Both the position numbers and the translations under genes were made by a program. The notes below the pieces were generated by a model. The model was not told where the DNA came from. It did no database searches and saw nothing but the letters and a program-made list of their open reading frames with translations. A stretch of DNA of 64,000 bases from Candidatus Bathyarchaeota archaeon (GTDB lineage: Archaea > Thermoproteota > Bathyarchaeia > Bathyarchaeales > SOJC01): contig JAOZHR010000010.1 of the NCBI GenBank assembly GCA_026014805.1, forward strand, positions 62,001 through 126,000, written 5' to 3'. Positions 1 to 64,000 of this stretch are shown here, one piece after another (the first letter of the stretch is position 1; each line of letters opens with the position of its first letter).

Positions 1-2
1 AA

Positions 3-746
3 CCTACAGATGTCCCGCCTGGCGTGCTCTTCAGCATAATGTACTCGCAAGTTTTTGCTTTGCCTGTTACCATAAGTATATTGCTTGTTTTTTCTATGCA
101 AATTGCTGCAACTTCCGTGGCATCGGAAAAGGAGGAGAAGACTCTTGAAACGCTGTTAAGTCTGCCCATAAGCCGTTTTACTATATTGTTTGGAAAGCTT
201 GCGGGATCAACTATCGTTGCAGCTGTGGGCGCTATCGCCATCATTATAGGGTTTAATTATTACATGGGGTCCTTCATGATTATGGGCGACATGGGTGTTT
301 CCGTAGACCTTGCAGCTATTGGTTTGGCTCCAACTCCTCTAGGATACCTGATTCTAGGAGCTTCGGTTTTCATGTCTCTGCTTTCGGCTCTTGCTTTAGC
401 GATAATTATATCGGCTTTTGCAGAGGATGTTCGAGGTGCGCAGTCAGTCGTCGGCTATCTTAACGTCATTATTATGCTGCCCATGTTCATCATCATGTTT
501 GCTGACTTCAATTCTCTACCTTTAGCAGCCAGGATCGTTCTTCTTGCCATCCCGTATACTCATCCAATGCTGGCAGCCCAAGCTACTCTCACTGGAAACT
601 ATTTAACCGCGGTCTTCGGCGTTATCTACGTGGCAATATTCACGGTTGCCTTGCTTTACATAGCTGCAAAACTGTTTGCCACAGAAAAGATTTTGACTGC
701 AAAGTTGAAGCTCAGAGGTTTAAGGCTTAGAAAGAAGAAAAGCTAG
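3..746 (+). CDS. ABC-2 type transporter permease, 5' end outside window
   Basis: C-terminal part of an integral membrane permease of the ABC-2 family, which exports a substrate when paired with an ABC ATPase. The reading frame is open from base 3, so the gene begins upstream of the window; the internal GTG at 24 should not be taken as the start. At least five hydrophobic segments are visible. The conserved cytoplasmic stretch EKEEKTLETLLSLPISR lies near the front, as expected after the second membrane helix. The tail is basic (RGLRLRKKKS) and cytoplasmic. The substrate cannot be told from this part, and the partner ATPase presumably lies upstream. Confidence 0.85.
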   Translation, partial: PTDVPPGVLFSIMYSQVFALPVTISILLVFSMQIAATSVASEKEEKTLETLLSLPISRFTILFGKLAGSTIVAAVGAIAIIIGFNYYMGSFMIMGDMGVSVDLAAIGLAPTPLGYLILGASVFMSLLSALALAIIISAFAEDVRGAQSVVGYLNVIIMLPMFIIMFADFNSLPLAARIVLLAIPYTHPMLAAQATLTGNYLTAVFGVIYVAIFTVALLYIAAKLFATEKILTAKLKLRGLRLRKKKS

Positions 747-1073
747 CATCCAAGGTTCAAACTTTAAGCCCACACACACAACCTGACCAACCAACCAACG
801 ACTGGGATGCACCTGCTTACTGACTCACCAGTATCAGCACTGACATGCGGAAGCATTCCACTGATTACAGGGCAGTTACTGAGGGGCATATGGGGCATAA
901 AAGGGCATAGGGGTTTGAGTTATCATTATCGTTATAATAGTATACGTATGTGCGTATTTTTTTTTAGGATGCAGGAAGGGAAAATAGGGCTTGCATAGGG
1001 AAAAGAGGCTTTATGCATAACGTTCTTGCGCACGCATAAATATTTCGCTTTGAGTACCTTTTAGTGCACTGAA
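747..1073. other. intergenic, no gene recognised
   Basis: About 330 bases with simple-sequence character: CA repeats near 772, repeated GGGGCATA-like units near 880-915 and a T9 run near 958. The short open frames here have no recognisable protein features. No RNA gene is seen. Confidence 0.5.
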
Positions 1074-1387
1074 ATGGAGTTGATGAGAGTGGCATTCAAA
1101 GAGGTTTTTTTCTGGCTCATGCTTCTGATGCTGATCCAGAGAAGAGTATATGTGTTGTCGAGACTTCAAAGTGTAAACTCTTTGTGGTTGTGGTCAAGTG
1201 TCAAAACCACGCAGTTGAAGTGTGCAGAAGCCTTGTCAGAAAAGAAAAAGTCGATTCCTTCATACTCTGTCCTGGATTTTCCCGTAAAGAAGTTGCATGG
1301 ATCTCAGAAGTTGTCGGAGGGAATGTTGGAGTTTTTGTTGCGAGAGGAGATGGTCCAAGTAACAGAGCTTCATCAAAGGTAAGATAA
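1074..1387 (+). pseudogene. DUF6506-like small protein, frameshifted at a T7 run
   Basis: Two frames together encode one protein. The start (ATG at 1074 or 1083) is in one frame. After the T run at about 1106-1112 the family-like sequence continues in another frame: FLAHASDADPEK, then KLFVVVVKCQNHAVEVC, FILCPGFSRKEV and VFVARGDGPS. These resemble the small archaeal and bacterial DUF6506 proteins (from memory). The second frame has a stop just upstream and no usable start of its own. Adding one T to the run would join the frames into a protein of about 104 residues. The C-terminus also looks slightly short. It could be a real pseudogene, a sequencing indel or a slippage site. Confidence 0.6.
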
Positions 1388-1572
1388 AGAAAAGGCTATA
1401 GAGGCATGCATGCGACGATACCAAAATGCGAAGGAAGTGGAGGCAAGATTTGTTATACATAGTCCGATAGTCAGCCAAAACCACCATTGATTCCAAATAT
1501 CGCGAGCATATGTGAATAGCCCAAACACAAATAAAAGGCAAAGCAACTAAAGCTTAGGATGCACGTGTACCT

Positions 1573-2700
1573 ATGGAACATATTGAAATAGCTATTGTTG
1601 GTGGTGGACCTGCTGGTGCCTTCTGCGCATACAATCTGGCGAAACATGGTAGTTACCCATCAATCTTTGACGCCTCTCACCCTCGCGAAAAACCTTGTGG
1701 TGGAAGGGTTTCTCCTTTTGCGCTTAGAAAATTTCCAATATTGCATAATGTTCCAAAATCAAAAATCTATGTTAATAGATGTTGTTTAGTTTCTCCTAGA
1801 GGAGCGAAAGCTCTCGTTTTCGGGAAGATTGGAATGAATATCTCGAGAATGCAATTAGACAGATTTCTTCTGGATACAGCAATAGCTGCAGGGTCAGTAC
1901 ATATAAAGGAAAGAGTTTTAACCATCAGAAGAGAAGATACAAATTGGGTATTGGCAACTAAAAGAAGGAAAATTAGGTCAAAGTTTCTGATTGGAGCAGA
2001 CGGCGTTAACTCTATGGTGCGAAGGAGAATTCTGGGTCGTATACCTCCTGAGAATCTAGGAATATGCTTTGGTTATTTTGTGACAGGACGTAAGCCTATG
2101 TTGATAAAATACCTAGAAGATATCCCTGGTTTCATATGGTCTTTCCCAAGAGAAGACCATACAAGCATAGGAATAGGAAGCGATTTTAGGTATGGAAAGT
2201 GCTTAAAACCAGTTTTGAAGCGATTTACTAGGGTTCATTATCGTGGTTTAAAAATCATTTCTGAATGGGCAGCAACTATACCCTCCGTAAAAGATCCTGG
2301 GTTCTTAAGACTTCCCTGCGCAGGTGATAATTGGGGGCTAATTGGTGATGCTGCGGGTCATGTTGATCCTATTACTGGCGAGGGTATACTTTATGCTTTA
2401 TGGGATGGCGAATTACTTGCGAGAGCATTAGAAAAGGGTGATATTGCTCTTTTCGATACTTTTTGGAGGACCGAGTATGGGCAAAACTTGATAGCAGCAA
2501 TAAAGCTAAGAGATCTGTTGTACAACACTCATGTTCTTGAGATATCGGTTAGATTAGCTGCTGGTAGTAGATCCCATGGCAAGATAATATGTGATATGAT
2601 AAATCATGAATTAGAGCATCAAATGTTTTATAAAAGAATACTTCATGAATTACCAAAAATCCTATCTGAATATGTTCGTAACATTATAACATCGAGTTGA
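1573..2700 (+). CDS. FAD-dependent oxidoreductase, geranylgeranyl reductase family
   Basis: A 375-residue flavoprotein of the geranylgeranyl reductase/PHBH group. Archaeal members hydrogenate isoprenoid chains of membrane lipids, and others act on quinones or small aromatics. The N-terminal Rossmann motif is IVGGGPAGAF (residues 8-17). The GGR-type PCGGRVSP follows at 41-48. The second dinucleotide motif GADGVNSMVR is at 141-150, and the FAD-ribityl motif GDAAGHVDPITGEGI at 258-272. Length and motif order are normal for the family. It stands alone, with no lipid-synthesis genes nearby, so the exact substrate is unresolved. Confidence 0.85.
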   Translation: MEHIEIAIVGGGPAGAFCAYNLAKHGSYPSIFDASHPREKPCGGRVSPFALRKFPILHNVPKSKIYVNRCCLVSPRGAKALVFGKIGMNISRMQLDRFLLDTAIAAGSVHIKERVLTIRREDTNWVLATKRRKIRSKFLIGADGVNSMVRRRILGRIPPENLGICFGYFVTGRKPMLIKYLEDIPGFIWSFPREDHTSIGIGSDFRYGKCLKPVLKRFTRVHYRGLKIISEWAATIPSVKDPGFLRLPCAGDNWGLIGDAAGHVDPITGEGILYALWDGELLARALEKGDIALFDTFWRTEYGQNLIAAIKLRDLLYNTHVLEISVRLAAGSRSHGKIICDMINHELEHQMFYKRILHELPKILSEYVRNIITSS

Positions 2701-2878
2701 CGCGCGTACATGCGGCCCAGTAATATGTGTGCGCGTGCGTAAACTTGGGTAGAGAGAAATAAGGTTTCGATATTTTCTTCTGATATTAGTAATTGTTGAC
2801 ATTTTGCTCTGGCTTGGTACTATTTACATAAGTAGCGTGCGCGTGGGGGTGGGGCAACGTTGATTTTTGTATTTGCTG

Positions 2879-2890
2879 GTTTAAACTTTA
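2879..2890 (+). promoter_or_regulatory. probable TATA box of rnpB
   Basis: TTTAAACTTTA lies about 35-40 bases before the mature 5' end of the RNase P RNA, close to the spacing expected of an archaeal TATA box. No separate BRE is clear. Confidence 0.4.
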
Positions 2891-2920
2891 AGAGACGCCA
2901 TAACTATCTTATTTTTTGAG

Positions 2921-3235
2921 GGCTGGTGAGCTGGCGGATGGCTCCGAGCTTACTGAGAGCTTGAGGAAACTCCGTCCACCGTGCAGACTTGCAATATCCG
3001 TTAAGGATTTAGGGCGAGAGTCCTGGCAACAGAACAGAAACGAAACGTCCGTCCGTGCGTGTGACGATGATGCATGATAAGTTGCTGAAGGATGCTGGAT
3101 GTGAAGCGGTGAAACGGCTGTCCTGCAAGGTGAAAGGGCAAATAGACGCTTATGAGGACTGCATGAAGCGTGGGTAGCCCGATTAGCTGAATGCCATCTT
3201 TGAACAGAAGGCGGGTTACGACCAGTACACCAGCC
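2921..3235 (+). ncRNA. rnpB: RNase P RNA, archaeal type A
   Basis: The catalytic RNA that trims tRNA 5' leaders. The ends pair as the P1 helix: GGCTGGTG (2921-2928) with CACCAGCC (3228-3235). Conserved blocks appear in the right order: GAGGAAACTCCGTCC (CR-I), AGGGCGAGAGTCC, the ACAGAAACGAAACG region, then GGGTAGCCCGATTAGCTGAA and GAACAGAAGGCGGGTTA near the 3' end (CR-V). The length of about 315 nt is typical of type A. It is followed within 55 bases by an integrase gene, and its 3' end recurs elsewhere in the window, so it appears to be the target of integrative elements while staying complete. Confidence 0.93.
3211..3235 (+). repeat. putative attachment site at rnpB 3' end
   Basis: The last 25 bases of rnpB contain GGGTTACGACCAG followed by TACACCAGCC. 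Close variants occur at 47431, 49955 and 57291. An integrase gene starts 55 bp downstream. This suggests the 3' end of rnpB serves as attB/attL for several elements. Confidence 0.5.
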
Positions 3236-3252
3236 CTAGAAGGTTGGGAACC

Positions 3253-3260
3253 TTTAAATA
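3253..3260 (+). promoter_or_regulatory. TATA box of integrase
   Basis: TTTAAATA sits about 30 bp before the integrase ATG at 3290, implying a short-leadered or nearly leaderless transcript that starts just beyond the rnpB 3' end. Confidence 0.45.
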
Positions 3261-3289
3261 TCTCTACTGCACTAGTTTTTTGAGTTGAA

Positions 3290-4633
3290 ATGCGGTTCTT
3301 TGAAGAGTTGCTGAAGTTAGATTCTGATTGGAGAACTTCTGAGTATGCTAGTGTTGAGATGTGGATTCGCAGGTTGCGTCGCAGAGGATCCGTCTCAACT
3401 TCAATGGCCTATTTCAAGTTGCTGGCTTGGTTTGTTAGGTTTACAGGGCTTTCCCCTGATGAGTTTGTCAAGTTGCCGAAGGATGATGTGGCTTTTAAGG
3501 TTCAAAGTTTTTGTGACAGGTTTAGTGATGAGGGTAAGAATAGCACGGCTTTGAATGCTATGAAGGCTTTGAAGAGTTTTTTGAAGGCTAACAAGTTTAA
3601 GCTTGAGGAGTTAGAACTTGACAGTTCCTACAGAGTTATGAAGAGGCCTGAATATGTGCCTAATAAGGAAGAAGTTTACAGAATGGCTACTGTTTGCGGC
3701 TTGAAGTGGAGGGCGATAATCTTGTGCTTGTTTCAGTCTGGCTTGAGGAATAGTGCGTTAAGGGCTTTGACGTATGAAATGGTTAAGGATCAGCTGGAAA
3801 GCGAAGGGTTTCCAATAAGAGTCCACATAACCAGTGAGTTGAGAAAGGTACTCCCAGATGCCTGCAAGGAAGGCGTGGATTACTGGACATTCTTCGGCGC
3901 TGAGGCAAGCGAAGCGTTAAGGCAATATGTGAATTGGAGGAGAGAAAAACGTGGAAAGACCGAAGAGGACGAGCTGCTGTTTCCTTCTGATTCAAGGAGC
4001 TTAAGCAAAGAGGATCGGCTGAAGAAGCCCATGGACCAATGGCATTTAACGAGGATTGTAAAGAAAGCTGCTCGGAGAGCAGGAATCAAGAAGTGGCATA
4101 CCGTAAGAGCTCATAGTCTAAGGAAAACATTCAGATCGGTTCTAGACAGTGGGTATGTCGACGGGGGACAAATGGCAGAAGATGACAAAGAGTATCTGAT
4201 GGGGCACAAGCTTCCAGGAGCCAAGGCACCATATCACAACGCAAACGTAGACGTCCTAGCTCAGAGATATATGAAACTGAATTGGGCACACGTGCACACT
4301 TCTATCGAACAATTAAGAAAGAAACAAGTTGTAGACATGGCGAAGCTACTTGGGTTTTCAGACGAGAAAATAAAGAAAGTTGAAGAAGCCCTAGCCAAGT
4401 ACGAAAAAGTAGACGAAGCACTTGAAGAAATCAAGAAGCTAAGCCTTGAATCCCACAAAGAAAACGACGAAAGAAACAGCGTGAACAATTATAATGGAAA
4501 TGGAAACTGCAGCAAAAGTGAAATCACAATAGTTCAAGGAGAACAAAAGCTAATCAGATTCATGAGTGAAGGTTGGGACCTTGTTAAAGAGCTGTCTAAT
4601 GACCGGTTCATACTAAAGAATTGTTACAACTGA
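3290..4633 (+). CDS. tyrosine recombinase (integrase)
   Basis: A 447-residue site-specific recombinase. An N-terminal SAM-like core-binding region (about 15-105) precedes the catalytic domain. The catalytic arginine is in SGLRNSALRAL (R153). The HxxR box is HSLRKTF (H275, R278), followed by MGHK (H306). The nucleophile tyrosine lies in APYHNANVD or QRYMKLNW (Y315 or Y327). A C-terminal extension of about 100 residues is predicted coiled coil and ends in an Asn-rich linker. The 5' half of the gene uses TTG/TTT-rich codons and the 3' half is A-rich. Its position at the rnpB 3' end identifies it as the integrase of an element using that site. Confidence 0.85.
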   Translation: MRFFEELLKLDSDWRTSEYASVEMWIRRLRRRGSVSTSMAYFKLLAWFVRFTGLSPDEFVKLPKDDVAFKVQSFCDRFSDEGKNSTALNAMKALKSFLKANKFKLEELELDSSYRVMKRPEYVPNKEEVYRMATVCGLKWRAIILCLFQSGLRNSALRALTYEMVKDQLESEGFPIRVHITSELRKVLPDACKEGVDYWTFFGAEASEALRQYVNWRREKRGKTEEDELLFPSDSRSLSKEDRLKKPMDQWHLTRIVKKAARRAGIKKWHTVRAHSLRKTFRSVLDSGYVDGGQMAEDDKEYLMGHKLPGAKAPYHNANVDVLAQRYMKLNWAHVHTSIEQLRKKQVVDMAKLLGFSDEKIKKVEEALAKYEKVDEALEEIKKLSLESHKENDERNSVNNYNGNGNCSKSEITIVQGEQKLIRFMSEGWDLVKELSNDRFILKNCYN

Positions 4634-4769
4634 TTCCATGTAAGCTTTCAAAATGTCTGCAAAAAAAGACCCACTGCTCTCCAAAAAACGTGAAATAGCC
4701 CCCACTGATATCTCCTAAAAAGCAGCCGAAATCCTACAAAAAGTGGCCGGGGTGAGGTAGCCTCGACTG

Positions 4770-4806
4770 CAGTGGAGATATCTCCCGCACAACCCCATTT
4801 TTTCTG
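4770..4806 (+). repeat. dispersed palindromic repeat, copy 1
   Basis: CAGTGGAGATATCTCCCGCA followed by a C-run and T6. The 12-nt core GGAGATATCTCC (4774-4785) is a perfect palindrome. The upstream bases (GCCGGGGTGAGGTAGCCTC) look like a degenerate tRNA 3' end on the minus strand. It lies between convergent genes. A partial copy may also lie at about 4705-4720. Confidence 0.7.
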
Positions 4807-4866
4807 CAATATAGCTTCGAATTCTTGGATTTTTCGCGACTTGGGGCAATGAAGGAAAAGCAGGGA

Positions 4867-6234
4867 CTATAGTTTCATTTCTTCTCTTCTCAAATATTCC
4901 TTGTACATTTGACGAATATATTTTTGGTCAATTACCTCAAATCGAGGATTCTTTGCGCTATTTGATGCTACTCTTCTAATCTCTTCGATAACAAAAGGAG
5001 CTGTTTCACACGGATTCAAATAGAGCACTAATGCATGGTCAATAGAAAACAGTGACCCACACTGGCGGTATAATACATCTCCTTCACCCCTTTGCCTTGA
5101 AATAGGATCTGCCTTTATAACGATATATACGCCTTGTTGCAGTGAATAGATTACTTTGTCTGCTATCTCATATCCAGAATGCAGTTTTGGTTCAGTATTT
5201 GTTAATTTCGCAAGAATTCTAATCCAACAATCTCCTTGCTTTTTTTCCATACAATCTCTACACTCGTTTTCAGACACACTAGGTTTGCATTTTTCTCTTA
5301 TTTTGGTTACATAACTCTGAACCTCAAGAGCGTTATCCTTAGGATTCAAAAACGGAAACAATTCCTGAAATTTGAAAAAGGTGGAAGGTGTCAAATTCCT
5401 TGCCAAAACACTTTGGATATTGTCCTTTTTTGTTTCATCCGCACATATGAAACAGGCCTCAAGAATCATAGGAGAGCATGACCAATCGACGTGGTGTACA
5501 CTATTGAGGGCGTGAATGAAGCGATTTGCTATTATTTCTTTGATTCCTGATTCTGTAAGATCTTTCAACCATTGCATTCTTGTTATCAACCGAGCCAAAA
5601 TAAGAATCTGTCTGCGCGCGTAGTTTTCAACTGGATTTTGGATCCAATTCATCAATTTTGAGACAATTCTAGCACGTAGTTCGCCATGCCCTTCATATTG
5701 CCTTAATGCCTTGAGATATATCATCAGGTGATGAGGACTTAAATCTCCATTTTGAACATGTTTTTCCAATTGAGAAGGAAGCCGCTCTTTTACATCAACA
5801 TATTGGTTAGGCAAGTGTGCAACAGCGGAGGCTAACATAAAATCTACCCACCGCGTATTTGGTGATCTCATGGCCCTTTCCAAGAACCTTTTGGAATATA
5901 TTAGAAAATCTTCTTTCGCGGATTCATTATGAGGAAAACCAAACCCTGCAACTATTTCGAATGCTGTTGTCCACTCTAACGAATTTTGTCTTTCATTGCC
6001 TCTTTCAGTAGGATCACGATACTTATAGTAATCATTTGCTGGATCTCTTTTGAAAAGATTCGGATATCTTTCTAGATAGTTTTCCCATTCTTCCCCCAGA
6101 GTTCTAAAGAGGTAATAAGAATTCAAAAAGAAAGTCTTTACGCCATATCTCGGCTCTTCGATGCTTTTCATATACTTATAGTAATTTTTGTTATGTTTGG
6201 TTATCCAATAATTAGTTAGATCTAAGTAGTTCAT
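4867..6234 (-). CDS. hypothetical protein, helical body with possible nuclease-like C-terminal domain
   Basis: A 455-residue protein not recognised as a named family. The first 300 residues are helix-rich and repeat-like. Next comes a cysteine cluster, CRDCMEKKQGDC. The last 110 residues have a mixed alpha/beta look: HSGYEIADKVIY, GVYIVIKADP, then ALVLYLNP and a helical tail. An acidic residue followed by an I-K-A strand resembles a PD-(D/E)XK-type core, but this is weak. The start overlaps the end of the upstream nucleotidyltransferase gene by 4 bp, so the two are translated together and probably form one functional module. Confidence 0.65.
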   Translation of the reverse strand: MNYLDLTNYWITKHNKNYYKYMKSIEEPRYGVKTFFLNSYYLFRTLGEEWENYLERYPNLFKRDPANDYYKYRDPTERGNERQNSLEWTTAFEIVAGFGFPHNESAKEDFLIYSKRFLERAMRSPNTRWVDFMLASAVAHLPNQYVDVKERLPSQLEKHVQNGDLSPHHLMIYLKALRQYEGHGELRARIVSKLMNWIQNPVENYARRQILILARLITRMQWLKDLTESGIKEIIANRFIHALNSVHHVDWSCSPMILEACFICADETKKDNIQSVLARNLTPSTFFKFQELFPFLNPKDNALEVQSYVTKIREKCKPSVSENECRDCMEKKQGDCWIRILAKLTNTEPKLHSGYEIADKVIYSLQQGVYIVIKADPISRQRGEGDVLYRQCGSLFSIDHALVLYLNPCETAPFVIEEIRRVASNSAKNPRFEVIDQKYIRQMYKEYLRREEMKL

Positions 6235-6659
6235 CCTCTTCCCTTCTGATACAATACTGAAAAGCCATGCTTGAAAGAAGTGCTCAAAGAAGACTCGCCC
6301 TCTATTATTGATATTAATTCATTATAGGTTATGATTGATACGTCAATTTTGATGTCTTCATTCTCAAGGTTTTCTTTCAGTCTTTTATACAATTGCTCCA
6401 AAGGCCAGAAAGCTGCTTTGGAAGATACGCACACTATATCCAAATCGCTGTTTTTTTCTATCGAAAACTTTGCACTCGAAATAGTAGAACCATGTAGTAT
6501 TAACATTATCGGAGATAAAAACTCAAAATAATTCATCAGTTTATGTCTGGAAATCCCATTTGGCAGCATATTTGGATGGAATTCAACATGAGATTCGATA
6601 TTTGCCAGTGCATTAACTAATAATTCATAGTTTTTGATCATTCTCGACAGCACGTACAC
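6231..6659 (-). CDS. nucleotidyltransferase-domain protein (MNT-like)
   Basis: A 142-residue protein with a polymerase-beta-type nucleotidyltransferase fold. The hallmark GST...DLD motif is visible: HGSTISSAKFSIEKNSDLDI at about residues 54-73, with a later strand IKIDVSIIT that can supply the third acidic residue. Minimal nucleotidyltransferases of this type often act as antitoxins or as AMP-transferring partners (family knowledge). Here it is first in a two-gene unit, overlapping the next gene by 4 bp. The partner is not an evident HEPN protein, which makes the pair unusual. Confidence 0.7.
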   Translation of the reverse strand: MYVLSRMIKNYELLVNALANIESHVEFHPNMLPNGISRHKLMNYFEFLSPIMLILHGSTISSAKFSIEKNSDLDIVCVSSKAAFWPLEQLYKRLKENLENEDIKIDVSIITYNELISIIEGESSLSTSFKHGFSVLYQKGRG

Positions 6660-6849
6660 TTCAGTTGTTTGTTTTTGATATTCGATTACTAATTATTAAC
6701 TATTAACCAAAATCGAATCCGTACCGTGATTAGGCGTTCGACATTAGCGGTAATTGCCCGAATGCACACGCTACACTAAATAAATAGTACTATTCCATGA
6801 TTCGTCGTTCAGTATTTTATTAGTAGTTGCAGAAACGGAAGCAGGAAAG
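6660..6849. other. intergenic, AT-rich
   Basis: Upstream region of the nucleotidyltransferase operon. AT-rich blocks near 6685-6705 and 6775-6790 could hold its TATA element on the minus strand. No gene is seen. Confidence 0.4.
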
Positions 6850-6902
6850 TTTTGGGTTGGGGTGGGATTTGAACCTCCCACAGAGGAGATATCTCCCGAT
6901 AT
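6850..6902 (+). repeat. dispersed palindromic repeat, copy 2 (left half, with tRNA T-arm-like sequence)
   Basis: On the minus strand this reads as a tRNA-like 3' end (GGTTCAAATCCCACCCC) preceded by the palindrome GGAGATATCTCC (6885-6896). No matching 5' half of a tRNA is present. The right part of the repeat is missing here and is found at 10590-10617, so the DNA between may be an insertion into one repeat copy. Confidence 0.6.
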
Positions 6903-7047
6903 GAGACTCTAAATGTCTGTTATCTTCCAACCTATAGATGTACTCCCTGCAATAAAAAGAGATATGGAAGTAAGTTCTAGAATATTTGAAGAGAGACTAC
7001 ACACAGAAATTTTAAAATAAGTGTAACATAATAAGGAGTAGTAGATG

Positions 7048-7124
7048 TGGCGGGACCGAGAGGATTTGAACCTCTGTTTTAGACTTAGCAGGTCCACGAT
7101 CTTTCCTGGCTAATCTACGGTCCC
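7048..7124 (-). tRNA. tRNA with anticodon GCU (serine codons AGC/AGU), class I shape
   Basis: A full cloverleaf folds on the minus strand. The acceptor GGGACCG pairs with CGGTCCC, followed by U8-A9. The D-stem is GATT/GATC with a GG-containing loop. The anticodon stem TGGAC/GTCTA has one G-U pair and the loop CTGCTAA. The variable loop is AAAC. The T-stem AGAGG/CCTCT carries the loop TTCAAAT. Discriminator G and an encoded CCA follow. All canonical positions fit. The oddity is a 4-nt variable loop where serine tRNAs normally carry a long arm. It sits inside the putative mini-element, 13 bp from the RHH gene. Confidence 0.8.
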
Positions 7125-7137
7125 GCTGAATGTGTTA

Positions 7138-7419
7138 CTATTCACCTGGGAACACACCACGATTTGTGAAGCGAGTCATTCTTGAGACAAATCGTTCAAA
7201 AGTCCGACATTGGTCGTTCACATTGACATTAACGTCTGGGGTGTCTCTTCTACCTGCAACATGATATATCTCCGTCATAAGGTCAGAAACAACTCTGACG
7301 CACTCCTCAATTGTTGAACTGTAGCTTCTAAATGTAGCATCTTTCATAATTCTTTCCAACCGTTCGAATGCTTCATCGGACAACGTAATGCGAATAGATT
7401 TGAACTCTTCTTGGGACAT
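7138..7419 (-). CDS. ribbon-helix-helix (CopG-like) DNA-binding protein
   Basis: A 93-residue protein. Its N-terminus has the RHH pattern: a beta strand (FKSIRITLSDEAFERLERI) and then two helices (YSSTIEECVRVVSDLMTEI). Such proteins dimerise and repress their own promoters. A perfect inverted repeat with arms AGGGACAT/ATGTCCCT lies 14-32 bp upstream of the start codon, and a third GGGACAT half-site overlaps the start itself, which fits autoregulation. The gene is transcribed toward the tRNA at the left edge of the mini-element. Confidence 0.75.
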   Translation of the reverse strand: MSQEEFKSIRITLSDEAFERLERIMKDATFRSYSSTIEECVRVVSDLMTEIYHVAGRRDTPDVNVNVNDQCRTFERFVSRMTRFTNRGVFPGE

Positions 7420-7432
7420 TTAGAATCCCTCT

Positions 7433-7451
7433 AGGGACATCATATGTCCCT
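7433..7451. promoter_or_regulatory. operator, inverted repeat AGGGACAT-CAT-ATGTCCCT
   Basis: A perfect 8-bp inverted repeat with a 3-bp spacer, between an AT-rich box (about 7452-7464, minus strand TTTTAACATTATA) and the RHH start codon. It overlaps the likely transcription start, as expected for an autorepressor operator. Confidence 0.7.
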
Positions 7452-8090
7452 ATAATGTTAAAAGCTTTGTGATCATTTCTGGTGCTTCCCTAGGATAAGT
7501 GTTCTCTTATCTTCTTTCTAACAGTTCTTCTCTGGATCCTATGTTTGAAGGATGGATCTAACTGTGCGACTGTCTCTCAGCGTTCTCTACCGTTCGCCAG
7601 AACACTTAAAGTGTTAAGAAGCTCAATCTATCCTTCCTTTATATCATAATTCCTAGGAGAAGCTAACACCTATATCGTTATAGTACTACGACCACCCCCC
7701 ATGTACTTTCTATCCCCTGTTTCATTCATTATCCTGGTACTGTAGTCTTATTCTGTTATAGTAGAAGGTATCCTCTAGGTCAGATAACCTATAACACTAT
7801 AATAGGTAAAGGGAATAACTACTAAGATTCCAATCAACCAGATTCACCCTGCTGGACCCAGGCACTTCGAGTTAATAATCTAAGTTTCTACTCTCAACCG
7901 TTAAGAAGCTAACAGAGAGATTCTAAATGTACAGAGTGGCAATAGAGTCAAAGAACATAGAACAAGGAAACTTAAAAAATATTCTTCTAAGGAAGAGGGA
8001 AGAGAAGAAAGAAGATCTGGAAGGGGATAGAAATTGAAGAATAAGTTTTTTAGGTATCAGAAAAAAGAGAGAATGAGATTAGAAGGACTA
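7452..8090. other. long AT-rich intergenic, no gene seen
   Basis: About 640 bases with stops in all frames. TATA-like and short symmetric stretches occur (for example around 7670-7700 and 7790-7810), but no extended hairpin or iterated repeat could be made out by eye. It could hold the replication or maintenance locus of the mini-element; nothing in the sequence proves it. Confidence 0.35.
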
Positions 8091-8588
8091 TCAAGTCCAT
8101 GTTATTTCCCAAGTGATGTAGTCAAAGCTACCTTCAATGTAGTATCTTTTTGAATAGTCATAGATCTGATGTCCACTTAAAGTTCCTATCAAGGCTGCTG
8201 GTTCTGTATGCTCTCCGCCACCAGTTGTATGCCAAGTTATAGTGATGGTGACACTGTAAGCACGGTCACTACCGAAGTTTATCATTAGCCCTTCTACATC
8301 ATGGTAGTCTGTTCCTAACCATATGTCTGTGTAAGTGCTTGTAAGCAATGCTTTAACATCAGGCTCAACTCCCCCTGCTGGTCCCGTTGGTCCTCGAATT
8401 CCCTGTATTCCCTGTTCGCCCTGTGCTCCCTGTGAACCTGTGTCTCCTTTAGGTCCTTGAATTAGCCCAAATTGCGTAATGACTATAGTTGAGATGAGAC
8501 TAGATGCTAGAATTGCAGCAATAAGCCCTGCTACGAATACTGTTTTTGATATTCCTATAGGACTACTTCCTTCCGACATTTCCACCAC
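8091..8588 (-). CDS. membrane-anchored collagen-like repeat protein
   Basis: A 165-residue protein. It starts with a short cytoplasmic N-terminus and one hydrophobic segment (about 13-38, [20 protein letters not shown]). Then come about nine Gly-X-Y triplets (about 44-73: [16 protein letters not shown], then [10 protein letters not shown]). A beta-rich C-terminal domain of about 90 residues follows, rich in Thr and Tyr. The layout suggests a type II-oriented surface trimer with a collagen stalk and a globular head, like spike or fibre proteins of viruses. A start at the second Met (MSEGSS) is equally possible. No close family is recognised for the head. Confidence 0.7.
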
Positions 8589-8708
8589 CGTTATAAGTTC
8601 AATGCTTTCTAGCTTAAATTATTTATGCAACATCATACTTTTGCTAATATTTATTGAATCTTCATAAACTATAATTGTTTTGAATGATGTCCTCTAAATC
8701 GAATAAAG

Positions 8709-9386
8709 TTGGTTTCAGTATCAGATCTAACAACCTATTCTTATTGCAAGAGGAAGGTCTGGTTATTAAGAAAAGCAAAGATACAAACTGGAGAAAGAGA
8801 TTGGAATTCAATCGTGAAATATCGTCTAATACGTTCTATATCGAATCTTGTAGACTCAAAAGATAAGATACATTCTTTGACTGATTTTATGTATGAGACT
8901 CTTCATGAAGTTCCAGGAGAAATAGTCGATACAGAGATATACTTAGGAAGAGAAAAGTTGTCTGGACGGATTGATGTCATTAGAAAAACAGAAGAAGGTT
9001 ACATTATTCAGGAAGAGAAATCATCCGATCCACCAATGGGCGATGGAGTGTGGCCAGACCATTTGCTACAAGTAAGTGCATACGCCTTTCTTGCGGGAGG
9101 TGGCTCTAGATATTCGCCTATAGTTGGTGCAATAATTATTTACAATGATTTGAAACCAAGAAAAGTGAAACCAAATCCAGAAAAAGCCAAAGATGTTCTT
9201 GAGAAGGTGATACATCTCTTGGAGAGTAATATTCTACCTAAGGCAGAAGAAAATGCTAAGAAGTGTCGCAAGTGTAATTATTATCCACTTTGTCAGATTC
9301 TGCCTCAAGAAGGAGAACTAGAAGATGCTGAAATAAAGAACCTCTTCACAAGAGGGAAAGAAGTTCTTAGCATTTCTAGAACCTGA
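8709..9386 (+). CDS. Cas4-like PD-(D/E)XK nuclease with Fe-S cysteines
   Basis: A 225-residue RecB/Cas4-family nuclease. It has the four-cysteine cluster signature of Cas4: C13 in SYCKRKVW, then C186, C189 and C195 in CRKCNYYPLC. The catalytic motifs are GRIDVIR (D89), IIQEEKSS (E102, K104) and QVSAYAF (Q121). Known members cleave single-stranded DNA ends. Cas4 proper trims CRISPR spacers, but no cas1, cas2 or array is present. Solo Cas4-like genes occur in archaeal viruses and plasmids. It lies inside the mini-element beside a recombinase, which supports a role in element replication or recombination. Confidence 0.85.
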   Translation: MVSVSDLTTYSYCKRKVWLLRKAKIQTGERDWNSIVKYRLIRSISNLVDSKDKIHSLTDFMYETLHEVPGEIVDTEIYLGREKLSGRIDVIRKTEEGYIIQEEKSSDPPMGDGVWPDHLLQVSAYAFLAGGGSRYSPIVGAIIIYNDLKPRKVKPNPEKAKDVLEKVIHLLESNILPKAEENAKKCRKCNYYPLCQILPQEGELEDAEIKNLFTRGKEVLSISRT

Positions 9387-9499
9387 TATTGTAATCTGAT
9401 ATTTCCTAATTAGCTAAGTACCACATATAATGTTTTCCAGATCTTCTCTACTAGGCTTTTGAACCTTTTCCACTACAAGTTGAGAAAAAGGGAGTGGGT

Positions 9500-10504
9500 C
9501 TATCTTTCTCCTAAGTACCACCTGATTACTTCTTCATCATCCATAGCATCATAGTCCATAGTAAAGCCTATTCCAGTTCCGTATCCTTGTTCTTTTAAGA
9601 TCTGTCTAAGAAACTTACCAAAGGCTTTAGTCATAATCTGTACAGTTTCTTCCAAGTTTCCTACTCTACCATTCGATTTAGGTTCTTCCATTCTAAGTGT
9701 ATTAGATATCTTCTTAGCATCCTCTACTAGACTAACTCCACGAATGTACGTCGCAATGCTAGGATCTATAGCCTTTCCAACCATCATCTTTAAAGACCAT
9801 ATATTGATCCCAAATTGTGTACCAGTTCTCATGAATAGTTTTCTACCTAGATGCCATCCAAAGACTTTACCATTAGTTTCTATACCAGCTTTCTTTGCTA
9901 GACTTTGTAATCTTCTCAGTAATTGTTTAGTTGTTATTCCCTGGAAGAGATACTTATTCTCTTGATCAATTATCCTAATGTACTTCGCCATTAGTTCCTG
10001 TAGTTCTGAGTCTATGAAGACATGAGCTACTACTTCTTCTTTGCCAGTTTTAACTAAGATTTCTATGGGATCACTGTCTGATACTTGGAAGTCTTTCCAC
10101 TCTAGTTTTACAGCATCAGAGATTCTAAGTCCTAAGAGCCATATCTTAACCATTACTTTGTCTTCTAAAGATCCTATCTTATACATCTCTCTAGCTTGAT
10201 CTATTAATAAAATATGGTCCCTGGTAGACTGCTTAGTTCCTCCTGCTCCTAGTCCCTTTCTAAGTTTGATATCTATATTGTTATACCTACAGAACTGGAT
10301 AACAGAGATTGTATAGGTTCTAGCAGTATTATGACAAAGTTTCTTCTTAATATCTACAAAGAACTGTTCAACTATCTTAGAGGGATCTTTCTCCTTCAAT
10401 AGATTATCAATAGGTTTACCATACCACGCAATGAACTTCTTTAGCCCAATAGCATAAGATCTCTTAGTCTGACCTGATACCTGAGATCCCAGGAAGGTTT
10501 GCAT
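9500..10504 (-). CDS. tyrosine recombinase (integrase) of the mini-element
   Basis: About 335 residues. Catalytic residues, numbered from the GTG at 10522, are R133 (LLGLRISDAVKL), HxxR H224/R227 (FGWHLGRKLF), a lysine in the K-TG beta hairpin (ILVKTGKE) and Y259 (ATYIRG). The ATG at 10504 is preferred because AAAGGA lies just upstream, while the GTG at 10522 is embedded in the purine-rich ribosome-binding region. The C-terminal 75 residues form an extra helical domain. This gene marks the right end of the mini-element, and the sequence beyond it (10590) is the right half of the palindromic repeat whose left half is at 6850-6902. Confidence 0.85.
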   Translation of the reverse strand: MQTFLGSQVSGQTKRSYAIGLKKFIAWYGKPIDNLLKEKDPSKIVEQFFVDIKKKLCHNTARTYTISVIQFCRYNNIDIKLRKGLGAGGTKQSTRDHILLIDQAREMYKIGSLEDKVMVKIWLLGLRISDAVKLEWKDFQVSDSDPIEILVKTGKEEVVAHVFIDSELQELMAKYIRIIDQENKYLFQGITTKQLLRRLQSLAKKAGIETNGKVFGWHLGRKLFMRTGTQFGINIWSLKMMVGKAIDPSIATYIRGVSLVEDAKKISNTLRMEEPKSNGRVGNLEETVQIMTKAFGKFLRQILKEQGYGTGIGFTMDYDAMDDEEVIRWYLGER

Positions 10505-10589
10505 TGTGTATATTCCTTTCACCTCCTGGAAGATTCAGTTTATGAATCTCTAATCAGGAGCTATGATATCAGACACGATATGTCTGTTA

Positions 10590-10617
10590 GCTCCCGCAAA
10601 CTCCCATTTTTTCTCAC
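10590..10617 (+). repeat. dispersed palindromic repeat, copy 3 (right half)
   Basis: GCTCCCGCAAACTCCCATTT plus the T-run matches the downstream half of the repeat family but lacks the GGAGATAT half. With the left half at 6850-6902, the shared bases are CTCCCG. Confidence 0.55.
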
Positions 10618-10646
10618 ATTCTCAGCTGAATGGAATAAACTCCGCT

Positions 10647-11825
10647 TTATACCAAATCTTCGACAAAGAAAAAGTCATGCCACGTTTTGAGCACTTTGGG
10701 AAAATTCTCTATTTCACTTTTTTCGATGAACCAGCGCTCTTCGTCGGAAAGACCTTCAATCTGTTTGATGAGTCTAAGGATATCTTCCTTTCTTGTGGAG
10801 AAATCGGATCTGAGTAGTTCCATCGCTTTTTCGCCATTCATCTTATTGTTTATCATGTTTGCCAAAAGGGCTGTTCGTGCAGCATAGAAACGAACATCGT
10901 CCCAGGCATAACTCATCCCTCGCACAAGAAGTGGAAGGAATCTTTGCAGACCTCTTCGTAATATCCTAAATTCCGAATGTGCTCGCGCGCGCTGTCCTTT
11001 CCTAGAATGCAACTTTTTTTCAATGATTTCGTCACCAACCTGTGGCGGTAGGCTTGCAACCTGGCATGTAAAAACCAAATCGTCGAAACATTCTCCCGGA
11101 GTGAACTTTCTACCGCGAACTCTTGACTGAATGGTCACAGCTTCATAGTACGCCTCAGCACATTCCTTGAAGCTGAAGTCAAGTTTTATGAGTTGGTTTA
11201 TATCGTGAAAATGTTTTGCGTATTCAAGGCCATTTCGACTATGTACTAATTGGCGGCCAATAGTTGTCGGGCCAATTGTGGAAATTTTGTCTCCAATAAG
11301 TGCTCCAACGGTTGGTGTTACGATTTCCACTTGGGAATCGAAAAAAGGAGTTTTTAGAGGGGTTTGAACAGTAGAAAATTCAGGCTTTATTCCCATCGCG
11401 TCAAGTAAGAAGACTCGGCTTCGGTCAGTGATAGGCGGTGTCTCAATTCTATAAAGGTAAAATGGGATCTCATCACTAATCCTTGCATCTCTTTGACTAT
11501 ATGAGAATCCCTCTTTATCAAATTTCTGAAAAACTCTTTCGAGAACATTTTCAAACTCTTCTCTTGATAGATCTACGCATATGTCAGCGTCGACGCTCAA
11601 TCTAGTCCATATACCCCTCTTACTACTCAATATGACTTGGACTGCGGATCCTCCTTTGAATATCAGATCTAATCCTTCCTCTACAAGTTGGCCAAGATAC
11701 TCAAGACTGAGGATTGCTCTCTCTAGATTAGGTATGCTTCTAATGCCTCCTTCTGACAAGAAAGAGCTAATCTCCTTAGGATCATATGTTGACTTTGTGC
11801 CAATTGTCTTAGCAGTGTCGATCAT
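10647..11825 (-). CDS. abiEii: AbiEii-like nucleotidyltransferase toxin
   Basis: A 392-residue protein of the AbiEii/AbiGii nucleotidyltransferase family, the toxin of type IV AbiE abortive-infection systems. The motif FKGGSAVQVIL at about 57-67 is the family's KGG(S/T) block, and TRLSVDADICV at about 75-85 supplies the D-x-D metal ligands. Family toxins transfer nucleotides to tRNA or other substrates to stop growth. Its start overlaps the antitoxin stop by 4 bp, the normal AbiE order (antitoxin first). A GCGCGCGC tract lies in frame near 10984. Confidence 0.8.
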   Translation of the reverse strand: MIDTAKTIGTKSTYDPKEISSFLSEGGIRSIPNLERAILSLEYLGQLVEEGLDLIFKGGSAVQVILSSKRGIWTRLSVDADICVDLSREEFENVLERVFQKFDKEGFSYSQRDARISDEIPFYLYRIETPPITDRSRVFLLDAMGIKPEFSTVQTPLKTPFFDSQVEIVTPTVGALIGDKISTIGPTTIGRQLVHSRNGLEYAKHFHDINQLIKLDFSFKECAEAYYEAVTIQSRVRGRKFTPGECFDDLVFTCQVASLPPQVGDEIIEKKLHSRKGQRARAHSEFRILRRGLQRFLPLLVRGMSYAWDDVRFYAARTALLANMINNKMNGEKAMELLRSDFSTRKEDILRLIKQIEGLSDEERWFIEKSEIENFPKVLKTWHDFFFVEDLV

Positions 11826-12649
11826 TCTTTATCAGCTCCTTTGACCATTGTCAGAATGTTACGAAGTGTCTCTTTTTCTCGTCTAATCCATAGAACGTCT
11901 TCAGGTACGCGAGAGCCGATTCTTGTGTCTTCTCTCTTGAGACTATAAAGGAAAATGAGCATTTCTCGAAAAAGACCTCGTCTCCCTGCATATCTCAGCA
12001 AACGATCAAAATTCATCCCGTCTCTTTCGACCATATTTGCAAATATGAGTCCAAGCTCGAAAAGATCAAAACTCAGGCCCATTCTAGTAGTAAGAAAATA
12101 CAAGTCTAACCATATCCGTTCGGGTGTGGGAATTAGATTGTTTTCAAACCAAACTAATCCGTAGAGTTCTTTCCTTTCAAGGATAAATATCGGCTGTTCT
12201 GGGTAGTAGGCATATTCTTGAAAATCTCTCTTGTATGGACGCAATACAGCATGATACCCTTTTTCTAACAGTGCATCACGGATACTCGCAGACAGCATCT
12301 TGGATGTTTCGACAAAAATAAGATCTCTGCCGACCGCGTAATGAGCATAGTCACCAAGCATGTTCAAAGACCAGACAACGAAATCTGCCATTGGGAAGCG
12401 CTCTCTGAGATCTTGCCCGAGTCGAATGAGTTCTGGAGTGGGTTTGACTATTGCGGTACTCCTTTTCCTGCGTTGATATACCCCTCTTCCTACTCTTTTG
12501 ACGATTTCCATTCTTGCGAGTCGGCTTAAGTAGTTCTTTGCTGTTATCCAAGAAACGCCTAGGTCTTTTGCGATGTCTTCTATTGAAACTGTCTCATTCT
12601 TCGAGACATATTCTATCACTTTTTGTGGCACTGATGATGAAGATCTCAT
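11822..12649 (-). CDS. abiEi: AbiEi-like antitoxin with winged-helix N-terminus
   Basis: A 275-residue protein. The N-terminal wHTH spans about residues 5-65 (VSIEDIAKDLGVSWITAKNY followed by the wing around VGRGVYQ). The rest is an alpha/beta domain as in AbiEi-type antitoxins, which bind their own promoter. It overlaps the toxin gene by 4 bp. Direct repeats of ATATCGA immediately upstream of the start are candidate operator half-sites. Confidence 0.75.
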   Translation of the reverse strand: MRSSSSVPQKVIEYVSKNETVSIEDIAKDLGVSWITAKNYLSRLARMEIVKRVGRGVYQRRKRSTAIVKPTPELIRLGQDLRERFPMADFVVWSLNMLGDYAHYAVGRDLIFVETSKMLSASIRDALLEKGYHAVLRPYKRDFQEYAYYPEQPIFILERKELYGLVWFENNLIPTPERIWLDLYFLTTRMGLSFDLFELGLIFANMVERDGMNFDRLLRYAGRRGLFREMLIFLYSLKREDTRIGSRVPEDVLWIRREKETLRNILTMVKGADKE

Positions 12650-12651
12650 GG

Positions 12652-12690
12652 AAATCGATATACATTTGTCGATATATATAGTTTGTTGTC
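12652..12690 (-). promoter_or_regulatory. promoter/operator of the abiE pair
   Basis: On the minus strand TATATATCGACAAATGTATA continues into a second ATATCGA just before the start codon. Two direct ATATCGA copies are spaced 15 bp apart around a TATA-like stretch, as expected of an autoregulated toxin-antitoxin promoter. Confidence 0.45.
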
Positions 12691-12732
12691 AAAAGTATAT
12701 CCAAATGAGCATTAGCATGTTTTCTCTCTACG

Positions 12733-12775
12733 CCCACAAGGGCTAGCGATCTCTCCCGCAACCCCCCTTTTTTCA
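12733..12775 (+). repeat. dispersed palindromic repeat, copy 4 (degenerate)
   Basis: CCCACAAGGGCTAGCGATCT followed by CTCCCGCAACCCCCC and a T-run. The core is degenerate (GCGATCTCTCC) but the right side matches the family closely. Confidence 0.5.
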
Positions 12776-12828
12776 CATATAGAGTCTTTGCTAAGCATTC
12801 AAATTGAAAAGAATGGTGTTCCAGAGAA

Positions 12829-13584
12829 TTACTCGATAACTGTATCATTGATCACATCATATTCTAGCAATAAATATGAGTTTTCAAGTTTCTTACATTC
12901 CTTTAGTTTTAAAGCTTTCAACAAATGCAGTTGAGACTGATCCGTAAGAGAAAAGCCATCAACCAACGAAGACGTTTCCTTTCCCCCAACAATTAACGGC
13001 GCCACTACAATTTTCACATGATCAACTAAACCGTTTCGGAAAAATATTGCATTCAAAGTGCCGCCCGATTCAATGGTTATCTTTTCTATCCTATGATGCT
13101 TCCTCAATTTCACCAACAAGTCGGCAAAATCAACATCAGTTTCATAATATATTATCTCAATGTTATCGTATTCACTTTTTAGTTCAAATGCAGGATGCTT
13201 TGGATTGTTTGTCACAATAAATAAGTTTTCAAGCCAATTACATAGGTAATTGATTCCATGCTTGTTCAAATGCGGTTTTCTATCTACGACCACGAATTTC
13301 AATGGTTCCTTTTCTGGCACTTCTTTCTTATTATTGAATCCTACCTTTTCCAATACACGGCCAGAGTTCAGGTAATTTGTCCCTAGCGATTGCTCTACTT
13401 GATAATATTGCGCAAATCCTTCTTTAAGCCCTACAATTCTCTTCCAATCTAAATCAGAATCCAGATTATCAGTCGATCCAGTAGTTATTTTTCCATCCAG
13501 AGAAATAACTAAACATAATGTTGTTTCTGCTCGTTCAAACATCTTATCCACTTCTAATGATTTTGCTGTCTTCAACAGACCCAT
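12829..13584 (-). CDS. RibD C-terminal (dihydrofolate-reductase-like) domain protein
   Basis: A member of the RibD_C/DHFR-fold reductases, whose best-known member reduces a riboflavin precursor with NADPH. The family opening LCLVISLDGKITTG is followed by an NADPH-site-like IVTN segment. The C-terminal signature is ITIESGGTLNAIFF, then GLVDHVKIVVAPLIVGG. The open frame extends further upstream, but that part covers a copy of the dispersed repeat and is unlike the family. ATG at 13584 or 13542 is therefore preferred. There are no other riboflavin genes nearby; a plain pyrimidine reductase or a DHFR-like enzyme are both possible. Confidence 0.75.
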   Translation of the reverse strand: MGLLKTAKSLEVDKMFERAETTLCLVISLDGKITTGSTDNLDSDLDWKRIVGLKEGFAQYYQVEQSLGTNYLNSGRVLEKVGFNNKKEVPEKEPLKFVVVDRKPHLNKHGINYLCNWLENLFIVTNNPKHPAFELKSEYDNIEIIYYETDVDFADLLVKLRKHHRIEKITIESGGTLNAIFFRNGLVDHVKIVVAPLIVGGKETSSLVDGFSLTDQSQLHLLKALKLKECKKLENSYLLLEYDVINDTVIE

Positions 13585-13661
13585 CGCAAACAACAGTTTA
13601 AAGTCTTTCCGCACACGTTGGATGTGACAGAAGAACCGCGGGATTTCTACACTACTCAAAG

Positions 13662-13716
13662 AAATGATTTGAGCCCTCCCCACAGTGGCGATGTCCTCTG
13701 CAAACCCCCTTTTTCC
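13662..13716 (+). repeat. dispersed palindromic repeat, copy 5, with T-arm-like flank
   Basis: GATTTGAGCCCTCCCCACAG precedes TGGCGATGTCCTCTGC, a C-run and T6. On the minus strand the left part resembles a tRNA T-arm. It is diverged from the consensus in the palindrome. Confidence 0.5.
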
Positions 13717-13858
13717 TTGTGTGTAAAGGATTTTCACATGAGAAAGAACTTCACAACCGTTTTCATCATCAAAACCTTGAAGTATCAGGGCAGATAGGGC
13801 AGCGCTTGGAGAAGAAGCAATCCATGGATGTTCAAGATCTCAAACAAAGGGTGGTGTC

Positions 13859-14791
13859 TTAAGGTGCTGTTCTAATGTAAGGACCAAACGTGTTGCCTTT
13901 AGCAGTGACTACCTTGAACTCATACTTGACGCCGGATGTATATCCTCCTGTGCGGGTCACGGTGAGCGTCACTGTGCTGCCTGGTTCCAATGTATGGGGC
14001 GTAGTGATACCATCATCAGCACATGCCACATCGTTTACTCGAACCTCACTAATTGAGAGGTCTGACGAACCAGTGTTCTTGATTTGAATCAGACAGTATG
14101 CATTATTTGTACCCCATGTATAGCTCGTGAATGAAAGTTCTTCTGTTTGCATGAATGTGAATGTTACTTCGACATAAGCCTCTTCATAATAGAGGTTATT
14201 TTCTGTAAAAATCGTTATAATCACTTTTGTGCCTCCATCGCTGGAAGTGAGGTTAAAGGGGCTTTTGACATACAAGACAACTGTCCACGCAGATCTCAGT
14301 GTTAATTCACCAGTAGCTTGCTGGAAAGTTCGTTGGATTCCATCGATGACGATGTTGAAGGAAGAGCTGGACAATTCCACGGGTGTTGGCTCTAGCTCGT
14401 TTGATATTGGACCCGTGTCAGTTTTCCAATAGTAGACATCACTCCAGTCGCACTCTATCCCTCGTATGGTGATTTTGCGAATTATGGCATCTCGTTCTCC
14501 GGTGTTGAGCACAACGATTGCCGCCTCAATCCATCCGCTTTGGTTGCCCCAAACGTGTTGATTCGATAATTCGAGAGTTTCCTCCTGGGCATCACTGCTA
14601 CTACCACCATTAAACGATTGAAGCAGAATTATCCCTGAAGCTACGCCTCCAAAAAACATAATCAGAGCTAATGCAACAATTTTGCTGCTAAATGCAGTAA
14701 CATTGCCAGATTCGACAGCAGTTTTCATGTTTAGGTTGTTTAGCGATGCGAGATTTTGACTTTTATGAAGCCGGAGTTCATGTGCATGCAT
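13859..14791 (-). CDS. secreted/membrane-anchored beta-rich protein, paralog A
   Basis: A 310-residue protein. One hydrophobic anchor lies at about 40-60 (VALALIMFFGGVASGIILL), after a basic/polar N-terminus, followed by an extracellular Thr/Ser-rich beta domain. The motif TNTGERDAIIRKITIRGIEC (with a Leu for the first Thr) is shared with the divergent neighbour at 14961. The layout resembles archaeal pilin-like or surface proteins with a class III or uncleaved signal anchor. A start at the internal Met (14728) is possible. The start codon overlaps a GCATGCAT motif. Not assigned to a named family. Confidence 0.6.
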   Translation of the reverse strand: MHAHELRLHKSQNLASLNNLNMKTAVESGNVTAFSSKIVALALIMFFGGVASGIILLQSFNGGSSSDAQEETLELSNQHVWGNQSGWIEAAIVVLNTGERDAIIRKITIRGIECDWSDVYYWKTDTGPISNELEPTPVELSSSSFNIVIDGIQRTFQQATGELTLRSAWTVVLYVKSPFNLTSSDGGTKVIITIFTENNLYYEEAYVEVTFTFMQTEELSFTSYTWGTNNAYCLIQIKNTGSSDLSISEVRVNDVACADDGITTPHTLEPGSTVTLTVTRTGGYTSGVKYEFKVVTAKGNTFGPYIRTAP

Positions 14792-14960
14792 TCTAATATG
14801 TCCGTTTTCAGATACTGTTCCTTACAGACCCCCGCGAGAAATCTTTCTTCGAGGCTCAGGCTAATTTGCCATTTGTCTTCTAATGATATTCTATCAGGTT
14901 TCCAGTTTTTAGAAAAAAAGAGGCTTTTCCGCTATAAACACTAATGTTCAAACCTTGAAA
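14792..14960. promoter_or_regulatory. divergent promoter region of the paralog pair
   Basis: A 169-bp spacer between two head-to-head paralogs. It contains AT-rich blocks near 14900-14945 suitable for TATA boxes; no operator is obvious. Confidence 0.35.
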
Positions 14961-15920
14961 ATGAATCCTGACTTCATAAAAGCCAAAATTCAATCATTAG
15001 ATTTCTTATATGTGAATATCACTACTGAATCTTCCAATTCAACCAGTGCTATTAGTGGCAAAGTTGTTGCATTAGCTTTTACTGTCTTCGTTGGCGGCGT
15101 AGCTTCTGGAATTTTTCTGATCCAACTGCAAAATAACAACGCTAATAGCAGCACTCAAGAGGAAATACTGGATGTAACTAATCAACACATCTGGTGTAAT
15201 CAAACCGGGTGGGCTGAGGCAGCAGTCGTCGTGACAAATACTGGGGAGAAGGATGTTGTACTTCGCAAAATCACGATTCGAGGTATAGAATGTAGCTGGG
15301 GTAATGTATATTATTGGAAAACGGATACAGGTCCCGTATCGAGTGAGTTGGAGCAAACACTCATTGAATTGTCTGGCAGTTCCTTTGACATTCTAATCGA
15401 TGGAACGCAACAAACCTTTCAGCAAGCTACAACTGAACCGACACTACGATCTGGCTGGACAATTGTTCTGTACATAAAGCAGCCATACAACATAACATTA
15501 AGTGACGATGGCTCCAAGGTGATAATAGCTGTTTTTACATATGACAAGCTGTACTACACAGAAGCTTATGTGGTTGCGCAACAAATAGAAGCAGGTGGAG
15601 CTATTCTAGACGTTGAAAACATATATTGGAACGCCACCGCCAAAACAACCAGCATAGCTGTCAAAAACATAGGAACAAGCGACGCAAAAATCGTCCGCCT
15701 TTACATAGGCAGCACAGTTTCAAATCTCCTAGAAGTCACAGTCAATACAGATCTCAGCACGGCAGGAAGACTCCTTGCAGTCGACCAAACGATAACAATA
15801 GTTCTTGACTGGCCAAACAACTTAGCGTCTTCATGGACAAGCGGCAAAACGTACTACTTTAATATCGCACCCGAAGCGGGAACACCAAAAGAATTCACTT
15901 GGAAATCACCATCATCCTGA
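14961..15920 (+). CDS. secreted/membrane-anchored beta-rich protein, paralog B
   Basis: A 319-residue paralog of the divergent gene at 13859-14791. Shared features are the anchor VVALAFTVFVGGVASGIFLI, the Asn/Ser-rich linker, NQHIWCNQTGWAEAAVVVTN, RKITIRGIECSW, YYWKTDTGP and FQQAT. The last 100 residues (after EAGGAILDVENIYWN) look like a second immunoglobulin-like or CARDB-like beta domain. ATG at 14961 is preferred over the TTG two codons upstream. The pair probably arose by duplication with inversion and may form a heteromeric surface structure; this is inference. Confidence 0.6.
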   Translation: MNPDFIKAKIQSLDFLYVNITTESSNSTSAISGKVVALAFTVFVGGVASGIFLIQLQNNNANSSTQEEILDVTNQHIWCNQTGWAEAAVVVTNTGEKDVVLRKITIRGIECSWGNVYYWKTDTGPVSSELEQTLIELSGSSFDILIDGTQQTFQQATTEPTLRSGWTIVLYIKQPYNITLSDDGSKVIIAVFTYDKLYYTEAYVVAQQIEAGGAILDVENIYWNATAKTTSIAVKNIGTSDAKIVRLYIGSTVSNLLEVTVNTDLSTAGRLLAVDQTITIVLDWPNNLASSWTSGKTYYFNIAPEAGTPKEFTWKSPSS

Positions 15921-15970
15921 TTTGCATACATTTCCTGGCGCAGAAAATGACTAGTAGAGAATCTCTGGCT

Positions 15971-16008
15971 GCAGTGGAGATATCTCCCACATCTTCCTCA
16001 TTTTTTCT
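15971..16008 (+). repeat. dispersed palindromic repeat, copy 6
   Basis: GCAGTGGAGATATCTCCCAC then ATCTTCCTCA and T6. Perfect palindrome at 15976-15987. It lies in the 300-bp spacer after paralog B, which holds no gene. Confidence 0.7.
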
Positions 16009-16219
16009 CTTTCGCGTTATGTCCTTCTTAACATTACGCCTTCCCAGTAGCGAATTTCGTCTGCGGAGCCAAAAATTTTAGAAACTTCAGATGATATAAG
16101 CTAAGATACGTTTCAGGGGAGGTAGCAGACTTTGAGTATTCTAAATCAACTGAAAAGAGAAAAAACTAGAGCGATAGCTATAGCCGCGTTCGAATTAGTT
16201 TTGGGCTTAACTATGATGC

Positions 16220-17082
16220 ATGCATGCACCTAAATTCATGCAAATACCAGCCAGCTTTGATATGAAAGAATCAATTCAAAGGATGAAAGAATTCAAGAAG
16301 TCTTTTCCTGCCCCAGTACCCGACTTCACTGCGTCATATTTTTTATTTCAACTATCCAAAGAGCCACCTACAACGATAAGAAATCTCATTAATAAAAGTC
16401 TTCATACGCTTAATAGTCAACTAAGTAAATATGCTAAACCACTTTCCACGAACGACTTACTATACTTGGTTAGGGTATGGGCTTTCTTTTCAGAGAAAAG
16501 CAACGCAGTGAATGAGTTTTATAGATACTATTCGAGAGGATTGGACAAAATCTTGACTGCTAATCCATTGAATAAGAGGGATATCTATCAAAGTGTTCTC
16601 TTTCATTTTGCATGCATGAATGGACTAAGCTTCATGACCTTAGGAGGATAGTTGATATCATTTCGGTAGCCTCTAACGGGCATGTATGGACACCTTTTTT
16701 CATGATCCAAAAAGGGGCCTTAACTCAATGGAATGAAGGCGTGAAAGGAAGCGACTTTAGTGGTTCAATTGGAGTAGTACGCACCAAACAAAAATCAATC
16801 TTCATGAACCGCGTAAGAAAGGGATTAGGTATCCGAAATAATACCGTTTTTGAGTCCGTATGTCGATCCCTAAGGCAGGAGGAAGACTATGGATTGGAAT
16901 TTCGTCTTGTAAGGTTGTTTTCTTCATTGGAGATGCTGGTTGGTCCTTCGGGAATTGGTTGCGGTATGAGAATTGCATGGTTGTTGGAAAAGGAACCCGA
17001 ACTGCATGCATGCCTCACAAATCCAGAATCGAAGAGGGCAGAGATGGGCACTATGCATATCGGGCCCCCTCCACCGGAGTAG
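16220..17082 (+). pseudogene. hypothetical gene broken by a frame change at a GCAT repeat tract
   Basis: Two overlapping open frames (16220-16651 and 16612-17082) look like one gene of about 290 codons. The frame changes at GCATGCATG (16610-16618). One more 4-base GCAT unit would join them, giving ...LFHFACMHEWTKLHDLRRIV. The start codon also lies in an ATGCATGCATGCA tract. The N-terminal half is helical; the C-terminal half contains GHVWTPFFMIQKGALTQW and GVVRTKQKSIFMNRV. No family is recognised. The last 80 bases run antisense to another candidate frame, so the 3' end may be truncated at the GCATGCATGC at 17004. Confidence 0.45.
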
Positions 17083-17240
17083 TCATAGATGATTGCGTAA
17101 TCGTTCTTCCAGTCTTCGCGCCATACAATTCGAAGCCTTCCTCCAAACTCTGAAGATCGTACAACATGCAAGACTCGACCTCCTCGAATCCATATGTTTC
17201 TCCCTTTTTTCTCGTATCCGAAATTCAGTATCTCCTTCAA
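16887..17240 (-). CDS. hypothetical protein, possibly truncated
   Basis: A TTG-started frame that follows the zinc-ribbon gene upstream by 27 bp, with GGAGG about 15 bases ahead. Its first 75 residues look protein-like (LRIVWREDWKNDYAIIYDYS, then GGGGPICIVPISALF). The remainder after the GCATGCATGC at 17004-17013 looks random. It overlaps the 3' end of the opposite-strand gene, so only one of the two can be fully real there. It may be a gene truncated by a rearrangement at the GCATGC tract. Confidence 0.35.
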   Translation of the reverse strand: MKEILNFGYEKKGRNIWIRGGRVLHVVRSSEFGGRLRIVWREDWKNDYAIIYDYSGGGGPICIVPISALFDSGFVRHACSSGSFSNNHAILIPQPIPEGPTSISNEENNLTRRNSNP

Positions 17241-17267
17241 CCATTTCTTAATAGCCTCCTATGTTTT

Positions 17268-18212
17268 TCAATAGCTTCTATCCTTCCACCTACACCCACC
17301 ATCGAAGTTAGTGCAACCTCGATATAGTTCTCTTGTCTTCCTAGCCCTCCGCCACACCAATGGTGATCCACATGAAGGGCATATGCCTGCTGATCGCCCT
17401 CTGATAGCTCCAGCTTGATCTTGAGACACCATTTTTTCTGTGTTCTTCTTGCTTCTCTTATGCCAAAAGAAGAGAGGAAGATCGTACAACTCGTAAGCAT
17501 TTGTGCAGAAATACTTCGCTACCATTTCGCTTGCAGCAATCAAGCTGTCTATATCATTTCCGGCTTGCTGTATCAGATTAAGATTGGTTAACTCCATTCT
17601 TACATGGCTGTCAGGAATACAACATACTATAGGATTGTACTGATATCTCCCAGTTTCTTTGAACTGAATTCTCAGCTCTCTGAAGATCAGGAAGGATTTC
17701 ACTGTGAAATATGCCTTTGCCTTGTATTCTCTTGGATTGAAGATACCGTAGAGCTGCCTGAGTCGATTAATGTCAATCTCCTTGTTACCAATCCCTGGGA
17801 GTTCTAGTACTCTTCTGATTTCTTGCCACACATTCCCTCTCTGGGTTTTTCCAGTGGCTATGAACTTGAGTAAAACGAAGGTATTCGGATTCTGGATCCC
17901 CTTGTACGCAATATTCTTTAAATCTTCACGAAATTCACCTTTTGATTCTGCTTCCCTGAAATGCTCTAACGTGTAGTCTTTTTTGATAGTTTGAAAAACC
18001 TGTTCTCCTTTACCAGCTTCATAAGTGGGTTCATTATTCCACAATGCTGCAAGCACAAATAGATGAAATAGCTGGTCTTCATCCAACTCGCCTTTACAGT
18101 TCAGTTTTATTCCGAGCTTTCCAGCCCATGATAATAATCGCTTGTTCTGCACCCTGTCACTATGATGTTTCATAAACCATTCTGCTATTTCAGCACATTC
18201 AATGGAGTTCAA
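17268..18212 (-). CDS. hypothetical protein with C-terminal topoisomerase-type zinc ribbon
   Basis: A 314-residue protein. The last 40 residues form a zinc finger of the topoisomerase I type: CPSCGSPLVWRRARKTRELY, then RGCTNFDGGCRW. The N-terminal 270 residues are alpha/beta and include CAEIAEWFMKHHSDRVQNKR and LELPGIGNKEIDINRLRQLY, the latter reminiscent of a helix-hairpin-helix-like turn. DNA binding is likely from the zinc ribbon. Not assigned to a named family. The downstream gene on the same strand (16887-17240) is 27 bp away. Confidence 0.6.
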   Translation of the reverse strand: MNSIECAEIAEWFMKHHSDRVQNKRLLSWAGKLGIKLNCKGELDEDQLFHLFVLAALWNNEPTYEAGKGEQVFQTIKKDYTLEHFREAESKGEFREDLKNIAYKGIQNPNTFVLLKFIATGKTQRGNVWQEIRRVLELPGIGNKEIDINRLRQLYGIFNPREYKAKAYFTVKSFLIFRELRIQFKETGRYQYNPIVCCIPDSHVRMELTNLNLIQQAGNDIDSLIAASEMVAKYFCTNAYELYDLPLFFWHKRSKKNTEKMVSQDQAGAIRGRSAGICPSCGSPLVWRRARKTRELYRGCTNFDGGCRWKDRSY

Positions 18213-18437
18213 TCAGTTCCCGCAGTGTAAGTTCTTGTCCTTTTGACTTTAATGTTTTGAGGGATTTTTTGATGCCGGTTGTCTACGGAAAGGGAAATGG
18301 AGGAGTTTTCTCGGTGACATAATGCTTATAGCTGCACTCCTTCCTTACCTGAATTAATGTCACCCTGTATGTTTATGATCTTGGGTTTGGGGTTATAGAC
18401 AACGCTGAAAATAAACAAGCTGCTGGGCAACAAAGTC

Positions 18438-19406
18438 GTGCTTGCCGGAGATTCACTACTTGATCCCATCTATCTCACTAAAATCGCAATTATGCTTAAG
18501 GCCTTTGGTGCCATCGCTGCCGTAAATAAAGTGGATTATCTCTATTTGCAGGCTCTTCATGGCGGAGATATCCCTGATATTGACGGCGTCGCAGGTATTG
18601 ACGCTGACTACACCTACCAAGACACGATCATTGAACAGAACGATCGAAGTCTAGAAGATATTATGAGTCCTACGACAACGATTGCGTCAGAAAGAGGCTC
18701 CTTAGCCCTCACGCATGCTCTCATAGAGCACAGGATCTTTGAACTCTACAATTTCGGGAACAATTATCCTGATGGAATTTGCTTTCTACAGACTGGCGAC
18801 CCGAACAAAGGCAGTTCTAAACCAGCACATGAGCAAAAGCCTTCTTTTTACGGTGAAGGATCGCTTGTTGGAGACGTGCTTTTCGGCACTCCCGAAAGTC
18901 TTCAATGGCGGAGCTTTCTTGAGAAACTTCCGGTACAATATAGCGAGGATTTGTCAACCGCGGATTTCTCAAACAGGCAGATATGGACTCGTGTTGCTGC
19001 CGTAGGAAGATGCGCAAGAACCAAGGAACCGCTACTAACACACAGCTCTTGGACCGCCGATTGGTTGCAGAAAGCTGACCTGATGAAATTTTCCCGGCTG
19101 CCAATCGAGGAGGCGTGCCCGATACTAAATCAGACAGTGACATCTCAAGCAAGTCGTCTCACAGTAGAAGCTTTTGCTGCTTCCTTAGATGACCTCATTG
19201 CTCAAGCACTCATTCGTGATGCTGTCGAAGAATTGAAGCGAATCGATCATCAAATGCAACGTGCTCGTAGGGAGGACAGTCTGCTATTGATCCTAAAACT
19301 CATTGTAAGCGGGGTTGCTGGTGTAGTTTCCCTCCATCCTGCAGTCGGATCGGCAGTGACTCTTTGCTCATACCTGTACCAACGCTTGAGATTCTTAGGA
19401 AAGTAA
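18438..19406 (+). CDS. hypothetical protein with C-terminal hydrophobic segment
   Basis: A 322-residue protein, not recognised. It opens VLAGDSLLDPIYLTKIAIML; the same frame continues 13 codons upstream without an ATG, so a non-standard start or 5' truncation is possible. Middle region: TTTIASERGSLALTHALIEH. Near the C-terminus is a helix rich in charges (ELKRIDHQMQRARREDSLLL) and then a membrane-like segment LKLIVSGVAGVVSLHPAVGS, as in effectors that insert in membranes. No catalytic motif is visible. Confidence 0.5.
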   Translation: MLAGDSLLDPIYLTKIAIMLKAFGAIAAVNKVDYLYLQALHGGDIPDIDGVAGIDADYTYQDTIIEQNDRSLEDIMSPTTTIASERGSLALTHALIEHRIFELYNFGNNYPDGICFLQTGDPNKGSSKPAHEQKPSFYGEGSLVGDVLFGTPESLQWRSFLEKLPVQYSEDLSTADFSNRQIWTRVAAVGRCARTKEPLLTHSSWTADWLQKADLMKFSRLPIEEACPILNQTVTSQASRLTVEAFAASLDDLIAQALIRDAVEELKRIDHQMQRARREDSLLLILKLIVSGVAGVVSLHPAVGSAVTLCSYLYQRLRFLGK

Positions 19407-19532
19407 CGTGCATTGCAGAAGATCCAAACTCAGATCAGGCAAGAATGTCCATGCTTCGTGTCTTCCTGGTTTCACGGCAAAGCGCGCACGAGCATATAGA
19501 AGGAAAGCTTAATTCTAAAATGGTATTGAGTA

Positions 19533-20612
19533 ATGATAAAAATGAACATAAAACAGAAATTAACTGCGATCGCGACAGCTCTCAGAGGGATAAGATCAAG
19601 AATTTACTATCGTTTTTCTTGCTTTCGAGGGTATTGTCCAACTTCAGATGAGATAGAAAACAGTAAGATAAAGAGTTTGGCAAGTAGGCTTGAGGCGGGC
19701 TCGTATAGAGAGACCTTGACAAACATATTAGAATGGCAAGAAAGAAACATAGTATTCTGGACTGAAAGACATCCGATTGTGAGCGTATTGTTTTATGCAG
19801 GTCTTATATCTCTCTTTACCTTCAGTATCGGCCTAGTTGTTCTCCTTTTTATAATAATCCGAAATATCGAGCTGTTATGGTTGTTACCGTGGTTTATTGT
19901 AATATGGTTTGTAATGTTAGTGAGCAGCATTGCGACGACACTCGCAATAATGATATGGATTATCTATGGTAATAGAAAAATCCCAGTAATGGAAGGACTC
20001 ATAAATGCACTCAGACCAAATATTCCAATTAATGCACTTCTTGAAAAAAAGCTAGGTGTTTGTAGAGATTATGCAAAGCTGACAGCTTGCTTGCTGTCAA
20101 ACATCTACCCTAATGGAGAAATCTATTTCGCTCATGCCCCCAATCATACAGCGACTGGAATAATCGTTGAAAACAGATTATACATGCTAGATCAACGTTT
20201 ACCTATATTGACAATAGACAGATGGAATGACTACAGAAAGCCCAAAAAATCAGATAGGATAGAAAAACTCGACCCTATCAAAAAGACTCTGCAGAAAGCT
20301 GACAAGAGGACTTTTCTGCAGACAAAGGATAAATCTGAGCTAAATACCGAAAAGTTAGCCAATAAAATGACTGAACTCCTGAACATAAAAGAACAACCAG
20401 ATGACAAAGCGATTTCACTTCAGAAACCAATACCATGGAAGAATGGCGCTATTCTCTATGAAGAAAATGAAATGGTTGATTATTCTCTTACAAGATATCT
20501 CGAAACGAAAATTTCGAGTGAACTAATAAGAATAAATCAAATAACAAGAATTGAGATAAGTCGTCACAAAAATGACCTAACGTTTCTAGTTCGCTTTAGC
20601 CAGAATAAATAA
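19533..20612 (+). CDS. membrane protein with transglutaminase-like domain
   Basis: A 359-residue protein. Two long hydrophobic stretches (about 90-150) anchor it. The downstream domain has the transglutaminase/cysteine-protease triad order: Cys in KLGVCRDYAKLTACLL (about 180), His in HAPNHTATGI (about 212) and Asp in YMLDQRLPIL (about 229). Archaeal members of this superfamily are usually peptidases rather than cross-linkers. The C-terminal 120 residues are lysine-rich and probably cytoplasmic. Several ATG codons precede; 19533 is the first in frame. Confidence 0.7.
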   Translation: MIKMNIKQKLTAIATALRGIRSRIYYRFSCFRGYCPTSDEIENSKIKSLASRLEAGSYRETLTNILEWQERNIVFWTERHPIVSVLFYAGLISLFTFSIGLVVLLFIIIRNIELLWLLPWFIVIWFVMLVSSIATTLAIMIWIIYGNRKIPVMEGLINALRPNIPINALLEKKLGVCRDYAKLTACLLSNIYPNGEIYFAHAPNHTATGIIVENRLYMLDQRLPILTIDRWNDYRKPKKSDRIEKLDPIKKTLQKADKRTFLQTKDKSELNTEKLANKMTELLNIKEQPDDKAISLQKPIPWKNGAILYEENEMVDYSLTRYLETKISSELIRINQITRIEISRHKNDLTFLVRFSQNK

Positions 20613-20857
20613 TGGTAGAATGCGCTTACACCTGCAAACTCTAGCTTTTTGCGGTTTTTACCTTTATACTGATATATTGAATATTTTAATAGACCTTTCC
20701 CCTCGCGCGCCTAAAGACGAGATATCTCCCGAAGTCACGTGTCAAGCACGGCAGTCTTGTGATTGATATAGCCAATGCGCGCGCGCATATGTGCTTCTCA
20801 TCTTATTCGGCAAAGTCTTTTATAATTCGCGCTGGCTCTCTTTTTTTGGAAGATATA
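20613..20857. other. intergenic with palindromic repeat copy 7 and GC-alternating tracts
   Basis: Contains GACGAGATATCTCCCGAAG (20716-20734), a diverged copy of the dispersed repeat, and two alternating CG tracts (20704-20711 and 20774-20784). A TATA-like TTTATAAT at 20818-20825 precedes the small frame starting at 20858. Confidence 0.45.
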
Positions 20858-21007
20858 ATGAGTTTAATCAAATCATTATGGGCATTCGCAGGTGCCTTTG
20901 CTGTCTTTCTGTTGTTGTGGCTTCTCAGACTGCTTAATGCATGCATGTATCCTTCACATTGGTTGAAAGCACTTATTTTGCATCGAGTTGACATACAAGA
21001 AATTTGA
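20858..21007 (+). CDS. possible small membrane protein
   Basis: A 49-residue frame starting MSLIKSLWAFAGAFAVFLLL with one strong hydrophobic helix. A TATA-like box lies about 36 bp before the ATG. The sequence loses protein character after the ATGCATGCATG tract at 20937-20947, so it may be a gene truncated there. Low certainty. Confidence 0.3.
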   Translation: MSLIKSLWAFAGAFAVFLLLWLLRLLNACMYPSHWLKALILHRVDIQEI

Positions 21008-21308
21008 AAGCTCTCTGAACCTTGGGCTGAAAGAACATATTGAAGGCACTTATACGTTTGAATTATTGGACTGCAAAAAGAATTAAAGGGTACGTGCTTA
21101 TTGGAGCGCGCGCGCTAACGGTTTCCCAAAACACCAAGCATATCACATTGTGAGTCAACGACGAACTAGGTGGAAAAACATTTGGTAAGGAATCTACTGC
21201 TTGAAAGCAAAGCGAAGTAGACGCCGGTCAGACTTCTGATATACTACCCTTCCTCTTACTTGTCTGACGTGATATCTTCATGTACAGATAACGAGTCTTC
21301 ACTGAATG
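21008..21308. other. intergenic, no gene seen
   Basis: About 300 bases with an alternating GCGCGCGCGC tract near 21106. No open frame or RNA structure is recognised. Confidence 0.4.
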
Positions 21309-21929
21309 CTAGAAGGAATCTTTGATCCCGATTGACATGTGGTATGGTAGGATTTGGCTAGCACCGTCATGTAAAGTCTTGTAAGCTGCATAATTCAGCG
21401 ATCTTATTATAGCTCGTAAAGTCATTAGTTCACGTTTTGAGTAGTACCAATCAAAGAGCAGCTTTGTGGAATTTTCATGGCATACATCGTCCCAATGAGC
21501 ATTAGGATCAAGTGTGGTGACTCGCTTGTTAAGGAACATCTTGAGCCCTTTAATTGATGCAATTCTGGGAATCTTCACAGTTCTTGCACATTCAGAAATA
21601 GATGCATATTCGGGATCCTTCCGATATTTTGAAAGAGCAGTCAAAACCACTGATGCCCTTACTTTCGTTAACCAAGGGAAATTGTTCTTAGCGAATTGAG
21701 CAACATCTGAAACGTTCATGTGATCGACACCATCTACTAGCATTGCCACATTAGAAAAACCTGCTTTAGTGATTATACACTCAATCAAATCATTTATACA
21801 AGCTACTCTGTCATCTAGAAAATACTCTTTCTCAATGATTGTGTTTGCAACTCTTTTGATTTCTCCGCTAACGCTTGCCTCAATGCGAAGAATTTGAGGA
21901 ATTATACTAAATGCATGCATCTTCAACAT
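21309..21929 (-). pseudogene. C-terminal fragment of a P-loop (STAND/AAA-type) ATPase
   Basis: A 206-residue frame with a Walker B-like strand and following switch region (NVAMLVDGVDHMNV at about 60-73, then ASVVLTALSKYRKD) but no Walker A. It looks like the rear half of an NTPase domain plus its lid and helical C-terminus. The frame begins at an ATGCATGCAT tract (21911-21920), consistent with truncation at that point. It is probably not functional as an ATPase. Confidence 0.5.
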
Positions 21930-21965
21930 TTATATAAACACAGAAAATAATGTCATTGAAGAGAA

Positions 21966-22688
21966 ATGTCTGAGCAGTATCGTTTTATGCGATATTATTT
22001 GCCTGGATCCCTTTTCTTTACCTATCTACTAATCCTTATTATCCTGAATCTATCTCCCAATACCATTAAATCTTTACAGGACAATTGGGGTCAAATCGGT
22101 GGGATCATTTTAGGATTATTAGGAGCGAGTCCCATTGCTGGATATATAATCTATTCCGTATACAACGAATATGATTATGAGCGTTTATCAAAAAAAAATC
22201 GACCTGCTCTAGAATATATAGAAAATCTAGATTTTATAGAAGATAAAACCAGGTGCAAGCACTATCAAGATCAACTTAGATGTTTCCTTCAGAAAAAAGA
22301 ATTCTTGGATCTAATTTATCATACAACTTTGATAAAAAGCAAAGAAGACAATCTTAAGATTGGCCCAGAAATACTTCAAACTTTAAAGAATCATTTGTCG
22401 AATTTCGCTACCAGACGAGTTTCAGGCTTGTGGGTTCCATTTTTCTCATTTCTTTTTTTGTTTCCTACTGCAATATTGTTAGGAATATTTGATGTCAGCT
22501 TCACAATAAGACTACCATATACTATCGGTATGTTTCTAGTCATCTTGATAATATCATTTGTTCTACTTCATGGTCATAAAAGGGTTCTTTATGAGGCATA
22601 TACCTTGGAGGTTTACATGATAAGAGCCAAACATGAAGAGGTTGAAGAACTTTTAAAAAGGCTGTTCGAAATTTCAACTGAAACCTAA
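21966..22688 (+). CDS. hypothetical four-helix membrane protein
   Basis: A 240-residue protein. Hydrophobic segments lie at about 12-30, 43-65, 150-170 and 183-202, with a charged central loop (DKTRCKHYQDQLRCFLQKKE) and a helical cytoplasmic tail (KHEEVEELLKRLFEISTET). Not recognised. It starts 37 bp from the divergent ATPase fragment and ends 38 bp before the deacetylase-like gene, with which it may be co-transcribed. Confidence 0.6.
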   Translation: MSEQYRFMRYYLPGSLFFTYLLILIILNLSPNTIKSLQDNWGQIGGIILGLLGASPIAGYIIYSVYNEYDYERLSKKNRPALEYIENLDFIEDKTRCKHYQDQLRCFLQKKEFLDLIYHTTLIKSKEDNLKIGPEILQTLKNHLSNFATRRVSGLWVPFFSFLFLFPTAILLGIFDVSFTIRLPYTIGMFLVILIISFVLLHGHKRVLYEAYTLEVYMIRAKHEEVEELLKRLFEISTET

Positions 22689-22726
22689 TAAACGTTGACT
22701 TACACTTTTCGTTATAGTGTCTCCTA

Positions 22727-23503
22727 ATGAATTCTGGCTGGGCATCTGACTTCAGTTATAGTTACTTTAGAAAGATTCTACAAACTGTAAAGTCCAATTT
22801 TGAATTACATCTATTATCGCAAGCACCTCAAATAGTGGGAAAACTCGGTAGGTCTAAGCTGATTCTCCGTCACGATGTCGACGTTTCACTGAAAAGGGCA
22901 CTTAGAATGGCGAGAATTGAGAAGGATTTCGGAATACGTGCTACCTATATGGTAATGACAGAATCGTCGTTGTATAACATAGAAGATGATACATCACGTG
23001 ATATACTTCAAAAAATCATGGACATGAAACATGAAATAGGATTACATATTGACCCGAGTCTACATAAAGAAACGGGTTCAATAGAATCAAGATTAGATTC
23101 TGCTTGTAAAAAATTGGAGAACGCAATCGGTCAGGTATCGTCATTTTCATTTCATAAACCCCCCAACAATGACCTAGAAAGATGTAAGCATGACCTATTG
23201 ATTAGCAATAGAGTGAATGCTTACGCAGAAGCATTAACTGGGCGTTCATGGGAAAGGTATCTCGCTGATTCATCAGGGTGTTGGAAACATGGGGAACCTT
23301 TGGCTTGGCTTAAGGAACCTAATATGCCTCTTCGTCAATTGCTTATTCATCCAATATGGTGGGGCGAGGAATACATGTCAAGAGAAAAACGCTTGCGTGC
23401 TTTTGTCTTGGAGGAAACCAGAATAAACTCGCGTATGTTAGATTACGCCAAAGCACTTCGCGAAAGTATCATAGAGACAATAAATGTCGAATTTGACCTA
23501 TAA
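22727..23503 (+). CDS. polysaccharide deacetylase-like protein
   Basis: A 258-residue protein of the NodB-homology/polysaccharide deacetylase-like superfamily. Motif 1 is ILRHDVDVSLKRALRMA (about 46-62) with the metal-ligand Asp pair. EKDFGIRATYMV follows, then KHEIGLHIDPSLHK (about 104-117) with the expected His ligand, and FSFHKPP later. The C-terminal part includes LLIHPIWWGEEYMS. Such proteins are often near glycan or S-layer genes; here the neighbour is a membrane protein of unknown role. The substrate is unknown. Confidence 0.7.
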   Translation: MNSGWASDFSYSYFRKILQTVKSNFELHLLSQAPQIVGKLGRSKLILRHDVDVSLKRALRMARIEKDFGIRATYMVMTESSLYNIEDDTSRDILQKIMDMKHEIGLHIDPSLHKETGSIESRLDSACKKLENAIGQVSSFSFHKPPNNDLERCKHDLLISNRVNAYAEALTGRSWERYLADSSGCWKHGEPLAWLKEPNMPLRQLLIHPIWWGEEYMSREKRLRAFVLEETRINSRMLDYAKALRESIIETINVEFDL

Positions 23504-24017
23504 GCAAGTTTCTTATTGCATGCATCATCGCCGCTGGAAACTACGGGGAAAGCTGGTAGTTATAAGCAATATCTTTGCCTTTTAGAAAAAACAACGTGGC
23601 ATGCACACAACTAAAAGAACCAATCAATAACAAGCTTAGTTTGAGGACTGTATTCTTCTCGTGGCTCATGCACATCGTTTCCATGTCATGAACGTCTATG
23701 GTTCTGTAAGGTTTAGCTATGTCTTATGCGTGTGCTCGTTTTCTACTTTATCCATGTATTGTAGAACGAGAGGGGTTTCAATGGATGTTTTGTTTACCTA
23801 CTGAATAGTCCGTTATATAGTGGTGGTCTTGTAGTAAAAACACAAAAACTACTTTTTGGCAGTTTCTCCAAAGTCTTCATGCGCGTCAGAAGAACATTTA
23901 TTCTATAATAGTGGAATAATGTAAGAGAGCTTTAGACTACTTCCTGTTAATTTTAGTCCAGCACAAATATAGCACTCTGCTTACACAAACACCAGCTTGT
24001 AGAGCTGATTTCTTAGG
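23504..24017. other. intergenic, no gene recognised
   Basis: About 510 AT-rich bases. Contains TGCATGCAT at 23517-23525 and, near 23905-23925, a stretch resembling one at 27228-27250 (GGAATAATGTAA shared), so both ends of the methyltransferase gene carry related sequence. No RNA gene is seen. Confidence 0.4.
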
Positions 24018-27014
24018 CTAATCTGCTCCCATAGTATTTTGCATTGCTCGTAAAGATGCAATAATTGCATTGTAAATGAGGCGAAGTACCTTATGTGCCT
24101 TGTTAGGGTCATCAACTCCAAGAACTTTTAACATTTCCATATCAAGTCTTTTTCTTTCTTTCGAAGGAGCAGTATACTGGTCAATAAGTGACGACCATTT
24201 GAAGTTTGAGAGTTCATCATATAGACTGATTAGCTGGGTTTTAGCAGAATCAGATAGCTTAGTCAGATCCAAGACTTGCATTTTTCGTAGCGGTTTCCCA
24301 TGCAGCTTCACCCATGACCCTCTTGTCACCGTAATTCTTGCAAGCAATAAGTAGAAGAAGATTGCTGAGTTCAGCCAGAGCACAATGATTTTCTCATCAG
24401 CCCGTGCTAGTCCAGATATTCCCCACATGAAAGAGCACATGAAGATTGGCCGATTACTACGAACCGCAAGCAATTTGGAACCAGGTGCCGCAAGATCAAT
24501 TCTCCCTGGCAAACATATTCGCGACGACCCAGATTCCACGACTTGGGGCCATTCTGCTCTAAATGCTTCTAAGGCAGTTCTGGCTTTTTCTTCACTCAAA
24601 ATTGCGTAAAACAACTTTTTATCTCCAGTAAATGGCTTAATAATCACAAAGTCTCCATGTCCTGTCAATTCAAATCTGTTTACGTAGGCAAATCTTCTAA
24701 GAGCAGCGGTTACTACGTCCTTTGGTACCACGAATACGTCTCCTGTGCCCTTGTCGCGAAAATGAAAACTCTCCTTAGTCTTATCTTTGTAAATAAGACG
24801 GTCATGTTTCATGAGGGCTCTTTCTTCAGTTCTGCAAGCTACCAGAGCATCTCCGCCAAATCTAGTCAGTGAATGCCCTTTACCTGTCCTGCTTCTTCCA
24901 TGCACTACCTCGGCAACCTTCAATTCAAGAAGTTGAGCTTCTTCAAGGTGAGCAAATGTAGTAGTAAGACCACTATGTTCTATGATTCTGTGAAGCTCGT
25001 CACCAGCCACCTTGTACCTTTTGTCTAGGTCGGCAACTAGACGCGTTAAGGTTTTGCCTTCAGGAAGCAATTCGCGTTGATTAAAAGATGTTGCAACGCA
25101 TAAATTCGTTTCCAACCGTTCTCCTGTCGCTGCGCATTTTTGAGCCATATCAGCGATACTTTCGACATCAGCCACAGACCAAGACGTAGGTGAGGTCTTT
25201 GTCAGCAAAAGTACAGAATTGTGAGAATCTGTCGGAATTTTCTTCTTTGCAACAAATAACATTTCTGAGAACATTGTGTTCTCAGAGAAAGCAGAACGCC
25301 CTTGTCCGATTACTATATACTCGATAGAGTATTTTGAGACTAGAAACCTAGTCAGTTCACTGAAGTCGCCGCCAATAAGAGTTGTAAAGGGCATCACGAC
25401 TGCCATTCTTCCATTAGAAGTTAGAAACTTGTCCGCAATGCATATGAAATAGAGATGATACCCAATATTCCCTTTCACAAGCGAAGCATAACGTGGATTT
25501 GCTCTGAACCTTCTCTTCAGGTCATCTTTATAGGTTTGTGACATTCTGCGTGAACTTGTAAACGGTGGGTTCATTATGACTACGTCAGCTTGATTTAGCT
25601 CAAAGCTTTCGTTTGATCCGTGACCTACAATAACGGCACCGGACCTTGCAAGCTCTGATCTTTTAATTTCATGACGCCCATTTCTGAAAGCATCAATTTT
25701 TCTTTGACGAAAGGCATCTCTGATCGTTTCGCCAAAAGGTTTAATTTTTGTACCAACGCGTGCTCGGGTGGAATCTATCGTCGCTATTTGCAAATGTTCT
25801 GTGTAACTCAATGGTTCTTGTAGTAATAATTGAACTGCAGCTAGATGAGCTGAGAAGGCCATTACATCGAGACCAGTGAGCTGCTCTTGCAGAAACGTTT
25901 TATGCAATTCAACTGCTTCTTTTTTGGAAGCTCGGGACAGCTTTTTCTTTCTATGATATGCCGAAACCAGAAGAGTTCCACTTCCACAGGCGGGGTCAAG
26001 AACACGCACTTCAGGGTCAAGAATTGAAAGTGCCGCAAGGAGATCTCCCGCTGCAGAATTTGTGTAAAATGCAGCGACAGTCTTACGGAATTCAAGAGGA
26101 ATGATCTCATGGAAAACTTTGCCGATTAGGTCGTGTGTTGAGACTGAGTGGATCAGTTCTTGGATTAACCGAGTCACTCTTAGAGAACCATCTTTGCTCA
26201 GTTTTGGATCGAAAAGCGAGGCCACATCGACCTCAAAAATTGGGCGATAATTCTTTTCCAAAACTTTTGAAAAGTAATTGTTCTTGATGTTTAATGGGGA
26301 AGACATATCCTCAACATCAATCTCGGGATAGAATCCGGTCTCTCGACGAAGAATATAATAGAATAGTAGCTGGTTGACAAAAAGAAAGGCAGCTGCCCTA
26401 CTAAGCACAATCTTTTGTTCTTCTTTCGGTATAGAATCGGAAAGAACTGAGTCAAAAAAGTTGACTCCTCCAAAAACTTTCTTGAGTTTGTTCTTGCTTG
26501 CTTTTCTAGCTGATACATGAAGAATGTCAACACCTTGACGGAGTAACCTTACAACAGATGCATCAGAAGGCTCGAGGGGTTGCTTTAGAAAATCGATTCT
26601 TTTCTGAATTACTTCATGAATTATCTCAATTACACCATCAAATTTAGCAGCTCGCCATACCTTCCTTTCATGTTCAGGATTAGCCAAGAGATGCACGATG
26701 AAGGATTCCTTTCTTGAAGAAGGATAAACAACAGCGAAGACTTCACCCAAATTTGTTGTTGCGCCTATTAATTGTTGATATTCCTGCGCAGAAGAGAATG
26801 CATCAAATTCTTTACTCTCACCAAGCTTTCCACTAATGATGTGTGTACCTCCATCCATCAACGCAACATCTGGTTTTCTCGGTCGGCCTCTCAGAATGGG
26901 AAAATGTAACTCAAAATCAGCTGAAGCATAACCTTTTTTCCTCAATTTCTCTGCAAGCCTTGCATTCCAGGTGTTCTCCCCGGCTTTGCCCTGCGAAATT
27001 AGCGGAAAGCTCAT
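24018..27014 (-). CDS. single-chain restriction-modification enzyme (N6-adenine methyltransferase with N-terminal nuclease-like domain)
   Basis: About 998 residues. The SAM-binding motif VLDPACGSGTLLVSAY lies near 336-351 and the N6-adenine catalytic motif NPPF near 480, in type I/IIG order. The N-terminal 150 residues contain KPDVALMDGGTHIISGKLGE, compatible with a PD-(D/E)XK nuclease core (acidic residue, then a strand with K). The C-terminal 400 residues would be the target-recognition domain. The frame extends 21 codons upstream with a hydrophobic run, but the ATG at 27014 (MSFPLISQGKAGENTW) is the likelier start. It probably both methylates and cuts; the target site is unknown. Confidence 0.8.
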   Translation of the reverse strand: MSFPLISQGKAGENTWNARLAEKLRKKGYASADFELHFPILRGRPRKPDVALMDGGTHIISGKLGESKEFDAFSSAQEYQQLIGATTNLGEVFAVVYPSSRKESFIVHLLANPEHERKVWRAAKFDGVIEIIHEVIQKRIDFLKQPLEPSDASVVRLLRQGVDILHVSARKASKNKLKKVFGGVNFFDSVLSDSIPKEEQKIVLSRAAAFLFVNQLLFYYILRRETGFYPEIDVEDMSSPLNIKNNYFSKVLEKNYRPIFEVDVASLFDPKLSKDGSLRVTRLIQELIHSVSTHDLIGKVFHEIIPLEFRKTVAAFYTNSAAGDLLAALSILDPEVRVLDPACGSGTLLVSAYHRKKKLSRASKKEAVELHKTFLQEQLTGLDVMAFSAHLAAVQLLLQEPLSYTEHLQIATIDSTRARVGTKIKPFGETIRDAFRQRKIDAFRNGRHEIKRSELARSGAVIVGHGSNESFELNQADVVIMNPPFTSSRRMSQTYKDDLKRRFRANPRYASLVKGNIGYHLYFICIADKFLTSNGRMAVVMPFTTLIGGDFSELTRFLVSKYSIEYIVIGQGRSAFSENTMFSEMLFVAKKKIPTDSHNSVLLLTKTSPTSWSVADVESIADMAQKCAATGERLETNLCVATSFNQRELLPEGKTLTRLVADLDKRYKVAGDELHRIIEHSGLTTTFAHLEEAQLLELKVAEVVHGRSRTGKGHSLTRFGGDALVACRTEERALMKHDRLIYKDKTKESFHFRDKGTGDVFVVPKDVVTAALRRFAYVNRFELTGHGDFVIIKPFTGDKKLFYAILSEEKARTALEAFRAEWPQVVESGSSRICLPGRIDLAAPGSKLLAVRSNRPIFMCSFMWGISGLARADEKIIVLWLNSAIFFYLLLARITVTRGSWVKLHGKPLRKMQVLDLTKLSDSAKTQLISLYDELSNFKWSSLIDQYTAPSKERKRLDMEMLKVLGVDDPNKAHKVLRLIYNAIIASLRAMQNTMGAD

Positions 27015-27109
27015 AACTAAAACTATGAACAATGACTTAATATAAATATAGATTGTGTACTGCAGAAGTATTAACATGAGCTAGCCTTGAAAAACAAATT
27101 GGAGAGAAA

Positions 27110-27250
27110 TGTTTCAAGAAATTCTATTGATGCCAATTTTTTCCGAGTAGCTTTTGTTGATATTTGTGCCAATGCGTCTTAACATAGGGCCCTAGGCTTT
27201 CAATATTTGAACTCCAACGAAATCTCTTATAACAGTAGAGGAATAATGTA
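27110..27250 (-). pseudogene. gene remnant, homologous to remnant at 28876-29133
   Basis: On the minus strand a frame reads RDFVGV and then, after a one-base shift, SNIESLGPYVKTHWHKYQQ. This matches the C-terminus of the remnant at 28876-29133 (RDFVGVSDIKSLGPYVKTQW). Two decayed copies of one gene's tail therefore flank the OLD-like gene. Confidence 0.5.
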
Positions 27251-27302
27251 AAACAGCCACATCTACGAGGTTATTAGAACGCGTTTCCTAAAACATATAG
27301 AA

Positions 27303-28862
27303 GTGGATAATTATCTAAGCATCAAACATGCAGAACTACCCGAATTAAAAGATCTTAACATCATAATTGGTCCAAATAACTGCGGAAAAACAAGTATCCT
27401 GAGAGCTGTGAATTGGTTAAGTACTCTAACTTTGAGAGGTGGTACTCCCGGGTATACATGTAGAATCTGTAAGGTAGTAACGCAGAAAATCAAGAACCTC
27501 GATCCTTCTCTGAATGCTAATATCAATATCAGGGACAAATACTTGACAAAAGGGAAGGTAAAGCTGTGTTTTGGTTATGGGAAAGAGGGAGTCGAACATC
27601 TTTTACCTGAGCTATCAAAAAGGCGAAACTCTATTTCCACCTCTAGTGCTCTTGATGAAGGAACGAAAGTGCATCTGGCCAAAGAATTTGAGAAAGAGCA
27701 GGTTATATGGACTGAAGTGTCTAATAACTTATTAATACCTGAACATGTTTCACCGGTTATATGGAGTGATTTTAAAACAGCGATTCTTGATCACATGCTT
27801 TTTTGTCCAGATGAGAGACTTCAAAGCTATAAAGGTAAGCAGATCCATGAACATATTACTTCAAAGAATCTTGCAGCTACAGATGAGACCCAACTCATCG
27901 AATACCTGAAAGAATTCGTTGATCCCAACTTAGGGAACATTCGACACAATCTCGACTTGATAAGGACGCTAGATAAGACTGATTTTGATACTCCAATAAC
28001 AGAACAGGGTTCGGGTGTGAAATCTCTGATATGTCTGATGACTGATATAATTTCAGAATCCGAGACCAGGATTATTCTAATAGATGAACCTGAGCTTGGT
28101 CTAAGTCCTCTAGGGAAGCAAGATCTCTTGAGATTTTTACTCAACCAATGCAAAGAAAAGCAGGTTTTCCTAGCAACACATGATCCAACATTTGTCAATC
28201 CTATTCTTTGGAATAAAGAAAATGTCTCAGTTTACCTGTACTCACTCATTGACCAAAATTTTGTAAAAGTTAATTTAACAAAAAGCAAACAAGATCCCAA
28301 TTCCTTTGCAGGATTCCTTCCACATACAACAAGCTTAAAACAAGTCCATATTTATGTAGAGGGGACATACGACGTTTATACATTCCAGATTTTTCTGAGT
28401 AGATACCTAAAAAGATTCAGAAATTGGTATCAATTAATTAATAAAATAGGGATATTTCACTTAGCTGGAGATTTCTGGAGTCATCTACTGTATACTATCC
28501 CAAAAGGACCTTACATTTCAATAGTTATCTTGGATGGTGATAAAACAAATATCGCCACCAAAATAGTTAAAGAGTATTCTCAAATCGAAAAGAACCGATT
28601 TCAGCTTTTTGGAACCCTTGAGAAGCTTAGTAAGCTGAAGAGACCAAGACACTCAAATGCCTCGTCACCATGCCCAATTTATTGTTTACAAAGGTCTGAA
28701 ATCGAAGATTACCTTAAGCCTAGACCTTCTAAAAAAAGCGGATGTCCGACAGTGACTTATCAGATGGAAGGTATTCCTAAAGAGATTGTATGGTTGTTTG
28801 ATATAATTCTAAGATGGACAGGTAAGAAAATTGAGAAGCCCAGTGACTTCAATTTTAAATGA
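27303..28862 (+). CDS. OLD-family ATPase with TOPRIM nuclease domain
   Basis: A 519-residue protein of the OLD (overcoming lysogenization defect) family. Walker A is IIGPNNCGKTS (about 21-31), the ABC-type signature EQGSGVKSL, Walker B IILIDEPELGLSP (about 257-269) and the H-loop LATHDP. The TOPRIM domain has VHIYVEGTYDVYT (about 349-361) and ISIVILDGDKTN with the metal-binding D-x-D. Family members are nucleases with antiphage roles, some as part of Gabija-type or single-gene systems. No UvrD-like Gabija helicase is adjacent. The start is uncertain: the frame is open 17 codons upstream of the GTG. Confidence 0.85.
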   Translation: MDNYLSIKHAELPELKDLNIIIGPNNCGKTSILRAVNWLSTLTLRGGTPGYTCRICKVVTQKIKNLDPSLNANINIRDKYLTKGKVKLCFGYGKEGVEHLLPELSKRRNSISTSSALDEGTKVHLAKEFEKEQVIWTEVSNNLLIPEHVSPVIWSDFKTAILDHMLFCPDERLQSYKGKQIHEHITSKNLAATDETQLIEYLKEFVDPNLGNIRHNLDLIRTLDKTDFDTPITEQGSGVKSLICLMTDIISESETRIILIDEPELGLSPLGKQDLLRFLLNQCKEKQVFLATHDPTFVNPILWNKENVSVYLYSLIDQNFVKVNLTKSKQDPNSFAGFLPHTTSLKQVHIYVEGTYDVYTFQIFLSRYLKRFRNWYQLINKIGIFHLAGDFWSHLLYTIPKGPYISIVILDGDKTNIATKIVKEYSQIEKNRFQLFGTLEKLSKLKRPRHSNASSPCPIYCLQRSEIEDYLKPRPSKKSGCPTVTYQMEGIPKEIVWLFDIILRWTGKKIEKPSDFNFK

Positions 28863-28875
28863 AAACAATTCGAAC

Positions 28876-29133
28876 TTAACTTGTACTTAGAAACCTTTTT
28901 TCATAGTCTCTCCATTGTGTCTTTACATATGGGCCCAGACTTTTGATATCTGAAACCCCAACAAAATCCCTTAATTCAAACGGTGTGTTGAAAACATATT
29001 TTTCATAATAGCTTTCAACTTGACACCAGAACCAATACACCACTGGCGGTAACATGGTAGTTGAAATGTAGCTAATAAATGCAAATTGTACTCCTTGGGA
29101 AACAGCGCTAACTTTGCTGTTTTTCCATACGCT
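28876..29133 (-). pseudogene. 3' remnant of an unrecognised gene
   Basis: A minus-strand frame without a start codon near its front, ending at 28876: SVWKNSKVSAVSQGVQFAF, then VYWFWCQVESYYEKYVFNTP and RDFVGVSDIKSLGPYVKTQW. It appears to be the C-terminal part of a protein whose front is lost. A similar decayed tail lies at 27110-27250. GCATGCATGCATG at 29163 marks the upstream side. Confidence 0.45.
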
Positions 29134-29180
29134 CTAGGCGCTTCAGCAACTCCACATACTTAGCATGCATGCATGGGGAT

Positions 29181-30125
29181 CTACTGTTTAGGTCTTGGCA
29201 AAGATCGCGTGAAATCAACCCAATATTTGCTAGCCAACAAAGTCAGAAAAAACTGTGACGGATTACTCAGGAATATTTTATCCCACCAACTGAGCAAACT
29301 GTCAACATCTTTTTCAAGGTTTTGCTGTTTCACAACTGGCCAGACCAAAAGCTTGGACTGTAAGTTCTGCTCAAATTTGTTCAAGTTATTTTTCTCTAAC
29401 CTGTAGAATTCTAATAAAACATGAACCATTTCTGGGGTCCATAAAAAGTATGCAAGAGTAGTCACTGTATCTAATGCTGGGCCTTCTACTTTTGCTTCAT
29501 CAGGCAATTTATATTCTTCTCGAACAGCATCGCTAACATTTTTGAAGTCAAGTTTGAATGAAAAGACTTTTTCAACTAACTTTCTAGTTTCTGTTGACAT
29601 CTTGTCTTGCGTATCTTCAATGACTGAAAATGCAGGTCCTTCTGCCCTAATGGCTGCTTTTTCTGGCGCAGTTTTTTGGCCTTTCGAAATGTTGCTGGGA
29701 TTAACAGCAACCGACGCATCAAATATACCTCCGTACAAAAAAATTCTGCTAAAACATTCCACTAGACAACTAAGAACACGCCTGTTAAAAAGCTCTTTTC
29801 CCTTTTCAACTTCTACGTCGCTTATTTCAACAACACGAGATAGGGCGGAGAAGAGAATGTCAACTGGCTCGAGTATGTGACCCTTTTGAAGCTCGTAATA
29901 AACTGGTGGAGGGTATTCTTCAGTTTCGGCGTCTACGATTCTTTTTAAAGCGCCTTCTCTTTGTAAGTCTTTCAACCGTTTGGATAAAGTGCGTTTACTA
30001 AACCCAGTTTGCTCAACGAGTTCGGACCATCTTAACTTTCTATCCTTCGCTTGCATTAGCTTGAGTATGATTATTTCCTTCTTCCTTTTTTTGACACGTT
30101 GAGGAGAATAACTCATTGAAGTCAC
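29181..30125 (-). CDS. winged-helix transcriptional regulator
   Basis: A 314-residue protein. The N-terminal wHTH spans about 17-75: ILKLMQAKDRKLRWSELVEQ, then TGFSKRTLSKRLKDLQREGA as the recognition helix and a short wing (VYYELQKG). The remaining 240 residues are helical and unrecognised. It is divergent from, and 90 bp away from, the replication module at 30215, so it is placed to regulate that module. Its 3' end lies close to a GCATGCATGCATG tract. Confidence 0.65.
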   Translation of the reverse strand: MTSMSYSPQRVKKRKKEIIILKLMQAKDRKLRWSELVEQTGFSKRTLSKRLKDLQREGALKRIVDAETEEYPPPVYYELQKGHILEPVDILFSALSRVVEISDVEVEKGKELFNRRVLSCLVECFSRIFLYGGIFDASVAVNPSNISKGQKTAPEKAAIRAEGPAFSVIEDTQDKMSTETRKLVEKVFSFKLDFKNVSDAVREEYKLPDEAKVEGPALDTVTTLAYFLWTPEMVHVLLEFYRLEKNNLNKFEQNLQSKLLVWPVVKQQNLEKDVDSLLSWWDKIFLSNPSQFFLTLLASKYWVDFTRSLPRPKQ

Positions 30126-30194
30126 TGTAAACTTAAGGTGTATGAAAAACCATATAAGGTTTTCTTACAAATGTATTAGTAGCACTAGAAACCT

Positions 30195-30203
30195 AAGGAG
30201 GAT
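30195..30203 (+). promoter_or_regulatory. strong ribosome-binding site of AbrB-like gene
   Basis: AAGGAGGAT lies about 11 bases before the ATG at 30215 and fixes the start of the first gene of the replication module. Confidence 0.6.
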
Positions 30204-30214
30204 AAGAAACCTAG

Positions 30215-30448
30215 ATGGAAATCGAAATAAAGATCAACCAGAAACAGCGCTTGGCCTACATTCCAAAGTCAATATACAACATACTCGGGTCAAATGTAAA
30301 GGTGACACCAAACCGAGCCGCTGTTTTGATGTTTGCTGCAGATGTTTCAATTAATGACGTTTTGAAAAGTCTTGACATCATCAAAGCTGATCTTTTGCAT
30401 GGCATAGAACTTGAGCAACAAAAAAGGAGAAGCAAAAACAATGAGTAA
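30215..30448 (+). CDS. AbrB-like DNA-binding protein
   Basis: A 77-residue protein. It opens with a SpoVT/AbrB-like swapped-hairpin pattern: IEIKINQKQRLAYIPKSIYN, then VKVTPNRAAVLMF. The second half is a helix with charged residues (VLKSLDIIKADLLHGIELEQ) suitable for dimerisation. It is likely a copy-number or maintenance regulator, the first gene of a run of seven same-strand genes with tight junctions. Its stop overlaps the next start (ATGAG...TAA) by 8 bp. Confidence 0.65.
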   Translation: MEIEIKINQKQRLAYIPKSIYNILGSNVKVTPNRAAVLMFAADVSINDVLKSLDIIKADLLHGIELEQQKRRSKNNE

Positions 30449-30803
30449 AAACAATGAGCGGAAACCCAAGACAAACTCAGAAGTCCTCGGGCGATTTCTA
30501 TCGGGGATACAAAACCTGGCGCGCGAATCGTTAGATGAACTTGCTGAGTTGGAAGTCAACAAACCCATAGCGGCGCTAAAAGACAAAGATACACACACGT
30601 ATGATGCGCTTTTTTGGGAGCCCAAAGAAGGACAACGCGGCAAATTTGAGCAGACATCAAAATCTGCTAACAACAACAGCACTCTTTGGCAAGATTTGAA
30701 AGCTTGGCTTGAAAAAAACAATGGGAAAGCACAGCTAGGCGAACATTTCATCTGGCAGTTTTCAACGGACCAAAATGTTGTCGGAAGGAAGAAAACAAAA
30801 TAG
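30441..30803 (+). CDS. hypothetical small protein of the replication module
   Basis: A 120-residue, highly charged protein without recognised domains. ATG at 30441 is chosen because AAAGGAGA sits about 11 bases upstream and the gene overlaps the AbrB-like stop. Central segment: DKDTHTYDALFWEPKEGQRG; basic C-terminus VVGRKKTK. Its position directly before the helicase gene suggests an accessory replication role. Confidence 0.5.
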   Translation: MSKNNERKPKTNSEVLGRFLSGIQNLARESLDELAELEVNKPIAALKDKDTHTYDALFWEPKEGQRGKFEQTSKSANNNSTLWQDLKAWLEKNNGKAQLGEHFIWQFSTDQNVVGRKKTK

Positions 30804-30821
30804 AAAGCGCGGAGAGGAACA

Positions 30822-32891
30822 ATGACTTCCGGATACAAAAAATTGTCGGATGCTTTAATGCGTTGCAAAGTTGACGCATGTATCTATTTTGACAAAGATG
30901 CTAGGCTTAATTGCAACCATGAAACCTACAGCAAACAAGATTTACGCCACACAGACCCAGCAGCTTGCTCTCACTACAAAACTGAAATTGAACTCATACA
31001 GCGAAATAATGATTCATGGGTTATGAGGTGCGTACGCAACGGAAAAGAAACTCAATATAACGGAAACCATCAAGCATGTTCAAAAGCTCTTGGCGTGCGA
31101 CCGGTAGATGTCTATGGTAGAGCAATCACGATACCAAGTGAAAGAACTATAGAAAAAATAATGTTTGCTCCTGAAGACGGTAAGAAACCGAATCAAGCTG
31201 ACAAATTAATAATGCTATGTTTGCAACAGGAACCGCAGTTTTTCCACGACCAACATCAATTAGCCTACGCAAGAATCAAACAAAATGGAGTCCTAGTCAT
31301 AAGACCTCTTCGAAGTAAACAGTTTCGCACGTGGTTAGCTTCTCTGCTTTGGAAAAAAGAGGGGCGAGCGCCCAGTACGGAAGCAATTAGGATGGCTTTG
31401 ATTGTTCTTGAATATGCATCATTGTATGAAGGCCAAAAATACCAGCTTTACAATCGTGTAGCACCTAGCGAAGACGGTGTTTGGATTGACATGTCAGACG
31501 ACAAATGGCGTGCAATCAAAGTGACTGCTAACGGTTGGAACATTGTTGAGCAACCACCAATACTTTTCAAGCGATATAAGCACCAGATGCCCATGGTAGA
31601 GCCCAAAACTGAGGGAAATCCTTGGCAGTTATTTAACTATTTCAACATTCCTGAAGATGATGAGAACGATCGGTTATTGATGTTAGTTTATGTCGTAACG
31701 TGTTTGATTCCTAGGATTCCGCACGTCATTCTTATGCCTTATGGGATTCAAGGAAGCGGAAAATCGTGGATGTTCAAAACTATCCGAGCCTTAGTTGATC
31801 CTTCAACTGTTGAGGTTTTAACCCTTCCGAGAAATGAAAGAGAACGTGTGCAGCAACTGGATCATCATTGGTGTGCTTTCTATGACAATATCACAAGTTT
31901 GCCATCATGGATAAGTGACACTTTGTGCAGAGCTTCGACAGGTGGTGGCTTCACAAAAAGAGAACTATACTCCGATGATTCGGACATTATCTACAATTTT
32001 ATGCGTTGTGTCGGAACTAACGGAATCAATATACCGGCACAGAGAGGGGATCTTTTAGACCGAGCATTGTTGATTCATCATAATGCTATAGAAAAAAACA
32101 AACGGAAGCCGGAAAAACAGTTACTCAAAGAGTTTAATCAATGTAAAGCAGAAATCTTAGGGGGCCTTTTGGACGTTCTATCTCGAGCCATGTGTATTTA
32201 CGGGGGGATCAAACTTGATGTATATTTTAGGATGGCGGACTTCACAAAGTGGGGTTGCGCAGTTGCCGTAGCTCTAGGATACAAACAAGAGGATTTCATA
32301 AGGGCTTATGAAGAAAAGGTTAATTTACAAATCGTAGAGGCAGCTTTTCAAAGCCCGGTTGCAACGGTTTTGATAGACTGGCTCAAGTCAATGAAAATTG
32401 AAAACTGGGAGAACACACCTAGCAGACTTTTCTCAGCACTAATAAACCATGCAAAGGAAATAAGCATAAGTACACGGCAAAAAGCGTGGCCCAAAGCTCC
32501 AAGCACCCTTGTTAGGAGACTCAATGAACTAGCGCCTTCGCTTAAGGCACTTGGTTACGACGTAATAACAGGGGTTAAGTCAGGGTCTACTCGCAAAGTA
32601 CTAATTAGTGCTGTCCCACTCGTCCCAGTTGTCCAAAAGAGTGACCTTACCAGTGTCGGAAAAGACAGCAGGGACGACACTCTGCATACTTCGCAAACCT
32701 TGAGCGCCATTCCCATACTTAAAAGATGGATTTCAACCAATAAAGACTCTGACAGTCTAGTTGACGCTGTTGACCTTGCAGAGCAATGTCGGAAGTTAAA
32801 CTTGGATCCACAGAAAGCTGTTCTAAAGTTGAAAGAAGAAGCTGCAATTTTCCCAGTTCGGCAAGTCGACAAATTCGGGGTGATGATCTAA
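30822..32891 (+). CDS. plasmid-type replicative helicase/primase-like ATPase
   Basis: A 689-residue protein. The N-terminal 280 residues include a cysteine-bearing region (C15, C20, then C32) and resemble the primase-side part of plasmid Rep proteins. The ATPase core has Walker A GIQGSGKS (about 308-315), Walker B-like HHWCAFYDNI (about 346-355), sensor MRCVGTNGINI and an arginine-finger segment QRGDLLDRALLI, typical of SF3/D5-like replicative helicases. The C-terminal region, with NTPSRLFSALINHAKE and STLVRRLNELAPSLK, looks like a winged helix, as in phage and plasmid D5 proteins. It is the likely initiator/helicase of an integrated plasmid or virus. Confidence 0.75.
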   Translation: MTSGYKKLSDALMRCKVDACIYFDKDARLNCNHETYSKQDLRHTDPAACSHYKTEIELIQRNNDSWVMRCVRNGKETQYNGNHQACSKALGVRPVDVYGRAITIPSERTIEKIMFAPEDGKKPNQADKLIMLCLQQEPQFFHDQHQLAYARIKQNGVLVIRPLRSKQFRTWLASLLWKKEGRAPSTEAIRMALIVLEYASLYEGQKYQLYNRVAPSEDGVWIDMSDDKWRAIKVTANGWNIVEQPPILFKRYKHQMPMVEPKTEGNPWQLFNYFNIPEDDENDRLLMLVYVVTCLIPRIPHVILMPYGIQGSGKSWMFKTIRALVDPSTVEVLTLPRNERERVQQLDHHWCAFYDNITSLPSWISDTLCRASTGGGFTKRELYSDDSDIIYNFMRCVGTNGINIPAQRGDLLDRALLIHHNAIEKNKRKPEKQLLKEFNQCKAEILGGLLDVLSRAMCIYGGIKLDVYFRMADFTKWGCAVAVALGYKQEDFIRAYEEKVNLQIVEAAFQSPVATVLIDWLKSMKIENWENTPSRLFSALINHAKEISISTRQKAWPKAPSTLVRRLNELAPSLKALGYDVITGVKSGSTRKVLISAVPLVPVVQKSDLTSVGKDSRDDTLHTSQTLSAIPILKRWISTNKDSDSLVDAVDLAEQCRKLNLDPQKAVLKLKEEAAIFPVRQVDKFGVMI

Positions 32892-33112
32892 TGCAAGTCC
32901 GGCTCGTTAATCCTGAAGATATCGAAGCGGTCTATTGGCACGACAGTTTCCTAGAGGAGACTACATGTTCCATCTGCAGCCACAAGGAATGGTCAAGTTG
33001 GAGGGCAGAAATCAAACAAGGCATTGAGATTCCAATTTGTAGAAACTGTGCCCAAAACTTCCATTCTCGTGAGTGTGCGGATTCATCACTACAAAAGAGA
33101 AGAGGTAGTTAG
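32891..33112 (+). CDS. small zinc-ribbon protein
   Basis: A 73-residue protein. Zinc ligands are CSIC at about 25-28 and CRNC at about 49-52, separated by a 20-residue loop, making a treble-clef/ribbon. ATG overlaps the helicase stop (TAATG), showing translational coupling. Probably a DNA-binding accessory protein. Confidence 0.6.
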   Translation: MQVRLVNPEDIEAVYWHDSFLEETTCSICSHKEWSSWRAEIKQGIEIPICRNCAQNFHSRECADSSLQKRRGS

Positions 33113-33113
33113 G

Positions 33114-33371
33114 ATGGACAAAATAAACCTCTCACATAAAAACCGAGCAGATCAACACAGGGTTTCGCACCTGACCACGCTGGCAAACCGATTTCTTCGA
33201 ACTCTAGAGGATATGAAATCTTGGAACAAATTAGATAGTCTTAAAGGGGAAAATGAGCTAAGACGTCACCTCTCCAATATCATCGAATACACCTTCTACT
33301 TCCACAGAAAGCAGATAACAATTCAGGAAATTGAGAGCATCGTACGACTTCTGGAAAAAGGAGTAAATTAG
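33114..33371 (+). CDS. small helical protein
   Basis: An 85-residue helical protein (LTTLANRFLRTLEDMKSWNK, then HLSNIIEYTFYFHRKQITIQ). The ATG follows the zinc-ribbon stop by one base. Function unknown; it belongs to the same transcription unit. Confidence 0.5.
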   Translation: MDKINLSHKNRADQHRVSHLTTLANRFLRTLEDMKSWNKLDSLKGENELRRHLSNIIEYTFYFHRKQITIQEIESIVRLLEKGVN

Positions 33372-33510
33372 CCATGGAAGCCTACAGTTCATCGAAGCCA
33401 AACTTCAAATGTCTTACGCTTACTCTCATGCAAATTAAGGGTTGTATTAAGCCTAGGGGGGACCCTCCTCCCCGTCCCTCTGTCTCTGTCTGGGAAGGTG
33501 AACCCTGATA
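33372..33510. other. spacer before Orc1/Cdc6 gene, possible origin region
   Basis: Contains GGGGGGACCCTCCTCCCC followed by CTCTGTCTCTGTCTGGG. G-runs next to an initiator gene can be origin recognition boxes in archaeal plasmids. No full ORB repeat could be identified, so the origin call is only a guess. Confidence 0.25.
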
Positions 33511-34443
33511 ATGACCTTGTTCCAGCAAAGCAGAAGCCAAATTTTCAAGGATGCTAGGTGCCTACAACCATTGTCAGATCCGCCGGGTGGTAAGCCTCTC
33601 GACCGCGAAGCTGACTTGAAAACCATGGCTTCCCTCCTATCTGCCTTGTTCAAAACGGGAGTGGGCAACAACTTATTCATCTGTGGACCTCCTGGCACTG
33701 GCAAAACCATATGCGTGCAATACCTGCTCAGCGAGATACATAGACACGCCGAAAAGTACAAGGTTCCCCTAGCCACGGTTTACGTAAATGCGGGCAAAAC
33801 TAGAACCCCATACTACACCATGCTTGAAATAGTGAAGGAACTGGGCCTAAACGTGCCCGACAGCGGTTGGCAAATGTTCAGGCTGAAAAAGGCGTTTGAA
33901 AACATTCTAAAAGAAAAGACCGTGATCATCGCCGTAGATGAAGTGGATGCCCTTCTCTTAAAGGAGCGAGAACCTCTAGTCTACTATTTGAATCGTCAAC
34001 CCAAAACAACTCTGATCCTAATCAGCAACAAACTCAAAGACGCCATATCCCTTCCAAAACGAGCCCTAAGTACGCTTCAACCCAAACTAGTAAAGCTCGA
34101 GCCTTACACGCCTGAAGAAGCAAAAACCATCCTAAAACAACGTGCCAAAAAAGCCTTCCACCCCAACACCCTCTCAGACAAACTCCTCACCACAGTCGCC
34201 CAAGCTGCAGCAGAAGCACAAGACATCAGACTAGGCTTCACCATCCTCCTCACAGCCGGACTCCTTGCAGAGGAAAATGGCAAATCCAAGGTCGAAGCTG
34301 AAGACATCAACTTGGCAATCAAAAGCGAAAGCACGATAGAATTACTTCAAGAACTAGAGGCCCTAAAGAAAAAAGTTGAAGCAATGCAGCAAAGGGGCAA
34401 GCAAACCCCCACACAGGCAAAAGACGATTTTGGATGGTGCTAA
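33511..34443 (+). CDS. Orc1/Cdc6-like AAA+ ATPase
   Basis: A 310-residue initiator-type AAA+ protein. Walker A is ICGPPGTGKT (about 57-66), Walker B VIIAVDEVDALL (about 141-152), sensor 1 TLILISNKL and a sensor-2 region with LGFTILLTAGLLAEEN. The C-terminal winged helix found in chromosomal Orc1 is reduced here to a helical tail, as in many plasmid and virus versions. It follows the helicase cluster and overlaps the next gene by 10 bp. It probably acts in origin recognition or helicase loading for the element. Confidence 0.75.
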   Translation: MTLFQQSRSQIFKDARCLQPLSDPPGGKPLDREADLKTMASLLSALFKTGVGNNLFICGPPGTGKTICVQYLLSEIHRHAEKYKVPLATVYVNAGKTRTPYYTMLEIVKELGLNVPDSGWQMFRLKKAFENILKEKTVIIAVDEVDALLLKEREPLVYYLNRQPKTTLILISNKLKDAISLPKRALSTLQPKLVKLEPYTPEEAKTILKQRAKKAFHPNTLSDKLLTTVAQAAAEAQDIRLGFTILLTAGLLAEENGKSKVEAEDINLAIKSESTIELLQELEALKKKVEAMQQRGKQTPTQAKDDFGWC

Positions 34444-34850
34444 CTGACAAAATGTCCAGGCGCACTCTGCAAAAACAGGAGAGAACGAAAAGGCCAGAGC
34501 TGGAAGCCATCAACCCCATCCTCAACAAAGAATTGAAGGAGGAGCTCAGCCGCTTACAGCGATGTGCAAATATGGGCTATGAAGTAACAGTGGAATGGCT
34601 GCCTGGAACAGCCAAATATCACAATGGAAAAAAATTAGCTGAACTGGTAGTCGGCGACACCATACTCGTCTTCAAAGAAGACCAGGAAGAAGCGTTGGAG
34701 CTGGTCCGCCACGGCTTCGCAGAGTGGATACTGAATCAGCATACAAAACCTTACAGGCAACTAATAAACAAACTGATCACAATGTTCGAAGAGCAACAAT
34801 ACGAAAGGAAAGAAAAAATAGTGGAAGCGTTGACGAATCTGCTCAGTTAG
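34434..34850 (+). CDS. hypothetical protein overlapping Orc1/Cdc6 stop
   Basis: A 138-residue protein. Basic N-terminus (MSRRTLQKQERTKR from an internal Met), then a compact domain VTVEWLPGTAKYHNGKKLAE and VVGDTILVFKEDQEEALELV. Not recognised. It is last in the replication module, coupled to the ATPase by a 10-bp overlap. Confidence 0.5.
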   Translation: MVLTDKMSRRTLQKQERTKRPELEAINPILNKELKEELSRLQRCANMGYEVTVEWLPGTAKYHNGKKLAELVVGDTILVFKEDQEEALELVRHGFAEWILNQHTKPYRQLINKLITMFEEQQYERKEKIVEALTNLLS

Positions 34851-34964
34851 CATACCCATTTCAGCCTTTTAAGCGATAATACGAAGTAGAAAGTGACCAG
34901 GCACGGAATTTACACGATGCGCGTGAGAAAACACATATCTTTGTGCACTCCAGAATTATATCGA

Positions 34965-34977
34965 ATATAATAAAATA
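34965..34977 (+). promoter_or_regulatory. TATA box of the ATPase operon
   Basis: ATATAATAAAATA would place transcription start near 34993. This favours the ATG at 35021 over the GTG at 34982 as the start of the next gene. Confidence 0.5.
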
Positions 34978-35020
34978 GACGGTGAACTGTTTGCAACGAG
35001 CCCTAGTAGGGACAACATAT

Positions 35021-36268
35021 ATGATGGAGTATATCCTGGCTATATCGCAGGTGGCTTTGAGCATAAGGGATGGTGCTCTCACTTTTCCGCACATACATAA
35101 CATAATCCTGCGAACATCAATATCTATTCAAAGGAAGAAGACGATCGATGCTGGCAAGGCATGGAGAAATTATGATAAACAAGCGCGTTCTCCCACTTTT
35201 TTGAGGGTTGCTGCAAATAAAACGATACGGGCTATGATTAACTGGGGCCTTCTCAAAAAGGTGGGGGAAAAAGTGTATGATGCGACAAATGACCTGCTTG
35301 AGATTGGGAACTATGTATCGGAGAAACGGGAAATCGAATATAAACGACATATCCTAGATAGTATGGTTCGAAACGAACCTGAACTGGCATTTACACCGTC
35401 TCGTTACCTCATTCCTATCCGCGATTTCATTTTGCCTGCCAGTTTTTCCACGAATCTTGAGAATCTTCCTTCTAAGGAAGCATTTCCAAGGGCTGCTTCC
35501 CATGTAAAGAAGGTTTTGAAAGTCAACATGGTGGACTTTGACATGATGTCGGTGTGGGGGCAGTTCTTCAACTTCACGAATGTGTTTAACCCCAAGATTA
35601 TCAACATAGACAACGTAAAACAGTTCTACCTGACATGTTGGGTAGCCTCAGTGGCTGAGCTAAATCAAACCTATAAGATGATTGCAGAGAATGGAAAAGT
35701 TGCATTATCAGATCTTCAACTCGACTCAACTAGAAGAAGATTAGAACACAGTATAACCCTACTTAAACAACTGAATTTAATTGACTTTCAACAGAGAATG
35801 GCCAAGGTGAAAACTCCGATCCTCCAAGCCCCAACTCTTGGAATTGTGGTGAAGAAACTAGCAAAGACTGGCGCCACTATCATCTCTGAGGATGACAAAG
35901 GTAGGGGAATTGAAATCCGAGAAAACCTCAACCCTGCTAAAGTCTTTGTCATTCTTCCTAGGAAGGTTTCTGACAAAGAGTTCAACATCACCTTGGCGAG
36001 GCACAATCGATTTTTAAAGGAAAGGTTGGGGAGCCCATATGTCTGGATATCTCAACTTCGAGCATTGTGTTGTAGAGAACTCGGAATACAAGATCAAATC
36101 TTTGACGAATCACTTACTGTATCCTACCATAAACGACCTGAAAAATTTGAGTTTTCAATGATAGGAGGCAATGTGACTAGGGGAAGAATTAGACCTTTCG
36201 GAAAACCTTTTAGGCTCTATGACCAAATCTTCAGGATTATAAGATTGGAGGACCAGCTACTTGACTGA
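35021..36268 (+). CDS. hypothetical helical/DNA-binding-like partner of ATPase
   Basis: About 415 residues, not recognised. An N-terminal region (VALSIRDGALTFPHIHNIIL, later FLRVAANKTIRAMINWGLLK) looks like a helix-turn-helix or winged segment. A middle part, SDLQLDSTRRRLEHSITLLK, resembles a second wHTH. The C-terminal half is alpha/beta (AKVFVILPRKVSDKEFNITL). The stop overlaps the downstream ATPase start by 8 bp, so the two proteins are likely made in fixed proportion and work together. Confidence 0.55.
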   Translation: MMEYILAISQVALSIRDGALTFPHIHNIILRTSISIQRKKTIDAGKAWRNYDKQARSPTFLRVAANKTIRAMINWGLLKKVGEKVYDATNDLLEIGNYVSEKREIEYKRHILDSMVRNEPELAFTPSRYLIPIRDFILPASFSTNLENLPSKEAFPRAASHVKKVLKVNMVDFDMMSVWGQFFNFTNVFNPKIINIDNVKQFYLTCWVASVAELNQTYKMIAENGKVALSDLQLDSTRRRLEHSITLLKQLNLIDFQQRMAKVKTPILQAPTLGIVVKKLAKTGATIISEDDKGRGIEIRENLNPAKVFVILPRKVSDKEFNITLARHNRFLKERLGSPYVWISQLRALCCRELGIQDQIFDESLTVSYHKRPEKFEFSMIGGNVTRGRIRPFGKPFRLYDQIFRIIRLEDQLLD

Positions 36269-37448
36269 TCCACTCTTCGAATTGAAGCCTAAAAATATCT
36301 ATGAAATTTACGGTTTATCAGGCAATCCTTTTCCGGCTACTCCAGCAGCTAGTCCTGCTGGATTCGACTTCTTCTCGGAAATCCGGCAAGAAGAACTGAA
36401 AGAGATAAAGGACAAGTTTCTAGCACCCTCTTTCTCAGGAGAACCTGTAAATCTATGGGTCGTAGGACCAAGAGGAGTTGGAAAGAGTGTGATACTCTTA
36501 CATGTGAAGAGTGTACTAAACGAGCGATATGGAGATGATCACCTAGCTATATTCGTCTTTTCCCCACGTGCAGGACTTGCCGGAATTTACAAAGACCTCC
36601 TTTCCAACCTCGAGAAGGAGCAAATTCTGGCTAGATTGTCAGCAAGGCTCTGTCGAAATGCCACTGATAGGAACCCTGCTCTGATTAGTAGGCAAGGTGA
36701 CAAGACTGAATTGACCGAGGATATAGGCTACTATCGCCAGCTTTTGCAGGAAGATCGTCTTGATATAGACGCGTTAACAAGAGAAGTGAAGTCACACGTC
36801 TTCGAGAGATTTCCATACGTTGACTTGAAGATCGTAAATCCTGTGATGGAGTATATTGTGAATCCTCTTAACTCTATTGAAACTTTACGTAGAAAGAGGT
36901 CAGCGGACATACTTGATTCTTTGATCGGGCTATTTCATCTGCTCCATCTCGCCGGATATACAATGATTTATCTTCTAATAGACCAGCTTGAGCTAGCATG
37001 GGGAAAATGGACAAAAAGGCAAAAGGACAGGTTTGCTATTGATGTAAGGGAACTTGTAGTTCGAGCCAAACCCTTACTTTCAGTTGAGATTACCATGAAT
37101 GAAGAAATAGAACAAGATATTAAGGTTAACTATCCTGCCCTGTTGAGACCTTTACCTATGAATCCTCAAACCATGGTTCGAGTTAGGCTCTTCGATTTTC
37201 CGGAGATTATGAAACTTGTCGAATGGTACCTCAACAAGAAAAGAGTCGATCCTGACTTGTCAGGTTTAGCGCCCTTCGATGAACTGGCACTTAGAGAGAT
37301 TTATGAAAGAACTGCTCGAAATACATCCAATATAATCAATCGATGCCATGGGATTCTGAGGAACTGCGCCCAGAATAAAATAAAAGAGATTTCGAAAGAG
37401 GTTTTGGAAGAACATATGTTGTTAGGTGAACCAATAGAAGGGGCCTAA
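36261..37448 (+). CDS. ExeA/TniB/Orc-like AAA ATPase, paralog 1
   Basis: A 395-residue P-loop ATPase. It opens with IYEIYGLSGNPFPATP and GFDFFSE, like the (Y/F)GL..NPF entry of ExeA/TniB-type AAA proteins. Walker A is VVGPRGVGKS (about 67-76), Walker B IYLLIDQLELAW (about 234-245). An ATPase lid and helical C-terminus follow (TARNTSNIINRCHGIL). The gene at 38997-39998 shares the NPFP/DFFSE entry and the D(Q/D)LE(L/H)AW Walker B, so the two are paralogs on opposite strands. They flank the CARF-like/HEPN gene. Confidence 0.7.
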   Translation: MTDPLFELKPKNIYEIYGLSGNPFPATPAASPAGFDFFSEIRQEELKEIKDKFLAPSFSGEPVNLWVVGPRGVGKSVILLHVKSVLNERYGDDHLAIFVFSPRAGLAGIYKDLLSNLEKEQILARLSARLCRNATDRNPALISRQGDKTELTEDIGYYRQLLQEDRLDIDALTREVKSHVFERFPYVDLKIVNPVMEYIVNPLNSIETLRRKRSADILDSLIGLFHLLHLAGYTMIYLLIDQLELAWGKWTKRQKDRFAIDVRELVVRAKPLLSVEITMNEEIEQDIKVNYPALLRPLPMNPQTMVRVRLFDFPEIMKLVEWYLNKKRVDPDLSGLAPFDELALREIYERTARNTSNIINRCHGILRNCAQNKIKEISKEVLEEHMLLGEPIEGA

Positions 37449-37469
37449 GGTACAGCCCCTGTGGTTGTG

Positions 37470-38903
37470 CTACACCCATCCAAATAATGTTTTTATCAAT
37501 TCCCTATAATCAAGAGAGATATGGCTAGCTTGTCTTTCAAGAACCTGGAGCTTCGTTTCTTCTCGACTCTCTGTAGGCATTTGTGATGGATATTCAACGC
37601 TGACTACATCGATGAACTTGTCAATTACATATCTAGCCAATTTCAGGGCCTCCTCGACTTGATTTTTCTCAACGGCCGCCATGTTGTGAACAACTTTGTT
37701 TCTCAAAGTATTGAGCTCCTTGAGGGATAGAAAAGAGTCTGTAGCGCTAGTCTCTATCATTGGTGATAACTTGGCAAACAATTCATCCTCAAGAAACTTC
37801 AAAAGTCCAAGCATGTCAATGAATCCAGGCTTATGGGTGAAAGTAGGTTTGATTGTCGCCACGATTTCACCTTTGTTCATTTGCAAGGATTTTTGATCTA
37901 TCGAGAATTTTCTAACTGACATAAGATATTCTTTAGCCTTTTCAGGGTGTTCTTTAAGAAGATGTTTGCTCAATTTGCTAGGTTTCTCTATGTCGTATCC
38001 TTTCATCAAGAGCCTTGATCGCAATGAGTATTCGATAGAGTTTGCTATTGTCAATAGACCCACCAAAAAGTCGCCTTTTTCATATCTACGGATACCATTA
38101 CAGAGAGCATCTATTGTTCCGAACAAGTATCTGAGTACAGGCTTCTCACTGCATAGTTTCTTAATAAATGCTATCTGGATTGTGAGTTGTTCTTGATATT
38201 CCGATCCCATTTTTCCGAAATCGTCAGCATTTTCTCCAAGTTGGGCAATCGTCTGCTGAAGTTTTGTCGAGGCGTCTGGAAACACCCTATCATCCCAACT
38301 TGCATAAGCATCAGCAAGGCTTTCAAGAAACTTGAAGTATATTTTGATCTTTGAGGTTTTGAAGTCTTTGCGAACCATCGATATTTCTTCTAAAACTTCA
38401 GCGTATTGATGTAAATTGAACGCTCTTGTGATGGAGTGAAGAGAATCTATAAGGCGTGCTTCATGGAAATCTAGGAGGAAGACACTCTTTTCATGCAAAA
38501 CTGTTAATCTCGTTCGAGCTTGATGTGCACATACAGCGCACTGCACAAGTACCTCAAGATTCTCTGTCCTCACAGATATTGTTTCTAAGTCTGCAAAGTT
38601 GTCTCTTTCTATGAAGTTTATGAGCCGATGCATTTTGCTGAAAAAATCAAGTTTCTTTTCCGTATCATGAATTGTTCCATATTCACAGTTTCTGGTTTGA
38701 GGAAAGTAGCTTCTCGCCAAATTAGTGGCGTTTTCAAACCCTTTTTTCGTGTATATTAGGAATCCCACTGCTTTTGGTTTTATTTTATGTAGAAGTTCAT
38801 CGAAACCTTCAACTCTATCACCCACAGCAACGACAACACCCTTTTCCTTCTTTTTAGAGGATTCCAACAAGGTTGAAGGCTCCGTACAGCAGTATATGCT
38901 CAT
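37470..38903 (-). CDS. CARF-like/HEPN protein, candidate nucleotide-activated RNase
   Basis: A 477-residue protein. The first 110 residues have a Rossmann-like pattern as in CARF domains of Csm6/Csx1/TIGR02710 proteins: GVVVAVGDRVEGFDELLHKI, then KAVGFLIYTKKGFENATNLA. The middle is helical. The C-terminal HEPN domain carries the R-x4-H motif (LKELNTLRNKVVHNM, about residues 403-408) used for RNA cleavage. CARF binds cyclic oligoadenylate in CRISPR type III systems. No cas10 or array is near, so the ligand source is unknown. It converges on the ATPase operon with a 21-bp gap. The CARF call is by pattern only. Confidence 0.5.
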   Translation of the reverse strand: MSIYCCTEPSTLLESSKKKEKGVVVAVGDRVEGFDELLHKIKPKAVGFLIYTKKGFENATNLARSYFPQTRNCEYGTIHDTEKKLDFFSKMHRLINFIERDNFADLETISVRTENLEVLVQCAVCAHQARTRLTVLHEKSVFLLDFHEARLIDSLHSITRAFNLHQYAEVLEEISMVRKDFKTSKIKIYFKFLESLADAYASWDDRVFPDASTKLQQTIAQLGENADDFGKMGSEYQEQLTIQIAFIKKLCSEKPVLRYLFGTIDALCNGIRRYEKGDFLVGLLTIANSIEYSLRSRLLMKGYDIEKPSKLSKHLLKEHPEKAKEYLMSVRKFSIDQKSLQMNKGEIVATIKPTFTHKPGFIDMLGLLKFLEDELFAKLSPMIETSATDSFLSLKELNTLRNKVVHNMAAVEKNQVEEALKLARYVIDKFIDVVSVEYPSQMPTESREETKLQVLERQASHISLDYRELIKTLFGWV

Positions 38904-38996
38904 ACATGCATGCGCAATACTTCCTGCTTATGTGTGAATAAATAAAGATTATCATATATTAAGCTCTGTTGCCGTGATTTGGGTGGCATATCATTG

Positions 38997-39998
38997 TTAC
39001 TGAACCGTCCTTCTTGTTTCGAAATACAAGCGTTGCAGAACCTCGGAAACAGACCCAATCGGTTTTGGCAGGTTGTTCACCAGATCTTTGCAAAAACCCC
39101 TTCCTTTTTCGTTTTTTACTTTGTTGTTTATTAGCTCTAGAGCTAGAGCCAGAACTTCATCGTCTTCTTTTTGCATTGTCACAGTCACCTCGGGTTTGAA
39201 CTTGATGTAGTGATCCAAATTGATACCATGCCAATTATGCATTCCGAAATATGGACGAGATGAGTTGGGGTCGGAGGCCAGGATCTTGGCGTTGATTGGT
39301 AACACTAAAATCAATTTCCGCTTCAAATTTGGAATCATCTTAGTCAATGTTTCCTCCCATCTAAATCTTTGCGGCCCTGTAAATCGAACCCAGGCATGCT
39401 CTAAATCGTCAAGGAACAATACGACTTTATCTCGCTTTGAGGCCGACAGAAGGTTTAAAACGAGGTCTTGAAACGCTTTTACAGCGTAATAAGCACTTAC
39501 CTTGAAGGCTTGAATCATCTCCCATTCTGTTCGGAATAGGCCGGCGTATTTAGCCTTTCTGAGAAAGTAAGATGGCGCCCAAAATGGGTAGTCGGATGTG
39601 ACTAGACGAGTTAACTCTCTCAAAATAGATTTTTCAACCCTCTTAACAACTTCTTGATATAAACTTCTTATACCTCCATAAAATGGAAACCGACAGTATA
39701 TAGGAAGGAAATGTTTTTCTGAACAAAACCTGCGAACAAAATTCTGAAACAGCGTTGACTTGCCGCACCCACAATCCCCAAAAACATAGATCGCCATTCG
39801 TGATGACCTTGACCGGCAGTTTTTCACTATTAACTTCCGAAGTACTCTGAATTCCCTTTTCACATATTTCTCCGAGAAGAAGTCCTCCTCGCTGTCCGAA
39901 CACACAGGAACCGAGGGGAAAGGATTAGCTTTCAAACCTAATTTCTCATAATTCACTCGTTTTATCTTTAGTTGTAGCCTGTAGCTTCTACTTGCCAT
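38997..39998 (-). CDS. ExeA/TniB/Orc-like AAA ATPase, paralog 2
   Basis: About 333 residues. VNYEKLGLKANPFPSVPV and EEDFFSE match the entry of the ATPase at 36261. Walker A is VFGDCGCGKST (about 72-82), Walker B VVLFLDDLEHAW. The frame runs 34 codons further upstream across alternating CG tracts, but ATG at 39998 is chosen because similarity to the paralog begins just after it. It lacks the partner gene seen with paralog 1. It lies between the CARF-like/HEPN gene and the Apea-like HEPN gene, all on the same strand. Confidence 0.7.
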   Translation of the reverse strand: MASRSYRLQLKIKRVNYEKLGLKANPFPSVPVCSDSEEDFFSEKYVKREFRVLRKLIVKNCRSRSSRMAIYVFGDCGCGKSTLFQNFVRRFCSEKHFLPIYCRFPFYGGIRSLYQEVVKRVEKSILRELTRLVTSDYPFWAPSYFLRKAKYAGLFRTEWEMIQAFKVSAYYAVKAFQDLVLNLLSASKRDKVVLFLDDLEHAWVRFTGPQRFRWEETLTKMIPNLKRKLILVLPINAKILASDPNSSRPYFGMHNWHGINLDHYIKFKPEVTVTMQKEDDEVLALALELINNKVKNEKGRGFCKDLVNNLPKPIGSVSEVLQRLYFETRRTVQ

Positions 39999-40110
39999 TG
40001 TCCATACGCCTGCATGCTTGTTTTCAAGGGCAAAGTCTTGGATAGGCTGCGCGCGCCCCATCAAACTCCAATGCTCACGCAACGCGCGCGCATTGTCCAA
40101 CTTGTCCGGG

Positions 40111-41013
40111 CTATTTGTAATTTTTGGGAAAGATTATGCTTCCCCAAAACTCATTGATATGATTGTGCAGCATTATTTTGGTTTCTCTTTTATGAAGACA
40201 CTCATCAAGTTTTGAAGGTAAGTTCTTATAGGCGAATTTATCCTTTAGGGCGAGTACACTTAGGAGCGATTTTCTTACTAATGACTCCAATTGTTGTGTC
40301 TTTTCACGCAACTTTTCGTAGTCTATCTGCCCCGAATGCAATACTGAACTTCTTAAATCATATAATTTTTTGACGTCTTTGTAGATCTGATAGCTGTTTT
40401 CTTCCTCTCCAACTAGAGAAGCAACTCTATTGGCAAGTTTATAGCGTATTTCACCGGACCTACTTCTTAGGAAGAGGATTTCTAGAGTTGTTATGAAGTC
40501 GATGAATGTTTCTTCTAGGTTGTCACTTTGTATGGCTTTGTTGAATCTGTACCACGCGGTCGCCAAAGGGCGCTTTATGGTTCCAACTTCAAGAAATCTA
40601 TCAAAGAATCTTTGAACATATACGACTTCATCTTTTAGCAAAGTGTATGTGCCAGACACTTGCGGTTCTGGTTTCAGAAACCAGAGTTGAGGTATTTTCT
40701 CCCTAGGAAGATCCGGGGGCGAGAGTTCAGACTCTATATGACCTTCTTCAATACCAACGGGACCCGTTTTGAAGAATCTTAAACCGTAGATTAGTGCCAT
40801 TGCTTTCTGCTTTATATCATCAAAAGAGCCACCTTCAATACTGACACACCAAAATGTCCGTTCTCCACCACCTATTTCCACTCCGCCAATTTCAAAAGGC
40901 TCATCGACTACGGTAATTTTCTTTATCATAATTTGGTTTGAAAGGGGTATTTCTTTGACTTGAGATTCGAAGTTCAGTAAATAATACCCAACCCTTATCT
41001 CTTCTTTGGTCAT
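40111..41013 (-). CDS. Apea-like HEPN domain protein
   Basis: A 300-residue protein. The N-terminal 140 residues are beta-rich and unrecognised. The C-terminal region matches the Apea/HEPN pattern: FIDFITTLEILFLRSRSGEI, YKLANRVASLVGEE, then KKLYDLRSSVLHSGQI with the catalytic-type R-x4-H (about residues 219-224). HEPN proteins of this type occur in toxin and antiphage loci as RNases. It is upstream of, and on the same strand as, the ATPase and CARF-like/HEPN genes, so the three may form one operon read right to left. Confidence 0.65.
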   Translation of the reverse strand: MTKEEIRVGYYLLNFESQVKEIPLSNQIMIKKITVVDEPFEIGGVEIGGGERTFWCVSIEGGSFDDIKQKAMALIYGLRFFKTGPVGIEEGHIESELSPPDLPREKIPQLWFLKPEPQVSGTYTLLKDEVVYVQRFFDRFLEVGTIKRPLATAWYRFNKAIQSDNLEETFIDFITTLEILFLRSRSGEIRYKLANRVASLVGEEENSYQIYKDVKKLYDLRSSVLHSGQIDYEKLREKTQQLESLVRKSLLSVLALKDKFAYKNLPSKLDECLHKRETKIMLHNHINEFWGSIIFPKNYK

Positions 41014-41104
41014 AAACCAAAAAGTAATGAATCCCGCTTTTAAACTTTGACGATGCGCATATTTTTTAATAAGAGTTTAGTAAAAAGAAACTCAAGAGAG
41101 TGAT

Positions 41105-41520
41105 TTGCTTGACCATTTGGTAGAGCTAAATAAGAGTCCTAGGAAGGACGAGCATATTTACTCTGGAAATCAGATAGTTCTCCATACAGGTAGCGGGGAT
41201 GTACTAACCGCTAATGTTTTTGGGATTATGAAGAACCTTAACCATGGTGTTTGGTTTAGGAATTTCCTCTGCAAGACACTATACATGCTCAAATCCCCGA
41301 CAGGGAGTCTAGAGATTTGAAGTTCTATTTCTGGAAACGCTATCCATCTCCTAGAGCGTACAAGAAGAAAGAAGGACCAGTGAAGTTGATGTTACCCTAG
41401 AACTTGATAGTGTAGTGTTTTTTGTTGAGGTTAAATACAGGTCAGGATTAGCTACAGGCACGACTTATGACGAAGAAAGAGATCAGATAGTCAGCAATCT
41501 TGATGTAGGGCTAAGCTGTT
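41105..41520 (+). pseudogene. decayed PD-(D/E)XK nuclease gene
   Basis: Three frame segments read as one protein. First, YSGNQIVLHTGSGDVLTANV and FGIMKNLNHGVWFRNFL; then FYFWKRYPSPRAYKKKEGP; then VDVTLELDSVVFFVEVKYRS. The last has the Asp...E-V-K nuclease motif. The frames are shifted near 41320 and 41385. The layout resembles a family of restriction-like nucleases, with the N-terminal front probably missing. Non-functional. Confidence 0.55.
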
Positions 41521-41810
41521 CCAAAAACTTGAAGAAACTCTCAAAGTTCTTCAGCTTTATACAAATCCTAATGATGTAATTTCTATTCTCTAAGTACCTT
41601 TCCAACCAAGATGTGCACTCTACAAGAGAGTTTAAGCCGCGCATATATGCATGCATTCTCTCTAAAAATGAAGTGTAACACACTTCGCCCCAAAGATTTC
41701 ATAAGAGTGTTCTGATCCTAAGGATGTGTGGGGAAAAAATAAAGATCACTTGCTTCTGTAATTACCGACTCCTAGGGAAGACATGTACAGATTTCCGTTC
41801 GGGACGAAAA
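41521..41810. other. intergenic, no intact gene
   Basis: About 290 bases between the nuclease remnant and the zinc-ribbon membrane gene, with an ATGCATGCAT tract at 41647-41656. Possibly more of the decayed gene; nothing is assignable. Confidence 0.35.
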
Positions 41811-42263
41811 TCAGTTCCTGAATAATAGAATGAACACTATTCCCTGTAGAAGTATCAGAAAGGGTACCATGAATTCGATAGAGTGTAATTTCCCATTTAC
41901 AAAGTTATGAATGTTTGTTGTAAACCATCCTAGGAATGCTGCCACCTCCATAGATCCAATTAGAAAGCCTAATCTTGTTTTAAACGGAGACTCCATTGAT
42001 TTTTTCTCTAGTTCCTCGAAATTTTCAGTTTTTATTACCAGCGATGGTGGAGGTGCAAAACGAATGATGAAGCGTCTTAAGTTTTCTCTTTCTCTCAATT
42101 TCTTTGTATCTTGTTCAATCAGAGGATCTATCACATGCAATCCCGCTTCTATTCTTTTTATCCTTTCGTTGTCACCATGTACTTCGCATTGTGTGCAATC
42201 ATGTAGACCGTCGGGACTCTCATTTAAGGGGGCGCCGCAATTTGGGCATTTAAACTTTTTCAA
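41811..42263 (-). CDS. zinc-ribbon membrane protein
   Basis: A 150-residue protein. An N-terminal zinc ribbon (CPNCGAPLN, then CTQC at about 23-26) is followed by a charged helical linker and two C-terminal transmembrane helices (LGFLIGSMEVAAFLGWF and MVPFLILLQGIVFILLF). It overlaps the upstream deaminase gene by 4 bp, so both are likely made together. Function unknown; zinc-ribbon plus membrane anchor also occurs in effector subunits of defence loci. Confidence 0.6.
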   Translation of the reverse strand: MKKFKCPNCGAPLNESPDGLHDCTQCEVHGDNERIKRIEAGLHVIDPLIEQDTKKLRERENLRRFIIRFAPPPSLVIKTENFEELEKKSMESPFKTRLGFLIGSMEVAAFLGWFTTNIHNFVNGKLHSIEFMVPFLILLQGIVFILLFRN

Positions 42264-42826
42264 AAGTTTTCAACCCTCAAGTCGTTTAATCTTCTCAAGG
42301 TTTGGTTAACTATACCCGACTCTTGCAATGAAATATCTGGGTGAACAGCTTCCAAATTTCCGTGGTATGATCTGTATACAGGTACCTTTTGATCTAGGAG
42401 GACCTCCACACCTACTAAATTGTCATAATTCTCCTTGTATACGTGAGCAACAATGGGCGAGTTCGAAAGAATCTTAGCACAGTCATAGCAAGGACTAAGA
42501 TTGCAGAAGGAAACTATTGGAAAACGATTGAAGTTCTCGTCAGTGAGATCCTTAAAGGCTCTTTCTTCAGCATGAACGCAAAAAATTCGATGTTGGGATG
42601 TGTCGTTTAAATGGTGAAGTGTTTTCGGAACACCATTGGTTGCTATTGACAAAATCTTGGGTGATCGTTGGTTCATTTCGATAAACGCTGTGGAAACCTT
42701 TCGGTCGGGACAGGTGGATGCAAGGCTTCTCTTTTCAACTAATTTCATTATCATGTTGTGATACATATTAAGAGGAAACAATGATCGAAGGCACTCGATC
42801 CTTTTCTCAGATAACGCCTCTAACAA
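42260..42826 (-). CDS. cytidine/dCMP deaminase family protein
   Basis: A 188-residue zinc-dependent deaminase. The active site is CVHAEERAF (His ligand and catalytic Glu, about 94-102) and LSPCYDCAKIL (two Cys ligands, about 120-130). The opening LVEKRSLASTCPDRKVSTAF is the dCMP-deaminase-like first helix and strand. Members deaminate dCMP or cytidine; related enzymes deplete nucleotides during antiphage defence. The coupling to a zinc-ribbon membrane protein by a 4-bp overlap is unusual for a housekeeping deaminase. Internal ATG codons at about 42766-42754 are alternative starts. Confidence 0.75.
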   Translation of the reverse strand: MLEALSEKRIECLRSLFPLNMYHNMIMKLVEKRSLASTCPDRKVSTAFIEMNQRSPKILSIATNGVPKTLHHLNDTSQHRIFCVHAEERAFKDLTDENFNRFPIVSFCNLSPCYDCAKILSNSPIVAHVYKENYDNLVGVEVLLDQKVPVYRSYHGNLEAVHPDISLQESGIVNQTLRRLNDLRVENF

Positions 42827-42964
42827 GTAAATTCTCCTTAGGAAGAAGGCATCAGAAAGTTAGATAAAAATGTTCTCTTGATTATAAAGACATCCGTCTA
42901 TATGACTAAATAACTGTTGTACATTACTAGATAAATCTGGAAAGATAAGGTTTTTATTCAGGAT

Positions 42965-42978
42965 GACCTCATAAGGTC
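42965..42978. promoter_or_regulatory. inverted repeat GACCT-CATA-AGGTC upstream of PhoU-like gene
   Basis: A perfect 5-bp inverted repeat with a 4-base loop ending 12 bp before the ATG at 42991. It may be an operator or an RNA hairpin covering the ribosome-binding region. Confidence 0.4.
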
Positions 42979-42990
42979 TATCGTGTAAAG

Positions 42991-44064
42991 ATGATGAAAA
43001 GAAGTATTTGGAAATCTGGTAGCAGTTACGTAGTTCCCCTGCCACCAAAGTGGTTAAGAAGAATAATAGACAGAAGGATGGACATTAGAAGGATAGAAGA
43101 CATAGAAGTGTATTTGCATGAAATCGATAAATCAACCGTACGAATTTCAGTGAAAGAAGAACAGGAGTTAGAGATTCCTTCTTTTCCTTGTGTTGACGAT
43201 GACCCTGTAAAGATCGAAACTTGGGTTTATGGGGCATATATGATGGGCTACGACGAAGTAAAACTGCTAGTTCCGCTTGAATTCGAGAAAACCCGTGAAA
43301 TTATAGATAGAGTTCCATCTCTACTTTACGGAACCCATTGTTATATTTCAGATGAAGACGCTAGTAGATTTTCATTGAGGTTCAATGATGAAATAATAAA
43401 GGAGAAAAACATTATGACCGTATTGGAGAAGTGTAGCAATAAGATTTCACAGATGTATGAAAAGAATTACTCTTCCATTGAATCTTTTCCAAATGAAACT
43501 ACTATAAAAGAAGCTACGATGCTCATAAATACCTATGAACCAGAGCTGGATAAGACTTCTTTCCGTATGAAACGTCTATTGAATAAATCCCTCTTTGATC
43601 CAATGTTATTCAGAGAATTAGGTCTGGTGGTTAGAAAGCATATTATACTATACTCTACCATTGTGGACAATGTGGAAAGAATAGGGGATCTTCATCAAGA
43701 GATTTCTGTAGTCTTGAATCAACTTAAAGATTTGGAAGTTGAAACACATTCAGGTCTTAGTCTTAAACCCTTGCTCAAATATCTAAGAGTGTCCCATGAA
43801 AGTGTTGATTTGGCTTTTAAAATTCTCCAAATGGAAAAGATTACCGAAACATTAGAACCACGCCACAGCATGGTAGACGAGGAAACAAACATAGGTTACA
43901 TTCCGGGAAGGTATGAAAAGGAAGATGCACGCAAACTTGCAAAGTACATTGATAAATGCCCTTCGGAATGTATCAGATTTCTCACGCTATTAACGAGTAA
44001 GATATGGGGAATTCGGGGAAATGCCTACAACGCAATTGAAGCAAAATTGAATATGCTCTATTAA
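42991..44064 (+). CDS. AbrB-PhoU phosphate-signalling-type regulator
   Basis: A 357-residue protein. The N-terminus is an AbrB/SpoVT-like strand pattern (RSIWKSGSSYVVPLPPKWLR), followed by helical PhoU-type repeats (for example KEATMLINTYEPELDKTSFR and DNVERIGDLHQEISVVLNQL). Archaeal proteins with this fusion are annotated as phosphate uptake regulators. No Pst transporter is adjacent. It begins 164 bp from the divergent deaminase operon. Confidence 0.75.
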   Translation: MMKRSIWKSGSSYVVPLPPKWLRRIIDRRMDIRRIEDIEVYLHEIDKSTVRISVKEEQELEIPSFPCVDDDPVKIETWVYGAYMMGYDEVKLLVPLEFEKTREIIDRVPSLLYGTHCYISDEDASRFSLRFNDEIIKEKNIMTVLEKCSNKISQMYEKNYSSIESFPNETTIKEATMLINTYEPELDKTSFRMKRLLNKSLFDPMLFRELGLVVRKHIILYSTIVDNVERIGDLHQEISVVLNQLKDLEVETHSGLSLKPLLKYLRVSHESVDLAFKILQMEKITETLEPRHSMVDEETNIGYIPGRYEKEDARKLAKYIDKCPSECIRFLTLLTSKIWGIRGNAYNAIEAKLNMLY

Positions 44065-44145
44065 TTCTAGCATGTTCAAGCCATTCGCATGTCTAGGCGA
44101 ATTATCAGCGTATTGAAAAGCGAAACAAACGCGCGCGCGCATTGT

Positions 44146-45606
44146 TCATGATAATTTCTTGCATGTTTTACAATCTGGAACATTTTCATCTGGCTCGCTT
44201 CTCTTCGGAGTCTTCTTGACGACATAGTTTTTTACGATTGTATTCAATGGAGTTGACTCGAGCATTTTAAGAGTTTTTGTGATTATCGAACGGTTGGCAG
44301 ACCTAATTAAACGGGACTTAATTGTTATCATCGACAAGTAGGGACTCAAGCAGTAGAAAAGCTGAATTATAAGCTTTCCGCAGATGTTTGATCTGAAGAC
44401 CTTGTCTCTCCAAAGGCGCATGATCGGTAATTTAGACTCTAGAATAGTTCCTATTAGACTTGTATAAATTACACAATCATAATTTGGTACATCAAACCGT
44501 ATGAATGGATCCCCAAAAAATAACACGAAAGCCCATCCTATGGGGTCTCCAAACGAATTCATATACTCTGCCCATGATCTGAAGGCTTCACCGAAAGTGC
44601 CACCTTCGCGTAAATTATCATAGAATACTGTGACGTTGTTCATAGCACCAGAAATGCTTGGAGCCAGAACTAGCAGTCCACCTGTTTCCGCAAAAAGGAT
44701 GTTCCAAGCCAATAAATCTGACATGAGTTTGATTACTTTTTCTGATGATGGATCATATGGATCTGATAACTCTTCCCAGATAAGACTTCCTGTACCACAC
44801 GCCGTTAGTTCAAAGAAGTTCACATCTGGATCCTCAGTCAGATAATCACATGCGTTCCAGCGTGTACCATCTTCGAGAGAGTGCCCTAGGGGGGTTGAGT
44901 GGCTTCGAAACGCCAAATAATCAAAGGAACCACTGAGAATATTACGATACTCACCCTTGTTTACATCCTCATGGACAACAATATTCTCTCTGGGGTAGAG
45001 GTGAGCAAGCCAATCAACGATAATTTGAACGTCTCCTCCCCAGTTATTCACAAGTGCTACGTTGAAGTTATTTCGCGCTACTTGAGGAAATATAACTTCT
45101 CTTTTTCCATCTATGACCAACGAATGCTGTGAACCTAAGATCCGAAATAAGTGTAGCTTCTCCAAGTATCGGTTGTAGAATTCCAAGATTGTAGGTTTCG
45201 CTGGTATGAATATGTGTCCAGTATCTTCTCCTATTATGAGTCTTCCTACAAAGATTGTAGGAGGTAAAAGATTTTGGTAAGAGACCAAGGTGTTCTCGCT
45301 CACAGACCAGTCTCCTTCCAGTTCCATAAAGAAGTAGTCAGTTGCGTACCAATTTATTTGGGTCCCTGTTTGTGGATCCATTTGAATTCGTGGAACCGGC
45401 AACTCCCCTATCAGGAAAACACCCTCAAGATTGGGAACTGACCGAAGAAATCCTCTAATGTCACTTGGATTTAAATTGACTCCTTTGGGATGCGTGAATA
45501 CGAATACCTCGTCAGCTCCTTCACGTTTCCAATCGTCTATCAAGATATCGATATTTTCCTGAAGACCATCGAATAATTCATCTTCCACAACAATGGCTCT
45601 ATTCAA
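44146..45606 (-). CDS. peptidase C25 (gingipain-like, caspase-fold) protein
   Basis: A 486-residue protein. The opening domain and catalytic fold match peptidase family C25: VFLIGELPVPRI, YATDYFFMELEGDW, then IFVGRL. The catalytic dyad is probably H236 in FRSHSTPLGHS and C270 in FELTACGTGSL. TTG at 45606 is the start, with GGGGAG about 9 bases upstream. No signal peptide is visible, so the protein may act inside the cell like other prokaryotic caspase-like proteases. The C-terminal 100 residues contain a hydrophobic stretch and end in a CKTCKKLS motif. Confidence 0.7.
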   Translation of the reverse strand: MNRAIVVEDELFDGLQENIDILIDDWKREGADEVFVFTHPKGVNLNPSDIRGFLRSVPNLEGVFLIGELPVPRIQMDPQTGTQINWYATDYFFMELEGDWSVSENTLVSYQNLLPPTIFVGRLIIGEDTGHIFIPAKPTILEFYNRYLEKLHLFRILGSQHSLVIDGKREVIFPQVARNNFNVALVNNWGGDVQIIVDWLAHLYPRENIVVHEDVNKGEYRNILSGSFDYLAFRSHSTPLGHSLEDGTRWNACDYLTEDPDVNFFELTACGTGSLIWEELSDPYDPSSEKVIKLMSDLLAWNILFAETGGLLVLAPSISGAMNNVTVFYDNLREGGTFGEAFRSWAEYMNSFGDPIGWAFVLFFGDPFIRFDVPNYDCVIYTSLIGTILESKLPIMRLWRDKVFRSNICGKLIIQLFYCLSPYLSMITIKSRLIRSANRSIITKTLKMLESTPLNTIVKNYVVKKTPKRSEPDENVPDCKTCKKLS

Positions 45607-45912
45607 AAAGCTCTCCCCTTAAATACTTTTGAAATTAATTTCAGGCTATTGAATTTAAGTATATGTATTGGAGGGCTTTCTCAGGCACGGGTGGAAAGTT
45701 ATAACAGCTTGACCCAACGGGAGGGCGCGCGCACAAGCCTTCTAGAACAAAAACTGTTTCACCAATCAATTGATAAGTGAAGTTTGGAAGAAGATGAGCA
45801 AAAAAGGGTTGCTTTGACGTCTAATCACACACTCAAGCACCATGCCTGCGAAAATTTTTTAATCCAACTTGAAATATATTAGAGCAGGAGAAAAGGAGGT
45901 GATAAAAGAGTT
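45607..45912. promoter_or_regulatory. intergenic with ribosome-binding site of cohesin gene
   Basis: About 300 bases. A GCGCGCGC tract lies near 45725. TTTTTTAATCC at about 45856 and AAATATATTA at about 45872 could be promoter elements. AAGGAGGTGA at 45894-45903 is a strong ribosome-binding site for the ATG at 45913. Confidence 0.5.
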
Positions 45913-47058
45913 ATGAAAATGACAATTACAACATCTGTAACCCTCATCTTTGCCGCCATACTTCTAACTTCAATGTTTTGGACAGGCATAAATTACGCGA
46001 GTCCGTCTGGCACCGCTACTCTCCATTTTGATCCCCCTAGCGTCACTGTGAAGTATGGAGAAACGTTCACAGTTTGTTTGAACATCAGCGATGTCGTTGA
46101 TCTGATAGGTTTCGATATCAAAATTAGTTATGACACGGAAATTTTGGATGTAGTAGAATCTTCTCTCGGTGTCTTTCTTAATGAGCCTACGATACTCCTC
46201 AAGAACGAAACAGACGAGGCGGCTGGCACGATTTGGATTGCCATTATTTCAATGACGGGTGAGGGAACCAATGGCAACGGAACCTTGGCCACAATCACCT
46301 TTGAGTCAATAGTTTCCGGAGAATGTGTGTTGGACCTCTATGAAACTTTTCTGGCCGACTCGTCGGGCAGTCAAATTGATCATGAGAAGGTCAATGGTTA
46401 TGTCAAGGTCACAGGGATAACAAGGCTCTATATAGACCCTCCTGAAATCATTGTTTCTGTCAGCGAAGAATTTACAGTTTATGTCAAACTTGATAATGTC
46501 CGCAATCTTTATGGTTTTGATATAAGGATTGCATACGATGCTTCTCTTTTAGATTTGATCGAGGTCGAACTGTTTCCGGAGAATATAATTTCAGGCGGAG
46601 TTGGATCGGTGTTTTGGCTTGCGTTTCAGTTCCCGAAAACCGGTCATCTAAAACTAGTCGCACTTACCTTCAGAGCAAAAGCAGAGGGAAGCTGCCCCAT
46701 CGAAATATATCATGATGATCTGGCAACGCTCAAATATTTCGAACCTGCACGCGACACTGTTGGTTGGCCGATTCCCCATTCAACAGAAGATGGACACTGT
46801 TCAATAGGCCCGATCGCAGGTACAGAGAACCTCCAAGACACAATTGAATCGTGGGATTTAGATAACGGATTTGAAAAGTCTCTTACTGCCAAGCTTGACG
46901 ACGCTATCAACTTGCTAGACAAAGGAAACACCAATGGAGCAGTACACAAACTGCAGGACCTAATTAAGAAAGTCACAAACGACGCAAAACATCTCACACA
47001 GGAGCAGAAAGACTGCATAATACAGACCACACAAGAAATCATTGAACACATTGAATAA
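45913..47058 (+). CDS. secreted protein with two cohesin-like domains
   Basis: A 381-residue protein. Signal peptide or anchor at 1-29 (TTSVTLIFAAILLTSMFWTG). Two cohesin-type beta domains follow at about 36-155 and 163-275, each beginning with the type signature: LHFDPPSVTVKYGETFTVCL and LYIDPPEIIVSVSEEFTVYV, then GFDI(K/R)I.YD. The C-terminal 75 residues are helical (LDDAINLLDKGNTNGAVHKL). Cohesins bind dockerins; no dockerin is seen here. Likely a surface adhesion or assembly protein. The strong Shine-Dalgarno sequence suggests high expression. Confidence 0.75.
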   Translation: MKMTITTSVTLIFAAILLTSMFWTGINYASPSGTATLHFDPPSVTVKYGETFTVCLNISDVVDLIGFDIKISYDTEILDVVESSLGVFLNEPTILLKNETDEAAGTIWIAIISMTGEGTNGNGTLATITFESIVSGECVLDLYETFLADSSGSQIDHEKVNGYVKVTGITRLYIDPPEIIVSVSEEFTVYVKLDNVRNLYGFDIRIAYDASLLDLIEVELFPENIISGGVGSVFWLAFQFPKTGHLKLVALTFRAKAEGSCPIEIYHDDLATLKYFEPARDTVGWPIPHSTEDGHCSIGPIAGTENLQDTIESWDLDNGFEKSLTAKLDDAINLLDKGNTNGAVHKLQDLIKKVTNDAKHLTQEQKDCIIQTTQEIIEHIE

Positions 47059-47360
47059 CAGCCAACGTTTCCATTGCACACGCAGATAATACTCAATGTT
47101 GGGGCCTCACGCTGAGAAGACGCTGGAAGATATCCTCTCTGCTCTAGGGAACATCATGCCTACACATTTTCTAACTTTAGTGCGATTTCACCCACGAGGA
47201 CTTTTAAGAAAGCCGTTGAACACGAAAATAAGGAGCATAGTGGAAAGAAGGAATAGGCTTCTACAACAAACATCTGTTTCACCCTACCTTTTCAGCATTG
47301 CTAGTTGTCGTTGCTTCATAGCCCCTAAATACCTTTATCAAGGATCTTTCTTTGCCCGCC

Positions 47361-47453
47361 CTAGCCTAGTACAAGTTCTTTGGAATACAAGATTAAGAAC
47401 ACATAAAAATTCGGTAACCAGCCTCTTGAGGTTGGGAACGACCAGCACACCAG
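47361..47453 (+). repeat. direct repeat, left copy, with rnpB-3'-end-like tail
   Basis: The last 38 bases (47416-47453) match 57277-57314 with two mismatches; both end in a version of ACGACCAGCACACCAG. A less conserved match extends upstream (CCCTAGCCTAGTACAAGTTC here, CCCTAGCCTGGTAGGAGTTC there). The copies are about 9.86 kb apart and an integrase gene starts 44 bp inside the left one, as in an attL/attR pair. The 300 bases before it hold no gene. Confidence 0.6.
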
Positions 47454-47497
47454 TACCTTATTCGCGTAACCCGACCATAATCAACATACTAATCAAA

Positions 47498-48343
47498 ATG
47501 AAGAACAACGCCAAAAGCGACTACTCAATAAAATTCGTAGACAAATCACTAACATACATCAGCAAACACGCAGACCTAAACCAACCCGAACAAGTAAAAC
47601 ACTTCATAGCAAACAAAAACGTATCCAACGGATACAAAAAGAACCTATGCCTAGCATACAACAAATACTGCAAATACTACCAAATCCAATGGCAAATGCC
47701 AAAATACAGACCAGAGCCAAAGACAATCAAAATACCAACCAAAGCAAAGATAGAAATGCTAATCGCAAGAGCAGGCAAAACACTCGGACTCAAACTACAA
47801 CTCAGCAAAGAAACAGGATTAAGACCCGTCGAACTATGCAACCTCAAAACGAAGGACATAGACCTAGACCAAAGATTAATCCATCCAACAACAGCCAAAC
47901 ACGGCGCACCAAGAACACTAAAAATAAGCAACAGCCTACAAGCAAGACTAGAAAATCACATCAACACAAATAAGCTAAGACAAAATGACAAAGTATTCCA
48001 AGGCGACGCAGAACTATACGGGAAATACTACAGACAAATGAGAAACAGCTTAGCAGACAAACTGCACGACCAAACACTCAAAACAATCCGACTATACGAC
48101 CTCAGACACTACTTTGCTACAATGCTCTATCACAAAACAAGAGACATACTATACGTCAAACAACAACTAGGACACAGACGACTAGAAACGACACTAATCT
48201 ACACACAACTACTCAACCTAAATGACGACGAATGGACATGCAAAACAGCAACCAACGTCAAACAAGCAGAAACACTAATCGAAGCAGGATTCGAATACAT
48301 CGCAGAAAAAGACGGAACAATGCTGTTCAGAAAACGCAAATAA
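47498..48343 (+). CDS. tyrosine recombinase (integrase)
   Basis: 281 residues from the ATG at 47498; the longer frame upstream runs through the repeat and is not protein-like. Catalytic residues: R109 (ETGLRPVELCNL), a K in the THAKHG-like hairpin, the box YDLRHYFATM (Y200, R203, with Y replacing the usual first His), LGHRRLETT (H226) and Y235 (LIYTQLL). The + strand is extremely A- and C-rich and T-poor, unlike neighbours. The N-terminal half is homologous to the remnant at 56765-57000. The stop codon lies inside a 30-bp direct repeat. Confidence 0.85.
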   Translation: MKNNAKSDYSIKFVDKSLTYISKHADLNQPEQVKHFIANKNVSNGYKKNLCLAYNKYCKYYQIQWQMPKYRPEPKTIKIPTKAKIEMLIARAGKTLGLKLQLSKETGLRPVELCNLKTKDIDLDQRLIHPTTAKHGAPRTLKISNSLQARLENHINTNKLRQNDKVFQGDAELYGKYYRQMRNSLADKLHDQTLKTIRLYDLRHYFATMLYHKTRDILYVKQQLGHRRLETTLIYTQLLNLNDDEWTCKTATNVKQAETLIEAGFEYIAEKDGTMLFRKRK

Positions 48344-48356
48344 CCCTCTTTTTTCT
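48327..48356 (+). repeat. 30-bp direct repeat, left copy (integrase 3' end)
   Basis: Begins TTCAGAAAACGCAAATAACC and runs through CTC and T6 CT. It matches 48971-49000 with one mismatch. It includes the last codons and stop of the integrase gene. Confidence 0.75.
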
Positions 48357-48445
48357 AATTTCCTCCAATTGGCGACAAGGACTAACCAGTTCGGACTAAC
48401 TCGGATAGAGAAATCTAAAATACTATTCTCTAACTCTATTTTCTC

Positions 48446-48910
48446 ATGAGCGCGCGCATTGAAGCGATTTTGTATAAGAGAACTGATGGGAAAATTCAAT
48501 ATCTAATTCTAAAAAGACATCCTCCAAAGAGCCATCCAGAAATGGGGCAATTCTGGCAACCAATAACTGGCGGTTTAGAAGAAGGAGAAACCAAAAGAGA
48601 AGCCCTAAAGCGAGAAATCAAAGAAGAAACTGGAATAAAAGACATTATCAAAATAATAGAAGATGTTCACTATTATGAACCTATAGACCTTCCTTTAATG
48701 GAGCGTCTCAAAAAGCATGGGCATGCATGCAAGCATTTGAAAGCATACGCATTCGGTGTGGAAGTGTCTTCAGACGAGGAAGTTGTTCTGGGAAAGGAAC
48801 ATTCTGAATTCAAATGGTGTAGTTTTCAAGAGGCTCTAAAACTAATTAAAGAGACAAGTTATGAACACAGAGAATCTTTAGAAAAACTAAATGAAATTAT
48901 TAGGAAGTAA
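48446..48910 (+). CDS. Nudix hydrolase
   Basis: A 154-residue protein. The Nudix box is complete: GGLEEGETKREALKREIKEE followed by TG (about 47-68), the metal site for hydrolysing nucleoside diphosphates linked to another group X. The fold flanks are typical (IEAILYKRTDGKIQYLIL; HSEFKWCSFQEAL). The closest named types by look are dATP/8-oxo-dGTP pyrophosphohydrolases. The gene is the only cargo between two 30-bp direct repeats. It contains GCATGCATGC at 48721 in frame and starts within a GCGCGCGC tract. Confidence 0.85.
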   Translation: MSARIEAILYKRTDGKIQYLILKRHPPKSHPEMGQFWQPITGGLEEGETKREALKREIKEETGIKDIIKIIEDVHYYEPIDLPLMERLKKHGHACKHLKAYAFGVEVSSDEEVVLGKEHSEFKWCSFQEALKLIKETSYEHRESLEKLNEIIRK

Positions 48911-48970
48911 GCGTTCGATTCTTGGTTCATCGGCTTATAGTTGCCATCGCATTTTCTTCTGCGCACGCAT

Positions 48971-49000
48971 TCAAAAAACGCAAATAACCCTCTTTTTTCT
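48971..49000 (+). repeat. 30-bp direct repeat, right copy
   Basis: Same as 48327-48356 with one mismatch, 644 bp downstream. Together they bracket the Nudix gene; the right copy recreates an integrase 3' end without an integrase. Confidence 0.75.
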
Positions 49001-49133
49001 GTATCAGCATGCCATTTCTCAGGCTCATGTCGCTCCGCTCCACTCGCCTCAAAAAAACAACAACAAACTCAAACAAACAGAATACAACTTACCATCTAAA
49101 ACTTTAGCACGCGCAAACTAGGAGGAAGTGGTT

Positions 49134-49346
49134 CTAGCGTGCCTTTTCTTCTTGTGCAGTCTGTGCATTCTCTTCAAGTATCTTTGCCTTTTCTTGCGTT
49201 TCTTCGCGGCATACTTCACAGAAACCCAGCCTATGCCTATCTTGCTTACCACATACTCTTTGCTCACATATTAAGAACTTGTCATGCCTATGCATGCAGC
49301 GCAAATAACCCGCGTAGCCGTTGTCACGCCTACGCCCGCCAATCAA
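49134..49346 (-). CDS. possible small cysteine-rich (zinc) protein
   Basis: A 70-residue frame with paired cysteines: HRHDKFLICEQRVCGKQDRH, then LGFCEVCREE, and a charged helical C-terminus (AKILEENAQTAQEEKAR). The Cys spacing would suit a zinc ribbon. It contains an ATGCATGCA tract (49290-49298). Moderate to low certainty. Confidence 0.4.
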   Translation of the reverse strand: MIGGRRRDNGYAGYLRCMHRHDKFLICEQRVCGKQDRHRLGFCEVCREETQEKAKILEENAQTAQEEKAR

Positions 49347-49455
49347 ACCACGACAACCCTCTTCTTTCTACTCTGATAAAAATCATACAAGCAATTAGCT
49401 ACAAAAAGCCCAAACACGATAACGACAAGAACTAAGCCAGCCAAATCAAACCTAT

Positions 49456-49812
49456 TCATTTAATGATTAAATCCGCCTTTTTTCCCTTCAAACGTGGACA
49501 ACGCCAGATAAGCTCTCCAACACCGTTAGCAGCAGCCTCTCCAATAAAGGTATCTTCGCAACCACGTTCAACATTGTCACATGGTTTATTATCATACGGA
49601 CAAAGACCAACACCGTCTCTTTCAGCATTTTCAAACCTTATAAGACGTTCAACCTCTTCCCTATACAATTGCGCACGTTCAACCTTGTCCATCATATACG
49701 CACGTTTAATCTTGCCAAAATCACGCGCACGTTTAACCTTGCCAACCATGCCTATTGTCCACACACCAAAGCAACAAACCAATCTTATCCTCAGTATCTT
49801 CAAAAGACTCAA
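49456..49812 (-). CDS. small protein with nine-residue repeats and cysteine motif
   Basis: A 118-residue frame. After an N-terminal hydrophobic stretch there are about four imperfect nine-residue units (MVGKVKRAR, DFGKIKRAY, MMDKVERAQ, LYREEVERL), reflected in a 27-base DNA repeat. A C-terminal motif follows with Cys at C-P-Y-D-N-K-P-C, G-C and W-R-C, likely zinc-binding. Function unknown. It lies between the Nudix cassette and the SUOX-like gene, next to the rnpB-end-like sequence at 49955. Confidence 0.45.
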   Translation of the reverse strand: MSLLKILRIRLVCCFGVWTIGMVGKVKRARDFGKIKRAYMMDKVERAQLYREEVERLIRFENAERDGVGLCPYDNKPCDNVERGCEDTFIGEAAANGVGELIWRCPRLKGKKADLIIK

Positions 49813-49954
49813 AATCTTTACACGAGCTTCTAGTCATACCGTAACAAGCCAAAAAGCAGATAATAAAACAAGAAACACATGGTAAAACTGCAAAACATAA
49901 TGAGAACAAAGATAGGCAAAAGCAAAACAATAGAATATTACTAAGCCCTAAGAC

Positions 49955-49978
49955 GGGTTACGACCAGCACACCACCCT
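49955..49978 (+). repeat. rnpB-3'-end-like sequence (possible att remnant)
   Basis: GGGTTACGACCAGCACACCA matches the rnpB 3' end (3213-3232) in all but one position. It marks the left border of the SUOX/DUF72/PolB2 gene block. Confidence 0.5.
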
Positions 49979-50022
49979 CAATTTCCCGAAACCCTCATTT
50001 ATATCAGGTAATCAGCGTATAC

Positions 50023-50589
50023 TCATGTGTATCTTTCTTCTTTCCATGGATCGGCTGTGTTGCTATATCCTCGTTTCTCCCAGTAACCCAGTTTCTGCTC
50101 TTCAGTGAACTTTAATCCTCTAATCCATTTTGCGCTTTTGTAGGCATACTTTTTGGGCACGACCAATCTTAAAGGGCCGCCGTGTTTTGGTGTCAAGGGC
50201 TCACCGTCTAGCTTAAATGCAAGAAGCACATCATCGTCCAGCAAGTCCTCTATAGGCAAACTGGTAGTATATTCTCCTTCGGCAACAACAGTCACATATC
50301 TACTATTCTTCAGAGGCTTGGCTAGATCAAAAATGGTTTCGAAGGCAACTCCTTCCCATTCATTATCGAATCTGCTCCATCCTGTTACACAATGAAAATC
50401 GCTTACACGAACAACTTTTGGAAGTTTCAGGAACTCCCCATATGTTAATTTCAAGCGATTCTCAACCAAACTTTCCACACGGAAATCCCATTGCTCCGGA
50501 TTAAACTTCGGTACAGAACCCACGTGCAGGACTGGAAACTTTGAGGTAACGGTCTGATTTGGCGGAATCCGCTGATTCTTGTCTTTCAT
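50023..50589 (-). CDS. sulfite-oxidase-like molybdopterin oxidoreductase
   Basis: A 188-residue single-domain SUOX-fold protein. The molybdenum-ligand cysteine is in DFHCVTGWSRFDNEWEGV (about 65-82). Other family blocks are present: GEYTTSLPIEDLL, KHGGPLRLVVPKKYAYKSAK and WIRGLKF. The size fits MsrP/YedY-like or short archaeal versions. No signal peptide is seen, so it is probably cytoplasmic. Substrate unknown. No heme partner or cofactor gene is adjacent. Confidence 0.85.
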   Translation of the reverse strand: MKDKNQRIPPNQTVTSKFPVLHVGSVPKFNPEQWDFRVESLVENRLKLTYGEFLKLPKVVRVSDFHCVTGWSRFDNEWEGVAFETIFDLAKPLKNSRYVTVVAEGEYTTSLPIEDLLDDDVLLAFKLDGEPLTPKHGGPLRLVVPKKYAYKSAKWIRGLKFTEEQKLGYWEKRGYSNTADPWKEERYT

Positions 50590-50661
50590 GATTATGCCTT
50601 TTCAAGAATTCCATATTGCCACAATTATGTCTTTGCTTTTTCTTATAGAACGTAATTTATT

Positions 50662-50752
50662 GCAATGGGGTCGCTGGGATTTGAACCCCGCCCACAGTGG
50701 AGATATCACCCGAAATCACTCCCCGCAACTCCCCATTTTTTTCATGCATGCA
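50662..50752 (+). repeat. dispersed palindromic repeat, copy 8, with tRNA T-arm-like sequence
   Basis: On the minus strand: GGGGTTCAAATCCCAGCGAC as a tRNA-like 3' end, preceded by CCACTGTGG and GGTGATATCTCC. No 5' tRNA half follows. The right side carries an insertion before the CCCCATTTTTTT tail, and a CATGCATGCA tract follows at 50743. Confidence 0.6.
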
Positions 50753-50756
50753 AATC

Positions 50757-51581
50757 TTATTTTTTCTCGAAATAGCCGATGAGACCTACTTGCTTTCTGT
50801 TCATCCTTTTCTTAACCTTGGTCTGTTGTGGCTTCAACGACAGTAGTCTTTCTATTAGGCTGAGGCAGTTCTCAGGGGCGTAGCCATGGAAGTGATTGTT
50901 GAAGTAGCCGTAAACCTTCTTGACTTGTTCTGATGCTTTCAGCACTTTTGGAACCCAAGGCTCAAGTTCATCCTTTTTGTATAGATAATTGAACCATAGT
51001 TTTTCTCCTCTTCCATGCCAGCGGAAGTAAGTGAAATCTGCAGTGATGTGGACTTTTGGCGGTAGGAGCGGCTCGTCAACGTTCGTGTAAGCCACATTAT
51101 GTTTTTTCAGCAAGCGCCAAGTTTCCTCTTGCATCCAAGAAAGGTTCCGGAACTCAACAGCAAATTTGAACTGAGGTGAAAGCACCTCGAAAAAAGCCTC
51201 CAAGTTCTCAGGGTTGTAATCGTAGCTCGGCGGAAGCTGGATAAGGAGACACCCAAGTTTTCCGTTCAGTTGCAATGGTTGCATGATTTCCAAGAAGGCG
51301 TCCAAGTCGGCTTGCACATCACCTCTAAGACCAAGTTTCTTTTCGTGAGTTATGATTTTCGGAATTTTAGCTGTGAAAACGAAGTCTGACGGTGAATAGC
51401 GTAGCCATCCCATGACTGTTCCTTTTGAAGGATAACGATACCATGTTGAGTCAATTTCAACAGTTTGAAAGACTCTTGCATATGCTCGAAGCTTTCTCTT
51501 TTCACCCTTCCTGTAGAATGAGCCTTCCCATTCTCTGTAGCTCCAGCCTGAAGTGCCAAGCAGAATATTGTTTCTGTTCAC
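50757..51581 (-). CDS. DUF72 family protein
   Basis: A 274-residue TIM-barrel-like DUF72 protein. Family blocks are LLGTSGWSYREWEGSFY (about 6-22), VEIDSTWYRYPSKGTVMGW (about 42-60), DFVFTAKIPKIITHEKKL and FAVEFRNLSWM. Length is normal. The function of DUF72 proteins is unsettled; a nuclease or metal-related role has been suggested for some. Its start overlaps the stop of the paralog upstream by 4 bp. Confidence 0.85.
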   Translation of the reverse strand: MNRNNILLGTSGWSYREWEGSFYRKGEKRKLRAYARVFQTVEIDSTWYRYPSKGTVMGWLRYSPSDFVFTAKIPKIITHEKKLGLRGDVQADLDAFLEIMQPLQLNGKLGCLLIQLPPSYDYNPENLEAFFEVLSPQFKFAVEFRNLSWMQEETWRLLKKHNVAYTNVDEPLLPPKVHITADFTYFRWHGRGEKLWFNYLYKKDELEPWVPKVLKASEQVKKVYGYFNNHFHGYAPENCLSLIERLLSLKPQQTKVKKRMNRKQVGLIGYFEKK

Positions 51582-52492
51582 ATGAAGACCTCCAACTCTT
51601 CAATTACATCGTCGACGCCATTGTAAGTTTTTCTTGGCAGTTTGGAAAGCATTTTAGACAGATGAACTCTCTTATCAGCTGTTAAATCAATTACCTTCCA
51701 ACCCTGGTGGTTAACCAACTCAGCCTTTGTTGATGGAAACTTAGCATCCTCTTTAAGAACTGCTCTTACTGAATCAGCTCCTGTGTATGCAGTAACTGGT
51801 ACAAATTCCCCAGTTTCCTTATATTTCTTAAATCTTGAAGCGTCGCTGCTCATTCGTATGCCATGAAATGTTATGATTACAACTCTGGCTTCAGCCTTGA
51901 GTATTTTCTGTTCAATCTCTACAAGCTCCTCATCGGTGAACTGGTAAATGTTATGCTGTCCTTTGCCAAAGACTCTACTATAGATAACATCGCAATCATA
52001 CGTTGGTTCTTCTCTTGACAAATCAACTGAATGTACTATCTCGAAGTCTCGCATCAGATTGATGAGTTTTGCAGTCATAGGGCCTCTTACCTCCCAAGCA
52101 AGACAAACCCCCTTGAGATTGATTGATGAAAAGAAGTCCTTTGCTTGTCCTATCTTCACGTCATCAAAAACGTAACTTGCAGGTGTCAACAGATGCAGAA
52201 AGGGAGCCTCAAGAATTCTGCAAGTACCCATCATCTGACTGAAGACCGCATAGGCTTGATCGACGGGTTTCAAGCCAGTTCTATGAGTTAGGTCTTTATG
52301 ACATCTAACTGTAAACGTAAAATCGCTAGGCGCTGTCCGCCGCCATCTTTCAACCATTCTCGTGCTGGGATATTCATAGAAGGTATAGTTTACTTCTGCA
52401 AAGTTGAAGTTTTCAGAATAGGCTTTTAATGAGGGTTTATTTGGAACTTTGAAATAGGCCCAGCCGCCGGTTCCAATGAGGTATTCTGTCAA
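51578..52492 (-). CDS. DUF72 family protein, diverged paralog
   Basis: A 304-residue DUF72 protein: YLIGTGGWAYF at the start, NFAEVNYTFYEYPSTRMVER, then DFTFTVRCHKDLTHRTGL. It is more diverged than its partner and about 30 residues longer at the C-terminus. Translationally coupled (ATGA) to the next DUF72 gene; the two may form a heterodimer. It is divergent from the RecA-like/PolB2 operon. Confidence 0.8.
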   Translation of the reverse strand: MTEYLIGTGGWAYFKVPNKPSLKAYSENFNFAEVNYTFYEYPSTRMVERWRRTAPSDFTFTVRCHKDLTHRTGLKPVDQAYAVFSQMMGTCRILEAPFLHLLTPASYVFDDVKIGQAKDFFSSINLKGVCLAWEVRGPMTAKLINLMRDFEIVHSVDLSREEPTYDCDVIYSRVFGKGQHNIYQFTDEELVEIEQKILKAEARVVIITFHGIRMSSDASRFKKYKETGEFVPVTAYTGADSVRAVLKEDAKFPSTKAELVNHQGWKVIDLTADKRVHLSKMLSKLPRKTYNGVDDVIEELEVFM

Positions 52493-52655
52493 TCTTCATC
52501 ATCTTGTTTATTTTCACTTTCAGACAGATTAACCTTTATTACCGTTTCACTTTCACTTTACTGTGTCTCCTTTTCTGGAATATCATTCTACTGAATCTTT
52601 AAGAATCTCCAAATTCCTTGTTTTCACCCCCAACGTTAGGAGAAAAGGAGCCAAT

Positions 52656-53375
52656 TTGTCACAAAGAACAATAGTGAAGAGTTTTCCCCCTCAATTTCGC
52701 TTATTTTTCAACATTGAAAACATAGATGATTTGTTTCCAGGCTTCGCCTTGGGCAACTTTGCCGTTCTCCATGGATCGTCTACAGTTTTGCCTTTGTCAA
52801 TGCTTCTTTGTGTTAGAGCCCAGTTGCCATATCAGCTTGGAGGCCTAGAGACAAGCGTGGTGTTTGTTGACGGTGGCAACACCTTCAGGTTGTATGACGT
52901 TTCTTATATTACTCAACTTCATGAGCTTGATCCTAAAGAAGTTTTGGAACGAATCTTCATTTCTAGAGCGTTCACCGCCCACCAGATGACCTCTCTGGTC
53001 TTGGATAGATTGCAGGATGCTGTTGAGAAATATAACTCGAAACTTGTGGTAATCTCGGACATAGCAGGATTGTATCTCGATAAGGATGTCCCTAAAAGGG
53101 AAGCTAGAGACGTTTTCAATCAACTTACCGTCTATCTCTCAAAATTCGCTAAAGAAAACCGTATAATAGTGGTTGCCACTTATCTTCCACATTATCCGTT
53201 AAAGCGGAACATTTTCTTCAAAGCAGTAGTTTGCGGGCGTGCTAATGTTGTAGCTTCCGTTAGACCTTTTAAACATGGTCAGCAGTTTGTTTTGGAAAAA
53301 CATCCCTTTTTCAGTTTAGGAAGAACTGTCTTCCCATCAGAGAATCTCACACTTACAGAATTTATGGAGGCATGA
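52656..53375 (+). CDS. RecA/RadA-superfamily protein with degenerate P-loop
   Basis: About 240 residues. RecA-fold strands are clear: NFAVLHGSSTVLPLSMLLCV (P-loop position but without GKT), SVVFVDGGNTFRLYD, RIFISRAFTAHQM and LVVISDIAGLYL (Walker B position). The lack of a lysine-bearing Walker A suggests an inactive or structural RecA-like protein. TTG at 52656 is chosen because AAAGGAG lies 6 bases upstream. It couples (ATGA) to the small gene before PolB2. The arrangement recalls bacterial ImuA with its polymerase. Confidence 0.65.
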   Translation: MSQRTIVKSFPPQFRLFFNIENIDDLFPGFALGNFAVLHGSSTVLPLSMLLCVRAQLPYQLGGLETSVVFVDGGNTFRLYDVSYITQLHELDPKEVLERIFISRAFTAHQMTSLVLDRLQDAVEKYNSKLVVISDIAGLYLDKDVPKREARDVFNQLTVYLSKFAKENRIIVVATYLPHYPLKRNIFFKAVVCGRANVVASVRPFKHGQQFVLEKHPFFSLGRTVFPSENLTLTEFMEA

Positions 53376-53647
53376 ATGTGGGAAAAACTGTTGAATCATA
53401 TCGAATGGCATTAGACAGAGAGTTGCAGAGATGGAGTGGATTTGCAAGGGCTTTGCGCAAAGAAGACAGAGCTGCCTTTGACCGCATGATGGATGCGTGT
53501 AGAAACTATGCGTCTGCGGGAAGCAACGCTACGCGTCCTATTGTGTTCGAGCCTATAGTCATGTCCATTCTGCTTCAACAACAGAAGACTTTGAACCGGC
53601 TAGAGAAGGAGCTAGATGCGCTCAGAGAGCAACGTAGCCAACCCTAA
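53372..53647 (+). CDS. small helical protein of the PolB2 operon
   Basis: A 91-residue helical protein (RMALDRELQRWSGFARALRK, then LLQQQKTLNRLEKELDALRE as a coiled coil). It overlaps the RecA-like gene by 4 bp and the polymerase gene by 32 bp, so it is probably a bridging subunit. Not assigned to a named family. Confidence 0.6.
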   Translation: MNVGKTVESYRMALDRELQRWSGFARALRKEDRAAFDRMMDACRNYASAGSNATRPIVFEPIVMSILLQQQKTLNRLEKELDALREQRSQP

Positions 53648-55916
53648 GCGTGTGGAAGGTTGGATATTTGACCTCTATCCTTCAGCGTTTGGACAGATGA
53701 GCGTTTGGGTTATCGCTGAGAATGGTGAAAGAATACGATTGATAGATGAGTTCCAACCTAAAATTTACATTTCTGGCGTAGAAGAAGATATAGAGAGACT
53801 GCTAACTCGATTCTTCGCAAACAGATCTATAGCATCATGCAGTTTCATTTTCAAGTATGCCAGTCCAACTGACACTGAAAAGTCGAAGGTTTTAGAGGTT
53901 GAATTGAAAGATTGTAGAAGGATTCCATTCTTTGTACGTAGAGTTCTAGAAACTGGTAGATACTTGCGCTACCATGTGCACAACTGTGATTTGCGAAGCG
54001 CTCAAGCCTATCTTTATGAACGTGATATCTTTCCGCTGGCCTTTGTTGATATTGAAGTTGAAAAGCATCGGTTGAGATACCATCTTCTAGACTCTGTGAA
54101 AAGTGTTGATTACCAGATACCGCCGTTACGGACCATGAGAATTCACGTAGACATTGATAAGAAAAGAAAGATAGCAAGCTTTGACGATCCATTAAAGAAT
54201 ATAGAAGTTTTACAAGACGACGAGAAAACAATTGTTGACGCTGGTGGCGAGAAAGGGAAGCTGTTGCGGTTTGTTGAAGTGGTTAAGGAACTTGATCCAG
54301 ATATACTCTTGACAAGGGGTGGTGACTCGTATGTGTTTCCTTACCTTGCAAGGAGAGCGTTGGTTAATGGTGTCTTAGACAGATTAGTTCTAAGTAGAGA
54401 GAATATCCCTCTTGTTGCCAAGCGAAGACGTGGAACAACTTTCTTCTCCTATGGCACAACGTACTATCGGGCTCCGATGAGGAGGCTTTATGGCAGAGTT
54501 CACGTTGACGAAAACAGCACTTTCATCCTCACTGAGTGTGGAATTGAAGGACTTGTTGAGATTGCTAGAACTTGCAGAGTGCCTTTGCATAGAGCTTCCC
54601 GCTCTTCAATAGGCTCAAGCATGTCATCTCTTCAGTTCTACCAAGCCATAAAAGACGACGTTTTGATTCCTCGCAACAAGCGTATCCCAGAAGCCTTCAA
54701 ATCAGCTTATGAACTTCTAGTTGGAGATCGTGGAGGCTTTGTCTACGAACCCAGAATGGGTATTCATGACTGGGTTGGTGAAGTAGATTTCTCGTCGATG
54801 TATCCTTCTCTGATGGCTAGAAATAACATATCGGCTGAGACTGTTCTCTGTAAATGTTGCCCGGACTCTGCGTTGCGTATTCCAGAGCTGGGTTACCATA
54901 TTTGTGAGAAGCGTGTTGGAATTGTGCCTAAGGTCTTAAGGTTGGCAATTGGGAAAAGGCTGCGCTACAAGAGGTTGAAAAAAGAAGCCGACAGCCAGAG
55001 GCTTAAGGAAGTTTATGAAAGAAGACAAAGTGCCCTGAAGTGGATTCTAGTGACATGTTTTGGCTATCTTGGATATAAGAATGCTAAGTTTGGCACGGTT
55101 GATGGACATATTGGTGTCTGTGCTTTCGGTAGACAAGCTTTTCTAAGGACAGCTCGTATTGCTGAGAGAAGAGGGTTCAGCGTAATCCATGGTATTGTTG
55201 ATTCATTGTGGCTTAAGAAGAAAGATGCTACAGCAGAGGAATACTTCAGCTTATGTACTGAGGTAAGTGAAGTAGTTGGAGTGCCTTTGAGTTTTGAAGG
55301 TCGTTACAAGTGGATAGTCTTTCTTCCCTCTCGGATGCATCCTAATGTGGCTGTGTTGAATCGCTACTATGGAGTCAAAGAAGATGGCAGAATCAAGGTT
55401 AGAGGTATAGATGCTCGAAGAAGAGATACGCCGAAATTTGTGCATGATGCCCAAATGGAAATGATTAAAGTGCTGGCTACTGCTAGTGACTCTAAAGCTT
55501 TCATCGAGAAAATACCTGAAGCTCTGAAGGTGATTAGGAAAAATAGAAGAAGACTGATAGATGGAGAAGTTCCAATCTGGGACTTGGTCATCACTAAACG
55601 TCTTTCTAAAAATCTGGAAGATTATACGCAGAAAGTCAGTCAAGTAATTGCAGCTGAACAACTTCTGAAGGAAGGCGTCGAGGTTTCTGCTGGAAAGAGT
55701 GTAAAATTTCTCTTCACAAGTGCGAAAAGCAAACGTTATGAACGAAGAGTTAGAGCAGAAGAATTGATTGAAGAAAACACGAATTCAGATGTTAAAAAGT
55801 ACCTTCTCCTCTTGTATTCCGCTGCTTCAAACATTCTAAGCCCATTTGGCTACTCAGCAAAGGATATCTACGACTCAGTGAGAGGCTATCAATGCACAAA
55901 GCTTACCTCATATTAA
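53616..55916 (+). CDS. family B DNA polymerase, PolB2-like
   Basis: A 766-residue polymerase. Motif A is VDFSSMYPSLM (catalytic D391). Motif B is altered: KWILVTCFGYLGYKNAKFG. Motif C reads HGIVDSLW, keeping the second Asp (D529) but not the usual D-T-D. The exonuclease region is degenerate: VDIDKK near exo I, GGDSYVFPYL near exo II, no clear exo III. This pattern fits the archaeal PolB2 group, thought to work in translesion synthesis. ATG at 53616 has GGAG 7 bases upstream inside the preceding gene. Confidence 0.8.
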   Translation: MRSESNVANPKRVEGWIFDLYPSAFGQMSVWVIAENGERIRLIDEFQPKIYISGVEEDIERLLTRFFANRSIASCSFIFKYASPTDTEKSKVLEVELKDCRRIPFFVRRVLETGRYLRYHVHNCDLRSAQAYLYERDIFPLAFVDIEVEKHRLRYHLLDSVKSVDYQIPPLRTMRIHVDIDKKRKIASFDDPLKNIEVLQDDEKTIVDAGGEKGKLLRFVEVVKELDPDILLTRGGDSYVFPYLARRALVNGVLDRLVLSRENIPLVAKRRRGTTFFSYGTTYYRAPMRRLYGRVHVDENSTFILTECGIEGLVEIARTCRVPLHRASRSSIGSSMSSLQFYQAIKDDVLIPRNKRIPEAFKSAYELLVGDRGGFVYEPRMGIHDWVGEVDFSSMYPSLMARNNISAETVLCKCCPDSALRIPELGYHICEKRVGIVPKVLRLAIGKRLRYKRLKKEADSQRLKEVYERRQSALKWILVTCFGYLGYKNAKFGTVDGHIGVCAFGRQAFLRTARIAERRGFSVIHGIVDSLWLKKKDATAEEYFSLCTEVSEVVGVPLSFEGRYKWIVFLPSRMHPNVAVLNRYYGVKEDGRIKVRGIDARRRDTPKFVHDAQMEMIKVLATASDSKAFIEKIPEALKVIRKNRRRLIDGEVPIWDLVITKRLSKNLEDYTQKVSQVIAAEQLLKEGVEVSAGKSVKFLFTSAKSKRYERRVRAEELIEENTNSDVKKYLLLLYSAASNILSPFGYSAKDIYDSVRGYQCTKLTSY

Positions 55917-55930
55917 TCCAAGCTCCACAA

Positions 55931-55965
55931 GCAAGGAGATGTCTCCCGCATCTTCCCTATTTTTC
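55931..55965 (+). repeat. dispersed palindromic repeat, copy 9
   Basis: GCAAGGAGATGTCTCCCGCA then TCTTCCCTA and T5. One mismatch breaks the palindrome. It lies just after the PolB2 gene. Confidence 0.6.
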
Positions 55966-55967
55966 TT

Positions 55968-56198
55968 ATGAACCTAAACAACAATGTTTTTGAAGAAACA
56001 AAGAGCAAGCTATCGGTGTGGAACACCATGCCATTGAGGATTAGAAGTTATCGGAGTGATGACGAAGAAGATTGGCTGAAGTGTCATGTTAATGCTTACA
56101 TTGGCTCCAATGAACGGCGGTTTTTGAAAGAAAAAACTCGATATACAAGGCCGACCATCGAGTTAGTTGTTGTTGACGATCAAAGAATCGTGGTGTAG
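55968..56198 (+). pseudogene. N-terminal fragment of a GNAT acetyltransferase
   Basis: A 76-codon frame. From MPLRIRSYRSDDEEDWLKCH the sequence looks like the first strand-helix of a GNAT N-acetyltransferase and continues to TIELVVVDDQRIVV, where the family continues with the acetyl-CoA-binding region. The stop comes before that region, so the gene is truncated. Confidence 0.5.
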
Positions 56199-56261
56199 CT
56201 AATCAGCTAAGAAACCCAAGATTAAAGGGAGGAAGACCTAAAAAGTTTGAGGCCGATTAAA

Positions 56262-56735
56262 ATGGTAAAGTCTGCAAGTATAAGAGAACAGAGAATTAAA
56301 CGAGCAGCAATGATAGAACTGAGGAAATATTTTGAGAATACTAGACACGGTGTACATTACATTAAGAAAGTTACCAATAAGAAGGATGTTGGTAAGAACG
56401 TGCAGAGTAAGATGGTAGGTATAATCAGTGGACTTAGACATGAATATCTAATAAAAGGGACTAACTACAGAATAGACCTATATGATCCATTTGAAAATAT
56501 AGCCTATGAAATAGCATTAGGAGATGGAACTGAGATTTTTAAAGACTGCATTAAAGCAATGCTGGCTAAAGTAGAGAAACTAGTAATATTCTGTAGAGAC
56601 TACCCACATGCTAGTATGTCTGGTTATGGATACATGAAGAAGCAATGGAGAGCTATGAAAGATAAGCTACCGTTACATGTTGAACTAGTAAACTTTATGG
56701 AGAAGCCTCCCCTTAAGGAGATTAAAAACGGCTAA
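56262..56735 (+). CDS. hypothetical protein, possible PD-(D/E)XK-like fold
   Basis: About 157 residues. A basic helical N-terminus (SASIREQRIKRAAMIELRKY) precedes a domain with YRIDLYDPFENIAYEIALGD and LAKVEKLVIFCRDYP. An Asp followed by a strand with Glu resembles a nuclease-like core, but the usual Lys is not evident. ATG at 56262 or 56247. Unknown function; it lies among mobile-element remnants. Confidence 0.45.
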   Translation: MVKSASIREQRIKRAAMIELRKYFENTRHGVHYIKKVTNKKDVGKNVQSKMVGIISGLRHEYLIKGTNYRIDLYDPFENIAYEIALGDGTEIFKDCIKAMLAKVEKLVIFCRDYPHASMSGYGYMKKQWRAMKDKLPLHVELVNFMEKPPLKEIKNG

Positions 56736-56764
56736 GTCCAGCATCCTTTATACTCAAACGTTCT

Positions 56765-57000
56765 TTGATTAACCGGCTCCTCATGAAGTTCGCAATAGCC
56801 AACTACGAAGCTAACGACAGCTACAAACGAAACCTATGTTTAGCCTACAACCACTACGTCAAATTTCATGGTTTAAGCTGGGAAGTTCCAAGATACAAGC
56901 CTTCAGAGAAGTTGCCTAAGATTCCAACCGAAGAAAAAGTCAACATGCTGATAAGTGTGTCACCATTCAAGCTTGCTGTTAGACTCTGCCTTTCGAAGGA
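56765..57000 (+). pseudogene. N-terminal remnant of a tyrosine integrase
   Basis: NLCLAYNHYVKFHGLSWEVP, then KIPTEEKVNMLISV and LAVRLCLSKES, align with the N-terminal half of the integrase at 47498 (NLCLAYNKYCKYYQIQWQMP, KIPTKAKIEMLIA, LKLQLSKET). The catalytic half is missing: the frame is cut right before the first catalytic arginine and joined to the methylase tail. Confidence 0.65.
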
Positions 57001-57222
57001 ATCGAAAAGGGTGTTTGGGAATACCATATAGGTGGATATCAAGTTTTGTTCAAATGGCTAAGCTACAGAAGAAGAAGGAAATTGACACTTGAGGATATAA
57101 AGCATTACTGTAAGGTTGTAACTGCGATTAAGAGAACAATTGAAATTCAAGATGAAATAGATGAGCTATATCCTCATGTTGAAAAAAGAAAGGAGTTAAG
57201 GGATAATTGCGGGTTGCCCTAG
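57001..57222 (+). pseudogene. C-terminal remnant of a DNA methyltransferase (type ISP-like)
   Basis: In another frame: GVWEYHIGGYQVLFKWLSYR, then LEDIKHYCKVVTAIKRTIEI, ending at a TAG. This matches the C-terminal specificity-domain ending common in large type ISP/type II adenine methylases (from memory). Everything before it is lost, and it is fused to an integrase remnant. Confidence 0.6.
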
Positions 57223-57317
57223 CCTGGTAGGAGTTCTACAGTCACAAAAACTCTGAAGCTGATTTAGAACTGAGGAAACCAGCCTCTTGAGGTTGGGAAC
57301 GAACAGTACACCAGCCC
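57220..57317 (+). repeat. direct repeat, right copy, with rnpB-3'-end-like tail
   Basis: Partner of 47361-47453; 57277-57314 matches its last 38 bases with two mismatches. The end GAACAGTACACCAGCCC is also close to the rnpB 3' end. It abuts the tsr3 stop codon (57319), so it marks the right border of the accessory region. Confidence 0.6.
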
Positions 57318-57318
57318 G

Positions 57319-57840
57319 CTAACCCATAAACTGTTTTTGCAGCTCAACAACCTCACCACTATCACGAGCCTGCACATAAACCTCTAACAACTCCTCATTA
57401 AGACTGAGAAACGTGTGCCCCCACTTGAAAACCGAAAGCAGCTTCTCCCCCTCCCCCTTAAAGCCTGCAATAATAAGCGCCGCCGCCAACGCCTCAACAG
57501 TACTAAGCTTAGTCGGTTTCCCATAATTAATTGGATTTGCAGCAATCAAATATGGCAGACAACGCGACGCCCCTCTCAAATTAAGAAACCGTTTCACGTC
57601 ATCAGCATGTTTCCAACTAAAATCCAAACCCACAAGACCCCTCTTCTCAATTCGTTCACGATCACTGGGCGAAAACGCCCTCTCGGCAAACGGGTTCAGA
57701 ATCACCGCACCTCTAGGCAACTCTCGTGTCTGATGGACAACCCAAACAAGATTATGACGTTTCAGCTTGAGCGCTGAACATTTTCGCGGATCACACTGCC
57801 TAGCGTGGTAAACAACGATTTGGACGTTTTTAGGGTGCAC
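57319..57840 (-). CDS. tsr3: Tsr3-like rRNA aminocarboxypropyltransferase (DUF367)
   Basis: A 173-residue protein of the Tsr3 family, which transfers the aminocarboxypropyl group of SAM to a modified uridine of small-subunit rRNA. Family blocks: YHARQCDPRKCSALKLKR at the start, LNPFAERAFSPSDR, GLVGLDFSWKHAD, then RCLPYLIAANPINYGKPTKL and STVEALAAALIIAGF. Full length. Its start overlaps the Nnr stop by 11 bp. First conserved gene after the accessory region, convergent with it. Confidence 0.9.
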   Translation of the reverse strand: MHPKNVQIVVYHARQCDPRKCSALKLKRHNLVWVVHQTRELPRGAVILNPFAERAFSPSDRERIEKRGLVGLDFSWKHADDVKRFLNLRGASRCLPYLIAANPINYGKPTKLSTVEALAAALIIAGFKGEGEKLLSVFKWGHTFLSLNEELLEVYVQARDSGEVVELQKQFMG

Positions 57841-59368
57841 TCTTTCGCACCTTCAAATGCGACATCGGGTCATCTATAACCTTTGGAATCCAATCCAGCA
57901 AGTCCGTAGCCACCATATGACAGCCCTTTACGCTTTTTACAAAGTCGCCAGCAGCACCATTAATGAAAGCACCAGCCACCGCAGCCTCAAACGGGTCAAC
58001 CTGCTGGGCCAAAAACGCACCAACGACTCCAGAAAGCACGTCACCCGTCCCACCTACAGTCATACCCGGATTGCCTGAAAAGTTCAACTTCACCTTTCTG
58101 CCATCAGAAATTACATCAGTGTACCCCTTCAACAAAACCACCGCATTAAGCTTCGCAGCTGTTTTCCTCACCTTTTCCATTTTTTCTTCAAGGCTGGACG
58201 GCAATTCCTTGCCAGTTAAGATGGAGTATTCTTCAGCGTGAGGCGTCAAAACCAATGGACCCCGCAGTGGACGCTTGAATTCTGCAAAAGCTTTCAATCC
58301 GTCAGCGTCTAGCAGCAATGGCGTTTTTGTCTCTTCTGCAGCGGCCACAATCTCTTCAACAGCCCTCTTAGTGTCTGTATGAAGCTCAAGACCCGGACCT
58401 ATAACCGCTGCAGTTGCCCTTCCCAGATACTGCTTAATTTGCGAAACATTATCTGAGCCAAGGTGGACGCCTTCAAGTTTGATTGTGATCAGATTTGGCG
58501 TCATTGAAGAAATTGCGTAGGCTGTCTTTTCAGGAGCAACAACATAAGCCAAATCCACACCGGTGCGGAGGGCCGCGAGAGCAACAAGAGCAGGGGCACC
58601 CGAATAGGATTCGCTTCCGCCCACAACCAACAGCTTGCCAAAATCTCCTTTATGCGACTCAGCGGAGCGCGGTTTGACAACTAGGGCAACATCGCCAGGT
58701 CCTGCGAAGTTTTCGCAAATTTCGGGCAGTCCAATATTTTTTACCAGCAATTCGCCTACATACTCCTTTGCTTTGAGCAAGCCTAGCTTCGCTTTATGAA
58801 ACGTGACTGTCAAATCGGCTTTAACAACCTCACCTAACACTTCGCCAGAGTCTGAATCCAGACCAGTTGGAGTATCAACAGCCAAGCAAAAAGCTTGCAT
58901 TCCATTTATCGCCCTAATCAGCTGCAAAACTGGTTGTCGCGGGGCTCCTTTCAATCCGATACCTAATAACGCGTCAACAACAACGTCTGCTTTAACGTCT
59001 GGAACTTGGGAGGAATCGGTGACTACATGCACTCTTACAGAGTTCTTCAAAGATTGTAAGGTCGACCAGTTCTTCACCGCCGCTTCATGCCTAATATCGA
59101 CGGTCTTACCTGCAACTATGACTTCCACCTGATACGCTCGAGAAAGGAGGTGGCGAGCCGCTACAAATCCGTCACCGCCATTTCCACCTAAGCCGCAGAA
59201 GATTGCGACACGTGTCTTTTTAGGCTGGAATCGAGCGGAGATTTCAGAGGCAACGCTGCAACCAGCGTTTTCCATGAGTTGTAGACGGGAGACGCCATAA
59301 TATTCGGCGTTTGTTTCGAGGGCACGCATCTCGCGGCTCGTTATGATGTTAGCTTGCATGGTTTCCAC
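57830..59368 (-). CDS. nnr: bifunctional NAD(P)H-hydrate repair enzyme
   Basis: A 512-residue fusion. The N-terminal epimerase domain (about 1-215) has IFCGLGGNGGDGFVAARHLL and VDTPTGLDSDSGEV. The C-terminal ADP/ATP-dependent dehydratase, a ribokinase-like fold, has GKLLVVGGSESYSGAPALVA, VIGPGLELHTDTK, LVLTPHAEEYSILTGK and NPGMTVGGTGDVLSG. It repairs hydrated NADH and NADPH. Housekeeping gene in an operon with tsr3. Confidence 0.93.
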   Translation of the reverse strand: METMQANIITSREMRALETNAEYYGVSRLQLMENAGCSVASEISARFQPKKTRVAIFCGLGGNGGDGFVAARHLLSRAYQVEVIVAGKTVDIRHEAAVKNWSTLQSLKNSVRVHVVTDSSQVPDVKADVVVDALLGIGLKGAPRQPVLQLIRAINGMQAFCLAVDTPTGLDSDSGEVLGEVVKADLTVTFHKAKLGLLKAKEYVGELLVKNIGLPEICENFAGPGDVALVVKPRSAESHKGDFGKLLVVGGSESYSGAPALVALAALRTGVDLAYVVAPEKTAYAISSMTPNLITIKLEGVHLGSDNVSQIKQYLGRATAAVIGPGLELHTDTKRAVEEIVAAAEETKTPLLLDADGLKAFAEFKRPLRGPLVLTPHAEEYSILTGKELPSSLEEKMEKVRKTAAKLNAVVLLKGYTDVISDGRKVKLNFSGNPGMTVGGTGDVLSGVVGAFLAQQVDPFEAAVAGAFINGAAGDFVKSVKGCHMVATDLLDWIPKVIDDPMSHLKVRKSAP

Positions 59369-59405
59369 AGCGAATTAATATGAAAACGTCTCCTTAAATA
59401 AGTGG

Positions 59406-59582
59406 TTAATGAGGACACGCTTGTTCGTTTGTGTTTGTTGAATAGCGTCCTAGGCTAAGTAGTATTGCTCCTAAGGATATGAACGCTGCAATGTAGGCAA
59501 GCTTGTGCGACATTGCTAAGATAGTGCTGTAGATGGAGTCGCCTAACCAAAAAGTGACAAATGCGAGAAGAAAACATGCTGC
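59406..59582 (-). pseudogene. in-frame continuation of the upstream membrane protein after TGA
   Basis: Directly after the TGA at 59583-59585 the same frame stays open for 58 codons and encodes two membrane helices: ACFLLAFVTFWLGDSIYS and KLAYIAAFISLGAILLSLG. There is no start codon close to its front. It therefore looks like the severed C-terminal part of the preceding protein. Confidence 0.55.
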
Positions 59583-60182
59583 TCAAGCCCCATAAAGAAA
59601 GTTTATTCTTTCTTTGCTATCACGTTGGCAAACTTGATTTATGTCGTTTGTTTCTTGGGTTATTGCAGTGTCACTTACTTCTTGTTCTGCTGAAATAGCC
59701 TCTTCACATATAACAGCCTCTGTTTCCTCAGGTTCTTCTTCTTTCTTGCCCTTCCTTCTTGAATGTATGTCAAGGTAAAGCATGGAAAGATAAGGTGCAG
59801 ATAAGTAAGTTCCAGCAACTAGAGGGTTTTGGAACCATACGGACATAGTTCGTATTTGAGCTATTGGCGCTGTCCCAATCATAAGTGCTAATATGTCTTC
59901 AACCGATACAGCTACAAACGTTATAGTTAAGCATAGAAAGAACTGAAGCAAAACGCTTCTCGCCTTTCCAAGAATCATTGAAGGTATTACTGACGACAGG
60001 ACGAAAATCCACGCGAAGGTATGTATAAAAACAACCATGTCGATGCGGAGGATTAGAAATTCAGCTGTTGAAGGCAACAAGTTGTTTAGAAAGTAAATGA
60101 TGGAATAGACTGCGGTTTGAGTAAATAGCTGGTAGCTGATAATCAAGCTCCATGCAACGGAAATATACAGTGGAGCCGTCAA
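59583..60182 (-). CDS. multi-pass membrane protein ended by an in-frame TGA
   Basis: 199 residues with about four hydrophobic segments (for example MVVFIHTFAWIFVLSSVIPS and LLQFFLCLTITFVAVSVEDI), then an acidic cytoplasmic loop (KEEEPEETEAVICEEAISAE). The frame ends at KERINFLYGA-TGA and continues open beyond it with two more helices. Either the gene carries a nonsense mutation, or the TGA is read through. Not recognised as a named family. Confidence 0.55.
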   Translation of the reverse strand: MTAPLYISVAWSLIISYQLFTQTAVYSIIYFLNNLLPSTAEFLILRIDMVVFIHTFAWIFVLSSVIPSMILGKARSVLLQFFLCLTITFVAVSVEDILALMIGTAPIAQIRTMSVWFQNPLVAGTYLSAPYLSMLYLDIHSRRKGKKEEEPEETEAVICEEAISAEQEVSDTAITQETNDINQVCQRDSKERINFLYGA

Positions 60183-60381
60183 CGCTGCCTTTCCCAGTTT
60201 GTATACCCCACAGCATTATTGGATGCGCAGATGCAACAAAAGTCTTATGAAATGTGAATCAATAGCTGAAATAGGCGAAGTTCTGCGTCAGAATATGAAT
60301 GTGCTTAGTTTAACTTGTGGACCGGGCGGGACTAGCACCCAAAAGGGTTCAAGTCTCAACTTTTTGTGCAAATCGCTTGGC

Positions 60382-60422
60382 ATGCTCACATGGCATAGGT
60401 TCAAATCTCGGCCGGAGCACCA
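60382..60422 (+). tRNA. tRNA 3'-half fragment
   Basis: ATAGGTTCAAATCTCGGCCG followed by GAGCACCA gives a T-arm-like segment, an acceptor 3' strand and an encoded CCA. No complementary 5' acceptor strand (GCTCCGG) was found within 100 bases upstream. A second T-arm-like GGGTTCAAGTCTC lies at about 60343-60355. It looks like a broken or rearranged tRNA gene rather than a complete one. Confidence 0.4.
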
Positions 60423-60487
60423 ATTTAGTTAAAAACTAAAAAGTAATAGGTAACTAGCAAATATGATTCTGAGAAAGGGTGAGAATT

Positions 60488-61147
60488 ATGGAAAGATGGT
60501 TTGCAAGAAGGCGAAAATCTAGGGTTCTTGAACTTGCAGATAGACAGATGATTCTGGCAACAGACACGGTTGTGGATTTGCAGAAAGCCGTGGCGGCGGC
60601 TGCGAAAAACAGCAAAAAAGAAGCTGAAACCCATATTAGACATTTGTCTAAAATTGAACACGAAATCGACGAATTGCGAAGGACAATTTTTGAAGAACTA
60701 ACGAAAAACACGATGTCTCCTCAAGACCGCGAAGACATAATGCACCTCGTTAAAAGATTGGACGAGATGGCGGACCACGTTAAAGATGCGGCGAGAAGCC
60801 TCGATATGATACTTAAAACTAAGATTCCAGAGATTTTCTGGAAACCCCTTGTTTGCATAGCAACCAAACTAGTTGAATGTGCAAAGATCTTGCGCCGAGC
60901 AATTGAAGCGCTTGGAACAAACCCACCTGAAGCAAAAAGACTTGCAATAACGATTGACAAAATAGAGGGCGAAATCGACGAAAAATACCAAGAGATAAAA
61001 GACCTTCTTCTTCAACATTCAGACGAGATGACCGCGGCAACAGTGCTTTTCCTTCGAGACTTGGCAGAAGAAATGGAGCATGTAGCAGATTCATGTGATG
61101 ACACTGCAGACTACGTGAGAATCCTTGCGTCTATAAGAGAATTCTAA
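60488..61147 (+). CDS. DUF47/PhoU-like helical protein
   Basis: 219 residues, fully helical, of the DUF47 (PhoU-related) family. Charged helical repeats include HLSKIEHEIDELRRTIFEEL, VKRLDEMADHVKDAARSLDM and AEEMEHVADSCDDTADYVRI with the E-x3-D and D-x3-D metal-binding pattern. ATG at 60488 with GGGTGAGA just before it is preferred over the GTG at 60479. DUF47 proteins are commonly paired with anion transporters as regulators. Here it precedes an ABC importer by about 70 bp. Confidence 0.85.
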   Translation: MERWFARRRKSRVLELADRQMILATDTVVDLQKAVAAAAKNSKKEAETHIRHLSKIEHEIDELRRTIFEELTKNTMSPQDREDIMHLVKRLDEMADHVKDAARSLDMILKTKIPEIFWKPLVCIATKLVECAKILRRAIEALGTNPPEAKRLAITIDKIEGEIDEKYQEIKDLLLQHSDEMTAATVLFLRDLAEEMEHVADSCDDTADYVRILASIREF

Positions 61148-61216
61148 TCGCTGCCTCCTGTTTGAAAACCTCGATATACGCCTTGAATGAACAGAAAGTG
61201 AGAGAGAAAAGTAGAA

Positions 61217-62854
61217 TTGCCTAAATTCAAAGTAACAATCCTCGATAAACTTTCGTCTCATCGAACAATTGCATATAGCATCTACGTTGGAGCCATACTT
61301 TTTTTTCTCGTGTTGATTCTAGTTCCACCTATTTTCGGAATAGGCCTAAAATGGAACCTGGTTGGCGAAATTACTGGAAACCCGGAGTTAATGTCCAGAG
61401 CGGCTAATGCCATTTGGGCTTCCTTTGGAATTGCCATTTTTGTTTCCATAATCGACCTTGTCGCTGGAATACCTACGGCCTGGTTCATTTCAAGAGGGAA
61501 ATCCAGATGGCTAAACGTTGTAGATACGCTCGCGGACATTCCTTTTGTGGTTCCCACCGTTACACTGGGTTATTCTCTGCTTTTATTTTGGAGCAGCCCT
61601 CAAGGGATTTCGTCGCTTTTTGGCGGCAGTCTAATTTCTCCAGGGTGGCTTCTCGTAATACTTCTTCACTTCGTTTTTTCTTTTCCAGTTGTTGTCCGGG
61701 TCATGGTTGGAGCGCTTCTCGATTATCAGCGTACTTCTGAAGAAGCAGCTAGAACTTTGGGAGCTTCAACTTTCACCGTATATAGAACTGTAACCTTTCC
61801 AATTTTGAAGCCTAGTTTGATTGGTGCTTTTGTGTTGGCTTTTGCTCGGTCAATTAGTGAAACGGGAGCAACTATGATGGTGGCTGGGGCGTTTGAAAAT
61901 GGCGCTATTTTTGTGAAGAACATGAAAATTGATGGTCAGCAAGGTCCACTGGTCTTCGTAAGCCTAATACTAATACTGATTTCATGCGCGATTTTCGGCG
62001 TAATACTTGTTCTTGGAAAGAGGTTACATGTGCCAATTCGACGTGTTTGGCCTTCATTTGAGCGAAATCTGAGTTCAAAAGGCGTAGCTGCCACCCGAGA
62101 CACCTTAACACTACTAGTCTTCTTTTTGTTAGTCATCATTCCTTCACTTTTCGTAGCAGTACCTACATTTACTGCGATAATGGATGGCACCATAAACAAC
62201 GCGGTTTCAGGTTCTGGAATTTGGCAAGACTACTGGTCAAGTCTGGGCTTGTCATATTCTGTCGCAGCACTCGTCACATTGCTAAGCATCTTAGCTGGGC
62301 TGCCAATGGCAATTCTGATTGCGCGAAAAAGAATGGGAAGATCTGTTTCAGGTGTTCTGGACATTCTCGTTAACATTCCAATTATTGTGCCTTCTACGGC
62401 TCTGGGAGCTTCTCTCAGTATTTTTTGGACTAATTTTGCGTTCGTGCCAGAGATAGTCTTGCTAGTTTTAGCCCATCTTTCAATCACTTACCCCTACTTC
62501 GTAAGGTCTATGGCCGCCGCAATAGAGCGTACAGACATAGAATTAGAAAATGCTGCTCGCATTCACGGAGCCAAGCCTTTTGCAGTGTTTCGAACCATAA
62601 TTCTACCCTTGACCAAGTATTCATTGCTCGCTGGTGCCATTATGGTGTTGACGAGAAGTATAAGTGAAACTGGTGCAACTCTAGCAGTAGTGTCTCAACT
62701 TAAGACCGCACCAGTGTTGCTTGTGGACTGGGTTCAAGAAACAATTCCTGCAACTGCTTCAGATGTTGGGTTAGGCTGCGGAATCCTTATTGGGCTTTCT
62801 TTTATAGTGTTACTTTTCCTTAAATTAGGAGTTAGGAGGAAAGCTGTGTACTAG
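61217..62854 (+). CDS. ABC importer permease, two fused domains
   Basis: A 545-residue permease with two tandem BPD-type domains, about 12 membrane helices in all. Each half has an EAA-type coupling loop: EEAARTLGASTFTVYRTVTF (about 175-194) and LENAARIHGAKPFAVFRTII (about 443-462). Both halves also share ARSISETGAT/TRSISETGAT. Fused two-domain permeases of this type occur in ferric-iron and thiamine-type importers. TTG at 61217 is the probable start. The substrate is not evident because no binding-protein gene is in the window. Confidence 0.85.
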   Translation: MPKFKVTILDKLSSHRTIAYSIYVGAILFFLVLILVPPIFGIGLKWNLVGEITGNPELMSRAANAIWASFGIAIFVSIIDLVAGIPTAWFISRGKSRWLNVVDTLADIPFVVPTVTLGYSLLLFWSSPQGISSLFGGSLISPGWLLVILLHFVFSFPVVVRVMVGALLDYQRTSEEAARTLGASTFTVYRTVTFPILKPSLIGAFVLAFARSISETGATMMVAGAFENGAIFVKNMKIDGQQGPLVFVSLILILISCAIFGVILVLGKRLHVPIRRVWPSFERNLSSKGVAATRDTLTLLVFFLLVIIPSLFVAVPTFTAIMDGTINNAVSGSGIWQDYWSSLGLSYSVAALVTLLSILAGLPMAILIARKRMGRSVSGVLDILVNIPIIVPSTALGASLSIFWTNFAFVPEIVLLVLAHLSITYPYFVRSMAAAIERTDIELENAARIHGAKPFAVFRTIILPLTKYSLLAGAIMVLTRSISETGATLAVVSQLKTAPVLLVDWVQETIPATASDVGLGCGILIGLSFIVLLFLKLGVRRKAVY

Positions 62855-62873
62855 ACATGGATGGTGAGTGTTG

Positions 62874-63983
62874 ATGCCGAAAATACAATTGAAAGGCGTA
62901 ACAAAACGTTTCGGAAAGAAAATCTTGGCAGTTGACAACGTCAGCTTAGAAATTCAAGATAAAGAATATTTTTCCCTCATAGGACCAAGTGGCTGTGGAA
63001 AAACAACGTTACTTAGAATGATTGCAGGCCTAATTCAACCAACTAAAGGAGAAATTTACATAGACGACAACTTAGTCAACGATGTCCCTCCAGAGGACCG
63101 CGGAATCGGCTTCGTTTTTCAAACTTACGCCTTGTTTCCCCACATGAACGTTTTCGACAACGTAACCTATGGGCCTAGAGTAAAGGCTTGGGAAGAGAAA
63201 AGGGCTGCAAGCGTCGGCCGCGAAACACTGGAGATGGTAAAACTGGACAAACGTGCTGATGCTTATCCCCACGAGCTAAGCGGCGGTATGATGCAACGAG
63301 TCGCGGTGGCAAGGGCATTAGCTGCTGGCTCTAAAACTCTGTTATTAGACGAGCCCTTAGGCGCTTTAGACGCGAAAATTCGTAGTGAACTTAGATACGA
63401 GATAAGACGACTTGTGGAAGACTTGGGATTGACGGCTATTCACGTCACTCATGACCAAGCGGAGGCCATGGCTATTTCCGACAGAATTGCCGTTATGAAA
63501 AAAGGTCGCATATTTCAAGTGGGAACGCCTTACGAGCTATATATGAATCCTCAACAGATTTTTATAGCCAACTTTATCGGAGAATCCAATTTCCTCGAGG
63601 GACGAGTAATCGGAGTGGAAGATGACAAGGCCATTGTAAAGTTACGCGGTGACCTGAAAGTTGGCGCAAGGAAAAATGAGGCTTCTCAGATAGACGAAAG
63701 GATTGTCTTGGCAGTTAGACCCGAAGCTTTCGAGATAGTGAAGGGACGGAGAAAATTGGTCAACGAATTAAATGGAGTTATTGAAAAAGTTCGATTTGAA
63801 GGAACAGACATTCGCTACGAAATTCGCTTAGCTAATGACGATTTCATCATTGTTGTAAAGGCAAGTTTAGGAGGGGAATGGCTTAAAGAAGCTGATGAGG
63901 TAACGGTTGGGTTTTCTCCTGAAAAAAGCCAAATGTTCTTATATCCACCAAAGGGCTTAATGGCTGAGCTAGAAGTAGGATAA
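62874..63983 (+). CDS. ABC importer ATPase with TOBE domain
   Basis: 369 residues. Walker A is IGPSGCGKTT, the Q-loop FQTYALFPHM, the signature LSGGMMQRVAVARAL, Walker B LLLDEPLGALD and the H-loop HVTHDQAEAMA. A C-terminal TOBE-like domain (about 280-365) matches PotA/CysA/FbpC-type ATPases. ATG at 62874 is preferred over the TTG at 62868; GGTGAG precedes it. It follows the permease by 19 bp and completes the translocator. Confidence 0.9.
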   Translation: MPKIQLKGVTKRFGKKILAVDNVSLEIQDKEYFSLIGPSGCGKTTLLRMIAGLIQPTKGEIYIDDNLVNDVPPEDRGIGFVFQTYALFPHMNVFDNVTYGPRVKAWEEKRAASVGRETLEMVKLDKRADAYPHELSGGMMQRVAVARALAAGSKTLLLDEPLGALDAKIRSELRYEIRRLVEDLGLTAIHVTHDQAEAMAISDRIAVMKKGRIFQVGTPYELYMNPQQIFIANFIGESNFLEGRVIGVEDDKAIVKLRGDLKVGARKNEASQIDERIVLAVRPEAFEIVKGRRKLVNELNGVIEKVRFEGTDIRYEIRLANDDFIIVVKASLGGEWLKEADEVTVGFSPEKSQMFLYPPKGLMAELEVG

Positions 63984-64000
63984 ATCTTGAAGAGTGCCTT

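Follow-up and report, generated by a model that had tools for sequence, protein, structure and literature searches.

Genes for minimal nucleotidyltransferases (MNTs) are among the commonest components of archaeal two-gene modules, and their products are treated as antitoxins of HEPN toxins. In the HepT/MntA systems, the MNT poly-AMPylates the toxin (PMC7641770, PMC11586414), and the MNT gene has been reported to come first in MNT-HEPN dyads (PMC3710099). Class I MntA is defined by the motif GSX10DXD, and Mg-ATP is held by the MntA residues D39, D41 and D71 (PMC7641770). Here we describe an MNT gene that is coupled to a gene for a large partner without recognisable HEPN features. The pair is located in a 64,000-nucleotide stretch of a contig (JAOZHR010000010.1) from a Candidatus Bathyarchaeota archaeon, which will be referred to as the window.

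The MNT gene precedes the partner gene on the same strand (Table 1). As reported in a preliminary description of this DNA, the two reading frames overlap by 4 bp; the sequence in common is ATGA. The same two genes are present in a congeneric genome, G150, where their order and the ATGA overlap are the same, and where the partner is 91% identical to that in the window and the MNT about 87%. Both genes are located where they had been described, and the MNT gene ends at 6231, but the earlier coordinates imply a start at a GTG at position 6659, which would give a protein of 142 residues. The MNT of G150, which is the sole close relative, begins at the ATG equivalent to the one at 6641, and it is this ATG that probably serves as the start codon in the window.

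At the DNA level, the similarity between the two copies is restricted to a block that consists of the gene pair and about 65 bp upstream of it, and the edges of this block coincide almost exactly with the pair. No match to the DNA flanking the block in the window was found in the rest of the approximately 28 kb of G150 that was compared. The differences between the two copies favour third codon positions, with a dN/dS (NG86) of 0.24 in the partner gene and one of 0.31 in the MNT gene, and judged by this comparison of sequences the pair is under purifying selection. The block-wise identity between unrelated flanks, together with these dN/dS values, argues for joint movement and joint retention of the two genes. 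The gene pair is a real mobile unit that goes beyond a chance arrangement, as an independent copy in another genome has been kept as a block. It should be noted that only these two copies, both in one genus, were found among the 257 genomes of the class Bathyarchaeia that were searched.

Table 1. Features of the gene pair and of the element that carries it (positions in the window; L012 and P0001 are introduced in the text).
Feature	Position	Strand	Description
rnpB (archaeal RNase P RNA)	2926..3230	+	Integration target; Rfam RF00373, 189.6 bits
Attachment site (probable), first copy	3208..3235	+	At the rnpB 3' end; 28-nt direct repeat, 89% identical to distal copy
Tyrosine integrase of the element	3290..4633	+	Pfam Phage_integrase, 5.5e-8; convergent with the pair, 233 bp away
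Partner gene	4867..6234	-	455 aa; shares 4 bp (ATGA) with the MNT gene
Partner C-terminal module	4879..5337	-	Residues 300-452; putative zinc site and predicted alpha/beta domain; homologous to the ends of L012 and P0001
Partner N-terminal part	5347..6234	-	Residues 1-296; predicted mostly helical, repeat-like helix pairs from about residue 104
MNT gene	6231..6641	-	136 aa from the ATG at 6641; open reading frame, Pfam and relative
Conserved two-gene block	4874..6706	-	92.4% DNA identity to G150 contig 25; flanks unrelated on both sides
Attachment site (probable), distal copy	49950..49977	+	Bounds an element of about 46.7 kb

The first protein had been described as a minimal nucleotidyltransferase with a GST...DLD motif, and this description holds. 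The motif reads GST-x12-DLD (i.e. GS-x13-DxD) and is followed by a third Asp in IKIDV, the acidic triad thus being intact, while the matches to the Pfam families Polbeta (E=0.0012) and NTP_transf_2 (E=0.0065) are both below the curated cut-off. In an alignment with MNTs above the Pfam cut-off, the GS, the DxD and the third acidic position fall in matching columns; the three Asp residues correspond to D39, D41 and D71 of MntA, and the whole set is kept in both copies of the pair. With its Pol-beta-like domain and three acidic residues, the protein can be classed by its motifs as a minimal nucleotidyltransferase of the Pol-beta superfamily. Its best non-orthologous matches in the 257 genomes include the MNTs of genomes G064 (E=1.2e-6) and G110, the genes of which adjoin genes with strong Pfam HEPN matches. 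The MNT in the window therefore stems from a HEPN-linked lineage, and its combination with the present partner looks like a partner swap, as its relatives in other Bathyarchaeia adjoin ordinary HEPN genes. A single ordinary HEPN gene is present in the genome that the window belongs to, and it adjoins a different nucleotidyltransferase (NTase) gene on a separate contig. No relatives of the MNT were found in viral contigs and plasmids. In PADLOC, it gave only a marginal match to an oligonucleotide cyclase (E=0.0037, residues 64-103), and since the protein is also far shorter than CD-NTases, its identification as a CBASS-type cyclase was rejected.

The partner had been regarded as an unfamiliar, non-HEPN protein. 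Indeed, searches of Pfam, NCBIfam and PADLOC returned no family for it, and with the marginal cyclase match of the MNT as the only PADLOC result for the pair, no known PADLOC defence system was recognised. A match of the partner to a known HEPN or housekeeping family, which had been named as the finding that would speak against a new pair, was looked for and not found, and both identities were rejected. The partner was said to have no evident R-x4-H motif. This is not strictly true, as there is one (178-RQYEGH-183), but the residues that follow are G-E, so that the x-Y of RX4HXY is missing and the protein lacks the HEPN signature as well as a HEPN profile match. A relative at 91% identity exists in the same genus only, and no relatives of the partner were found in viral contigs, phages, plasmids and GTDB genome contigs. 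For the N-terminal part, a Pfam match to ELMO_ARM with an E-value of only 0.15 was obtained, and an AlphaFold2 model of the whole partner (mean pLDDT 44, with 50-67 reached only at residues ~140-280) was too weak for a fold assignment. Several borderline genome matches (L004, L008-L011, L013, L016, L022-L027, L042, L043 and L053) were set aside as ordinary proteins whose identities were recognised by eye, among them ABC transporter genes, a helicase, a radical SAM protein, a DUF89-like protein, tgtA, Cdc6 and others.

The blastp matches of the partner that point further afield are confined to its C-terminal side. They concern L012, a Bathyarchaeota TPR protein (JAOULW010000008.1), and P0001, a Rubrobacter radiotolerans plasmid protein (WP_143533741.1). 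Residues 300-452 of the partner matched the end of L012 with E-values of 5.8e-5 at the genome level, 1.2e-5 in the reciprocal search and 2e-7 in the pairwise comparison. P0001 was found with L012 as the query (tblastn, E 4e-5), and it matches the partner directly with an E-value of 1e-4 and L012 with one of 5e-11. The cysteine cluster that had been noticed earlier is part of the pattern C316-x8-C325-x2-C328-x7-C336 in the partner, which is followed by H352-x-G354-x-E356-x-x-D359, K374 and a later RQ. Apart from the four Cys residues, the H-x-G-x-E-x-x-D pattern and a Gln further on, the three proteins have little in common. On these alignments, the module of about 150 residues is a genuine one that has been conserved in archaea as well as in bacteria. 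The N-terminal parts of its carriers are unrelated, which fits a portable effector or binding domain, and L012 and P0001 carry the module at the C-terminus, as effector domains do.

The end of the partner had also been described as possibly nuclease-like. What stands of this description is a conserved C-terminal module; its assignment as a nuclease is a tentative one, as no PD-(D/E)XK family matched the C-terminal end in a profile search and the acid of the (D/E)xK motif is absent. At this position the partner has V372-I-K374 and the other two members have L-A-K and F-A-K, a hydrophobic residue thus replacing the acid. Nonetheless, the module may be an active Mrr-like PD-(D/E)XK nuclease with a rearranged site (E356, D359 and K374), in which case the pair would consist of a cleaving effector and a nucleotidylating brake. 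This more specific version of the explanation that we favour below is rather doubtful. Like Mrr-type PD-(D/E)XK effectors, the module is located behind helical domains at the C-terminus and keeps an E and a D, with the Lys in two of the three members, its placement in P0001 being ambiguous. An AlphaFold2 model of the C-terminal end, built from two sequences, has the element order alpha-beta-beta-alpha-beta-alpha-beta-alpha, with the D at the first strand and the K where the second one ends, and this order would fit an Mrr-like fold and hints at one. However, with a mean pLDDT of 50 the model is too weak for a fold assignment, and the best Foldseek hit had an E-value of 0.16, with no PD-(D/E)XK nuclease among the hits listed. 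When the module was aligned with 11 archaeal Mrr_cat domains by hhalign, the score was 17.9 in the expected register, as compared to 10.3 +/- 1.7 for column-shuffled controls (n=200, best 19.3), but the probability was 1.6%; this profile-profile likeness is suggestive and not significant. The sub-threshold genome matches include the REase-like L049, and L052 has a similar score (E ~0.02). In contrast to Mrr-type effectors, the module has a four-Cys cluster ahead of the domain and, besides lacking the (D/E)xK acid, shows no significant profile or fold match.

Both copies of the pair are found in mobile surroundings. The location of the window copy just inside an island anchored at rnpB, as proposed earlier, was borne out: an integrase gene directly follows rnpB, and the 28-nt sequence at the rnpB end recurs at a distance, so that the pair is cargo of an integrated element of about 46.7 kb. 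The neighbours of the G150 copy encode DUF5677, DUF6884 (PADLOC PDC-M57A, 6e-37), an AGOG-like glycosylase, a NosD-like protein and an integrase, the last of which has no DNA similarity to the integrase in the window.

Several further genes were observed in the element. A second tyrosine integrase (47096-48343, Pfam 7.6e-18) holds within its coding region a third copy of the rnpB-end repeat (47428-47455, 71%), which may represent an SSV-like attP that lies within the gene for the integrase. A second NTase module is formed by AbiEii (10647-11825) and AbiEi/DUF6577 (11822-12649), likewise with a 4-bp overlap, and a Cas4-like PD-(D/E)XK nuclease is encoded at 8709-9386 (Pfam 4.9e-14). The region 24018-28862 comprises a gene for a 1019-aa Eco57I/N6 methylase-type protein (type IIG-like), divergent from one for an OLD/AriA/GajA-like ATPase; both are likely to be defence genes.

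The perfect palindrome GGAGATATCTCC occurs at 4774-4785, 6885-6896 and 15976-15987, two of these copies flanking the pair, and it is often embedded in the wider context AAAAAATGGGG..GCGGGAGATATCTCCACTGC. There are 13 exact sites in the genome, as compared to 0 for the reversed control, and 6 sites with at most one mismatch in the window, as compared to 0.16 expected. The palindrome is possibly a regulator site; a role as cassette ends was rejected, as the motif is found genome-wide and is absent around the G150 copy. RNA folds at the flanking palindromes were no better than those of shuffles, and a scan for promoters and terminators of the sigma-70 type, a model that does not cover archaeal promoters, found no more than in shuffles. 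On the minus strand at ~6840-6875, GTGGGAGGTTCAAATCCCACCCC resembles the end of a tRNA T-arm, the rest of the tRNA being absent, and may be what is left of an attachment site used by a different element; a tRNA-Ser(GCT) is located at 7048-7124.

The most plausible function of the gene pair is that of a toxin-antitoxin or antiviral pair, with the toxicity, the direction of control and the antiviral role being inferred from analogy. More precisely, and with somewhat less than even confidence, we propose that it is a mobile type VII-like (HepT/MntA-like) regulated-effector or abortive-infection module, in which a non-HEPN effector is restrained by the MNT. The MNT would be translated first and would act as an Mg-NTP-dependent nucleotidyltransferase on the 455-aa partner, most likely by AMPylating a Tyr, Ser or Thr, thereby keeping the partner inactive. 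Upon loss or titration of the MNT, for example during virus infection or when the element is lost, the partner would become active; its helical body would sense or bind something, and the putative zinc-binding alpha/beta module at its C-terminus would damage or block a nucleic-acid target, leading to dormancy or death. This proposal is favoured by the 4-bp overlap with the MNT gene first, the active site kept in both copies, the HEPN-linked lineage of the MNT, the joint mobility of the two genes, the mobile and defence neighbours of both copies, and the presence of the module at the C-terminus of TPR and plasmid proteins. Counting against it are the finding of just two copies in 257 genomes, the GSX13DXD spacing, the absence of the RX4HXY acceptor motif from the partner, and the failure of the PD-(D/E)XK assignment on the (D/E)xK acid and on significant profile or fold matches. 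In addition, 455 residues make a large toxin for a classical toxin-antitoxin pair.

The chief rival to the proposed restraint by the MNT reverses the roles. The MNT would then be a toxic or signalling enzyme that modifies either a small molecule or RNA (tRNA or another kind), like AbiEii or MenT, and the partner would be a regulator, a substrate-presenting subunit or a sensor, with a module that only binds zinc and nucleic acid. Such a reversal is in line with the NTase toxins known from AbiE (PMC3985639) and MenAT (PMC10435456), with the initial view of HEPN partners as substrate-binding subunits of MNTs (PMC3710099), and with the lack of the (D/E)xK acid in the module. Yet the protein has the minimal 136-aa form of MntA antitoxins, its relatives adjoin HEPN genes, its gene is the first in the operon, its match to a cyclase is marginal, and it is much shorter than a CD-NTase. 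We consider the reversed roles distinctly unlikely. The idea that the pair is element cargo with a role outside toxin-antitoxin systems and defence, for example in the regulation or maturation of an RNA or protein of the element, fits the integrated element in the window and the integrase near the G150 copy, but it is the most improbable of these explanations, as two copies in unlike surroundings with unrelated neighbours fit transferable cargo better than a core gene of the element and defence-type neighbours are found around both.

In its strongest form, the proposal that the MNT restrains its partner would describe a new enzymatically neutralised toxin-antitoxin or antiviral pair, in which a large zinc-dependent non-HEPN effector is held back by the MNT through nucleotidylation, and in which the C-terminal module of this effector is a novel effector domain, seldom encountered and present in both archaea and bacteria. 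In this full form it is unlikely to hold. If it were true, MNT antitoxins would be portable brakes that are not specific for HEPN proteins. Whether nucleotidylation serves generally to restrain effectors could be put to the test with a mobile MNT whose partner is unrelated, and the four-Cys/HxGxExxD module provides a defined pattern to seek in uncharacterised effectors.

Among the systems compared, AbiEi/AbiEii (type IV, with an NTase toxin) is likewise a two-gene module with an NTase in mobile or defence DNA. However, it combines an AbiEii-type NTase with a wHTH protein AbiEi, whereas the NTase described here is minimal, and neither protein of the pair gave an AbiEi or AbiEii match, nor the partner a wHTH match. 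L012 and P0001 have in common with the partner the homologous module with its four Cys and H-x-G-x-E-x-x-D, but they have other N-terminal parts and no MNT was recognised beside them. The HepT/MntA systems (HEPN-MNT, type VII) resemble the pair in being two-gene operons with a minimal Pol-beta-type NTase first and a GS...DxD...D site, and in being mobile and common in archaea; the relatives of the window MNT are themselves HEPN-linked. They have the MNT gene 5' of the toxin gene and overlapping or adjacent to it, which is the arrangement in both copies of the pair. They differ in that the partner described here is a non-HEPN protein, about three times larger and without RX4HXY, and in that the MNT has GSX13DXD in place of GSX10DXD. 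The pair is therefore placed outside the defined HepT/MntA class, and by analogy it may nevertheless work like HepT/MntA.

What the first reader, a model, noticed from the sequence alone, without database searches (positions are those of the whole stretch)
7048..7124. Class I tRNA with serine anticodon GCU on a mobile element
The cloverleaf is canonical throughout, with an encoded CCA, but has a 4-nt variable loop. Serine tRNAs are normally class II with a long variable arm that seryl-tRNA synthetase reads. The anticodon loop CTGCTAA is typical of tRNA-Ser(GCU). It may be charged with another amino acid (recoding AGC/AGU), be an att or decoy tRNA, or serve against tRNA-cleaving defences.
Basis: partly seen in the sequence, partly recalled or inferred. 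Interest (0 to 1): 0.65.

Follow-up and report, generated by a model that had tools for sequence, protein, structure and literature searches.

The report
Arginine-type tRNA with serine anticodon
A mobile DNA island in an archaeon carries a complete, evolutionarily maintained tRNA gene that looks built to be loaded with arginine but reads codons that normally mean serine, so it may deliberately mistranslate proteins; that has not been tested in the laboratory.

Summary
The tRNA is real: a complete 77-nt cloverleaf with encoded CCA, anticodon GCU and a 4-nt variable loop, on the minus strand at 7048-7124. The host keeps its own class II tRNA-Ser(GCU) elsewhere. The gene is not a serine tRNA that lost its arm. 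Its nearest relatives are arginine tRNAs, and it keeps A20, C35, U36 and G73, the arginyl-tRNA synthetase determinants. Five stem pairs differ from those tRNAs on both sides while still pairing. A 92% identical copy with the same anticodon lies in another genus, again directly behind a small ribbon-helix-helix-like gene that is only 32% identical. The island (3233-49949) is bounded by a repeat of the RNase P RNA gene's 3' end. Element genes do not read AGY as arginine, so this is not code reassignment. Best reading: a regulated tRNA-Arg(GCU) that inserts arginine at AGU/AGC in competition with the host. Charging and function are inferred. The main rival is an attachment-site or other DNA-level relic, because the 73-nt 3' flank is as conserved as the tRNA. 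A survey found further class I GCU tRNAs in viruses and other genomes, most with A20: possibly an overlooked group.

The parts
7048..7124 (-). Class I tRNA, anticodon GCU (7087-7089), A20 at 7104, G73, encoded CCA at 7048-7050; tRNA-Arg-type body
7138..7419 (-). 93-aa ribbon-helix-helix-like protein (weak VAPB_antitox, E 0.004), stop 13 nt before the tRNA; 32% identical homologue precedes the G009 copy
   Evidence: AlphaFold model low confidence
7433..7451 (-). Palindrome AGGGACATATGATGTCCCT before the ORF; G009 has a different palindrome AGGAGCATAAAATGCTCC at the equivalent place: putative operator
   Evidence: sequence inspection
7457..7475 (-). TGATCACAAAGCTTTTAAC, identical core in G009 (TGATCACAAAGCTTTTA): putative BRE/TATA promoter of the RHH-tRNA unit
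   Evidence: functional reading is inference
6975..7047 (-). 3' flank of the tRNA, 69/73 identical to G009, no RNA structure beyond chance: unexplained conserved DNA element
6855..6938 (-). Second tRNA-like fold without D arm; its GGAGATATCTCC core belongs to a 37-copy dispersed motif of the host; part of it also follows the G009 tRNA
2926..3230 (+). Host RNase P RNA gene; its 3' end is the attachment site of the island
3208..3232 (+). attL-like repeat AAGGCGGGTTACGACCAGTACACCA
49950..49974 (+). attR-like repeat AAGACGGGTTACGACCAGCACACCA (23/25 identical to attL)
3290..4633 (+). Tyrosine integrase next to the RNase P RNA; also there in the congener G001 (about 95% DNA identity)
9500..10522 (-). 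Second tyrosine integrase
47096..48343 (+). Third tyrosine integrase, related to the integrase next to the RNase P RNA of G009 (73% DNA identity over 878 nt)

Best explanation
The gene encodes an arginine-family tRNA whose anticodon is GCU. It lies 13 nt behind, and is probably co-transcribed with, a small RHH-like gene that probably represses its own promoter, on an island integrated at the RNase P RNA gene. Shown: an intact cloverleaf, an arginine-type body, ArgRS determinants A20/C35/U36/G73, no serine arm, stem pairs kept through double changes, conservation of tRNA and anticodon in a second genus, island context, host tRNA-Ser(GCU) intact, no sign that AGY means arginine in element genes. 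Inferred: host ArgRS charges it with arginine because it reads bases 20, 35, 36 and 73 and not base 34; the ribosome then places arginine at AGU/AGC in competition with seryl-tRNA. It would thus be a regulated mistranslator, expressed under some condition that relieves the RHH protein.
For: Nearest non-self tRNAs are overwhelmingly Arg. Arg covariance model minus other-class-I model: +3.0 bits (window) and +2.4 (G009), against +12 to +18 for Arg tRNAs and negative values for every non-Arg tRNA scored. Acceptor pair 4-69, two D-stem pairs, one anticodon-stem pair and one T-stem pair are changed on both sides relative to Arg tRNAs yet still pair; 98.2% of cells paired. G009 orthologue: tRNA 71/77 identical, all six differences in the D loop and 26-28 region, RHH protein 32% identical. 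Arg determinants and the serine long-arm requirement: PMC9976931. Class I GCU tRNAs from viral contigs and GTDB genomes: A20 in 21 of 29 readable, against 49 of 468 other non-Arg and 50 of 52 Arg class I tRNAs.
Against: No expression or charging data. The adjoining 73 nt is as conserved as the tRNA, so selection may act on a longer DNA element. Only two orthologues exist in 257 genomes. The Arg-model margin is small. No dedicated synthetase was found near. Arginine at AGY, 1-5% of codons, should be costly. The A20 statistic counts related phage sequences more than once and rests on an automatic reading of position 20 (it misread the G009 copy).
Confidence: 0.45

Rival explanations
1. Attachment-site relic: an element that once integrated into a tRNA-Arg gene carries the tRNA with its flank as attP; the tRNA need not be used in translation and the anticodon change is drift.
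For: The 3' half plus 3' flank is the best conserved part; the flank is unstructured as RNA and so conserved as DNA. In G009 an integrase fragment lies about 50 bp beyond. Prokaryotic tRNA fragments are commonly att sites (PMC9897764).
Against: The gene is complete, with element-like sequence on both sides. No second copy of the 3' half on the contig. No other tRNA in 257 genomes matches the 25-nt 3' end with fewer than two mismatches. The island's att site is the RNase P RNA gene. Double changes that keep pairing argue for a working RNA.
Confidence: 0.22
2. Non-decoding RNA or decoy: the tRNA body absorbs a tRNA-targeting nuclease or nucleotidyltransferase, or regulates the element, with little charging.
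For: It lies in a defence-rich island (AbiEi/AbiEii, OLD/AriA-like ATPase, Csx1-like protein), and a nucleotidyltransferase-like ORF lies at 6231-6659.
Against: That ORF pair occurs in G001 without the tRNA, so the link is not conserved. An arginine body with a GCU anticodon fits no known tRNA nuclease that I can name.
Confidence: 0.15
3. Genuine serine tRNA without its arm, charged by a relaxed seryl-tRNA synthetase, boosting AGY decoding.
For: Anticodon GCU and G73 both occur in serine tRNAs.
Against: Body is arginine-type; SerRS depends on the long arm outside animal mitochondria (PMC9976931, PMC7609411). Element genes are not enriched in AGY.
Confidence: 0.05
4. Decaying pseudogene or chance cloverleaf.
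For: Rare and accessory; many phage examples in the survey look degenerate.
Against: Rfam 61.4 and 59.6 bits in two genera, tertiary-interaction bases kept, stems conserved through double changes.
Confidence: 0.08

Closest known systems
tRNA-ProX (ProA, ProN, ProT) of Streptomyces and Kitasatospora (PMC10365949, PMC11415595)
   Same: Natural tRNA whose body belongs to one amino acid and whose anticodon reads codons of another; shown to mistranslate in E. coli
   Different: Proline body, A34 and A33, paired with its own ProRSx; bacterial. Here arginine body, G34 and U33, no partner synthetase nearby, archaeal island. Because C35 and U36 are kept, ordinary ArgRS should suffice.
tRNA-Arg(CCU/UCU), archaeal
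   Same: A20, C35, U36, A38, G73, body sequence, class I loop
   Different: Wobble base G34 moves decoding from AGR (Arg) to AGY (Ser); 4-nt instead of 5-nt variable loop
tRNA-dependent lysogeny (PMC10865867)
   Same: Integrating element carries a complete tRNA
   Different: There the tRNA replaces the host tRNA broken by integration; here the target is the RNase P RNA gene and host tRNA-Ser(GCU) is intact
Allo-tRNAs (reviewed in PMC7609411)
   Same: Anticodon does not match body identity
   Different: Allo-tRNAs have 12-bp acceptor branches and serine identity; this one is a normal 7/5 class I tRNA

Membership tests
canonical tRNA-Ser(GCU) | anticodon GCU | tested here: met
canonical tRNA-Ser(GCU) | long variable arm (10 nt or more) | tested here: not met
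   4-nt variable loop; host class II copy has the arm
tRNA-Arg | ArgRS determinants A20, C35, U36, A/G73 | tested here: met
   alignment; determinants from PMC9976931
tRNA-Arg | body closest to arginine tRNAs | tested here: met
   (margin of the model test modest)
tRNA-Arg | anticodon for an arginine codon | tested here: not met
   GCU reads AGU/AGC
tRNA-Arg | charged with arginine | not testable with these tools
   needs aminoacylation assay
mistranslating tRNA of the tRNA-ProX kind | identity elements and anticodon for different amino acids | tested here: met
mistranslating tRNA of the tRNA-ProX kind | co-encoded variant synthetase | tested here: not met
   no synthetase among the 50 window ORFs scanned with Pfam
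mistranslating tRNA of the tRNA-ProX kind | measured misincorporation | not testable with these tools
   needs mass spectrometry
partial tRNA at an att site | partial gene with complete counterpart at the other end | tested here: not met
   complete gene, no second 3' half within about 110 kb of the contig
tRNA-dependent lysogeny | phage tRNA replaces a host tRNA of the same isotype disrupted at attB | tested here: not met
   att site is the RNase P RNA gene; host tRNA-Ser(GCT) intact
codon reassignment AGY to Arg | AGY at conserved arginine positions of element genes | tested here: inconclusive
   none seen in three integrases, catalytic Arg codons are AGA/CGN; HSLR motif Ser is AGY; not every gene was aligned to homologues

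The most novel reading that the evidence does not exclude
Mobile elements of bacteria and archaea repeatedly carry class I tRNA-Arg variants with a GCU anticodon that insert arginine at serine AGY codons. In this archaeal family the tRNA forms a two-gene cassette with an RHH repressor that switches mistranslation on, for example to poison an invading virus or a competitor element.
Probability: 0.12. Interest if true: 0.9.

Novelty: new variant of a known kind. Interest (0 to 1): 0.55.

Why it matters
Annotation by anticodon would file this as tRNA-Ser and hide it. If it is charged with arginine, it is a natural archaeal mistranslator on a mobile element, needing only one wobble-base change from a normal arginine tRNA and no special synthetase. 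The survey suggests that many phage and island 'tRNA-Ser(GCU)' genes of class I may be of this kind, which a charging assay could settle directly.

Tried and rejected
A conserved operon with the nucleotidyltransferase-like ORF and the 455-aa ORF downstream was rejected: G001 has that pair (92% DNA identity) without tRNA or RHH gene, homology stopping at 6706. AGY recoding in the element: no sign. tRNA-dependent lysogeny: not met. An att target tRNA for the 3' half: none in 257 genomes. Relatives of the RHH protein (window and G009 versions) or of the 455-aa protein in viral contigs: none. Similar DNA in phage and plasmid collections: none. The 3' flank as a structured RNA: no structure beyond shuffles. 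The RHH fold by AlphaFold: pLDDT 64, no meaningful PDB match, so 'RHH' rests on sequence pattern, operator-like palindromes and a weak Pfam hit. Papers: no report of class I tRNA-Arg with GCU found.

Full report
Observation. The tRNA is there exactly as described, on the minus strand at 7048-7124. It has a 7-bp acceptor, a 4-bp D stem, a 5-bp anticodon stem with loop CUGCUAA, a 4-nt variable loop, a 5-bp T stem, G73 and an encoded CCA. ARAGORN names it Ser by its anticodon only. The host is an archaeon (archaeal RNase P RNA in the window), held as a 1.79-Mb assembly in 32 contigs, 96.6% complete. It has its own class II tRNA-Ser(GCT) at C31:93536.

Which tRNA is it? In 61 genomes searched with the tRNA, apart from one near-identical copy the matches that ARAGORN can name are almost all tRNA-Arg. 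In a global comparison with 58 other host and relative tRNAs the best-scoring ones are nearly all Arg; the exceptions are intron-bearing calls whose anticodon assignment is doubtful. The window tRNA and its orthologue keep A20, C35, U36, A38 and G73. The literature gives A20, C35, position 36 and A/G73 as the arginine determinants, and a long variable arm as the main serine determinant outside animal mitochondria (PMC9976931). I built one covariance model from 11 arginine tRNAs and one from 12 other class I tRNAs of the host, neither containing the GCU tRNAs. The window copy scores 72.1 against 69.1 and the G009 copy 69.0 against 66.6. Arg tRNAs gain 12-18 bits with the Arg model and every non-Arg tRNA scored loses; most of the tRNAs on both sides were themselves in a training set, the two GCU tRNAs were not. 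The margin is small but its sign is unique. Host Phe tRNA has a similar body, but its synthetase reads a GAA anticodon (own knowledge).

Is it maintained? On an alignment with 11 Arg tRNAs, 98.2% of stem cells form standard pairs. Five pairs carry a double change that is shared by the two GCU tRNAs (A-U at 4-72, A-U at 11-27, U-A at 12-26, A-U at 33-43, A-U at 54-66 in alignment columns). The gene has therefore been under pressure to fold since it left the arginine tRNAs. The orthologue lies in G009, a different genus of the same family. The tRNA is 71/77 identical there and the anticodon is kept, while the preceding 93-aa protein is 32% identical. Only these two copies exist in 257 genomes of the class.

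Cassette. In both genomes the order is: a shared promoter-like stretch TGATCACAAAGCTTTTA, a palindrome just before the ORF whose sequence differs between the two genomes, a small RHH-like gene, about 13 nt, then the tRNA. This suggests an autoregulated RHH gene co-transcribed with the tRNA; it is inference, since the RHH assignment rests on a weak Pfam match and a poor model. The 73 nt after the tRNA are 69/73 identical and show no RNA structure. I cannot explain them; a binding site, a promoter or an attP arm are possible. The nucleotidyltransferase-like and 455-aa ORFs that follow are a separate cassette, since G001 has them without the tRNA.

Island. The RNase P RNA gene ends at 3230, and a 25-bp copy of its 3' end (23/25 identical) lies at 49950-49974. 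G009 shows the same arrangement with a shorter insert, and the element-side sequence before the second copy is shared (ATTACTAAG-CCTA-GACGGGTTACGACC). Three tyrosine integrases lie within these bounds. The integrase beside the RNase P RNA is shared with the congener G001, so the island is probably composite. The G009 tRNA copy itself lies on a different contig from the G009 RNase P RNA, beside an integrase fragment.

Recoding? AGY codons are 1-5% of codons in the island genes scanned, with no obvious depletion against the flanking genes. The catalytic arginines of the integrases are AGA/CGN, and the serine of an HSLR box is AGY. AGY therefore most likely still means serine, and arginine insertion would be mistranslation in competition with the host tRNA.

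How general is it? Among the 37 class I GCU tRNAs collected, position 20 is A in 21 of 29 readable cases, against 49 of 468 other non-Arg and 50 of 52 Arg class I tRNAs. The Fisher value of about 1e-13 overstates the evidence, because phage sequences are related, one clade has an odd D arm, and position 20 was read automatically. Some of these genes look degenerate. The trend still suggests that 'class I tRNA-Ser(GCU)' is often a changed arginine tRNA. I did not test other anticodon mutants of Arg tRNAs, so I cannot say that GCU is preferred.

Mechanism. ArgRS should accept the tRNA, because base 34 is not among its determinants; the ribosome would then read AGU/AGC. The closest tested precedent is tRNA-ProX, which mistranslates in E. 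coli (PMC10365949, PMC11415595). Why an island would carry this is open: diversification under stress, a weapon against invaders, or a by-product. The att-relic rival keeps real weight because of the conserved flank.

Noticed in passing
3208-3232 and 49950-49974; G009:C41 (L268) 2177-2196 and 8749-9057: The 3' end of the RNase P RNA gene appears to be the integration site of a ~46.7-kb archaeal island, with the same arrangement in a second genus. Paper searches showed no report of this site in archaea among the papers listed.
   Followed up: partly
4775, 6886, 15977, 20719, 50700, 55936 and 37 places genome-wide (L223-L252): Dispersed motif GGAGAYATCTCCCGCA followed by C-rich sequence and a T run, 37 copies against 1 for the reversed control. 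About a third of 30 copies are preceded by a tRNA 5' end (1-21) or an antisense tRNA 3' end: tRNA-derived, SINE-like repeats, split-tRNA-like pieces or an sRNA family.
   Followed up: partly
6855-6938 (-): D-armless tRNA-like fold with a UUA in the anticodon position (z -2.9); probably a member of the dispersed family and not a tRNA gene.
   Followed up: partly
L070, L084, L086, L107, L122, L126, L127, L129, L149, L174, L175: A clade of viral tRNA genes GGTGCGCAGGCAGCGGATACTTCTCCTGCTAAGAGAGAG with GCU anticodon, short variable loop and an odd D arm, recurring in many IMG/VR contigs.
   Followed up: no
8709-9386, 10647-12649, 24018-28862, 37470-38903: Defence-type genes on the island: Cas4-like nuclease, AbiEi/AbiEii pair, N6 methyltransferase with an OLD/AriA-like ATPase, Csx1-like protein.
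   Followed up: partly
4867-6659 (-): Nucleotidyltransferase-like ORF plus 455-aa ORF of unknown function, a cassette found at another place in G001 with 92% DNA identity.
   Followed up: partly
48331-48357 and 48973-49000: About 27-bp direct repeat AAAACGCAAATAACCCTCTTTTTTCT at the end of the third integrase and 640 bp further; also after the G009 integrase.
   Followed up: no
4344-4657; G001:C20 95793-96102: In the congener G001 the 3' end of the RNase P-adjacent integrase is present a second time about 2 kb downstream, as if an insertion had duplicated it.
   Followed up: no
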